A stretch of 64,000 bases of DNA from Allacma fusca (Eukaryota > Arthropoda > Collembola > Symphypleona > Sminthuridae). Below are positions 1 through 64,000 of the stretch, in pieces. Under the pieces are notes generated by a model. It did not search any database, had not been told where the DNA came from, and saw only the letters and a list, made by a program, of their open reading frames with translations. Positions within the stretch are counted from its first letter, which is position 1. Each line of letters starts with the position of its first letter. The stretch lies in contig OX359247.1 in NCBI GenBank assembly GCA_947179485.1, positions 41,640,801 to 41,704,800 of the forward strand. Direction: 5' to 3'. The position numbers and the translations under genes were made by a program.

Positions 1-1459
1 TTGCATACATGAAAATAGCAGAATAATTACATTCTATGAAATGCTCAAAGCAACCATGACCAAACCACGTAAACATTTAACTCGTTTTCTTTGAATTTAT
101 TAACGTAATTTAATGCTTGAAACAATGTTTGCACGCAATAATTTGCATTGGAATATCAAATATTATGTATGCACGTATATACATGTAATTGTTATGAAAT
201 CTCATTAACCGTAATCACTAAATTGATCACAAAGGTACATAATACAGAACAGCAACATATGCAAACAGAAATGTATTTAGTATTGACGGAATAAATTTCA
301 ACTCGATTTTCACAAGACAATGTATACTCATGCAAGCACGTGTAATAACCTAATTCGATTGTTATTGTTTTACAAAAACTCAAGCACTTCCAAATAGAAC
401 GACGTAGTACAACCTGTGAATTAAACAGTTGCAGTTTAAAATGAAACAAATACACAGTGCTCTGATGTGGTCCAGTTATTAAATTAAAACAAGCGTTTTC
501 TAGATTGTGATTACACGACATGTAGATTTGAAGCGTACTACTATGTAGGCAAAGAAATATACTTTTACGGGCGGTGACAAACAAAACAGCAAAAACATTG
601 AAGCTGAACGTTACATTCTTATATTGTAAATTTATCATTGACTAAGTAAATAAATTTAGATTATTCTGAATTCAAAATGCTAGCAGCACTTCTGTTGCAT
701 GTATTGATTAGATTAACTCTTTAAGTTCCGCTCTTCCAGGACGCTAATCGAAAAAACGCATACAAGGTTTAATACAAGGCGTTCACAGCAAGCTGTCGTC
801 CGCCTGTGCATACATGCTTTATAATGGGTATGTATAGTCGACATTATTACACATATTCACCGATACGAGCGCACCAAACGAGAAAAGGCTCAAACAAGTG
901 TTATTGCGCTTATTTTAAATAGTTTTTGAGCGCTGCGTAACAATCGGGAATTTTGCAAGGCACGTTATTCATTCTGACAAATGAAGATTTCATCTACAAT
1001 AAAAGGACAGGGAATTACTTTTACGTAATTTTTTATTACTGAAACCCAAATTATATTCAACTCTCTCCGGTCCATGTCAAATCGCTGTTTCGGTTTTTCT
1101 GTTGTTTCAGTAGAGCAAGTAAGCATCGAATGCACTCTTATGCTATATTATGTCTAGTTGTTCAAAACTATTTACCTTTCATATTTTATAACCACGTAAT
1201 TATACCAGAAAATATAATGAATGAAATAGACTGACTTATGCCAATATATGGCGGCACACTGGGTGGGTGTACAGTCGATAGGCATTATAATTCAACTTAT
1301 CGTCAACAACTTCAGCGTTACTTGCTCTGGCTAAAAACCGTATTTATAAAGATTTAGAATAGATGTTTCATTTGTCTCAGAATTTATGTAACCACAAAGG
1401 ATTGGAAAAATGTAAACAAATTGCTAAATAAAAGTGAACAAATTTGTTTTTTATCAGGT
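1..1459. other. Spacer 3' of ML gene copy 1
   Basis: No gene is supportable here. Positions 1 to about 1000 align by eye, in the same order, with parts of the 2.69-kb units of the second array: for example the stretch around 90-115 ending in TTAACGTAATTTAAT, the block at 400-660, and the block at 735-980. A 148-codon minus-strand frame at 192-638 is open in all five units, but the matching frame in the second array is broken differently, so I treat it as chance. Equivalent spacers follow at +4043-bp steps. Confidence 0.7.
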
Positions 1460-1465
1460 TTTATT
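1460..1465 (-). terminator. Polyadenylation signal of ML gene copy 1
   Basis: AATAAA on the minus strand, 44 bases past the TAA at 1509-1511. The same hexamer lies at 5503-5508, 9547-9552, 13590-13595 and 17633-17638 for copies 2-5. Confidence 0.6.
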
Positions 1466-1508
1466 CATTGAACATGAGCTCCAGCTTCAGGAAAATATTA
1501 TGGGGGTA

Positions 1509-2896
1509 TTATGGGTGAATGCGAGCAGTTACATAACTGCAAACTTCGACAACACCATTCTTGGATAGTTGAATCCGGATTCCAACCAGCTATAGTGCAA
1601 AGGGAAAATATTTTAATGACATGAATTAACCTGTTTTTGATAGTAAGTTAATCATAGCGCAGTTCTCCTTGAAAGAACAAACACCAACATATCCATAGAC
1701 TTTCTGTAACTGATTACGAATGTGGATTCTTGTAATCCGCATTACGTTTTTTACAATATACGTTAGTCTGCTGATATATATTAAATGGAGACATTACAAA
1801 TGTGCGGAATTAGCGACAATAGTGTCGTTCTGTAAGTGCAAGGGCACTGGAGGCATTTTCAGCCATGTTATGATTTTATGCAGAACTTACGCCGTTTCCA
1901 TATTCGCCAGTAATAAGCCCAAGGTAATTAAGTCGGTAAAACTTCGTTGGATCAACTGGACCAGCAAGGGTAGCCTGTAAGATGGTGGTATCTCTTCCAT
2001 CTTGAACGAGTGTAACGTCAAAGTCGAGGTCGTCATATTTGTCAGCTGATTTGGCACAAATAAAAATATATCCTGATACATTAGCAACCGAAACATCACT
2101 CCGAATAAACATATAAATAAAAATGTAAAATTTAATCTTACAAGGAATGAAATCCAAATCAAGTTGATAAACGGAGCCCACATTTAGATCACAGGGAGTT
2201 GACGCACAATCTGTGATGCTAACGTCCACCACAATACCCTGGGAACCTAAACAACAAATTGAAATATCGTAAGTGGATTACTTTTATTGAATACTTGTAC
2301 CCATGGGGCTGTCTATTTCTGGATTTGGGTGTCACCTGTTTGTTACAACAAATTCCAGCTTCGAGTTAAAAAATTAGAACTACATGTTATATTTTTTTTT
2401 TTTCGCGCAGAAGCCCCCGAAGTAGCTTGCTTTGTTAACATTTATATTCCCGTATTCATTACTTAAACCTGGTTTATAAAACCGTAACCAACGGGCACCG
2501 GCACCAACACGATTATACAATATCAGGGGTTTTATGTTAACAGACAACATTTGTAAATCCGCCTTCCAAAACTAACAAACATTCCTTTGGTTGTCCTGAT
2601 GAATTTAAGGTTCGTCTTACGATCAATTTTCTGGATTAATTAATTATACCCAAATGGCAAACTCCCATAAACTAGCTATTCCTAGCGCCTACAAGTTGCC
2701 AGGAGTAATGGTTTTCAATTAGTGACCTAACGTAGCAACAGGAAACGTTTAAAAAAATGTTAGATTGCTTACCACAATTAATAACTCCCCCGACCGACGA
2801 TATATTTGCAACTTCGTGAATGGTCGGGATTCCATGTGTGTCTAGTTTAGAGGCAGAAACTGCCATCAGGATACATAACAGGAAAACGCGATACAT
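1509..2896 (-). CDS. Secreted ML-domain (NPC2/Der p 2-like) lipid-binding protein, copy 1
   Basis: Four exons on the minus strand: 2773-2896, 2142-2246, 1891-2045 and 1509-1589, 465 nt giving 154 residues plus TAA. All three introns (526, 96 and 301 nt) are GT-AG with donors GTAAGC, GTAAGA and GTAAGT, in phases 1, 1 and 0; the frame stays open across every join. A nearer intron 2 acceptor, TATCAG, would create TGA at once, which supports the one chosen. Residues 1-15 form a signal peptide ending AVSA. The ML pattern follows: NCGSQGIVVDV at 40-50, DC at 54-55, PCDL at 59-62, then beta-strand-like segments and a C-terminal GVVEVC ending at Cys145. ML proteins are secreted immunoglobulin-like sandwiches that bind sterols or other lipids (NPC2, MD-2, mite group 2 allergens). 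Cys41-Cys145 and Cys55-Cys60 match two of the three Der p 2 disulfides; the middle pair is absent. An N-glycosylation sequon lies at Asn31. AATAAA is at 1460-1465. The ligand is unknown. Confidence 0.88.
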
Positions 2897-2969
2897 TTGG
2901 GATCTTACGAGTTTGACACTTTTAGAATACTAAAATTGGTTTACATGACATGACAAAGCTTCGTCTGGT

Positions 2970-2976
2970 TTATATA
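2970..2976 (-). promoter_or_regulatory. TATA box of ML gene copy 1
   Basis: TATATAA on the minus strand, 74 bases before the ATG at 2896, so transcription would begin near 2940-2945 with a 5' leader of roughly 45-50 nt. The context TATATAAACC, followed by GAAGCTTTGTCA, recurs almost unchanged before the decayed gene at 63 kb, which argues that it is a real core promoter. Confidence 0.7.
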
Positions 2977-2979
2977 CCC

Positions 2980-4043
2980 GCTGAGCGTTCCAGTATGTGA
3001 TTCGACCCAGATGATGGGCGCAAGACGCCATTGGCACAGATAGGTTTAATCATGAACAGTTATTATCGCGAAAAAATGCGTCTAATGGATGCTTACTAGG
3101 ACACTAAATCGCCTGTGAATTGCTATCAAATTGGGTGCACGCTTCCACGTTCATGTAGCAATACATATTTTATACCCATATTCAATACAACATATGTGAA
3201 AATTATGATTAGAACCCCAAGTACATATGAGGAAGGAGATTAAAACTGACTTAAGGACACCTCGTAAAATTTCACATGAGATGAGAAATTACTCATTTGG
3301 AAATGATTACGAATTAAAAACCACGTCTTTGAAAATTATTAACATAAATCATGACTACAAATGTGTTAAAATTCTATATTACAACTGTGCCATCAAAAAT
3401 AAATCACGTGGTGGAATATCCAAAACTCCTAATTATCGTGATGATATTTAAGATGTAAGGTCAAGATGTACGTAACGCGAAAAATAATATTTCTTGTTCA
3501 TGTAACAAAATTTGCGAAATATTAAAATTACACAAAAACAAACCATGTACGTGTATTTACGAACACTTTGTGGTTGGATCAACGAATGTATTCTTATTTG
3601 TACCTAAGAACCGTGTAGATATATCACAATTTAAACAACACTTGAGTTTGGATAGATTAAATTAGTACTCAACTCTGATTAGACTTTCAGTCATGATACA
3701 CACTTGCATTGACGTGAGCTATTATATTATAAAACACATTTTACAAGAATTAACCCAATTCATCTTTCAACGTAGTCCAGCAAATGTTTCCGCCTGCATA
3801 AGATCCAAATTGCAGGCTGTTTGAATGATAATGGGAAACAAAAATGGATACAAAAGGTAAGGAGGTAATGTTTAGCAGATGTGTGCAGTGTTTTACCGTT
3901 GCGTATTATTGCTATTTACTAAACAAATTTTTCGGTTACGCCCACCGGATATAAGGAACAGATTTTGTGTTGTATTTGTGTAAACTTTCTGCAGTAAGGG
4001 TTTCCGAGCAATTGTTTCAAAATAATTTATACATGTCAATTCT
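2980..4043. other. Spacer 5' of ML gene copy 1
   Basis: No gene is supportable. About 3480-4043 aligns by eye with the second array (for example the TTGACGTRAGCTATT stretch near 3709 and the CCCAATTCATCYTTCAACG stretch near 3755). A donor-like AGGTAAG at 3855-3861 is kept at the matching place in the other array. The 74-codon plus-strand frame at 3227-3451 has no recognisable features and is not kept in the related units. Confidence 0.6.
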
Positions 4044-5551
4044 TTGCATACATGAAAATAGCAGAATAATTACATTCTATGAAATGCTCAAAGCAACCAT
4101 GACCAAACCACGTAAACATTTAACTCGTTTTCTTTGAATTTATTAACGTAATTTAATGCTTGAAACAATGTTTGCACGCAATAATTTGCATTGGAATATC
4201 AAATATTATGTATGCACGTATATACATGTAATTGTTATGAAATCTCATTAACCGTAATCACTAAATTGATCACAAAGGTACATAATACAGAACAGCAACA
4301 TATGCAAACAGAAATGTATTTAGTATTGACGGAATAAATTTCAACTCGATTTTCACAAGACAATGTATACTCATGCAAGCACGTGTAATAACCTAATTCG
4401 ATTGTTATTGTTTTACAAAAACTCAAACACTTCCAAATAGAACGACATAGTACAACCTGTGAATTAAACAGTTGCAGTTTAAAATGAAACAAATACACAG
4501 TGCTCTGATGTGGTCCAGTTATTAAATTAAAACAAGCGTTTTCTAGATTGTGATTACACGACATGTAGATTTGAAGCGTACTACTATGTAGGCAAAGAAA
4601 TATACTTTTACGGGCGGTGACAAACAAAACAGCAAAAACATTGAAGCTGAACGTTACATTCTTATATTGTAAATTTATCATTGACTAAGTAAATAAATTT
4701 AGATTATTCTGAATTCAAAATGCTAGCAGCACGTCTGTTGCATGTATTGATTAGATTAACTCTTTAAGTTCCGCTCTTCCAGGACGCTAATCGAAAAAAC
4801 GCATACAAGGTTTAATACAAGGCGTTCACAGCAAGCTGTCGTCCGCCTGTGCATACATGCTTTATAATGGGTATGTATAGTCGACATTATTACACATATT
4901 CACCGATACGAGCGCACCAAACGAGAAAAGGCTCAAACAAGTGTTATTGCGCTTATTTTAAATAGTTTTTGAGCGCTGGGTAACAATCGGGAATTTTGCA
5001 AGGCACGTTATTCATTCTGACAAATGAAGATTTCATCTACAATAAAAGGACAGGGAATTACTTTTACGTAATTTTTTATTACTGAAACCCAAATTATATT
5101 CAACTCTCTCCGGTCCATGTCAAATCGCTGTTTCGGTTTTTCTGTTGTTTCAGTAGAGCAAGTAAGCATCGAATGCACTCTTATGCTATATTATGTCTAG
5201 TTGTTCAAAACTATTTACCTTTCATATTTTATAACCACGTAATTATACCAGAAAATATAATGAATGAAATAGACTGACTTATGTCAATATATGGCGGCAC
5301 ACTGGGTGGGTGTACAGTCGATAGGCATTCTGATTCAACTTATCGTCAACAACTTCAGCGTTACTTGCTCTGGCTAAAAACCGTATTTATAAAGATTTAG
5401 AATAGATGTTTCATTTGTCTCAGAATTTATGTAACCACAAAGGATTGGAAAAATGTAAACAAATTGCTAAATAAAAGTGAACAAATTTGTTTTTTATCAG
5501 GTTTTATTCATTGAACATGAGCTCCAGCTTCAGGAAAATATTATGGGGGTA

Positions 5552-6940
5552 TTATGGGTGAATGCGAGCAGTTACATAACTGCAAACTTCGACAACACCA
5601 TTCTTGGATAGTTGAATCCGGATTCCAACCAGCTATAGTGCAAAGGGAAAATATTTTAATGACATGAATTAACCTGTTTTTGATAGTAAGTTAATCATAG
5701 CGCAGTTCTCCTTGAAAGAACAAACACCAACATATCCATAGACTTTCTGTAACTGATTACGAATGTGGATTCTTGTAATCCGCATTACGTTTTTTACAAT
5801 ATACGTTAGTCTGCTGATATATATTAAATGGAGACATTACAAATGTGCGGAATTAGCGACAATAGTGTCGTTCTGTAAGTGCAAGGGCACTGGAGGCATT
5901 TTCAGCCATGTTATGATTTTATGCAGAACTTACGCCGTTTCCATATTCGCCAGTAATAAGCCCAAGGTAATTAAGTCGGTAAAACTTCGTTGGATCAACT
6001 GGACCAGCAAGGGTAGCCTGTAAGATGGTGGTATCTCTTCCATCTTGAACGAGTGTAACGTCAAAGTCGAGGTCGTCATATTTGTCAGCTGATTTGGCAC
6101 AAATAAAAATATATCCTGATACATTAGCAACCGAAACATCACTCCGAATAAACATATAAATAAAAATGTAAAATTTAATCTTACAAGGAATGAAATCCAA
6201 ATCAAGTTGATAAACGGAGCCCACATTTAGATCACAGGGAGTTGACGCACAATCTGTGATGCTAACGTCCACCACAATACCCTGGGAACCTAAACAACAA
6301 ATTGAAATATCGTAAGTGGATCTCTTTTATTGAATACTTGTACCCATGGGGCTGTCTATTTCTGGATTTGGTGTGTCACCTGTTTGTTACAACAAATTCC
6401 AGCTTCGAGTTAAAAAATTAGAACTACATGTTATATTATTTTTTTTTCGCGCAGAAGCCCCCGAAGTAGCTTGCTTTGTTAACATTTATATTCCCGTATT
6501 CATTACTTAAACCTGGTTTATAAAACCGTAACCAACGGGCACCGGCACCAACACGATTATACAATATCAGGGGTTTTATGTTAACAGACAACATTTGTAA
6601 ATCCGCCTTCCAAAACTAACAAACATTCCTTTGGTTGTCCTGATGAATTTAAGGTTCGTCTTACGATCAATTTTCTGGATTAATTAATTATACCCAAATG
6701 GCAAACTCCCATAAACTAGCTATTCCTAGCGCCTACAAGTTGCCAGGAGTAATGGTTTTCAATTAGTGACCTAACGTAGCAACAGGAAACGTTTAAAAAA
6801 ATGTTAGATTGCTTACCACAATTAATAACTCCCCCGACCGACGATATATTTGCAACTTCGTGAATGGTCGGGATTCCATGTGTGTCTAGTTTAGAGGCAG
6901 AAACTGCCATCAGGATACATAACAGGAAAACGCGATACAT
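5552..6940 (-). CDS. Secreted ML-domain protein, copy 2
   Basis: Exons on the minus strand: 6817-6940, 6185-6289, 5934-6088 and 5552-5632. The predicted 154-residue product is identical to copy 1, including the signal peptide, Cys41/55/60/145 and the Asn31 sequon. Intron 1 is 527 nt, one longer than in the other copies: it has a shorter T run near 6440 (9 T, interrupted, against 11-12) and an insertion near 6371. AATAAA lies at 5503-5508. Confidence 0.87.
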
Positions 6941-7013
6941 TTGGGATCTTACGAGTTTGACACTTTTAGAATACTAAAATTGGTTTACATGACATGACAA
7001 AGCTTCGTCTGGT

Positions 7014-7020
7014 TTATATA
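7014..7020 (-). promoter_or_regulatory. TATA box of ML gene copy 2
   Basis: TATATAA, 74 bases upstream of the ATG at 6940; surroundings are as in copy 1. Confidence 0.68.
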
Positions 7021-9595
7021 CCCGCTGAGCGTTCCAGTATGTGATTCGACCCAGATGATGGGCGCAAGACGCCATTGGCACAGATAGGTTTAATCATGAA
7101 CAGTTATTATCGCGAAAAAATGCGTCTAATGGATGCTTACTAGGACACTAAATCCCCTGTGAATTGCTATCAAATTGGGTGCACGCTTCCACGTTCATGT
7201 AGCAATACATATTTTATACCCATATTCAATACAACATATGTGAAAATTATGATTAGAACCCCAAGTACATATGAGGAAGGAGATTAAAACTGACTTAAGG
7301 ACACCTCGTAAAATTTCACATGAGATGAGAAATTACTCATTTGGAAATGATTACGAATTAAAAACCACGTCTTTGAAAATTATTAACATAAATCATGACT
7401 ACAAATGTGTTAAAATTCTATATTACAACTGTGCCATCAAAAATAAATCACGTGGTGGAATATCCAAAACTCCTAATTATCGTGATGATATTTAAGATGT
7501 AAGGTCAAGATGTACGTAACGCGAAAAATAATATTTCTTGTTCATGTAACAAAATTTGCGAAATATTAAAATTACACAAAAACAAACCATGTACGTGTAT
7601 TTACGAACACTTTGTGGTTGGATCAACGAATGTATTCTTATTTGTACCTAAGAACCGTGTAGATATATCACAATTTAAACAACACTTGAGTTTGGATAGA
7701 TTAAATTAGTACTCAACTCTGATTAGACTTTCAGTCATGATACACACTTGCATTGACGTGAGCTATTATATTATAAAACACATTTTACAAGAATTAACCC
7801 AATTCATCTTTCAACGTAGTCCAGCAAATGTTTCCGCCTGCATAAGATCCAAATTGCAGGCTGTTTGAATGATAATGGGAAACAAAAATGGATACAAAAG
7901 GTAAGGAGGTAATGTTTAGCAGATGTGTGCAGTGTTTTACCGTTGCGTATTATTGCTATTTACTAAACAAATTTTTCGGTTACGCCCACCGGATATAAGG
8001 AACAGATTTTGTGTTGTATTTGTGTAAACTTTCTGCAGTAAGGGTTTCCGAGCAATTGTTTCAAAATAATTTATACATGTCAATTCTTTGCATACATGAA
8101 AATAGCAGAATAATTACATTCTATGAAATGCTCAAAGCAACCATGACCAAACCACGTAAACATTTAACTCGTTTTCTTTGAATTTATTAACGTAATTTAA
8201 TGCTTGAAACAATGTTTGCACGCAATAATTTGCATTGGAATATCAAATATTATGTATGCACGTATATACATGTAATTGTTATGAAATCTCATTAACCGTA
8301 ATCACTAAATTGATCACAAAGGTACATAATACAGAACAGCAACATATGCAAACAGAAATGTATTTAGTATTGACGGAATAAATTTCAACTCGATTTTCAC
8401 AAGACAATGTATACTCATGCAAGCACGTGTAATAACCTAATTCGATTGTTATTGTTTTACAAAAACTCAAGCACTTCCAAATAGAACGACGTAGTACAAC
8501 CTGTGAATTAAACAGTTGCAGTTTAAAATGAAACAAATACACAGTGCTCTGATGTGGTCCAGTTATTAAATTAAAACAAGCGTTTTCTAGATTGTGATTA
8601 CACGACATGTAGATTTGAAGCGTACTACTATGTAGGCAAAGAAATATACTTTTACGGGCGGTGACAAACAAAACAGCAAAAACATTGAAGCTGAACGTTA
8701 CATTCTTATATTGTAAATTTATCATTGACTAAGTAAATAAATTTAGATTATTCTGAATTCAAAATGCTAGCAGCACTTCTGTTGCATGTATTGATTAGAT
8801 TAACTCTTTAAGTTCCGCTCTTCCAGGACGCTAATCGAAAAAACGCATACAAGTTTTAATACAAGGCGTTCACAGCAAGCTGTCGTCCGCCTGTGCATAC
8901 ATGCTTTATAATGGGTATGTATAGTCGAAATTATTACACATATTCACCGATACGAGCGCACCAAACGAGAAAAGGCTCAAACAAGTGTTATTGCGCTTAT
9001 TTTAAATAGTTTTTGAGCGCTGGGTAACAATCGGGAATTTTGCAAGGCACGTTATTCATTCTGACAAATGAAGATTTCATCTACAATAAAAGGACAGGGA
9101 ATTACTTTTACGTAATTTTTTATTACTGAAACCCAAATTATATTCAACTCTCTCCGGTCCATGTCAAATCGCTGTTTCGGTTTTTCTGTTGTTTCAGTAG
9201 AGCAAGTAAGCATCGAATGCACTCTTATGCTATATTATGTCTAGTTGTTCAAAACTATTTACCTTTCATATTTTATAACCACGTAATTATACCAGAAAAT
9301 ATAATGAATGAAATAGACTGACTTATGTCAATATATGGCGGCACACTGGGTGGGTGTACAGTCGATAGGCATTCTGATTCAACTTATCGTCAACAACTTC
9401 AGCGTTACTTGCTCTGGCTAAAAACCGTATTTATAAAGATTTAGAATAGATGTTTCATTTGTCTCAGAATTTATGTAACCACAAAGGATTGGAAAAATGT
9501 AAACAAATTGCTAAATAAAAGTGAACAAATTTGTTTTTTATCAGGTTTTATTCATTGAACATGAGCTCCAGCTTCAGGAAAATATTATGGGGGTA

Positions 9596-10983
9596 TTATG
9601 GGTGAATGCGAGCAGTTACATAACTGCAAACTTCGACAACACCATTCTTGGATAGTTGAATCCGGATTCCAACCAGCTATAGTGCAAAGGGAAAATATTT
9701 TAATGACATGAATTAACCTGTTTTTGATAGTAAGTTAATCATAGCGCAGTTCTCCTTGAAAGAACAAACACCAACATATCCATAGACTTTCTGTAACTGA
9801 TTACGAATGTGGATTCTTGTAATCCGCATTACGTTTTTTACAATATACGTTAGTCTGCTGATATATATTAAATGGAGACATTACAAATGTGCGGAATTAG
9901 CGACAATAGTGTCGTTCTGTAAGTGCAAGGGCACTGGAGGCATTTTCAGCCATGTTATGATTTTATGCAGAACTTACGCCGTTTCCATATTCGCCAGTAA
10001 TAAGCCCAAGGTAATTAAGTCGGTAAAACTTCGTTGGATCAACTGGACCAGCAAGGGTAGCCTGTAAGATGGTGGTATCTCTTCCATCTTGAACGAGTGT
10101 AACGTCAAAGTCGAGGTCGTCATATTTGTCAGCTGATTTGGCACAAATAAAAATATATCCTGATACATTAGCAACCGAAACATCACTCCGAATAAACATA
10201 TAAATAAAAATGTAAAATTTAATCTTACAAGGAATGAAATCCAAATCAAGTTGATAAACGGAGCCCACATTTAGATCACAGGGAGTTGACGCACAATCTG
10301 TGATGCTAACGTCCACCACAATACCCTGGGAACCTAAACAACAAATTGAAATATCGTAAGTGGATCTCTTTTATTGAATACTTGTACCCATGGGGCTGTC
10401 TATTTCTGGATTTGGTGTGTCACCTGTTTGTTACAACAAATTCCAGCTTCGAGTTAAAAAATTAGAACTACATGTTATATTTTTTTTTTTCGCGCAGAAG
10501 CCCCCGAAGTAGCTTGCTTTGTTAACATTTATATTCCCGTATTTATTACTTAAACCTGGTTTATAAAACCGTAACCAACGGGCACCGGCACCAACACGAT
10601 TATACAATATCAGGGGTTTTATGTTAACAGACAACATTTGTAAATCCGCCTTCCAAAACTAACAAACATTCCTTTGGTTGTCCTGATGAATTTAAGGTTC
10701 GTCTTACGATCAATTTTCTGGATTAATTAATTATACCCAAATGGCAAACTCCCATAAACTAGCTATTCCTAGCGCCTACAAGTTGCCAGGAGTAATGGTT
10801 TTCAATTAGTGACCTAACGTAGCAACAGGAAACGTTTAAAAAAATGTTAGATTGCTTACCACAATTAATAACTCCCCCGACCGACGATATATTTGCAACT
10901 TCGTGAATGGTCGGGATTCCATGTGTGTCTAGTTTAGAGGCAGAAACTGCCATCAGGATACATAACAGGAAAACGCGATACAT
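9596..10983 (-). CDS. Secreted ML-domain protein, copy 3
   Basis: Exons on the minus strand: 10860-10983, 10229-10333, 9978-10132 and 9596-9676. Splice sites and the predicted protein are the same as copy 1. A 68-codon open frame at 10431-10637 lies wholly in intron 1; it appears only where the T run length keeps the frame open (copies 3-5), so it is not a gene. AATAAA lies at 9547-9552. Confidence 0.87.
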
Positions 10984-11056
10984 TTGGGATCTTACGAGTT
11001 TGACACTTTTAGAATACTAAAATTGGTTTACATGACATGACAAAGCTTCGTCTGGT

Positions 11057-11063
11057 TTATATA
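11057..11063 (-). promoter_or_regulatory. TATA box of ML gene copy 3
   Basis: TATATAA, 74 bases upstream of the ATG at 10983. Confidence 0.68.
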
Positions 11064-13638
11064 CCCGCTGAGCGTTCCAGTATGTGATTCGACCCAGATG
11101 ATGGGCGCAAGACGCCATTGGCACAGATAGGTTTAATCATGAACAGTTATTATCGCGAAAAAATGCGTCTAATGGATGCTTACTAGGACACTAAATCCCC
11201 TGTGAATTGCTATCAAATTGGGTGCACGCTTCCACGTTCATGTAGCAATACATATTTTATACCCATATTCAATACAACATATGTGAAAATTATGATTAGA
11301 ACCCCAAGTACATATGAGGAAGGAGATTAAAACTGACTTAAGGACACCTCGTAAAATTTCACATGAGATGAGAAATTACTCATTTGGAAATGATTACGAA
11401 TTAAAAACCACGTCTTTGAAAATTATTAACATAAATCATGACTACAAATGTGTTAAAATTCTATATTACAACTGTGCCATCAAAAATAAATCACGTGGTG
11501 GAATATCCAAAACTCCTAATTATCGTGATGATATTTAAGATGTAAGGTCAAGATGTACGTAACGCGAAAAATAATATTTCTTGTTCATGTAACAAAATTT
11601 GCGAAATATTAAAATTACACAAAAACAAACCATGTACGTGTATTTACGAACACTTTGTGGTTGGATCAACGAATGTATTCTTATTTGTACCTAAGAACCG
11701 TGTAGATATATCACAATTTAAACAACACTTGAGTTTGGATAGATTAAATTAGTACTCAACTCTGATTAGACTTTCAGTCATGATACACACTTGCATTGAC
11801 GTGAGCTATTATATTATAAAACACATTTTACAAGAATTAACCCAATTCATCTTTCAACGTAGTCCAGCAAATGTTTCCGCCTGCATAAGATCCAAATTGC
11901 AGGCTGTTTGAATGATAATGGGAAACAAAAATGGATACAAAAGGTAAGGAGGTAATGTTTAGCAGATGTGTGCAGTGTTTTACCGTTGCGTATTATTGCT
12001 ATTTACTAAACAAATTTTTCGGTTACGCCCACCGGATATAAGGAACAGATTTTGTGTTGTATTTGTGTAAACTTTCTGCAGTAAGGGTTTCCGAGCAATT
12101 GTTTCAAAATAATTTATACATGTCAATTCTTTGCATACATGAAAATAGCAGAATAATTACATTCTATGAAATGCTCAAAGCAACCATGACCAAACCACGT
12201 AAACATTTAACTCGTTTTCTTTGAATTTATTAACGTAATTTAATGCTTGAAACAATGTTTGCACGCAATAATTTGCATTGGAATATCAAATATTATGTAT
12301 GCACGTATATACATGTAATTGTTATGAAATCTCATTAACCGTAATCACTAAATTGATCACAAAGGTACATAATACAGAACAGCAACATATGCAAACAGAA
12401 ATGTATTTAGTATTGACGGAATAAATTTCAACTCGATTTTCACAAGACAATGTATACTCATGCAAGCACGTGTAATAACCTAATTCGATTGTTATTGTTT
12501 TACAAAAACTCAAGCACTTCCAAATAGAACGACGTAGTACAACCTGTGAATTAAACAGTTGCAGTTTAAAATGAAACAAATACACAGTGCTCTGATGTGG
12601 TCCAGTTATTAAATTAAAACAAGCGTTTTCTAGATTGTGATTACACGACATGTAGATTTGAAGCGTACTACTATGTAGGCAAAGAAATATACTTTTACGG
12701 GCGGTGACAAACAAAACAGCAAAAACATTGAAGCTGAACGTTACATTCTTATATTGTAAATTTATCATTGACTAAGTAAATAAATTTAGATTATTCTGAA
12801 TTCAAAATGCTAGCAGCACTTCTGTTGCATGTATTGATTAGATTAACTCTTTAAGTTCCGCTCTTCCAGGACGCTAATCGAAAAAACGCATACAAGTTTT
12901 AATACAAGGCGTTCACAGCAAGCTGTCGTCCGCCTGTGCATACATGCTTTATAATGGGTATGTATAGTCGAAATTATTACACATATTCACCGATACGAGC
13001 GCACCAAACGAGAAAAGGCTCAAACAAGTGTTATTGCGCTTATTTTAAATAGTTTTTGAGCGCTGGGTAACAATCGGGAATTTTGCAAGGCACGTTATTC
13101 ATTCTGACAAATGAAGATTTCATCTACAATAAAAGGACAGGGAATTACTTTTACGTAATTTTTTATTACTGAAACCCAAATTATATTCAACTCTCTCCGG
13201 TCCATGTCAAATCGCTGTTTCGGTTTTTCTGTTGTTTCAGTAGAGCAAGTAAGCATCGAATGCACTCTTATGCTATATTATGTCTAGTTGTTCAAAACTA
13301 TTTACCTTTCATATTTTATAACCACGTAATTATACCAGAAAATATAATGAATGAAATAGACTGACTTATGTCAATATATGGCGGCACACTGGGTGGGTGT
13401 ACAGTCGATAGGCATTCTGATTCAACTTATCGTCAACAACTTCAGCGTTACTTGCTCTGGCTAAAAACCGTATTTATAAAGATTTAGAATAGATGTTTCA
13501 TTTGTCTCAGAATTTATGTAACCACAAAGGATTGGAAAAATGTAAACAAATTGCTAAATAAAAGTGAACAAATTTGTTTTTTATCAGGTTTTATTCATTG
13601 AACATGAGCTCCAGCTTCAGGAAAATATTATGGGGGTA

Positions 13639-15026
13639 TTATGGGTGAATGCGAGCAGTTACATAACTGCAAACTTCGACAACACCATTCTTGGATAGTT
13701 GAATCCGGATTCCAACCAGCTATAGTGCAAAGGGAAAATATTTTAATGACATGAATTAACCTGTTTTTGATAGTAAGTTAATCATAGCGCAGTTCTCCTT
13801 GAAAGAACAAACACCAACATATCCATAGACTTTCTGTAACTGATTACGAATGTGGATTCTTGTAATCCGCATTACGTTTTTTACAATATACGTTAGTCTG
13901 CTGATATATATTAAATGGAGACATTACAAATGTGCGGAATTAGCGACAATAGTGTCGTTCTGTAAGTGCAAGGGCACTGGAGGCATTTTCAGCCATGTTA
14001 TGATTTTATGCAGAACTTACGCCGTTTCCATATTCGCCAGTAATAAGCCCAAGGTAATTAAGTCGGTAAAACTTCGTTGGATCAACTGGACCAGCAAGGG
14101 TAGCCTGTAAGATGGTGGTATCTCTTCCATCTTGAACGAGTGTAACGTCAAAGTCGAGGTCGTCATATTTGTCAGCTGATTTGGCACAAATAAAAATATA
14201 TCCTGATACATTAGCAACCGAAACATCACTCCGAATAAACATATAAATAAAAATGTAAAATTTAATCTTACAAGGAATGAAATCCAAATCAAGTTGATAA
14301 ACGGAGCCCACATTTAGATCACAGGGAGTTGACGCACAATCTGTGATGCTAACGTCCACCACAATACCCTGGGAACCTAAACAACAAATTGAAATATCGT
14401 AAGTGGATCTCTTTTATTGAATACTTGTACCCATGGGGCTGTCTATTTCTGGATTTGGTGTGTCACCTGTTTGTTACAACAAATTCCAGCTTCGAGTTAA
14501 AAAATTAGAACTACATGTTATATTTTTTTTTTTCGCGCAGAAGCCCCCGAAGTAGCTTGCTTTGTTAACATTTATATTCCCGTATTTATTACTTAAACCT
14601 GGTTTATAAAACCGTAACCAACGGGCACCGGCACCAACACGATTATACAATATCAGGGGTTTTATGTTAACAGACAACATTTGTAAATCCGCCTTCCAAA
14701 ACTAACAAACATTCCTTTGGTTGTCCTGATGAATTTAAGGTTCGTCTTACGATCAATTTTCTGGATTAATTAATTATACCCAAATGGCAAACTCCCATAA
14801 ACTAGCTATTCCTAGCGCCTACAAGTTGCCAGGAGTAATGGTTTTCAATTAGTGACCTAACGTAGCAACAGGAAACGTTTAAAAAAATGTTAGATTGCTT
14901 ACCACAATTAATAACTCCCCCGACCGACGATATATTTGCAACTTCGTGAATGGTCGGGATTCCATGTGTGTCTAGTTTAGAGGCAGAAACTGCCATCAGG
15001 ATACATAACAGGAAAACGCGATACAT
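13639..15026 (-). CDS. Secreted ML-domain protein, copy 4
   Basis: Exons on the minus strand: 14903-15026, 14272-14376, 14021-14175 and 13639-13719. The predicted protein is identical to the other copies. The unit is closest to unit 3: both carry the variants near 12969 and 15240 that units 1 and 5 lack. AATAAA lies at 13590-13595. Confidence 0.87.
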
Positions 15027-15099
15027 TTGGGATCTTACGAGTTTGACACTTTTAGAATACTAAAATTGGTTTACATGACATGACAAAGCTTCGTCTGGT

Positions 15100-15106
15100 T
15101 TATATA
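15100..15106 (-). promoter_or_regulatory. TATA box of ML gene copy 4
   Basis: TATATAA, 74 bases upstream of the ATG at 15026. Confidence 0.68.
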
Positions 15107-17681
15107 CCCGCTGAGCGTTCCAGTATGTGATTCGACCCAGATGATGGGCGCAAGACGCCATTGGCACAGATAGGTTTAATCATGAACAGTTATTATCGCG
15201 AAAAAATGCGTCTAATGGATGCTTACTAGGACACTAAATCCCCTGTGAATTGCTATCAAATTGGGTGCACGCTTCCACGTTCATGTAGCAATACATATTT
15301 TATACCCATATTCAATACAACATATGTGAAAATTATGATTAGAACCCCAAGTACATATGAGGAAGGAGATTAAAACTGACTTAAGGACACCTCGTAAAAT
15401 TTCACATGAGATGAGAAATTACTCATTTGGAAATGATTACGAATTAAAAACCACGTCTTTGAAAATTATTAACATAAATCATGACTACAAATGTGTTAAA
15501 ATTCTATATTACAACTGTGCCATCAAAAATAAATCACGTGGTGGAATATCCAAAACTCCTAATTATCGTGATGATATTTAAGATGTAAGGTCAAGATGTA
15601 CGTAACGCGAAAAATAATATTTCTTGTTCATGTAACAAAATTTGCGAAATATTAAAATTACACAAAAACAAACCATGTACGTGTATTTACGAACACTTTG
15701 TGGTTGGATCAACGAATGTATTCTTATTTGTACCTAAGAACCGTGTAGATATATCACAATTTAAACAACACTTGAGTTTGGATAGATTAAATTAGTACTC
15801 AACTCTGATTAGACTTTCAGTCATGATACACACTTGCATTGACGTGAGCTATTATATTATAAAACACATTTTACAAGAATTAACCCAATTCATCTTTCAA
15901 CGTAGTCCAGCAAATGTTTCCGCCTGCATAAGATCCAAATTGCAGGCTGTTTGAATGATAATGGGAAACAAAAATGGATACAAAAGGTAAGGAGGTAATG
16001 TTTAGCAGATGTGTGCAGTGTTTTACCGTTGCGTATTATTGCTATTTACTAAACAAATTTTTCGGTTACGCCCACCGGATATAAGGAACAGATTTTGTGT
16101 TGTATTTGTGTAAACTTTCTGCAGTAAGGGTTTCCGAGCAATTGTTTCAAAATAATTTATACATGTCAATTCTTTGCATACATGAAAATAGCAGAATAAT
16201 TACATTCTATGAAATGCTCAAAGCAACCATGACCAAACCACGTAAACATTTAACTCGTTTTCTTTGAATTTATTAACGTAATTTAATGCTTGAAACAATG
16301 TTTGCACGCAATAATTTGCATTGGAATATCAAATATTATGTATGCACGTATATACATGTAATTGTTATGAAATCTCATTAACCGTAATCACTAAATTGAT
16401 CACAAAGGTACATAATACAGAACAGCAACATATGCAAACAGAAATGTATTTAGTATTGACGGAATAAATTTCAACTCGATTTTCACAAGACAATGTATAC
16501 TCATGCAAGCACGTGTAATAACCTAATTCGATTGTTATTGTTTTACAAAAACTCAAGCACTTCCAAATAGAACGACGTAGTACAACCTGTGAATTAAACA
16601 GTTGCAGTTTAAAATGAAACAAATACACAGTGCTCTGATGTGGTCCAGTTATTAAATTAAAACAAGCGTTTTCTAGATTGTGATTACACGACATGTAGAT
16701 TTGAAGCGTACTACTATGTAGGCAAAGAAATATACTTTTACGGGCGGTGACAAACAAAACAGCAAAAACATTGAAGCTGAACGTTACATTCTTATATTGT
16801 AAATTTATCATTGACTAAGTAAATAAATTTAGATTATTCTGAATTCAAAATGCTAGCAGCACTTCTGTTGCATGTATTGATTAGATTAACTCTTTAAGTT
16901 CCGCTCTTCCAGGACGCTAATCGAAAAAACGCATACAAGTTTTAATACAAGGCGTTCACAGCAAGCTGTCGTCCGCCTGTGCATACATGCTTTATAATGG
17001 GTATGTATAGTCGACATTATTACACATATTCACCGATACGAGCGCACCAAACGAGAAAAGGCTCAAACAAGTGTTATTGCGCTTATTTTAAATAGTTTTT
17101 GAGCGCTGGGTAACAATCGGGAATTTTGCAAGGCACGTTATTCATTCTGACAAATGAAGATTTCATCTACAATAAAAGGACAGGGAATTACTTTTACGTA
17201 ATTTTTTATTACTGAAACCCAAATTATATTCAACTCTCTCCGGTCCATGTCAAATCGCTGTTTCGGTTTTTCTGTTGTTTCAGTAGAGCAAGTAAGCATC
17301 GAATGCACTCTTATGCTATATTATGTCTAGTTGTTCAAAACTATTTACCTTTCATATTTTATAACCACGTAATTATACCAGAAAATATAATGAATGAAAT
17401 AGACTGACTTATGTCAATATATGGCGGCACACTGGGTGGGTGTACAGTCGATAGGCATTCTGATTCAACTTATCGTCAACAACTTCAGCGTTACTTGCTC
17501 TGGCTAAAAACCGTATTTATAAAGATTTAGAATAGATGTTTCATTTGTCTCAGAATTTATGTAACCACAAAGGATTGGAAAAATGTAAACAAATTGCTAA
17601 ATAAAAGTGAACAAATTTGTTTTTTATCAGGTTTTATTCATTGAACATGAGCTCCAGCTTCAGGAAAATATTATGGGGGTA

Positions 17682-19069
17682 TTATGGGTGAATGCGAGCA
17701 GTTACATAACTGCAAACTTCGACAACACCATTCTTGGATAGTTGAATCCGGATTCCAACCAGCTATAGTGCAAAGGGAAAATATTTTAATGACATGAATT
17801 AACCTGTTTTTGATAGTAAGTTAATCATAGCGCAGTTCTCCTTGAAAGAACAAACACCAACATATCCATAGACTTTCTGTAACTGATTACGAATGTGGAT
17901 TCTTGTAATCCGCATTACGTTTTTTACAATATACGTTAGTCTGCTGATATATATTAAATGGAGACATTACAAATGTGCGGAATTAGCGACAATAGTGTCG
18001 TTCTGTAAGTGCAAGGGCACTGGAGGCATTTTCAGCCATGTTATGATTTTATGCAGAACTTACGCCGTTTCCATATTCGCCAGTAATAAGCCCAAGGTAA
18101 TTAAGTCGGTAAAACTTCGTTGGATCAACTGGACCAGCAAGGGTAGCCTGTAAGATGGTGGTATCTCTTCCATCTTGAACGAGTGTAACGTCAAAGTCGA
18201 GGTCGTCATATTTGTCAGCTGATTTGGCACAAATAAAAATATATCCTGATACATTAGCAACCGAAACATCACTCCGAATAAACATATAAATAAAAATGTA
18301 AAATTTAATCTTACAAGGAATGAAATCCAAATCAAGTTGATAAACGGAGCCCACATTTAGATCACAGGGAGTTGACGCACAATCTGTGATGCTAACGTCC
18401 ACCACAATACCCTGGGAACCTAAACAACAAATTGAAATATCGTAAGTGGATCTCTTTTATTGAATACTTGTACCCATGGGGCTGTCTATTTCTGGATTTG
18501 GTGTGTCACCTGTTTGTTACAACAAATTCCAGCTTCGAGTTAAAAAATTAGAACTACATGTTATATTTTTTTTTTTCGCGCAGAAGCCCCCGAAGTAGCT
18601 TGCTTTGTTAACATTTATATTCCCGTATTTATTACTTAAACCTGGTTTATAAAACCGTAACCAACGGGCACCGGCACCAACACGATTATACAATATCAGG
18701 GGTTTTATGTTAACAGACAACATTTGTAAATCCGCCTTCCAAAACTAACAAACATTCCTTTGGTTGTCCTGATGAATTTAAGGTTCGTCTTACGATCAAT
18801 TTTCTGGATTAATTAATTATACCCAAATGGCAAACTCCCATAAACTAGCTATTCCTAGCGCCTACAAGTTGCCAGGAGTAATGGTTTTCAATTAGTGACC
18901 TAACGTAGCAACAGGAAACGTTTAAAAAAATGTTAGATTGCTTACCACAATTAATAACTCCCCCGACCGACGATATATTTGCAACTTCGTGAATGGTCGG
19001 GATTCCATGTGTGTCTAGTTTAGAGGCAGAAACTGCCATCAGGATACATAACAGGAAAACGCGATACAT
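17682..19069 (-). CDS. Secreted ML-domain protein, copy 5 (last of the array)
   Basis: Exons on the minus strand: 18946-19069, 18315-18419, 18064-18218 and 17682-17762. The predicted protein is identical to copies 1-4. This is the last intact copy before the homogenised array ends about 530 bp upstream of its ATG; its TATA box and roughly half a kilobase of 5' flank are still standard. AATAAA lies at 17633-17638. Confidence 0.87.
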
Positions 19070-19142
19070 TTGGGATCTTACGAGTTTGACACTTTTAGAA
19101 TACTAAAATTGGTTTACATGACATGACAAAGCTTCGTCTGGT

Positions 19143-19149
19143 TTATATA
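19143..19149 (-). promoter_or_regulatory. TATA box of ML gene copy 5
   Basis: TATATAA, 74 bases upstream of the ATG at 19069. Confidence 0.68.
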
Positions 19150-19599
19150 CCCGCTGAGCGTTCCAGTATGTGATTCGACCCAGATGATGGGCGCAAGACG
19201 CCATTGGCACAGATAGGTTTAATCATGAACAGTTATTATCGCGAAAAAATGCGTCTAATGGATGCTTACTAGGACACTAAATCGCCTGTGAATTGCTATC
19301 AAATTGGGTGCACGCTTCCACGTTCATGTAGCAATACATATTTTATACCCATATTCAATACAACATATGTGAAAATTATGATTAGAACCCCAAGTACATA
19401 TGAGGAAGGAGATTAAAACTGACTTAAGGACACCTCGTAAAATTTCACATGAGATGAGAAATTACTCATTTGGAAATGATTACGAATTAAAAACCACGTC
19501 TTTGAAAATTATTAACATAAATCATGACTACAAATGTGTTAAAATTCTATATTACAACTGTGCCATCAAAAATAAATCACGTGGTGGAATATCCAAAAC

Positions 19600-20482
19600 T
19601 CGTAATTATCGTGATGATATTAAAGATGTAAAGTCAAGATGTACGCGAACAATATGATTGCGTACATAAAACATGATCTGCGAAATATCAAAACTACAAA
19701 AACACATGCGTATTTACTAACAGTTGACGGTTTGCGAGGTATGTCATTAACACATGAAAAGAAGTTTGTATAGCTTGACAGCGTAGACAAAATATTTTTG
19801 TAGCAGCAAATATCCCGTTATCATGACAAATATATAATTCGATGTGAACCAGCTTTTGCGTTTTTTAAAAATCTCGAATTAAATCCATGTTCTAAGTAAA
19901 ACTTTAGGATATAAAGAAATTATCTTTCTGTGTATGCTTTAGGATTATTTCGATATTTATCGAGGCACGCGTGTGAAAATTTTAACAAATTTGTAGATAT
20001 GTACAAGGGAGGCATTAGTCAGCATAATTAATAAAATAATGGGATTTAAGCGTGCTGACATAGTAGAAAAGTGTAACTCCGAAGGCGGAGTAGATTATTA
20101 ATTATTTATTCAAGTAATTCTTGTGCTTAAAGTAACCAGAATATGGAATAGAACGTTGTTAGCAGGTGTTCCAATTTAAAAATGTTAATCTTCATGTATG
20201 TATATTCACTTAGCTGAGAATCAGAGCTTAAAGTTTTTTAAACATACTTTGTGGCATTTAAATTGTGCAAAATAAAATAAATTTTGATAAATCGAATGGT
20301 CAGGACTTTATAGTGCATCATACATTGTTCATTTCAAATAAATTGTTTATAATAAAAGTGTATGAAAACGAATCATGTATGTATATTCACGAACAATCAG
20401 TGGTTCCTTTAAGGAATTTATTCTATACTAAATTTCAACCAAGCAGCGTTTGGACATATCACAATTTAAACAAAACTTGTAC
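19600..20482. repeat. Diverged chimeric unit at the junction of the two arrays
   Basis: Near-identity to array A stops close to 19600. The sequence stays related to the array A spacer but diverged up to about 19730, then switches to sequence related to the 2.69-kb unit (compare 19735-20090 with 21750-22110, and 20225-20480 with 22290-22540) at clearly lower identity than the array units show to each other. At 20480 it jumps directly to the conserved start of the next unit, lacking the roughly 620-bp block found between those points in full units. It reads as an old edge copy not reached by homogenisation. Confidence 0.75.
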
Positions 20483-23161
20483 GCAACCATGAATAAATGT
20501 AGTAGTAGTGGCACTACATTTCAAATCTATTTTTACAAGATGCTGTGTACTTATACATACCGCAACTGTCTAAATTAACTCGTTCATATTTTTAAAAACG
20601 CAGGCTCTTCAATAAAGAACGAGATAGTACAACCCGTGAAATTAGTAGTTTAAGTTTTAAACAAAACAATACACAAAACTGGTATGATGTCCAGTTATTA
20701 AATTTAAGCATAAGATTTTTCTAGATTGTGGTTGTTCAACGTGTAGTATTATGTTATATATGTATAAAATTATGCTAGCATTGATAGCGAAAAACACAAA
20801 AGCAAACACGTATTGAAACTGAATGATAAATTGTTGCATTGTAAATTTATCGTTGACTAAGCGAATAAATTCAGATTGTGCTGAATTCAAGAACACCTGG
20901 ATATTTTTATTCGGAGAATACTTCAGAAACACTTCAAATATTGACGACTCAACGCGTCGTTCAGTTGGTAAACTGCTGAAGGTTACGTTACGCGATTACC
21001 TTTAATTGGACCGACGTGCAAGGAAAGCTTTTTTGGTATCTATTTTGTTATGCACGCGAAAACGTGCCGCATACAAGGTAGGGAAAAGATAAAGAAACAA
21101 GGAACATAGTATAAATGCGGAGATTAGAAACGCATTTGGAGACTTCACGAATTGGAGCACATATATACATTTGAATGGACCAATTCAATGGAACATCTGC
21201 GTGCTTCAAGACACTGGTAGTAAACACATAGTATGTACTAATAAGATGGTTATTCTAGTTTCAGTTTTTCCGGATGCTAATCGAAGAAACGCACACATGT
21301 TTTAATACAAAGCGTTTACATTGAGCTGCCATCCGTTTGTGCACTCATGCTTTAAAGTGCTTATGTGCAGTACATGTTATTACACAAAATTACCTAAAAG
21401 AGCACGCCTATCGAGCAAAGGCTCGCCCAGGTGTCTAACAACATTGCATGCAAATTAATTAGTTTTTGTGCGTTGGGTTACAATCCAGATAAGAATGTTG
21501 TGCTTTTCTGACTTCATGATTGTGAAATTGAAAGCGTTCTAGCAATTATTCTGTTGTCATGGCCTCAGAATCCTGACGGCAAATACAAGGTCCTGATGAG
21601 CGACTTAAATTAGGTTGATCAACTATAATAGTTTTTGAATTAATAAAAACAGTTTGAGCATTTTTGCCTAACGATTGCTGCTGGGTTCTTGGCTTTCGCA
21701 TTGGGCCGGTTGGAAGATTTTAAAATATGGAATGTTGCTTTGTTCGTAGTTCGACAAGTATGTAATAAACACATGGAAAGTAGGGTATATGGCGTGACGG
21801 CGTAGCCAAATTGGATTTGCAGCAGCATACATCCCGTTATCATGACAAATATATAATTTCCTGTGAACCAGCTTGTACGTTCTTAAAATATCTCGGAATT
21901 TGGAAACAATGTTCTACGTAAAACTTTAGGATAGAAAGAAATTACCTTTCTGTGTATGTTTTAGGATTATTTAGACATTTTTTGAGACACGCGTGCGAAA
22001 ATTATAACAAATTTCTACATATGTACAAAAGAGGCTTTAATCAGCATAATTAATAAGATAATGGGAATTAAGCGTGCTGACATAGTAGACAAGTGTAACT
22101 CTGAAAGACCAACGGGTATAAATTGGAGTAGAAACGTCATTAAAAACTAATAATAGACCAGTTGAAAACAAATTACTAGCTCTGCCTCAATTTTGCGAAA
22201 TCAGTATTTGAAGTAATTCTTGTGTTTAAATTAACTAGAATATGCAATGGAACGTTTTGGGCAGATGTCTCAATTTGAGAATGTTGAGCTTAAAGTTTTG
22301 TGGCATACTGTGTGGCCTTTTAATTGGGCAAAATAAAACAACGTTTGATAAATCGAATGGTCAGGACTCCATAGGGCATCTTTCATTGTTCATTTGAAAT
22401 AAATTGTTTATAATCAAAGTGTATGAAAACGAATCATTTATGTATATTCACGAACATTCAGTGGTTATTCTAACGAATTTATTCTATTCTAAATTTCAAC
22501 CAAGGAGCGTTTGGACATATCACAATTTAAACAAAACTTGTGCATGGCCAGATTAAATTCGCATTCAATTCCGATTAGACTCCGTCATAACAGGCACTTG
22601 CATTGACGTAAGCTATTCTATTATAAAACACATGTTGCAACAAATAACCCAATTCATCCTTCAACGTAATCCCGCATGTGTTTTCTCCTGCACAAAAAAC
22701 AAAATCGGGCTGTTTGAACTATACCAGAAGGCAAACATTGACACAATAGGTAAGAACGTAACGTATAGCAACTCATTGCATAGTATAACCGTTGCATATA
22801 ATAAATATTCCCGGAATCAACTTTTCCGCTACACCCATCGCATATTAGCAATATACTTTGTATTGCATTATCCTAGACTGACAGTAGTTAGGGTTTCCAA
22901 GCAATGTCTCGAAAAACAGTTCATATGTGTCCAATTAATTTTTAAAACATATAATTCGTAGACACATCACAATGTATGAAATGTCCAACACGGTCATGCT
23001 GGTGTTAAATCATCACACCATGCAAACAGTTAACGCATTTCCTTTGAATGTATTAACGTAATTTAATTATTTCAACGGAGTTCGCAGGTTTGAACTATTA
23101 TTGCTAGCTCACATATGATATATGCACATGTATGCATCTATAACCCAGTGTAGCCATATAT
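20483..23161. repeat. Array B unit 1
   Basis: 2679 bp. It lacks an 8-bp segment (GCAGCGAA) present in all later units near 23430 and equivalents, which accounts for its shorter length and changes the open frame there. Confidence 0.9.
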
Positions 23162-25848
23162 GCAACCATGAATAAATGTAGTAGTAGTGGCACTACATTT
23201 CAAATCTATTTTTACAAGATGCTGTGTACGTATACATACCGCAACTGTCAAAATTAACTCGTTCATATTTTTAAAAACGCAAGCTCTTCAATAAAGAACG
23301 AGATAGTACAACCCGTGAAATTAGTAGTTTAAGTTTTAAACAAAACAATACACAAAACTAGTATGATGTCCAGTTATTAAATTTAAGCATAAGATTTTTC
23401 TAGATTGTGGTTGTTCAACGTGTAGTATTGCAGCGAAATGTTATATATGTATAAAATTATGCTAGCATTGATAGCGAAAAACACAAAAGCAAACACGTAT
23501 TGAAACTGAATGATAAATTGTTGCATTGTAAATTTATCGTTGACTAAGCGAATAAATTCAGATTGTGCTGAATTCAAGAACACCTGGATATTTTTATTCG
23601 GAGAATACTTCAGAAACACTTCAAATATTGACGACTCAACGCGTCGTTCAGTTGGTAAACTGCTGAAGGTTACGTTACGCGATTACCTTTAATTGGACCG
23701 ACGTGCAAGGAAAGCTTTTTTGGTATCTATTTTGTTATGCACGCGAAAACGTGCCGCATACAAGGTAGGGAAAAGATAAAGAAACAAGGAACATAGTATA
23801 AATGCGGAGATTAGAAACGCATTTGGAGACTTCACGAATTGGAGCACATATATACATTTGAATGGACCAATTCAATGGAACATCTGCGTGCTTCAAGACA
23901 CTGGTAGTAAACACATAGTATGTACTAATAAGATGGTTATTCTAGTTTCAGTTTTTCCGGATGCTAATCGAAGAAACGCACACATGTTTTAATACAAAGC
24001 GTTTACATTGAGCTGCCATCCGTTTGTGCACTCATGCTTTAAAGTGCTTATGTGCAGTACATGTTATTACACAAAATTACCTAAAAGAGCACGCCTATCG
24101 AGCAAAGGCTCGCCCAGGTGTCTAACAACATTGCATGCAAATTAATTAGTTTTTGTGCGTTGGGTTACAATCCAGATAAGAATGTTGTGCTTTTCTGACT
24201 TCATGATTGTGAAATTGAAAGCGTTCTAGCAATTATTCTGTTGTCATGGCATCAGAATCCTGACGGCAAATACAAGGTCCTGATGAGCGACTTAAATTAG
24301 GTTGATCAACTATAATAGTTTTTGAATTAATAAAAACAGTTTGAGCATTTTTGCCTAACGATTGCTGCTGGGTTCTTGGCTTTCGCATTGGGCCGGTTGG
24401 AAGATTTTAAAATATGGAATGTTGCTTTGTTCGTAGTTCGACAAGTATGTAATAAACACATGGAAAGTAGGGTATATGGCGTGACGGCGTAGCCAAATTG
24501 GATTTGCAGCAGCATACATCCCGTTATCATGACAAATATATAATTTCCTGTGAACCAGCTTGTACTTTCTTAAAATATCTCGGAATTTGGAAACAATGTT
24601 CTACGTAAAACTTTAGGATAGAAAGAAATTACCTTTCTGTGTATGTTTTAGGATTATTTAGGCATTTTTTGAGACACGCGTGCGAAAATTATAACAAATT
24701 TCTACATATGTACAAAAGAGGCTTTAATCAGCATAATTAATAAGATAATGGGAATTAAGCGTGCTGACATAGTAGACAAGTGTAACTCTGAAAGACCAAC
24801 GGGTATAAATTGGAGTAGAAACGTCATTAAAAACTAATAATAGACCAGTTGAAAACAAATTACTAGCTCTGCCTCAATTTTGCGAAATCAGTATTTGAAG
24901 TAATTCTTGTGTTTAAATTAACTAGAATATGCAATGGAACGTTTTGGGCAGATGTCTCAATTTGAGAATGTTGAGCTTAAAGTTTTGTGGCATACTGTGT
25001 GGCCTTTTAATTGGGCAAAATAAAACAACGTTTGATAAATCGAATGGTCAGGACTCCATAGGGCATCTTTCATTGTTCATTTGAAATAAATTGTTTATAA
25101 TCAAAGTGTATGAAAACGAATCATTTATGTATATTCACGAACATTCAGTGGTTATTCTAACGAATTTATTCTATTCTAAATTTCAACCAAGGAGCGTTTG
25201 GACATATCACAATTTAAACAAAACTTGTGCATGGCCAGATTAAATTCGCATTCAATTCCGATTAGACTCCGTCATAACAGGCACTTGCATTGACGTAAGC
25301 TATTCTATTATAAAACACATGTTGCAACAAATAACCCAATTCATCCTTCAACGTAATCCCGCATGTGTTTTCTCCTGCACAAAAAACAAAATCGGGCTGT
25401 TTGAACTATACCAGAAGGCAAACATTGACACAATAGGTAAGAACGTAACGTATAGCAACTCATTGCATAGTATAACCGTTGCATATAATAAATATTCCCG
25501 GAATCAACTTTTCCGCTACACCCATCGCATATTAGCAATATACTTTGTATTGCATTATCCTAGACTGACAGTAGTTAGGGTTTCCAAGCAATGTCTCGAA
25601 AAACAGTTCATATGTGTCCAATTAATTTTTAAAACATATAATTCGTAGACACATCACAATGTATGAAATGTCCAACACGGTCATGCTGGTGTTAAATCAT
25701 CACACCATGCAAACAGTTAACGCATTTCCTTTGAATGTATTAACGTAATTTAATTATTTCAACGGAGTTCGCAGGTTTGAACTATTATTGCTAGCTCACA
25801 TATGATATATGCACATGTATGCATCTATAACCCAGTGTAGCCATATAT
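23162..25848. repeat. Array B unit 2
   Basis: 2687 bp. Private G for A in TTTAGGCATT near 24661; otherwise close to units 1 and 3. Confidence 0.9.
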
Positions 25849-28535
25849 GCAACCATGAATAAATGTAGTAGTAGTGGCACTACATTTCAAATCTATTTTT
25901 ACAAGATGCTGTGTACGTATACATACCGCAACTGTCAAAATTAACTCGTTCATATTTTTAAAAACGCAAGCTCTTCAATAAAGAACGAGATAGTACAACC
26001 CGTGAAATTAGTAGTTTAAGTTTTAAACAAAACAATACACAAAACTAGTATGATGTCCAGTTATTAAATTTAAGCATAAGATTTTTCTAGATTGTGGTTT
26101 TTCAACGTGTAGTATTGCAGCGAAATGTTATATATGTATAAAATTATGCTAGCATTGATAGCGAAAAACACAAAAGCAAACACGTATTGAAACTGAATGA
26201 TAAATTGTTGCATTGTAAATTTATCGTTGACTAAGCGAATAAATTCAGATTGTGCTGAATTCAAGAACACCTGGATATTTTTATTCGGAGAATACTTCAG
26301 AAACACTTCAAATATTGACGACTCAACGCGTCGTTCAGTTGGTAAACTGCTGAAGGTTACGTTACGCGATTACCTTTAATTGGACCGACGTGCAAGGAAA
26401 GCTTTTTTGGTATCTATTTTGTTATGCACGCGAAAACGTGCCGCATACAAGGTAGGGAAAAGATAAAGAAACAAGGAACATAGTATAAATGCGGAGATTA
26501 GAAACGCATTTGGAGACTTCACGAATTGGAGCACATATATACATTTGAATGGACCAATTCAATGGAACATCTGCGTGCTTCAAGACACTGGTAGTAAACA
26601 CATAGTATGTACTAATAAGATGGTTATTCTAGTTTCAGTTTTTCCGGATGCTAATCGAAGAAACGCACACATGTTTTAATACAAAGCGTTTACATTGAGC
26701 TGCCATCCGTTTGTGCACTCATGCTTTAAAGTGCTTATGTGCAGTACATGTTATTACACAAAATTACCTAAAAGAGCACGCCTATCGAGCAAAGGCTCGC
26801 CCAGGTGTCTAACAACATTGCATGCAAATTAATTAGTTTTTGTGCGTTGGGTTACAATCCAGATAAGAATGTTGTGCTTTTCTGACTTCATGATTGTGAA
26901 ATTGAAAGCGTTCTAGCAATTATTCTGTTGTCATGGCATCAGAATCCTGACGGCAAATACAAGGTCCTGATGAGCGACTTAAATTAGGTTGATCAACTAT
27001 AATAGTTTTTGAATTAATAAAAACAGTTTGAGCATTTTTGCCTAACGATTGCTGCTGGGTTCTTGGCTTTCGCATTGGGCCGGTTGGAAGATTTTAAAAT
27101 ATGGAATGTTGCTTTGTTCGTAGTTCGACAAGTATGTAATAAACACATGGAAAGTAGGGTATATGGCGTGACGGCGTAGCCAAATTGGATTTGCAGCAGC
27201 ATACATCCCGTTATCATGACAAATATATAATTTCCTGTGAACCAGCTTGTACGTTCTTAAAATATCTCGGAATTTGGAAACAATGTTCTACGTAAAACTT
27301 TAGGATAGAAAGAAATTACCTTTCTGTGTATGTTTTAGGATTATTTAGACATTTTTTGAGACACGCGTGCGAAAATTATAACAAATTTCTACATATGTAC
27401 AAAAGAGGCTTTAATCAGCATAATTAATAAGATAATGGGAATTAAGCGTGCTGACATAGTAGACAAGTGTAACTCTGAAAGACCAACGGGTATAAATTGG
27501 AGTAGAAACGTCATTAAAAACTAATAATAGACCAGTTGAAAACAAATTACTAGCTCTGCCTCAATTTTGCGAAATCAGTATTTGAAGTAATTCTTGTGTT
27601 TAAATTAACTAGAATATGCAATGGAACGTTTTGGGCAGATGTCTCAATTTGAGAATGTTGAGCTTAAAGTTTTGTGGCATACTGTGTGGCCTTTTAATTG
27701 GGCAAAATAAAACAACGTTTGATAAATCGAATGGTCAGGACTCCATAGGGCATCTTTCATTGTTCATTTGAAATAAATTGTTTATAATCAAAGTGTATGA
27801 AAACGAATCATTTATGTATATTCACGAACATTCAGTGGTTATTCTAACGAATTTATTCTATTCTAAATTTCAACCAAGGAGCGTTTGGACATATCACAAT
27901 TTAAACAAAACTTGTGCATGGCCAGATTAAATTCGCATTCAATTCCGATTAGACTCCGTCATAACAGGCACTTGCATTGACGTAAGCTATTCTATTATAA
28001 AACACATGTTGCAACAAATAACCCAATTCATCCTTCAACGTAATCCCGCATGTGTTTTCTCCTGCACAAAAAACAAAATCGGGCTGTTTGAACTATACCA
28101 GAAGGCAAACATTGACACAATAGGTAAGAACGTAACGTATAGCAACTCATTGCATAGTATAACCGTTGCATATAATAAATATTCCCGGAATCAACTTTTC
28201 CGCTACACCCATCGCATATTAGCAATATACTTTGTATTGCATTATCCTAGACTGACAGTAGTTAGGGTTTCCAAGCAATGTCTCGAAAAACAGTTCATAT
28301 GTGTCCAATTAATTTTTAAAACATATAATTCGTAGACACATCACAATGTATGAAATGTCCAACACGGTCATGCTGGTGTTAAATCATCACACCATGCAAA
28401 CAGTTAACGCATTTCCTTTGAATGTATTAACGTAATTTAATTATTTCAACGGAGTTCGCAGGTTTGAACTATTATTGCTAGCTCACATATGATATATGCA
28501 CATGTATGCATCTATAACCCAGTGTAGCCATATAT
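25849..28535. repeat. Array B unit 3
   Basis: 2687 bp. Private T in GTGGTTTTTCAAC near 26100. Confidence 0.9.
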
Positions 28536-31222
28536 GCAACCATGAATAAATGTAGTAGTAGTGGCACTACATTTCAAATCTATTTTTACAAGATGCTGTG
28601 TACGTATACATACCGCAACTGTCAAAATTAACTCGTTCATATTTTTAAAAACGCAAGCTCTTCAATAAAGAACGAGATAGTACAACCCGTGAAATTAGTA
28701 GTTTAAGTTTTAAACAAAACAATACACAAAACTAGTATGATGTCCAGTTATTAAATTTAAGCATAAGATTTTTCTAGATTGTGGTTGTTCAACGTGTAGT
28801 ATTGCAGCGAAATGTTATATATGTATAAAATTATGCTAGCATTGATAGCGAAAAACACAAAAGCAAACACGTATTGAAACTGAATGATAAATTGTTGCAT
28901 TGTAAATTTATCGTTGACTAAGCGAATAAATTCAGATTGTGCTGAATTCAAGAACACCTGGATATTTTTATTCGGAGAATACTTCAGAAACACTTCAAAT
29001 ATTGACGACTCAACGCGTCGTTCAGTTGGTAAACTGCTGAAGGTTACGTTACGCGATTACCTTTAATTGGACCGACGTGCAAGGAAAGCTTTTTTGGTAT
29101 CTATTTTGTTATGCACGCGAAAACGTGCCGCATACAAGGTAGGGAAAAGATAAAGAAACAAGGAACATAGTATAAATGCGGAGATTAGAAACGCATTTGG
29201 AGACTTCACGAATTGGAGCACATATATACATTTGAATGGACCAATTCAATGGAACATCTGCGTGCTTCAAGACACTGGTAGTAAACACATAGTATGTACT
29301 AATAAGATGGTTATTCAAGTTTCAGTTTTTCCGGATGCTAATCGAGGAAACGCACACATGTTTTAATACAAAGCGTTTACATTGAGCTGCCATCCGTTTG
29401 TGCACTCATGCTTTAAAGTGCTTATGTGCAGTACATGTTATTACACAAAATTACCTAAAAGAGCACGCCTATCGAGCAAAGGCTCGCCCAGGTGTCTAAC
29501 AACATTGCATGCAAATTAATTAGTTTTTGTGCGTTGGGTTACAATCCAGATAAGAATGTTGTGCTTTTCTGACTTCATGATTGTGAAATTGAAAGCGTTC
29601 TAGCAATTATTCTGTTGTCATGGCATCAGAATCCTGACGGCAAATACAAGGTCCTGATGAGCGACTTAAATTAGGTTGATCAACTATAATAGTTTTTGAA
29701 TTAATAAAAACAGTTTGAGCATTTTTGCCTAACGATTGCTGCTGGGTTCTTGGCTTTCGCATTGGGCCGGTTGGAAGATTTTAAAATATGGAATGTTGCT
29801 TTGTTCGTAGTTCGACAAGTATGTAATAAACACATGGAAAGTAGGGTATATGGCGTGACGGCGTAGCCAAATTGGATTTGCAGCAGCATACATCCCGTTA
29901 TCATGACAAATATATAATTTCCTGTGAACCAGCTTGTACGTTCTTAAAATATCTCGGAATTTGGAAACAATGTTCTACGTAAAACTTTAGGATAGAAAGA
30001 AATTACCTTTCTGTGTATGTTTTAGGATTATTTAGACATTTTTTGAGACACGCGTGCGAAAATTATAACAAATTTCTACATATGTACAAAAGAGGCTTTA
30101 ATCAGCATAATTAATAAGATAATGGGAATTAAGCGTGCTGACGTAGTAGACAAGTGTAACTCTGAAAGGCCAACGGGTATAAATTGGAGTAGAAACGTCA
30201 TTAAAAACTAATAATAGACCAGTTGAAAACAAATTACTAGCTCTGCCTCAATTTTGCGAAATCAGTATTTGAAGTAATTCTTGTGTTTAAATTAACAAGA
30301 ATATGCAATGGAACGTTTTGGGCAGATGTCTCAATTTGAGAATGTTGAGCTTAAAGTTTTGTGGCATACTGTGTGGCCTTTTAATTGGGCAAAATAAAAC
30401 AACGTTTGATAAATCGAATGGTCAGGACTCCATAGGGCATCTTTCATTGTTCATTTGAAATAAATTGTTTATAATCAAAGTGTATGAAAACGAATCATTT
30501 ATGTATATTCACGAACATTCAGTGGTTATTCTAACGAATTTATTCTATTCTAAATTTCAACCAAGGAGCGTTTGGACATATCACAATTTAAACAAAACTT
30601 GTGCATGGCCAGATTAAATTCGCATTCAATTCCGATTAGACTCCGTCATAACAGGCACTTGCATTGACGTAAGCTATTCTATTATAAAACACATGTTGCA
30701 ACAAATAACCCAATTCATCCTTCAACGTAATCCCGCATGTGTTTTCTCCTGCACAAAAAACAAAATCGGGCTGTTTGAACTATACCAGAAGGCAAACATT
30801 GACACAATAGGTAAGAACGTAACGTATAGCAACTCATTGCATAGTATAACCGTTGCATATAATAAATATTACCGGAATCAACTTTTCCGCTACACCCATC
30901 GCATATTAGCAATATACTTTGTATTGCATTATCCTAGACTGACAGTAGTTAGGGTTTCCAAGCAATGTCTCGAAAAACAGTTCATATGTGTCCAATTAAT
31001 TTTTAAAACATATAATTCGTAGACACATCACAATGTATGAAATGTCCAACACGGTCATGCTGGTGTTAAATCATCACACCATGCAAACAGTTAACGCATT
31101 TCCTTTGAATGTATTAACGTAATTTAATTATTTCAACGGAGTTCGCAGGTTTGAACTATTATTGCTAGCTCACATATGATATATGCACATGTATGCATCT
31201 ATAACCCAGTGTAGCCATATAT
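28536..31222. repeat. Array B unit 4
   Basis: 2687 bp. Several private changes, near 29316, 29346, 30143, 30297 and 30870, more than its neighbours. Confidence 0.9.
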
Positions 31223-33910
31223 GCAACCATGAATAAATGTAGTAGTAGTGGCACTACATTTCAAATCTATTTTTACAAGATGCTGTGTACGTATACATAC
31301 CGCAACTGTCAAAATTAACTCGTTCATATTTTTAAAAACGCAAGCTCTTCAATAAAGAACGAGATAGTACAACCCGTGAAATTAGTAGTTTAAGTTTTAA
31401 ACAAAACAATACACAAAACTAGTATGATGTCCAGTTATTAAATTTAAGCATAAGATTTTTCTAGATTGTGGTTGTTCAACGTGTAGTATTGCAGCGAAAT
31501 GTTATATATGTATAAAATTATGCTAGCATTGATAGCGAAAAACACAAAAGCAAACACGTATTGAAACTGAATGATAAATTGTTGCATTGTAAATTTATCG
31601 TTGACTAAGCGAATAAATTCAGATTGTGCTGAATTCAAGAACACCTGGATATTTTTATTCGGAGAATACTTCAGAAACACTTCAAATATTGACGACTCAA
31701 CGCGTCGTTCAGTTGGTAAACTGCTGAAGGTTACGTTACGCGATTACCTTTAATTGGACCGACGTGCAAGGAAAGCTTTTTTGGTATCTATTTTGTTATG
31801 CACGCGAAAACGTGCCGCATACAAGGTAGGGAAAAGATAAAGAAACAAGGAACATAGTATAAATGCGGAGATTAGAAACGCATTTGGAGACTTCACGAAT
31901 TGGAGCACATATATACATTTGAATGGACCAATTCAATGGAACATCTGCGTGCTTCAAGACACTGGTAGTAAACACATAGTATGTACTAATAAGATGGTTA
32001 TTCTAGTTTCAGTTTTTCCGGATGCTAATCGAAGAAACGCACACATGTTTTAATACAAAGCGTTTACATTGAGCTGCCATCCGTTTGTGCACTCATGCTT
32101 TAAAGTGCTTATGTGCAGTACATGTTATTACACAAAATTACCTAAAAGAGCACGCCTATCGAGCAAAGGCTCGCCCAGGTGTCTAACAACATTGCATGCA
32201 AATTAATTAGTTTTTGTGCGTTGGGTTACAATCCAGATAAGAATGTTGTGCTTTTCTGACTTCATGATTGTGAAATTGAAAGCGTTCTAGCAATTATTCT
32301 GTTGTCATGGCCTCAGAATCCTGACGGCAAATACAAGGTCCTGATGAGCGACTTAAATTAGGTTGATCAACTATAATAGTTTTTGAATTAATAAAAACAG
32401 TTTGAGCATTTTTGCCTAACGATTGCTGCTGGGTTCTTGGCTTTCGCATTGGGCCGGTTGGAAGATTTTAAAATATGGAATGTTGCTTTGTTCGTAGTTC
32501 GACAAGTATGTAATAAACACATGGAAAGTAGGATATATGGCGTGACGGCGTAGCCAAATTGGATTTGCAGCAGCATACATCCCGTTATCATGACAAATAT
32601 ATAATTTCCTGTGAACCAGCTTGTACGTTCTTAAAATATCTCGGAATTTGGAAACAATGTTCTACGTAAAACTTTAGGATAGAAAGAAATTACCTTTCTG
32701 TGTATGTTTTAGGATTATTTAGACATTTTTTGAGACACGCGTGCGAAAATTATAACAAATTTCTACATATGTACAAAAGAGGCTTTAATCAGCATAATTA
32801 ATAAGATAATGGGAATTAAGCGTGCTGACATAGTAGACAACTGTAACTCTGAAAGACCAACGGGTATAAATCGGAGTAGAAACGTCATTAAAAACTAATA
32901 ATAGACCAGTTGAAAACAAATTACTAGCTCTGCCTCAATTTTGCGAACATCAGTATTTGAAGTAATTCTTGTGTTTAAATTAACTAGAATATGCAATGGA
33001 ACGTTTTGGGCAGATGTCTCAATTTGAGAATGTTGAGCTTAAAGTTTTGTGGCATACTGTGTGGCCTTTTAATTGGGCAAAATAAAACAAAGTTTGATAA
33101 ATCGAATGGTCAGGACTCCATAGGGCATCATACATTGTTCATTTGAAATAAATTGTTTATAATCAAAGTGTATGAAAACGAATCATTTATGTATATTCAC
33201 GAACATTCAGTGGTTATTTTAACGAATTTATTCTATTCTAAATTTCAACCAAAGAGCGTTTGGACATATCACAATTTAAACAAAACTTGTGCATGGCCAG
33301 ATTAAATTCGCATTTAATTCCGATTAGACTCCGTCATAACAGGCACTTGCATTGACGTAAGCTATTCTATTATAAAACACATGTTGCAACAAATAACCCA
33401 ATTCATCCTTCAACGTAATCCCGCATGTGTTTTCTCCTGCACAAAAAACAAAATCGGGCTGTTTGAACTATACCAGAAGGCAAACATTGACACAATAGGT
33501 AAGAACGTAACGTATAGCAACTCATTGCATAGTATAACCGTTGCATATAATAAATATTCCCGGAATCAACTTTTCCGCTACACCCATCGCATATTAGCAA
33601 TATACTTTGTATTGCATTATCCTAGACTGACAGTAGTTAGGGTTTCCAAGCAATGTCTCGAAAAACAGTTCATATGTGTCCAATTAATTTTTAAAACATA
33701 TAATTCGTAGACACATCACAATGTATGAAATGTCCAACACGGTCATGCTGGTGTTAAATCATCACACCATGCAAACAGTTAACGCATTTCCTTTGAATTT
33801 ATTAACGTAATTTAATTATTTCAACGGAGTTCGCAGGTTTGAACTATTATTGCTAGCTCACATATGATATATGCACATGTATGCATCTATAACCCAGTGT
33901 AGCCATATAT
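31223..33910. repeat. Array B unit 5
   Basis: 2688 bp. Shares the AAAGTTTGAT and CATCATACATTG variants (33090-33135) with units 7, 12, 13 and 14; unit 6 has the other form. Confidence 0.9.
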
Positions 33911-36599
33911 GCAACCATGAATAAATGTAGTAGTAGTGGCACTACATTTCAAATCTATTTTTACAAGATGCTGTGTACGTATACATACCGCAACTGTCAA
34001 AATTAACTCGTTCATATTTTTAAAAACGCAAGCTCTTCAATAAAGAACGAGATAGTACAACCCGTGAAATTAGTAGTTTAAGTTTTAAACAAAACAATAC
34101 ACAAAAACTGGTATGATGTCCAGTTATTAAATTTAAGCATAAGATTTTTCTAGATTGTGGTTGTTCAACGTGTAGTATTGCAGCGAAATTTTATATATGT
34201 ATAAAATTATGCTAGCATTGATAGCGAAAAATACAAAAGCAAACACGTATTGAAACTGAATGATAAATTGTTGCATTGTAAATTTATCGTTGACTAAGCG
34301 AATAAATTCAGATTGTGCTGAATTCAAGAACACCTGGATATTTTTATTCGGAGAATACTTCAGAAACACTTCAAATATTGACGACTCAACGCGTCGTTCA
34401 GTTGGTAAACTGCTGAAGGTTACGTTACGCGATTACCTTTAATTGGACCGACGTGCAAGGAAAGCTTTTTTGGTATCTATTTTGTTATGCACGCGAAAAC
34501 GTGCCGCATACAAGGTAGGGAAAAGATAAAGAAACAAGGAACATAGTATAAATGCGGAGATTAGAAACGCATTTGGAGACTTCACGAATTGGAGCACATA
34601 TATACATTTGAATGGACCAATTCAATGGAACATCTGCGTGCTTCAAGACACTGGTAGTAAACACATAGTATGTACTAATAAGATGGTTATTCTAGTTTCA
34701 GTTTTTCCGGATGCTAATCGAAGAAACGCACACATGTTTTAATACAAAGCGTTTACATTGAGCTGCCATCCGTTTGTGCACTCATGCTTTAAAGTGCTTA
34801 TGTGCAGTACATGTTATTACACAAAATTACATAAAAGAGCACGCCTATCGAGCAAAGGCTCGCCCAGGTGCCTAACAACATTGCATGCAAATTAATTAGT
34901 TTTTGTGCGTTGGGTTACAATCCAGATAAGAATGTTGTGCTTTTCTGACTTCATGATTGTGAAATTGAAAGCGTTCTAGCAATTATTCTGTTGTCATGGC
35001 ATCAGAATCCTGACGGCAAATACAAGGTCCTGATGAGCGACTTAAATTAGGTTGATCAACTATAATAGTTTTTGAATTAATAAAAACAGTTTGAGCATTT
35101 TTGCCTAACGATTGCTGCTGGGTTCTTGGCTTTCGCATTGGGCCGGTTGGAAGATTTTAAAATATGGAATGTTGCTTTGTTCGTAGTTCGACAAGTATGT
35201 AATAAACACATGGAAAGTAGGATATATGGCGTGACGGCGTAGCCAAATTGGATTTGCAGCAGCATACATCCCGTTATCATGACAAATATATAATTTCCTG
35301 TGAACCAGCTTGTACGTTCTTAAAATATCTCGGAATTTGGAAACAATGTTCTATGTAAAACTTTAGGATAGAAAGAAATTACCTTTCTGTGTATGTTTTA
35401 GGATTATTTAGACATTTATCGAGACACGCGTGCGAAAATTATAACAAATTTCTACATATGTACAAAAGAGGCTTTAATCAGCATAATTAATAAGATAATG
35501 GGAATTAAGCGTGCTGACATAGTAGACAAGTGTAACTCTGAAAGACCAACGGGTATAAATTGGAGTAGAAACGTCATTAAAAACTAATGATAGACCAGTT
35601 GAAAACAAATTACTAGCTCTGCCTCAATTTTGCGAACATCAGTATTTGAAGTAATTCTTGTGTTTAAATTAACTAGAATATGCAATGGAACGTTTTGGGC
35701 AGATGTCTCAATTTGAGAATGTTGAGCTTAAAGTTTTGTGGCATACTGTGTGGCCTTTTAATTGGGCAAAATAAAACAACGTTTGATAAATCGAATGGTC
35801 AGGACTCCATAGGGCATCTTTCATTGTTCATTTGAAATAAATTGTTTATAATCAAAGTGTATGAAAACGAATCATTTATGTATATTCACGAACATTCAGT
35901 GGTTATTTTAACGAATTTATTCTATTCTAAATTTCAACCAAGGAGCGTTTGGACATATCACAATTTAAACAAAACTTGTGCATGGCCAGATTAAATTCGC
36001 ATTCAATTCCGATTAGACTCCGTCATAACAGGCACTTGCATTGACGTAAGCTATTCTATTATAAAACACATGTTGCAACAAATAACCCAATTCATCCTTC
36101 AACGTAATCCCGCATGTGTTTTCTCCTGCACAAAAAACAAAATCGGGCTGTTTGAACTATACCAGAAGGCAAACATTGACACAATAGGTAAGAACGTAAC
36201 GTATAGCAACTCATTGCATAGTATAACCGTTGCATATAATAAATATTCCCGGAATCAACTTTTCCGCTACACCCATCGCATATTAGCAATATACTTTGTA
36301 TTGCATTATCCTAGACTGACAGTAGTTAGGGTTTCCAAGCAATGTCTCGAAAAACAGTTCATATGTGTCCAATTAATTTTTAAAACATATAATTCGTAGA
36401 CACATCACAATGTATGAAATGTCCAACACGGTCATGCTGGTGTTAAATCATCACACCATGCAAACAGTTAACGCATTTCCTTTGAATGTATTAACGTAAT
36501 TTAATTATTTCAACGGAGTTCGCAGGTTTGAACTATTATTGCTAGCTCACATATGATATATGCACATGTATGCATCTATAACCCAGTGTAGCCATATAT
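33911..36599. repeat. Array B unit 6
   Basis: 2689 bp. Shares ACATAAAAGAGC and GTGCCTAAC (34829-34880) with unit 8 but not with unit 7 between them. Carries TTTATCGAG near 35416. Confidence 0.9.
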
Positions 36600-39288
36600 G
36601 CAACCATGAATAAATGTAGTAGTAGTGGCACTACATTTCAAATCTATTTTTACAAGATGCTGTGTACGTATACATACCGCAACTGTCAAAATTAACTCGT
36701 TCATATTTTTAAAAACGCAAGCTCTTCAATAAAGAACGAGATAGTACAACCCGTGAAATTAGTAGTTTAAGTTTTAAACAAAACAATACACAAAAACTGG
36801 TATGATGTCCAGTTATTAAATTTAAGCATAAGATTTTTCTAGATTGTGGTTGTTCAACGTGTAGTATTGCAGCGAAATGTTATATATGTATAAAATTATG
36901 CTAGCATTGATAGCGAAAAATACAAAAGCAAACACGTATTGAAACTGAATGATAAATTGTTGCATTGTAAATTTATCGTTGACTAAGCGAATAAATTCAG
37001 ATTGTGCTGAATTCAAGAACACCTGGATATTTTTATTCAGAGAATACTTCAGAAACACTTCAAATATTGACGACTCAACGCGTCGTTCAGTTGGTAAACT
37101 GCTGAAGGTTACGTTACGCGATTACCTTTAATTGGACCGACGTGCAAGGAAAGCTTTTTTGGTATCTATTTTGTTATGCACGCGAAAACGTGCCGCATAC
37201 AAGGTAGGGAAAAGATAAAGAAACAAGGAACATAGTATAAATGCGGAGATTAGAAACGCATTTGGAGACTTCACGAATTGGAGCACATATATACATTTGA
37301 ATGGACCAATTCAATGGAACATCTGCGTGCTTCAAGACACTGGTAGTAAACACATAGTATGTACTAATAAGATGGTTATTCTAGTTTCAGTTTTTCCGGA
37401 TGCTAATCGAAGAAACGCACACATGTTTTAATACAAAGCGTTTACATTGAGCTGCCATCCGTTTGTGCACTCATGCTTTAAAGTGCTTATGTGCAGTACA
37501 TGTTATTACACAAAATTACCTAAAAGAGCACGCCTATCGAGCAAAGGCTCGCCCAGGTGTCTCACAACATTGCATGCAAATTAATTAGTTTTTGTGCGTT
37601 GGGTTACAATCCAGATAAGAATGTTGTGCTTTTCTGACTTCATGATTGTGAAATTGAAAGCGTTCTAGCAATTATTCTGTTGTCATGGCATCAGAATCCT
37701 GACGGCAAATACAAGGTCCTGATGAGCGACTTAAATTAGGTTGATCAACTATAATAGTTTTTGAATTAATAAAAACAGTTTGAGCATTTTTGCCTAACGA
37801 TTGCTGCTGGGTTCTTGGCTTTCGCATTGGGCCGGTTGGAAGATTTTAAAATATGGAATGTTGCTTTGTTCGTAGTTCGACAAGTATGTAATAAACACAT
37901 GGAAAGTAGGATATATGGCGTGACGGCGTAGCCAAATTGGATTTGCAGCAGCATACATCCCGTTATCATGACAAATATATAATTTCCTGTGAACCAGCTT
38001 GTACGTTCTTAAAATATCTCGGAATTTGGAAACAATGTTCTATGTAAAACTTTAGGATAGAAAGAAATTACCTTTCTGTGTATGTTTTAGGATTATTTAG
38101 ACATTTATCGAGACACGCGTGCGAAAATTATAACAAATTTCTACATATGTACAAAAGAGGCTTTAATCAGCATAATTAATAAGATAATGGGAATTAAGCG
38201 TGCTGACATAGTAGACAAGTGTAACTCTGAAAGACCAACGGGTATAAATTGGAGTAGAAACGTCATTAAAAACTAATGATAGACCAGTTGAAAACAAATT
38301 ACTAGCTCTGCCTCAATTTTGCGAACATCAGTATTTGAAGTAATTCTTGTGTTTAAATTAACTAGAATATGCAATGGAACGTTTTGGGCAGATGTCTCAA
38401 TTTGAGAATGTTGAGCTTAAAGTTTTGTGGCATACTGTGTGGCCTTTTAATTGGGCAAAATAAAACAAAGTTTGATAAATCGAATGGTCAGGACTCCATA
38501 GGGCATCATACATTGTTCATTTGAAATAAATTGTTTATAATCAAAGTGTATGAAAACGAATCATTTATGTATATTCACGAACATTCAGTGGTTATTTTAA
38601 CGAATTTATTCTATTCTAAATTTCAACCAAGGAGCGTTTGGACATATCACAATTTAAACAAAACTTGTGCATGGCCAGATTAAATTCGCATTCAATTCCG
38701 ATTAGACTCCGTCATAACAGGCACTTGCATTGACGTAAGCTATTCTATTATAAAACACATGTTGCAACAAATAACCCAATTCATCCTTCAACGTAATCCC
38801 GCATGTGTTTTCTCCTGCACAAAAAACAAAATCGGGCTGTTTGAACTATACCAGAAGGCAAACATTGACACAATAGGTAAGAACGTAACGTATAGCAACT
38901 CATTGCATAGTATAACCGTTGCATATAATAAATATTCCCGGAATCAACTTTTCCGCTACACCCATCGCATATTAGCAATATACTTTGTATTGCATTATCC
39001 TAGACTGACAGTAGTTAGGGTTTCCAAGCAATGTCTCGAAAAACAGTTCATATGTGTCCAATTAATTTTTAAAACATATAATTCGTAGACACATCACAAT
39101 GTATGAAATGTCCAACACGGTCATGCTGGTGTTAAATCATCACACCATGCAAACAGTTAACGCATTTCCTTTGAATTTATTAACGTAATTTAATTATTTC
39201 AACGGAGTTCGCAGGTTTGAACTATTATTGCTAGCTCACATATGATATATGCACATGTATGCATCTATAACCCAGTGTAGCCATATAT
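36600..39288. repeat. Array B unit 7
   Basis: 2689 bp. Private changes near 37039 and 37563. Shares TTTATCGAG (38105) and AATGATAG (38276) with unit 6. Confidence 0.9.
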
Positions 39289-41977
39289 GCAACCATGAAT
39301 AAATGTAGTAGTAGTGGCACTACATTTCAAATCTATTTTTACAAGATGCTGTGTACGTATACATACCGCAACTGTCAAAATTAACTCGTTCATATTTTTA
39401 AAAACGCAAGCTCTTCAATAAAGAACGAGATAGTACAACCCGTGAAATTAGTAGTTTAAGTTTTAAACAAAACAATACACAAAAACTGGTATGATGTCCA
39501 GTTATTAAATTTAAGCATAAGATTTTTCTAGATGGTGGTTGTTCAACGTGTAGTATTGCAGCGAAATTTTATATATGTATAAAATTATGCTAGCATTGAT
39601 AGCGAAAAATACAAAAGCAAACACGTATTGAAACTGAATGATAAATTGTTGCATTGTAAATTTATCGTTGACTAAGCGAATAAATTCAGATTGTGCTGAA
39701 TTCAAGAACACCTGGATATTTTTATTCGGAGAATACTTCAGAAACACTTCAAATATTGACGACTCAACGCGTCGTTCAGTTGGTAAACTGCTGAAGGTTA
39801 CGTTACGCGATTACCTTTAATTGGACCGACGTGCAAGGAAAGCTTTTTTGGTATCTATTTTGTTATGCACGCGAAAACGTGCCGCATACAAGGTAGGGAA
39901 AAGATAAAGAAACAAGGAACATAGTATAAATGCGGAGATTAGAAACGCATTTGGAGACTTCACGAATTGGAGCACATATATACATTTGAATGGACCAATT
40001 CAATGGAACATCTGCGTGCTTCAAGACACTGGTAGTAAACACATAGTATGTACTAATAAGATGGTTATTCTAGTTTCAGTTTTTCCGGATGCTAATCGAA
40101 GAAACGCACACATGTTTTAATACAAAGCGTTTACATTGAGCTGCCATCCGTTTGTGCACTCATGCTTTAAAGTGCTTATGTGCAGTACATGTTATTACAC
40201 AAAATTACATAAAAGAGCACGCCTATCGAGCAAAGGCTCGCCCAGGTGCCTAACAACATTGCATGCAAATTAATTAGTTTTTGTGCGTTGGGTTACAATC
40301 CAGATAAGAATGTTGTGCTTTTCTGACTTCATGATTGTGAAATTGAAAGCGTTCTAGCAATTATTCTGTTGTCATGGCATCAGAATCCTGACGGCAAATA
40401 CAAGGTCCTGATGAGCGACTTAAATTAGGTTGATCAACTATAATAGTTTTTGAATTAATAAAAACAGTTTGAGCATTTTTGCCTAACGATTGCTGCTGGG
40501 TTCTTGGCTTTCGCATTGGGCCGGTTGGAAGATTTTAAAATATGGAATGTTGCTTTGTTCGTAGTTCGACAAGTATGTAATAAACACATGGAAAGTAGGA
40601 TATATGGCGTGACGGCGTAGCCAAATTGGATTTGCAGCAGCATACATCCCGTTATCATGACAAATATATAATTTCCTGTGAACCAGCTTGTACGTTCTTA
40701 AAATATCTCGGAATTTGGAAACAATGTTCTATGTAAAACTTTAGGATAGAAAGAAATTACCTTTCTGTGTATGTTTTAGGATTATTTAGACATTTTTTGA
40801 GACTTGCGTGCGAAAATTATAACAAATTTCTACATATGTACAAAAGAGGCTTTAATCAGCGTAATTAATAAGATAATGGGAATTAAGCGTGCTGACATAG
40901 TAGACAAGTGTAACTCTGAAAGACCAACGGGTATAAATTGGAGTAGAAACGTCATTAAAAACTAATGATAGACCAGTTGAAAACAAATTACTAGCTCTGC
41001 CTCAATTTTGCGAACATCAGTATTTGAAGTAATTCTTGTGTTTAAATTAACTAGAATATGCAATGGAACGTTTTGGGCAGATGTCTCAATTTGAGAATGT
41101 TGAGCTTAAAGTTTTGTGGCATACTGTGTGGCCTTTTAATTGGGCAAAATAAAACAACGTTTGATAAATCGAATGGTCAGGACTCCATAGGGCATCATAC
41201 ATTGTTCATTTGAAATAAATTGTTTATAATCAAAGTGTATGAAAACGAATCATTTATGTATATTCACGAACATTCAGTGGTTATTTTAACGAATTTATTC
41301 TATTCTAAATTTCAACCAAGGAGCGTTTGGACATATCACAATTTAAACAAAACTTGTGCATGGCCAGATTAAATTCGCATTCAATTCCGATTAGACTCCG
41401 TCATAACAGGCACTTGCATTGACGTAAGCTATTCTATTATAAAACACATGTTGCAACAAATAACCCAATTCATCCTTCAACGTAATCCCGCATGTGTTTT
41501 CTCCTGCACAAAAAACAAAATCGGGCTGTTTGAACTATACCAGAAGGCAAACATTGACACAATAGGTAAGAACGTAACGTATAGCAACTCATTGCATAGT
41601 ATAACCGTTGCATATAATAAATATTCCCGGAATCAACTTTTCCGCTACACCCATCGCATATTAGCAATATACTTTGTATTGCATTATCCTGGACTGACAG
41701 TAGTTAGGGTTTCCAAGCAATGTCTCGAAAAACAGTTCATATGTGTCCAATTAATTTTTAAAACATATAATTCGTAGACACATCACAATGTATGAAATGT
41801 CCAACACGGTCATGCTGGTGTTAAATCATCACACCATGCAAACAGTTAACGCATTTCCTTTGAATTTATTAACGTAATTTAATTATTTCAACGGAGTTCG
41901 CAGGTTTGAACTATTATTGCTAGCTCACATATGATATATGCACATGTATGCATCTATAACCCAGTGTAGCCATATAT
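39289..41977. repeat. Array B unit 8
   Basis: 2689 bp. Shares GATGGTGG (39532) with unit 9 and the 40208-40252 variants with unit 6. Private GAGACTTGCG near 40800. Confidence 0.9.
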
Positions 41978-44665
41978 GCAACCATGAATAAATGTAGTAG
42001 TAGTGGCACTACATTTCAAATCTATTTTTACAAGATGCTGTGTACGTATACATACCGCAACTGTCAAAATTAACTCGTTCATATTTTTAAAAACGCAAGC
42101 TCTTCAATAAAGAACGAGATAGTACAACCCGTGAAATTAGTAGTTTAAGTTTTAAACAAAACAATACACAAAAACTGGTATGATGTCCAGTTATTAAATT
42201 TAAGCATAAGATTTTTCTAGATGGTGGTTGTTCAACGTGTAGTATTGCAGCGAAATTTTATATATGTATAAAATTATGCTAGCATTGATAGCGAAAAATA
42301 CAAAAGCAAACACGTATTGAAACTGAATGATAAATTGTTGCATTGTAAATTTATCGTTGACTAAGCGAATAAATTCAGATTGTGCTGAATTCAAGAACAC
42401 CTGGATATTTTTATTCGGAGAATACTTCAGAAACACTTCAAATATTGACGACTCAACGCGTCGTTCAGTTGTTAAACTGCTGAAGGTTACGTTACGCGAT
42501 TACCTTTAATTGGACCGACGTGCAAGGAAAGCTTTTTTGGTATCTATTTTGTTATGCACGCGAAAACGTGCCGCATACAAGGTAGGGAAAAGATAAAGAA
42601 ACAAGGAACATAGTATAAATGCGGAGATTAGAAACGCATTTGGAGACTTCACGAATTGGAGCACATATATACATTTGAATGGACCAATTCAATGGAACAT
42701 CTGCGTGCTTCAAGACACTGGTAGTAAACACATAGTATGTACTAATAAGATGGTTATTCTAGTTTCAGTTTTTCCGGATGCTAATCGAAGAAACGCACAC
42801 ATGTTTTAATACAAAGCGTTTACATTGAGCTGCCATCCGTTTGTGCACTCATGCTTTAAAGTGCTTATGTGCAGTACATGTTATTACACAAAATTACCTA
42901 AAAGAGCACGCCTATCGAGCAAAGGCTCGCCCAGGTGTCTAACAACATTGCATGCAAATTAATTAGTTTTTGTGCGTTGGGTTACAATCCAGATAAGAAT
43001 GTTGTGCTTTTCTGACTTCATGATTGTGAAATTGAAAGCGTTCTAGCAATTATTCTGTTGTCATGGCATCAGAATCCTGACGGCAAATACAAGGTCGTGA
43101 TGAGCGACTTAAATTAGGTTGATCAACTATAATCGTTTTTGAATTAATAAAAACAGTTTGAGCATTTTTGCCTAACGATTGCTGCTGGGTTCTTGGCTTT
43201 CGCATTGGGCCGGTTGGAAGATTTTAAAATATGGAATGTTGCTTTGTTCGTAGTTCGACAAGTATGTAATAAACACATGGAAAGTAGGATATATGGCGTG
43301 ACGGCGTAGCCAAATTGGATTTGCAGCAGCATACATCCCGTTATCATGACAAATATATAATTTCCTGTGAACCAGCTTGTACGTTCTTAAAATATCTCGG
43401 AATTTGGAAACAATGTTCTACGTAAAACTTTAGGATAGAAAGAAATTACCTTTCTGTGTATGTTTTAGGATTATTTAGACATTTTTTGAGACACGCGTGC
43501 GAAAATTATAACAAATTTCTACATATGTACAAAAGAGGCTTTAATCAGCGTAATTAATAAGATAATGGGAATTAAGCGTGCTGACATAGTAGACAAGTGT
43601 AACTCTGAAAGACCAACGGGTATAAATTGGAGTAGAAACGTCATTAAAAACTAATAATAGACCAGTTGAAAACAAATTACTAGCTCTGCCTCAATTTTGC
43701 GAAATCAGTATTTGAAGTAATTCTTGTGTTTAAATTAACTAGAATATGCAATGGAACGTTTTGGGCAGATGTCTCAATTTGAGAATGTTGAGCTTAAAGT
43801 TTTGTGGCATACTGTGTGGCCTTTTAATTGGGCAAAATAAAACAACGTTTGATAAATCGAATGGTCAGGACTCCATAGGGCATCTTTCATTGTTCATTTG
43901 AAATAAATTGTTTATAATCAAAGTGTATGAAAACGAATCATTTATGTATATTCACGAACATTCAGTGGTTATTCTAACGAATTTATTCTATTCTAAATTT
44001 CAACCAAGGAGCGTTTGGACATATCACAATTTAAACAAAACTTGTGCATGGCCAGATTAAATTCGCATTCAATTCCGATTAGACTCCGTCATAACAGGCA
44101 CTTGCATTGACGTAAGCTATTCTATTATAAAACACATGTTGCAACAAATAACCCAATTCATCCTTCAACGTAATCCCGCATGTGTTTTCTCCTGCACAAA
44201 AAACAAAATCGGGCTGTTTGAACTATACCAGAAGGCAAACATTGACACAATAGGTAAGAACGTAACGTATAGCAACTCATTGCATAGTATAACCGTTGCA
44301 TATAATAAATATTCCCGGAATCAACTTTTCCGCTACACCCATCGCATATTAGCAATATACTTTGTATTGCATTATCCTGGACTGACAGTAGTTAGGGTTT
44401 CCAAGCAATGTCTCGAAAAACAGTTCATATGTGTCCAATTAATTTTTAAAACATATAATTCGTAGACACATCACAATGTATGAAATGTCCAACACGGTCA
44501 TGCTGGTGTTAAATCATCACACCATGCAAACAGTTAACGCATTTCCTTTGAATTTATTAACGTAATTTAATTATTTCAACGGAGTTCGCAGGTTTGAACT
44601 ATTATTGCTAGCTCACATATGATATATGCACATGTATGCATCTATAACCCAGTGTAGCCATATAT
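41978..44665. repeat. Array B unit 9
   Basis: 2688 bp. First unit with GGTCGTGATG (43096), which then holds through unit 14; units 1-8 have GGTCCTGATG. Shares GTTGTTAAACTG (42468) with unit 10. Confidence 0.9.
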
Positions 44666-47353
44666 GCAACCATGAATAAATGTAGTAGTAGTGGCACTAC
44701 ATTTCAAATCTATTTTTACAAGATGCTGTGTACGTATACATACCGCAACTGTCAAAATTAACTCGTTCATATTTTTAAAAACGCAAGCTCTTCAATAAAG
44801 AACGAGATAGTACAACCCGTGAAATTAGTAGTTTAAGTTTTAAACAAAACAATACACAAAAACTGGTATGATGTCCAGTTATTAAATTTAAGCATAAGAT
44901 TTTTCTAGATTGTGGTTGTTCAACGTGTAGTATTGCAGCGAAATGTTATATATGTATAAAATTATGCTAGCATTGATAGCGAAAAATACAAAAGCAAACA
45001 CGTATTGAAACTGAATGATAAATTGTTGCATTGTAAATTTATCGTTGACTAAGCGAATAAATTCAGATTGTGCTGAATTCAAGAACACCTGGATATTTTT
45101 ATTCGGAGAATACTTCAGAAACACTTCAAATATTGACGACTCAACGCGTCGTTCAGTTGTTAAACTGCTGAAGGTTACGTTACGCGATTACCTTTAATTG
45201 GACCGACGTGCAAGGAAAGCTTTTTTGGTATCTATTTTGTTATGCACGCGAAAACGTGCCGCATACAAGGTAGGGAAAAGATAAAGAAACAAGGAACATA
45301 GTATAAATGCGGAGATTAGAAACGCATTTGGAGACTTCACGAATTGGAGCACATATATACATTTGAATGGACCAATTCAATGGAACATCTGCGTGCTTCA
45401 AGACACTGGTAGTAAACACATAGTATGTACTAATAAGATGGTTATTCTAGTTTCAGTTTTTCCGGATGCTAATCGAAGAAACGCACACATGTTTTAATAC
45501 AAAGCGTTTACATTGAGCTGCCATCCGTTTGTGCACTCATGCTTTAAAGTGCTTATGTGCAGTACATGTTATTACACAAAATTACCTAAAAGAGCACGCC
45601 TATCGAGCAAAGGCTCGCCCAGGTGTCTAACAACATTGCATGCAAATTAATTAGTTTTTGTGCGTTGGGTTACAATCCAGATAAGAATGTTGTGCTTTTC
45701 TGACTTCATGATTGTGAAATTGAAAGCGTTCTAGCAATTATTCTGTTGTCATGGCATCAGAATCCTGACGGCAAATACAAGGTCGTGATGAGCGACTTAA
45801 ATTAGGTTGATCAACTATAATCGTTTTTGAATTAATAAAAACAGTTTGAGCATTTTTGCCTAACGATTGCTGCTGGGTTCTTGGCTTTCGCATTGGGCCG
45901 GTTGGAAGATTTTAAAATATGGAATGTTGCTTTGTTCGTAGTTCGACAAGTATGTAATAAACACATGGAAAGTAGGATATATGGCGTGACGGCGTAGCCA
46001 AATTGGATTTGCAGCAGCATACATCCCGTTATCATGACAAATATATAATTTCCTGTGAACCAGCTTGTACGTTCTTAAAATATCTCGGAATTTGGAAACA
46101 ATGTTCTACGTAAAACTTTAGGATAGAAAGAAATTACCTTTCTGTGTATGTTTTAGGATTATTTAGACATTTTTTGAGACACGCGTGCGAAAATTATAAC
46201 AAATTTCTACATATGTACAAAAGAGGCTTTAATCAGCGTAATTAATAAGATAATGGGAATTAAGCGTGCTGACATAGTAGACAAGTGTAACTCTGAAAGA
46301 CCAACGGGTATAAATTGGAGTAGAAACGTCATTAAAAACTAATAATAGACCAGTTGAAAACAAATTACTAGCTCTGCCTCAATTTTGCGAAATCAGTATT
46401 TGAAGTAATTCTTGTGTTTAAATTAACTAGAATATGCAATGGAACGTTTTGGGCAGATGTCTCAATTTGAGAATGTTGAGCTTAAAGTTTTGTGGCATAC
46501 TGTGTGGCCTTTTAATTGGGCAAAATAAAACAACGTTTGATAAATCGAATGGTCAGGACTCCATAGGGCATCTTTCATTGTTCATTTGAAATAAATTGTT
46601 TATAATCAAAGTGTATGAAAACGAATCATTTATGTATATTCACGAACATTCAGTGGTTATTCTAACGAATTTATTCTATTCTAAATTTCAACCAAGGAGC
46701 GTTTGGACATATCACAATTTAAACAAAACTTGTGCATGGCCAGATTAAATTCGCATTCAATTCCGATTAGACTCCGTCATAACAGGCACTTGCATTGACG
46801 TAAGCTATTCTATTATAAAACACATGTTGCAACAAATAACCCAATTCATCCTTCAACGTAATCCCGCATGTGTTTTCTCCTGCACAAAAAACAAAATCGG
46901 GCTGTTTGAACTATACCAGAAGGCAAACATTGACACAATAGGTAAGAACGTAACGTATAGCAACTCATTGCATAGTATAACCGTTGCATATAATAAATAT
47001 TCCCGGAATCAACTTTTCCGCTACACCCATCGCATATTAGCAATATACTTTGTATTGCATTATCCTGGACTGACAGTAGTTAGGGTTTCCAAGCAATGTC
47101 TCGAAAAACAGTTCATATGTGTCCAATTAATTTTTAAAACATATAATTCGTAGACACATCACAATGTATGAAATGTCCAACACGGTCATGCTGGTGTTAA
47201 ATCATCACACCATGCAAACAGTTAACGCATTTCCTTTGAATTTATTAACGTAATTTAATTATTTCAACGGAGTTCGCAGGTTTGAACTATTATTGCTAGC
47301 TCACATATGATATATGCACATGTATGCATCTATAACCCAGTGTAGCCATATAT
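44666..47353. repeat. Array B unit 10
   Basis: 2688 bp. Very close to units 9 and 11; shares GTTGTTAAACTG (45156) with unit 9 only. Confidence 0.9.
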
Positions 47354-50041
47354 GCAACCATGAATAAATGTAGTAGTAGTGGCACTACATTTCAAATCTA
47401 TTTTTACAAGATGCTGTGTACGTATACATACCGCAACTGTCAAAATTAACTCGTTCATATTTTTAAAAACGCAAGCTCTTCAATAAAGAACGAGATAGTA
47501 CAACCCGTGAAATTAGTAGTTTAAGTTTTAAACAAAACAATACACAAAAACTGGTATGATGTCCAGTTATTAAATTTAAGCATAAGATTTTTCTAGATTG
47601 TGGTTGTTCAACGTGTAGTATTGCAGCGAAATGTTATATATGTATAAAATTATGCTAGCATTGATAGCGAAAAATACAAAAGCAAACACGTATTGAAACT
47701 GAATGATAAATTGTTGCATTGTAAATTTATCGTTGACTAAGCGAATAAATTCAGATTGTGCTGAATTCAAGAACACCTGGATATTTTTATTCGGAGAATA
47801 CTTCAGAAACACTTCAAATATTGACGACTCAACGCGTCGTTCAGTTGGTAAACTGCTGAAGGTTACGTTACGCGATTACCTTTAATTGGACCGACGTGCA
47901 AGGAAAGCTTTTTTGGTATCTATTTTGTTATGCACGCGAAAACGTGCCGCATACAAGGTAGGGAAAAGATAAAGAAACAAGGAACATAGTATAAATGCGG
48001 AGATTAGAAACGCATTTGGAGACTTCACGAATTGGAGCACATATATACATTTGAATGGACCAATTCAATGGAACATCTGCGTGCTTCAAGACACTGGTAG
48101 TAAACACATAGTATGTACTAATAAGATGGTTATTCTAGTTTCAGTTTTTCCGGATGCTAATCGAAGAAACGCACACATGTTTTAATACAAAGCGTTTACA
48201 TTGAGCTGCCATCCGTTTGTGCACTCATGCTTTAAAGTGCTTATGTGCAGTACATGTTATTACACAAAATTACCTAAAAGAGCACGCCTATCGAGCAAAG
48301 GCTCGCCCAGGTGTCTAACAACATTGCATGCAAATTAATTAGTTTTTGTGCGTTGGGTTACAATCCAGATAAGAATGTTGTGCTTTTCTGACTTCATGAT
48401 TGTGAAATTGAAAGCGTTCTAGCAATTATTCTGTTGTCATGGCATCAGAATCCTGACGGCAAATACAAGGTCGTGATGAGCGACTTAAATTAGGTTGATC
48501 AACTATAATCGTTTTTGAATTAATAAAAACAGTTTGAGCATTTTTGCCTAACGATTGCTGCTGGGTTCTTGGCTTTCGCATTGGGCCGGTTGGAAGATTT
48601 TAAAATATGGAATGTTGCTTTGTTCGTAGTTCGACAAGTATGTAATAAACACATGGAAAGTAGGATATATGGCGTGACGGCGTAGCCAAATTGGATTTGC
48701 AGCAGCATACATCCCGTTATCATGACAAATATATAATTTCCTGTGAACCAGCTTGTACGTTCTTAAAATATCTCGGAATTTGGAAACAATGTTCTACGTA
48801 AAACTTTAGGATAGAAAGAAATTACCTTTCTGTGTATGTTTTAGGATTATTTAGACATTTTTTGAGACACGCGTGCGAAAATTATAACAAATTTCTACAT
48901 ATGTACAAAAGAGGCTTTAATCAGCGTAATTAATAAGATAATGGGAATTAAGCGTGCTGACATAGTAGACAAGTGTAACTCTGAAAGACCAACGGGTATA
49001 AATTGGAGTAGAAACGTCATTAAAAACTAATAATAGACCAGTTGAAAACAAATTACTAGCTCTGCCTCAATTTTGCGAAATCAGTATTTGAAGTAATTCT
49101 TGTGTTTAAATTAACTAGAATATGCAATGGAACGTTTTGGGCAGATGTCTCAATTTGAGAATGTTGAGCTTAAAGTTTTGTGGCATACTGTGTGGCCTTT
49201 TAATTGGGCAAAATAAAACAACGTTTGATAAATCGAATGGTCAGGACTCCATAGGGCATCTTTCATTGTTCATTTGAAATAAATTGTTTATAATCAAAGT
49301 GTATGAAAACGAATCATTTATGTATATTCACGAACATTCAGTGGTTATTCTAACGAATTTATTCTATTCTAAATTTCAACCAAGGAGCGTTTGGACATAT
49401 CACAATTTAAACAAAACTTGTGCATGGCCAGATTAAATTCGCATTCAATTCCGATTAGACTCCGTCATAACAGGCACTTGCATTGACGTAAGCTATTCTA
49501 TTATAAAACACATGTTGCAACAAATAACCCAATTCATCCTTCAACGTAATCCCGCATGTGTTTTCTCCTGCACAAAAAACAAAATCGGGCTGTTTGAACT
49601 ATACCAGAAGGCAAACATTGACACAATAGGTAAGAACGTAACGTATAGCAACTCATTGCATAGTATAACCGTTGCATATAATAAATATTCCCGGAATCAA
49701 CTTTTCCGCTACACCCATCGCATATTAGCAATATACTTTGTATTGCATTATCCTGGACTGACAGTAGTTAGGGTTTCCAAGCAATGTCTCGAAAAACAGT
49801 TCATATGTGTCCAATTAATTTTTAAAACATATAATTCGTAGACACATCACAATGTATGAAATGTCCAACACGGTCATGCTGGTGTTAAATCATCACACCA
49901 TGCAAACAGTTAACGCATTTCCTTTGAATTTATTAACGTAATTTAATTATTTCAACGGAGTTCGCAGGTTTGAACTATTATTGCTAGCTCACATATGATA
50001 TATGCACATGTATGCATCTATAACCCAGTGTAGCCATATAT
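47354..50041. repeat. Array B unit 11
   Basis: 2688 bp. Shares ATAATCGTTTTTG (48506) with units 9 and 10. Confidence 0.9.
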
Positions 50042-52729
50042 GCAACCATGAATAAATGTAGTAGTAGTGGCACTACATTTCAAATCTATTTTTACAAGAT
50101 GCTGTGTACGTATACATACCGCAACTGTCAAAATTAACTCGTTCATATTTTTAAAAACGCAAGCTCTTCAATAAAGAACGAGATAGTACAACCCGTGAAA
50201 TTAGTAGTTTAAGTTTTAAACAAAGCAATACACAAAACTGGTATGATGTCCAGTTATTAAATTTAAGCATAAGATTTTTCTAGATTGTGGTTGTTCAACG
50301 TGTAGTATTGCAGCGAAATGTTATATATGTATAAAATTATGCTAGCATTGATAGCGAAAAATACAAAAGCAAACACGTATTGAAACTGAATGATAAATTG
50401 TTGCATTGTAAATTTATCGTTGACTAAGCGAATAAATTCAGATTGTGCTGAATTCAAGAACACCTGGATATTTTTATTCGGAGAATACTTCAGAAACACT
50501 TCAAATATTGACGACTCAACGCGTCGTTCAGTTGGTAAACTGCTGAAGGTTACGTTACGCGATTACCTTTAATTGGACCGACGTGCAAGGAAAGCTTTTT
50601 TGGTATCTATTTTGTTATGCACGCGAAAACGTGCCGCATACAAGGTAGGGAAAAGATAAAGAAACAAGGAACATAGTATAAATGCGGAGATTAGAAACGC
50701 ATTTGGAGACTTCACGAATTGGAGCACATATATACATTTGAATGGACCAATTCAATGGAACATCTGCGTGCTTCAAGACACTGGTAGTAAACACATAGTA
50801 TGTACTAATAAGATGGTTATTCTAGTTTCAGTTTTTCCGGATGCTAATCGAAGAAACGCACACATGTTTTAATACAAAGCGTTTACATTGAGCTGCCATC
50901 CGTTTGTGCACTCATGCTTTAAAGTGCTTATGTGCAGTACATGTTATTACACAAAATTACCTAAAAGAGCACGCCTATCGAGCAAAGGCTCGCCCAGGTG
51001 TCTAACAACATTGCATGCAAATTAATTAGTTTTTGTGCGTTGGGTTACAATCCAGATAAGAATGTTGTGCTTTTCTGACTTCATGATTGTGAAATTGAAA
51101 GCGTTCTAGCAATTATTCTGTTGTCATGGCATCAGAATCCTGACGGCAAATACAAGGTCGTGATGAGCGACTTAAATTAGGTTGATCAACTATAATAGTT
51201 TTTGAATTAATAAAAACAGTTTGAGCATTTTTGCCTAACGATTGCTGCTGGGTTCTTGGCTTTCGCATTGGGCCGGTTGGAAGATTTTAAAATATGGAAT
51301 GTTGCTTTGTTCGTAGTTCGACAAGTATGTAATAAACACATGGAAAGTAGGATATATGGCGTGACGGCGTAGCCAAATTGGATTTGCAGCAGCATACATC
51401 CCGTTATCATGACAAATATATAATTTCCTGTGAACCAGCTTGTACGTTCTTAAAATATCTCGGAATTTGGAAACAATGTTCTACGTAAAACGTTAGGATA
51501 GAAAGAAATTACCTTTCTGTGTATGTTTTAGGATTATTTAGACATTTATCGAGACACGCGTGCGAAAATTATAACAAATTTCTACATATGTACAAAAGAG
51601 GCTTTAATCAGCGTAATTAATAAGATAATGGGAATTAAGCGTGCTGGCATAGTAGACAAGTGTAACTCTGAAAGACCAACGGGTATAAATCGGAGTAGAA
51701 ACGTCATTAAAAACTAATAATAGACCAGTTGAAAACAAATTACTAGCTCTGCCTCAATTTTGCGAACATCAGTATTTGAAGTAATTCTTGTGTTTAAATT
51801 AACTAGAATATGCAATGGAACGTTTTGGGCAGATGTCTCAATTTGAGAATGTTGAGCTTAAAGTTTTGTGGCATAAGGTGTGGCCTTTTAATTGGGCAAA
51901 ATAAAACAAAGTTTGATAAATCGAATGGTCAGGACTCCATAGGGCATCATACATTGTTCATTTGAAATAAATTGTTTATAATCAAAGTGTATGAAAACGA
52001 ATCATTTATGTATATTCACGAACATTCAGTGGTTATTCTAACGAATTTATTCTATTCTAAATTTCAACCAAGGAGCGTTTGGACATATCACAATTTAAAC
52101 AAAACTTGTGCATGGCCAGATTAAATTCGCATTCAATTCCGATTAGACTCCGTCATAACAGGCACTTGCATTGACGTAAGCTATTCTATTATAAAACACA
52201 TGTTGCAACAAATAACCCAATTCATCCTTCAACGTAATCCCGCATGTGTTTTCTCCTGCACAAAAAACAAAATCGGGCTGTTTGAACTATACCAGAAGGC
52301 AAACATTGACACAATAGGTAAGAACGTAACGTATAGCAACTCATTACATAGTATAACCGTTGCATATAATAAATATTCCCGGAATCAACTTTTCCGCTAC
52401 ACCCATCGCATATTAGCAATATACTTTGTATTGCATTATCCTAGACTGACAGTAGTTAGGGTTTCCAAGCAATGTCTCGAAAAACAGTTCATATGTGTAC
52501 AATTAATTTTTAAAACATATAATTCGTAGACACATCACAATGTATGAAATGTCCAACACGGTCATGCTGGTGTTAAATCATCACACCATGCAAACAGTTA
52601 ACGCATTTCCTTTGAATGTATTAACGTAATTTAATTATTTCAACGGAGTTCGCAGGTTTGAACTATTATTGCTAGCTCACATATGATATATGCACATGTA
52701 TGCATCTATAACCCAGTGTAGCCATATAT
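50042..52729. repeat. Array B unit 12
   Basis: 2688 bp. Shares ACGTTAGG and TTTATCGAG (51490-51553) with unit 14 but not with unit 13; shares GCTGGCATAG (51644) with unit 13. Confidence 0.9.
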
Positions 52730-55417
52730 GCAACCATGAATAAATGTAGTAGTAGTGGCACTACATTTCAAATCTATTTTTACAAGATGCTGTGTACGTA
52801 TACATACCGCAACTGTCAAAATTAACTCGTTCATATTTTTAAAAACGCAAGCTCTTCAATAAAGAACGAGATAGTACAACCCGTGAAATTAGTAGTTTAA
52901 GTTTTAAACAAAACAATACACAAAACTGGTATGATGTGCAGTTATTAAATTTAAGCATAAGATTTTTCTAGATTGTGGTTGTTCAACGTGTAGTATTGCA
53001 GCGAAATGTTATATATGTATAAAATTATGCTAGCATTGATAGCGAAAAATACAAAAGCAAACACGTATTGAAACTGAATGATAAATTGTTGCATTGTAAA
53101 TTTATCGTTGACTAAGCGAATAAATTCAGATTGTGCTGAATTCAAGAACACCTGGATATTTTTATTCGGAGAATACTTCAGAAACACTTCAAATATTGAC
53201 GACTCAACGCGTCGTTCAGTTGGTAAACTGCTGAAGGTTACGTTACGCGATTACCTTTAATTGGACCGACGTGCAAGGAAAGCTTTTTTGGTATCTATTT
53301 TGTTATGCACGCGAAAACGTGCCGCATACAAGGTAGGGAAAAGATAAAGAAACAAGGAACATAGTATAAATGCGGAGATTAGAAACGCATTTGGAGACTT
53401 CACGAATTGGAGCACATATATACATTTGAATGGACCAATTCAATGGAACATCTGCGTGCTTCAAGACACTGGTAGTAAACACATAGTATGTACTAATAAG
53501 ATGGTTATTCTAGTTTCAGTTTTTCCGGATGCTAATCGAAGAAACGCACACATGTTTTAATACAAAGCGTTTACATTGAGCTGCCATCCGTTTGTGCACT
53601 CATGCTTTAAAGTGCTTATGTGCAGTACATGTTATTACACAAAATTACCTAAAAGAGCACGCCTATCGAGCAAAGGCTCGCCCAGGTGTCTAACAACATT
53701 GCATGCAAATTAATTAGTTTTTGTGCGTTGGGTTACAATCCAGATAAGAATGTTGTGCTTTTCTGACTTCATGATTGTGAAATTGAAAGCGTTCTAGCAA
53801 TTATTCTGTTGTCATGGCCTCAGAATCCTGACGGCAAATACAAGGTCGTGATGAGCGACTTAAATTAGGTTGATCAACTATAATAGTTTTTGAATTAATA
53901 AAAACAGTTTGAGCATTTTTGCCTAACGATTGCTGCTGGGTTCTTGGCTTTCGCATTGGGCCGGTTGGAAGATTTTAAAATATGGAATGTTGCTTTGTTC
54001 GTAGTTCGACAAGTATGTAATAAACACATGGAAAGTAGGGTATATGGCGTGACGGCGTAGCCAAATTGGATTTGCAGCAGCATACATCCCGTTATCATGA
54101 CAAATATATAATTTCCTGTGAACCAGCTTGTACGTTCTTAAAATATCTCGGAATTTGGAAACAATGTTCTACGTAAAACTTTAGGATAGAAAGAAATTAC
54201 CTTTCTGTGTATGTTTTAGGATTATTTAGACATTTTTTGAGACACGCGTGCGAAAATTATAACAAATTTCTACATATGTACAAAAGAGGCTTTAATCAGC
54301 GTAATTAATAAGATAATGGGAATTAAGCGTGCTGGCATAGTAGACAAGTGTAACTCTGAAAGACCAACGGGTATAAATCGGAGTAGAAACGTCATTAAAA
54401 ACTAATAATAGACCAGTTGAAAACAAATGACTAGCTCTGCCTCAATTTTGCGAACATCAGTATTTGAAGTAATTCTTGTGTTTAAATTAACTAGAATATG
54501 CAATGGAACGTTTTGGGCAGATGTCTCAATTTGAGAATGTTGAGCTTAAAGTTTTGTGGCATACTGTGTGGCCTTTTAATTGGGCAAAATAAAACAAAGT
54601 TTGATAAATCGAATGGTCAGGACTCCATAGGGCATCATACATTGTTCATTTGAAATAAATTGTTTATAATCAAAGTGTATGAAAACGAATCATTTATGTA
54701 TATTCACGAACATTCAGTGGTTATTCTAACGAATTTATTCTATTCTAAATTTCAACCAAGGAGCGTTTGGACATATCACAATTTAAACAAAACTTGTGCA
54801 TGGCCAGATTAAATTCGCATTCAATTCCGATTAGACTCCGTCATAACAGGCACTTGCATTGACGTAAGCTATTCTATTATAAAACACATGTTGCAACAAA
54901 TAACCCAATTCATCCTTCAACGTAATCCCGCATGTGTTTTCTCCTGCACAAAAAACAAAATCGGGCTGTTTGAACTATACCAGAAGGCAAACATTGACAC
55001 AATAGGTAAGAACGTAACGTATAGCAACTCATTGCATAGTATAACCGTTGCATATAATAAATATTCCCGGAATCAACTTTTCCGCTACACCCATCGCATA
55101 TTAGCAATATACTTTGTATTGCATTATCCTGGACTGACAGTAGTTAGGGTTTCCAAGCAATGTCTCGAAAAACAGTTCATATGTGTCCAATTAATTTTTA
55201 AAACATATAATTCGTAGACACATCACAATGTATGAAATGTCCAACACGGTCATGCTGGTGTTAAATCATCACACCATGCAAACAGTTAACGCATTTCCTT
55301 TGAATTTATTAACGTAATTTAATTATTTCAACGGAGTTCGCAGGTTTGAACTATTATTGCTAGCTCACATATGATATATGCACATGTATGCATCTATAAC
55401 CCAGTGTAGCCATATAT
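52730..55417. repeat. Array B unit 13
   Basis: 2688 bp. Shares ATGTGCAGTT (52935) with unit 14. Confidence 0.9.
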
Positions 55418-57845
55418 GCAACCATGAATAAATGTAGTAGTAGTGGCACTACATTTCAAATCTATTTTTACAAGATGCTGTGTACGTATACATACCGCAA
55501 CTGTCAAAATTAACTCGTTCATATTTTTAAAAACGCAAGCTCTTCAATAAAGAACGAGATAGTACAACCCGTGAAATTAGTAGTTTAAGTTTTAAACAAA
55601 ACAATACACAAAACTGGTATGATGTGCAGTTATTAAATTTAAGCATAAGATTTTTCTAGATTGTGGTTGTTCAACGTGTAGTATTGCAGCGAAATGTTAT
55701 ATATGTATAAAATTATGCTAGCATTGATAGCGAAAAATACAAAAGCAAACACGTATTGAAACTGAATGATAAATTGTTGCATTGTAAATTTATCGTTGAC
55801 TAAGCGAATAAATTCAGATTGTGCTGAATTCAAGAACACCTGGATATTTTTATTCGGAGAATACTTCAGAAACACTTCAAATATTGACGACTCAACGCGT
55901 CGTTCAGTTGGTAAACTGCTGAAGGTTACGTTACGCGATTACCTTTAATTGGACCGACGTGCAAGGAAAGCTTTTTTGGTATCTATTTTGTTATGCACGC
56001 GAAAACGTGCCGCATACAAGGTAGGGAAAAGATAAAGAAACAAGGAACATAGTATAAATGCGGAGATTAGAAACGCATTTGGAGACTTCACGAATTGGAG
56101 CACATATATACATTTGAATGGACCAATTCAATGGAACATCTGCGTGCTTCAAGACACTGGTAGTAAACACATAGTATGTACTAATAAGATGGTTATTCTA
56201 GTTTCAGTTTTTCCGGATGCTAATCGAAGAAACGCACACATGTTTTAATACAAAGCGTTTACATTGAGCTGCCATCCGTTTGTGCACTCATGCTTTAAAG
56301 TGCTTATGTGCAGTACATGTTATTACACAAAATTACCTAAAAGAGCACGCCTATCGAGCAAAGGCTCGCCCAGGTGTCTAACAACATTGCATGCAAATTA
56401 ATTAGTTTTTGTGCGTTGGGTTACAATCCAGATAAGAATGTTGTGCTTTTCTGACTTCATGATTGTGAAATTGAAAGCGTTCTAGCAATTATTCTGTTGT
56501 CATGGCATCAGAATCCTGACGGCAAATACAAGGTCGTGATGAGCGACTTAAATTAGGTTGATCAACTATAATAGTTTTTGAATTAATAAAAACAGTTTGA
56601 GCATTTTTGCCTAACGATTGCTGCTGGGTTCTTGGCTTTCGCATTGGGCCGGTTGGAAGATTTTAAAATATGGAATGTTGCTTTGTTCGTAGTTCGACAA
56701 GTATGTAATAAACACATGGAAAGTAGGATATATGGCGTGACGGCGTAGCCAAATTGGATTTGCAGCAGCATACATCCCGTTATCATGACAAATATATAAT
56801 TTCCTGTGAACCAGCTTGTACGTTCTTAAAATATCTCGGAATTTGGAAACAATGTTCTACGTAAAACGTTAGGATAGAAAGAAATTACCTTTCTGTGTAT
56901 GTTTTAGGATTATTTAGACATTTATCGAGACACGCGTGCGAAAATTATAACAAATTTCTACATATGTACAAAAGAGGCTTTAATCAGCATAATTAATAAG
57001 ATAATGGGAATTAAGCGTGCTGACATAGTAGACAAGTGTAACTCTGAAAGACCAACGGGTATAAATTGGAGTAGAAACGTCATTAAAAACTAATAATAGA
57101 CCAGTTGAAAACAAATTACTAGCTCTGCCTCCATTTTGCGAACATCAGTATTTGAAGTAATTCTTGTGTTTAAATTAACTAGAATATGCAATGGAACGTT
57201 TTGGGCAGATGTCTCAATTTGAGAATGTTGAGCTTAAAGTTTTGTGGCATACTGTGTGGCCTTTTAATTGGGCAAAATAAAACAAAGTTTGATAAATCGA
57301 ATGGTCAGGACTCCATAGGGCATCATACATTGTTCATTTGAAATAAATTGTTTATAATCAAAGTGTATGAAAACGAATCATTTATGTATATTCACGAACA
57401 TTCAGTGGTTATTCTAACGAATTTATTCTATTCTAAATTTCAACCAAGGAGCGTTTGGACATATCACAATTTAAACAAAACTTGTGCATGGCCAGATTAA
57501 ATTCGCATTCAATTCCGATTAGACTCCGTCATAACAGGCACTTGCATTGACGTAAGCTATTCTATTATAAAACACATGTTGCAACAAATAACCCAATTCA
57601 TCCTTCAACGTAATCCCGCATGTGTTTTCTCCTGCACAAAAAACAAAATCGGGCTGTTTGAACTATACCAGAAGGCAAACATTGACACAATAGGTAAGAA
57701 CGTAACGTATAGCAACTCATTGCATAGTATAACCGTTGCATATAATAAACCCTGGAATGTACACTTCGGCTACACCCATTGCATATTAACGATATACTTT
57801 TTATTACATTAGCCTAGACTGACAGTAGTTAGGGTTTCCGAGCAA
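55418..57845. repeat. Array B unit 14, partial, with diverged end
   Basis: Near-identical to the other units up to 57749. From 57750 to about 57845 the sequence is still alignable but clearly diverged, then similarity ends. The switch inside a unit mirrors the one at the left edge. Confidence 0.85.
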
Positions 57846-58330
57846 TGTTTATAATATCACGGACCTTGTTCTTAAACATTTACCACAGTTCTATGAAATC
57901 GAACAGTAAAAGAAGTTTAGACTTGTGGTTTTGGCCAAAAAGGTTAACAAACTAAATATTTTAATGATTTGTATGGTTTTGGCGTGTATTGTTTTAATGA
58001 TTTGATGAAATTTGTAACATAATGCCGGTGCATGACATTTGCACAAAATCAGTCGATATATTCGCAGATAATATTACGGAGCTAAAATACAATGAGATGG
58101 AATTACTTGATTTGTAAATAGCTTAAGCGGAAGGTGTGTTTACTCAAATTTATGAATCACATATAATTATATTTACGTCATTATCCTGGACACTGGATTA
58201 TCCAAAATCTACTGATTACTTTTAATATCCTACTGCAGTTTTATTGAGTGCCTAGTTGATATACATCCTAACTAAACGCATTATTAAATTTAGTATTATC
58301 CAGCAGTATATGTGAAGATACGAATTTGAT
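57846..58330. other. Unassigned AT-rich flank
   Basis: No coding region, known repeat or RNA gene is supportable. It may be older LINE 3' sequence next to the downstream fragment, but I see no diagnostic motif. Confidence 0.4.
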
Positions 58331-58338
58331 ATATATGT

Positions 58339-58735
58339 GTGCTAGAAATATCGTGTATTGACAAAAGCGCATTTTGCTCCGAAACGCAGGATACTCTGGT
58401 ACATCTAATGATTGAATGCAAACCTTTAAGCAACCTGAGGAGCAGATATCTATATGGACTGTCAGAAGGTGTTCCAAAAGAATCAGCGTACACCAAACTA
58501 ATGTGTAGTGCTGATAGAGATATACTAAATGCTGTATGTGAATACATAATTAATATCTGTACCCTTAAATCTTTTTCGTAATAATAAGTAATCATAAATA
58601 GTGTAAATTAGAAAATACAAGATTTCCTAGTTCTGTAATACGATTTGTTTGTTTATAAACGCTAAATTTTGTGTATGAGCGCGCTCGTAGACACAATAAA
58701 CACATACATACATACATATATATGTGTGGAGAATC
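58339..58735 (+). mobile_element. 3' tail of a non-LTR retrotransposon (fragment)
   Basis: The plus-strand frame at 58339-58581 (80 codons) ends a LINE-type polyprotein: a Cys/His cluster (FCSETQDTLVHLMIEC then R) resembles the C-terminal C-C-H-C motif after the reverse transcriptase domain in many arthropod LINEs. A short 3' region follows, with an AATAAA at about 58695 and a (CATA)n tail at 58701-58724, a common kind of LINE 3' end. The reverse transcriptase itself is missing, so this is a 5'-truncated remnant. Confidence 0.55.
58701..58724. repeat. (CATA)n microsatellite
   Basis: Four to five CATA repeats grading into TATATATG, at the 3' end of the LINE tail. Confidence 0.8.
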
Positions 58736-58765
58736 TTACGTGTCCGAACAATCCTGTTAATACTA

Positions 58766-60045
58766 GAGATTATTATTAATAATAATATTAGTCTTTATTT
58801 CAGTGTCAAGGAGATCAATACAGGTATTGGTTTTCATTCCAGACACTACATGGTCACATAAATACTTTCAATGTGCAAGCCGAGTTAGCAAAACATTATA
58901 CCAATCAATATCAAAGTTAATACGCTAAGTTGTCTGAGTCCCGTTTCATAAGAAAGTGTGCTTAGTTAACATTTTCTGGAACACATTTGGTAAGCAATCG
59001 CGAAGCCTCAGTTCACTAGGTAAATTATTCCAAATTTTTATAAGTGAATAAATAACATTTTTTTGAACAATACAAAGTTTAGTCAAAGGATGATAAAGTG
59101 TTACACTATTTCCAGATCGCAGTCTTGAGTGATTTGTCTTAGCCAACACAAGTCCATTTATATACCTTATGCAGTGTCCATAATGTATTAATGAAAATGT
59201 TAACTTGTTACTGAAAAATACAATGCGTTCCTGTGAAGTTAAAACATTAAAGGTTTCATACAACATGGCAAGGGTAGTTCGTTTCAATTTGCAGCGGTTC
59301 CTCTTTGAGTACAATGTTAGTAGAAATCTGTCAATTTTAGCTTGTATGAGGTCTAAATTTGACTTACAGGCATTGCTCCATATAAGCAGACAAAAGTCAA
59401 CATGTGACAGAACAAATGCATTTATAAGCATACACTGCGTGTTGAGATTAAGATATCTACGTACATGGGTAATGATCCCCATACTTTTGGTAACCTTTTT
59501 GAGTACATAGTTACAATGTTCCTTATAATTTAATTTATCATCAATTGTAATCCCGAGATATTTGAAAGACCATAACCTCTCGATAGGTTCATTACCAATA
59601 ACAAGGGTTTCACTCACGTCCACTGCCCTGGTCGACTTGTTAAAAATAACATACTTAGTTTTTTGTGAACTGATTACAACAGAATCATTACGCATCCACA
59701 AATTAAGTTTGTCAAGCCAGACTTGCATTCCTGCAAACAAACTAGAAATACACTTATCAGCAATGTATAATACTAGATCATCCGCGTATGCAACATAGTC
59801 AATGGTTAGTAGGTCTCCAATATCCGACAAAAAGAGTGTAAAAAGAAATGGTCCCAGAATAGAGCCTTGCGGGACACCATTTATGTCATCATATTGTTTT
59901 GAAAAGTTGTCATTGATATAGATTTTAAATTTCCTGTTATACAGATAGTCACATAGTAAACGTAGAAGCATCGGGTTACACCTGAAGTGTTTTTTAATTT
60001 TCTGCAGTAGTAGCAGGCGCGATACAGAGTTAATACAGAGAGATT
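58766..60045 (-). mobile_element. 5'-truncated CR1-like non-LTR retrotransposon
   Basis: Minus-strand insertion. The 3' end carries AATAAA (58794-58799) and a TAA/TTA-rich tail (about 58768-58790). The body encodes the back half of a reverse transcriptase and its C-terminal domain. The 5' break falls near 60030, just before the conserved segment resembling NSVSRLLLLQKI, so endonuclease, ORF1 and the first catalytic Asp motif are gone. Such 5' truncation is typical of target-primed reverse transcription. Confidence 0.8.
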
Positions 60046-60049
60046 GCAA
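58946..60049 (-). pseudogene. Reverse transcriptase fragment of CR1-like LINE
   Basis: A 367-codon frame with no internal stop; its first codon is TTG and merely marks the truncation, and the frame runs open a little further upstream. In order: an NSVSRLLL segment at about residues 7-14, reverse transcriptase motif GVPQGSILGP at 58-67, catalytic box YADD at 88-91, a thumb and linker region with FKYLGI, and a C-terminal IWNNLPSEL segment near residue 340 of the type seen in CR1/L2-group elements. Motif A with the first catalytic Asp is missing, so the fragment cannot be active. The intact frame suggests a fairly recent insertion. Clade assignment is by eye. Confidence 0.8.
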
Positions 60050-60658
60050 TAGGTGTAAATAAATGCTAAATAAAAGTACTTAATCGTTGTTTTATATGAA
60101 ATTTTATTTTTACCTGAGGTTCCGTTTCTTTATTACAAATATATCAAGTCGGTCTTGGAATACTACAGTTATTCGTTTATAGATGTAGGCAGTAACGAAA
60201 CTGCAGATTTCAGAGACATCTTGGTGAGTTTAATTCTGATTCCCACCAGCAAGAAAAGCATGACAAAATTATTGTAATAGCATAAATAACCTAGTTATCG
60301 TAACAGGGTAGTGCATACGCAGTGTTCATTTCCTACACTGATTTTAGTAGCAAAATTTTCCAATTGGGAACAAATATAATATAGTCAAAATCCGTTGTTC
60401 TACCTTTGTATTCGACTTTAGAGCGATGTTACATAGCAGAGGTATACATTACATAATAACTTTCAAACGAGATATTTATAGCTATGTTATTATTTTATGC
60501 AAATCTTACTCCGTCTCCATATTTTCCAGCAACTCTCCAGTGGTAATGTAGTGTGTAATACTTCGATGGGCCAACTGTGCCAGGAATGGCGATTTCTTTG
60601 ATTGGTGTATCCTGACCATCTTGAACGAGCGTACCCTCCAAGATAAGATATGGATATA

Positions 60659-61665
60659 CTCAGCGATGGAAAATCGAAAAATATGGTTTTGGTTAATACA
60701 TTAACGTTTCTTCCAGAATCATTTACGTTACCGTATAGTTTACGTTATCTTGGGATAGGGTCATTGGTAAAAACTTGTACGCCATCCTTGCTGTTCTGTT
60801 AAACGGTTAAAAACTGTTTTCCAGAATTAGGATTACAGCTTTCATGACATGGGGTAAAAGTGGTTATAAGAAATATTTATCCTCAATTTCTGCAATCATT
60901 TGTATTTTTGAAATTATTATACAGCACACAATAATAGAATAGTACTGGTGGCTCATTTTTTAAATCCCAACTGACAACAATTGAAATTATAGTAAACATT
61001 TGGTGCAAAACTCACCCCTATTATTGAATTACAGCCTTCTACTTAACACCGGAAATTGTCTTCTTGAAGATTATATTGGAAAACGTCGGCCACTGCGCTC
61101 GTCTTTTTTCGTCCCATTGCTTTCGGTATTTAGTTTTGTTTTTTCATTGTTTTATGTGTAAATAATTACCTAATGTAAATGGCTACGGTATGATTTTCCG
61201 TAGTTGCTTTGCATTTCTATTTATGTATGTCATAAGGAGATCAAGTGTTGAAAGAATTAGTTCAAGTGAAAGGAAATATAAGAGTTTTGTCTCATTTGAG
61301 ATCAGGCTTAACCTTTATTGGAGCTTACAAAATGGCAATGCATGGGATTTATAAAAACGAAAAATAACGTTAACATTTTTGGTTGTGGTTTACGTTATTG
61401 GTTTTTGCAAATACAGCATTTGGGTTAGTTTTAGTTCAACGTTATTACATATTTTCGGTTTCGTTTTCGTTACTGTAAATCGTTTTCCCTTTTTTCCGAT
61501 AATAACGGTATGAATAACGTTATCAATCCCTGGATATACTACAGCTAAGTAAATGCACAAATAATATAATACGTCATGTTGTAAATAATTAACGGTAATT
61601 ATATCCTTCATTCTTCATATTATTTTTCGTCAAGTTTAAAATACAAATGAAGCATTTATACTTAA
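60659..61665. other. Enlarged intron 2 of the ML relic
   Basis: About 1 kb against 96 bp in the intact genes, so material was inserted. It is AT-rich with a 73-codon minus frame at 61390-61611 that shows no motif. No mobile-element signature was recognised. Confidence 0.4.
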
Positions 61666-62099
61666 ATGGAATGAAATCTAAATCAAGGTCACAAACGGAC
61701 CCACTTTAATTCACAGGGAGTTGACATGCAGCTCGTGATAAGAACTTCCACCACAATACCTTGGTATCCTTTACAACGAATAGATGTATTGCATGTAGAT
61801 TATTTTCATCGAGTTTTGTTAGCGTTGCAACTGACTATTTCTTTATTTGGTGACATCATTATATCAGAACGTCTGCAGCCATCAACGTTAACAGCCTTTC
61901 CTGTTGCACATTTTAAGAGCACAGCAATGATAACACTACATTAAGTAATATTTTTACTTTCCTACTGCGCATAATGCAGTAACAGGTTTTTAATAAGCAC
62001 TAAATCTATTTTTCCTGGCCGGTGCACACAAAATACCTTGATTCATTGACATTCACATTTATAAAGTTACTATTTCACATTAAATGTACATACATAAAT

Positions 62100-62663
62100 C
62101 TCCTTGAACTCCTGGTAAAATCTAAGATAAATAATATCAACAAATTTACCAAGTTATTTGACTCTCTTGTAACATCTATTCTACTGTAAGCAACACATGT
62201 ATTAGGATTAAGGTACCCTCATAACCTGGGCCCCATTTTTAACTCATTTCTTACGAAAACTATGTAGGTTCTCAAACAACATTCCCGAAAACATTGCCAG
62301 ACTAGATACAGGCTTTGAGAACATAAAACGTACAATCTTCAAAGCCACAATATATTTCCTTTACAAGTTCATTTTGAACAGACCGAAAGGCTCCATAACA
62401 AAACGTGCTTCAGGGAAACTAAGAGAACAGCAGCAAAAAATAAGCACAACAGAACCTTGCAACTGGAAGAAATGATCAATAAATCCAATCTGACGACTCA
62501 TTACAATTCGATAATGGAAGCAAACTCCAGCGTGAAGTATTCAAAAATTATTTCCAAATACTACTTGGGGTCTGTAAACATAATTGTGGCTACGTTACAA
62601 CAAACCCCTAAGTGGGCTCAACTATGTCAGATAAAAACTAACACATTTCCAAGTGAATTTTAA
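62100..62663 (+). mobile_element. Degenerate LINE fragment inside intron 1 of the ML relic
   Basis: Plus-strand frames, interrupted by stops and at least one frameshift, read like the post-reverse-transcriptase part of a LINE: FDSLVTSILLY near 62160-62190, LRKLCRFSNNIPENIARLD near 62255-62310, then further sequence to KWAQLC at about 62612-62629. No catalytic motifs are present. It may belong to the same general kind of element as the tail at 58.3 kb, but the two pieces do not overlap. Confidence 0.55.
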
Positions 62664-62689
62664 TAAAATATGTTTGAGTTGTGTGATTT

Positions 62690-63143
62690 AAGTTAGCAAA
62701 TAACAATAATAAATCTGCGATTATTTGTATTTTTGGGCCAGTCAAAATAGACCACAGGTGAGTTCTTCCGTCCCGGAATCCTTTCAATTTTACTATATGC
62801 AATACTATAAAAAATTATGGCCTCACATGTGAAACAATGAGAAAGTTATAAGGGCTTTGGCCATATCGACTGAAATGAGTATGTTATTTTTATTATTTCA
62901 AAAACCACTCATACAATCGTAATCAATGTGCGCCAGTATACGTATTGACAGCTTGCAATGCTTAAAACTCAAAATATTAAAAAAACAAATTCTCTCAAAA
63001 TTACAAACCTTTCTTTTAAGATAAATTTGGGGTTATACAAGCTATTTTCTATAATACAAACATATTGTCAAAAGTACTAAATTTATTTTTACCTGAAAAA
63101 TAAAATATCAATATGATCAAACCAAATGGTGTACATTCCTTAC
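62690..63143. other. Remainder of intron 1 of the ML relic
   Basis: AT-rich; nothing recognised beyond the donor site at 63142-63143. Confidence 0.4.
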
Positions 63144-63345
63144 CACAGTTAACAACTCCCCCGACCGACATTGTATTTTTAATCTTGTCAATGAACGGGC
63201 GAACTCTAAGCGTATCTATTATAGAGAAAAACAATACCATCACGATATACAGAACCGAATTAGTGTACATGTTATTGCTGTCGATTTTACTCCAATTTAG
63301 AAGGTTAAAGGTGATTTGCTTGTCTTGACGAAGCTCTATCTGGGT

Positions 63346-63352
63346 TTATATA
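63346..63352 (-). promoter_or_regulatory. TATA box of the ML relic
   Basis: TATATAA on the minus strand, 76 bases before the relic ATG at 63270. The stretch TATATAAACCCAGA followed by GAGCTTCGTCA closely matches the promoters of the intact copies. Confidence 0.6.
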
Positions 63353-63359
63353 TTTGGTG

Positions 63360-64000
63360 AACATTCAAGTATGCAGTATTTGTTCTTATCTAGATAATAA
63401 GCGTAAAACTTGACTGTATAATTACATCGATAGTTCTGATGGTGATAAAATCATACTATTGTTTTTTAAATAACCTCTATATCCTAATTTAAATACTATC
63501 AAACCTGGTGGACTATTGAAGGTATATATAACAAAATATATTAAACAAAATACGTGGCAGTTCAATTCTACAAAATATAGTTGGTAAGCATGGCAAATTT
63601 GACACACATGGCACAGTCTTAAGGCCATCCTGTTGAATTTTAACGGTGATTAGAAACTTAATCCTTTTAAAACGATTGAGAACTACAAACTTACGTGATT
63701 ACAGATTATTAGGAAGCAGAACGACCACACCCTGTAGTAAGGGTTTCGATTTTTACAAAGCATTGTATAATGATACGAACAAGTTTAATAACTTAACTCG
63801 TTCATATTTTAAAACTTCAAGCTCTTTCGTATAAAACGAGGTACCCGTAAATTAAGAAGTTGTAGTAAAAAATTTTAGTTTTAGCTTCAAGCTCCAATCC
63901 GATGCCTACAATTTCACTACATAATTTGTTTATGGTTTAAATTTAGGTTTAAATTCCGTGTCGCATCTCACTGGACATGTCGTAACTGCTTTTCCACTCC
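63360..64000. other. Diverged spacer related to the array units
   Basis: About 63790-63875 (AACTCGTTCATATTTTAAAA onward through CCCGTAAATTAAGAAGTTG) aligns with array B near 23255-23330, and 63365-63420 loosely resembles the 5' flank of the intact genes. This suggests the relic belongs to an old full unit of the same tandem locus. No gene was recognised. Confidence 0.55.

Follow-up and report, generated by a model that had tools for sequence, protein, structure and literature searches.

What kind of gene is multiplied in the tandem array found in the springtail Allacma fusca, on its chromosome 3, and why are the copies so nearly uniform? The window analysed here is the whole 64,000-nucleotide stretch C10:41640801-41704800, where contig C10 corresponds to chromosome 3. 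Searches of the species' own genome covered 392,743,791 bases in 91 contigs. An excerpt of the report on this assembly (PMC10427803) gives a span of 392.8 Mb, an N50 of 66,084,411 and a length of 66.08 Mb for chromosome 3. The array very probably represents a divergent gene of the ML (MD-2-related lipid-recognition) family that was recently amplified head-to-tail on this chromosome, giving six complete genes and one truncated copy.

Organization of the array

The repeat, named array A, begins before the window and ends within it:

1 to 19660, unstranded: in-window part of array A, four whole units of 4,043/4,044 bp and a fifth, shortened one in which the gene is still complete

The direct units of the window are spaced by 4043, 4044, 4043 and 4043 bp. 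The first-pass annotation had described a five-fold amplification and had suspected an extension to the left. Five units are indeed present in the window, but this number under-counts the array. The suspected extension was found, in the form of one further complete unit (C10:41636757-41640800) and of one more gene copy that is cut off in exon 3, which brings the total in the assembly to six complete genes and one truncated copy. The six units with a complete gene (u0 to u5) are arranged head-to-tail, have intact reading frames in all cases and display pairwise identities of 99.73-100%; for u5 (the fifth unit of the window), the comparison covers the first 3,429 positions. This range does not include the truncated copy, whose identity to the other units is 99.74-99.86%.

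Gene model

The gene copies of the window are all located on the minus strand (exons in the order of translation):

1509 to 2896, minus strand: gene copy 1, exons 2773-2896, 2142-2246, 1891-2045 and 1509-1589, 154 aa
5552 to 6940, minus strand: gene copy 2, exons 6817-6940, 6185-6289, 5934-6088 and 5552-5632, protein identical to copy 1
9596 to 10983, minus strand: gene copy 3, exons 10860-10983, 10229-10333, 9978-10132 and 9596-9676, protein identical to copy 1
13639 to 15026, minus strand: gene copy 4, exons 14903-15026, 14272-14376, 14021-14175 and 13639-13719, protein identical to copy 1
17682 to 19069, minus strand: gene copy 5, exons 18946-19069, 18315-18419, 18064-18218 and 17682-17762, protein identical to copy 1

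The exons measure 124, 105, 155 and 81 nt (the last including the stop codon) and each of them matches exactly in the five units of the window. The predicted coding sequence comprises 465 nt, and its three introns, of phases 1, 1 and 0, are bounded by GT and AG in the five copies. In all five copies, the ATG is preceded by a TATAAA motif starting 78 bases upstream, and the stop codon is followed, after 43 bases, by an AATAAA motif (positions 2974 and 1465, respectively, for copy 1). Since a TATA box, the four exons and a poly(A) signal are retained in every complete unit, the copies probably represent independent genes. Their predicted product is a small beta-sandwich protein that would be secreted and contain two disulfide bonds (putatively Cys41-Cys145 and Cys55-Cys60). 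The encoded proteins had been reported as identical. This holds for the 154 residues of the five window copies, but the complete copy to the left encodes a Tyr113Cys variant, so that five of the six complete genes encode the same protein.

The gene had also been considered as unannotated. A database model does exist, P0001 (145 aa, annotated as "unnamed protein product [Allacma fusca]", on a contig of 2,837 bp), which is identical to the array protein at 117 of 118 aligned residues and covers only part of the gene. Joins 1 and 2 are both contained in P0001, which departs from the predicted gene by another N-terminus and by a read-through at the third donor. The third join is supported because exon-4 sequence is present in the protein P0002 and in the paralogue situated at 41.229 Mb, and because five spliced paralogues contain a similar exon 4 whose phase equals that of the array gene. 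The four-exon model is thus supported, and the three joins proposed at the outset (2773/2246, 2142/2045 and 1891/1589) hold as a gene model in view of P0001, P0002 and the exons of the paralogues.

DNA adjacent to the array

The following features were identified in the remainder of the window:

19739 to 20750, unstranded: diverged array-B-like DNA between the arrays, in pieces 79-98% identical to unit B
20751 to 57848, unstranded: array B, 13.8 copies of a unit of 2,687-2,689 bp (13 complete, one partial)
60160 to 63270, minus strand: broken ML paralogue, exons 1 to 3 placed by alignment and exon 4 by eye

The complete units of array B are 99.11-99.96% alike, and about half of unit B shows 67-81% identity to non-coding sequence of unit A. 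A tblastn search with an E limit of 0.1 detected no ML exon in array B. A frame of 109 aa is open in the 13 complete copies; it was not taken as a gene because these copies are about 99% alike and because, in the related stretch of unit A, all three forward frames are closed by a stop codon within 28 codons. Rfam (gathering thresholds) and ARAGORN each gave no match on the 64-kb window. The repeat-like flanking DNA would be older than the array of genes and may have been a substrate of the unequal exchanges.

In the broken paralogue, the match to exon 2 involves two reading frames. At about 60660-61540, this paralogue contains an insert of approximately 0.9 kb that, by eye, is flanked by a short direct repeat, has imperfect inverted ends and recalls a non-autonomous hAT element. 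A reverse transcriptase fragment of 377 aa (window 58946-60079, minus strand; PF00078, E 2.5e-14, 53.9 bits) adjoins the broken paralogue. Two nearer paralogues outside the window, L012 (4459-5394; C10:41.229 Mb) and L011 (about 3327-5148; C10:41.75 Mb), each display an in-frame stop in exon 2 (for L012, if it is spliced like the array gene) and are therefore probably broken.

Uniformity of the copies and origin of the array

In the five units of the window, 16 variable columns were counted over the first 3,429 positions and none of them falls in the 465 coding bases, where 2.2 would be expected by chance (probability of zero about 0.10). When the left unit is included, there are 16 variable positions on the coordinates of unit 1, one of which is exonic. 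With such an expectation, identical proteins are by themselves no evidence of selection; the identity reflects recency or homogenisation, and selection is not needed. Comparison of the array gene with the 41.23-Mb paralogue over 429 aligned coding bases gave a dN/dS of 0.54 (NG86) or 0.52 (YN00); these values are point estimates, obtained with a paralogue that may be broken, and hint at past constraint at most.

Could the array then be a satellite-like expansion, driven by exchange in the repeat-like flanks, in which the gene copies are passive and most of them silent or dispensable? We consider this explanation as possible but rather unlikely. It agrees with the presence of an adjoining gene-less array with related non-coding DNA, with the truncation of one copy and the Tyr113Cys substitution of another, with the broken appearance of the nearby paralogues and with an exonic variation that matches the expectation in the absence of selection. 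It agrees less well with the conservation of an intact frame in six of six complete copies and with the dN/dS point estimates given above.

The number of copies could also be partly an artefact of assembly, with units over- or under-counted or with two haplotypes of a variable array merged. The array A locus falls inside a heterozygous inversion of chromosome 3, located at about 5 to 45 Mb according to the excerpt of PMC10427803, and units 3 and 4 are identical across 4,043 bp. However, the remaining units can be distinguished by patterns of several differences, the same excerpt reports an 80-fold HiFi assembly with a QV of 58.7, and error alone hardly yields a tandem array as such. We consider this second explanation as unlikely.

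The preferred reading remains the recent amplification of an ML-family gene. Unequal crossing-over is the most likely process by which the array would have grown, and its uniformity would most likely result from youth or from homogenisation by exchange. The presence of several copies may raise the dose of the protein. A more elaborate version, in which the copies are expressed and amplify the dosage, with a number that is unequal in the two arrangements of the inversion and an inversion-dependent dose under selection, seems to us very improbable; it also involves the elimination of the paternal genome in males, which is probable in this species.

Paralogues on chromosome 3

In the A. fusca genome, 58 of the 60 exon-level matches to the array protein are located on chromosome 3. 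None of the 14 named control genomes contained a PF02221 match, as would be expected of prokaryotes. Five paralogues were spliced by imposing phase 1 on exon 1 and by keeping the products that contained certain motifs and more than 125 residues; for L043, L044 and L045, each with two possible solutions, the product showing the family pattern was retained. In these five paralogues exon 2 measures 105 nt, exon 3 measures 152 or 155 nt and the phases are equal to those of the array gene. Three of the five products are letter-for-letter identical to database proteins. A small additional cluster of ML-like genes was observed at C10:53.656-53.688 Mb (including L043 and L044). Its four exon matches are located at 53655888, 53672096, 53678756 and 53687500, and splicing of two of them gave very similar proteins.

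A search of the protein database with a paralogue recovered six proteins, all from A. fusca, five of which (P0003, P0004 and P0006-P0008) carry the label "MD-2-related lipid-recognition". Where spliced, these proteins share with the array gene the length of exon 2, the length of exon 3 within 3 nt and the phases. They differ from it by their position, away from the array where placed (51.8-55.1 Mb), and by weak PF02221 rows that the array protein does not give. P0003-P0008 are 32-39% identical to the array protein (in the family profile A5 described below).

Relationship to the ML family

The first-pass annotation had assigned the array protein to the ML family and had proposed a search with the Pfam ML profile as a check, the lack of a match counting as a refutation. 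This search gave no match: no PF02221 row was obtained at E up to 10, a range in which the HMMER filters discard most matches above about 0.1, and scans of Pfam and NCBIfam with the array protein gave no ML match. The sole Pfam row, DUF7926, was rejected (E 0.081; 13.5 bits for a cut-off of 33.5). The assignment nevertheless finds support in the family profile, in the labels of the paralogues and in the predicted fold of one of them.

With the array protein as query, the top three PDB rows are NPC2, with E values of 0.039-0.078 and restricted to residues 40-76, and a three-sequence profile (A1) reached NPC2 at 0.062 only. With the eight-sequence family profile A5, built mostly from paralogues, NPC2 was detected at 2.3e-7 and Der p 2 at 5.2e-5. 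The matches of A5 to Der p 2 and Der f 2 (E 5.2e-5 to 4.5e-4) extend over most of their length, Der p 2 being covered by the profile positions 30-141. Searches of the protein database with the array protein and with A1 (E up to 10) recovered only P0001 and P0002, both from A. fusca, and the protein searches, whose method needs shared five-residue words, gave no orthologue in other species.

The residues Cys41, Cys55, Cys60 and Cys145 of the array protein (all its cysteines except Cys8) occupy the same relative places in five paralogues. A cysteine pairing of the first and last strands together with a short Cys-loop is a feature that we take to be characteristic of the ML family. The array protein also displays a hydrophobic N-terminal stretch and a size similar to that of NPC2. 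The predicted model of the paralogue P0003 (pLDDT 69.6) gave Foldseek ranks 1-7 that are all NPC2 or mite group 2 proteins, while in VIA-align NPC2 ties with arrestin/VPS26, without separation from arrestin-type sandwiches. An AlphaFold model of P0001 alone was too poor (pLDDT 40.3) and was set aside.

That the array protein is a secreted beta-sandwich of another family, merely resembling ML, would fit its own lack of a PF02221 match, a direct NPC2 match limited to residues 40-76 and the tie with arrestin-type sandwiches, but is most improbable given the coverage of Der p 2 by the family profile, the Foldseek ranks of the P0003 model and an exon structure in common with the MD-2-related-labelled paralogues. 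Classification of the array gene as a divergent member of the ML family (NPC2/Der p 2) is thus supported through its family. By this kinship, the protein would most likely act extracellularly as a carrier of a lipid or of some other small hydrophobic molecule.

Comparison with known systems

The array gene adds to an already known family. Excerpts of PMC4145409 report ML/NPC2 families of about a dozen genes in arthropods, with 11 in the springtail Onychiurus arcticus, and mention a proposed carrier function of the NPC2-like proteins of arthropods in chemical communication. Among the matches listed in the literature on Allacma fusca and on ML/NPC2, array A is not described. Our analysis extends a sizeable springtail ML family by a gene model at the level of introns and by a very young array of genes, and shows that a gene escaping Pfam can be placed by means of intact paralogues with matching exons. 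The case is otherwise ordinary, such families and tandem duplication being common in arthropods.

The likeness to animal NPC2 and NPC2-like proteins (PF02221) concerns the family profile, the top Foldseek rows of the paralogue model, the size and the hydrophobic N-terminus, whereas the array protein differs by being below Pfam detection. Human NPC2 contains three disulfide bonds, one above the two predicted for the array protein. The mite group 2 allergens Der p 2 and Der f 2 resemble it by the A5 profile match and by Foldseek ranks 4-6, but belong to the mite and not to the springtail lineage. Finally, the NPC2 genes of the butterfly Parnassius glacialis have likewise grown in number by tandem duplication, according to an excerpt of PMC11942102.
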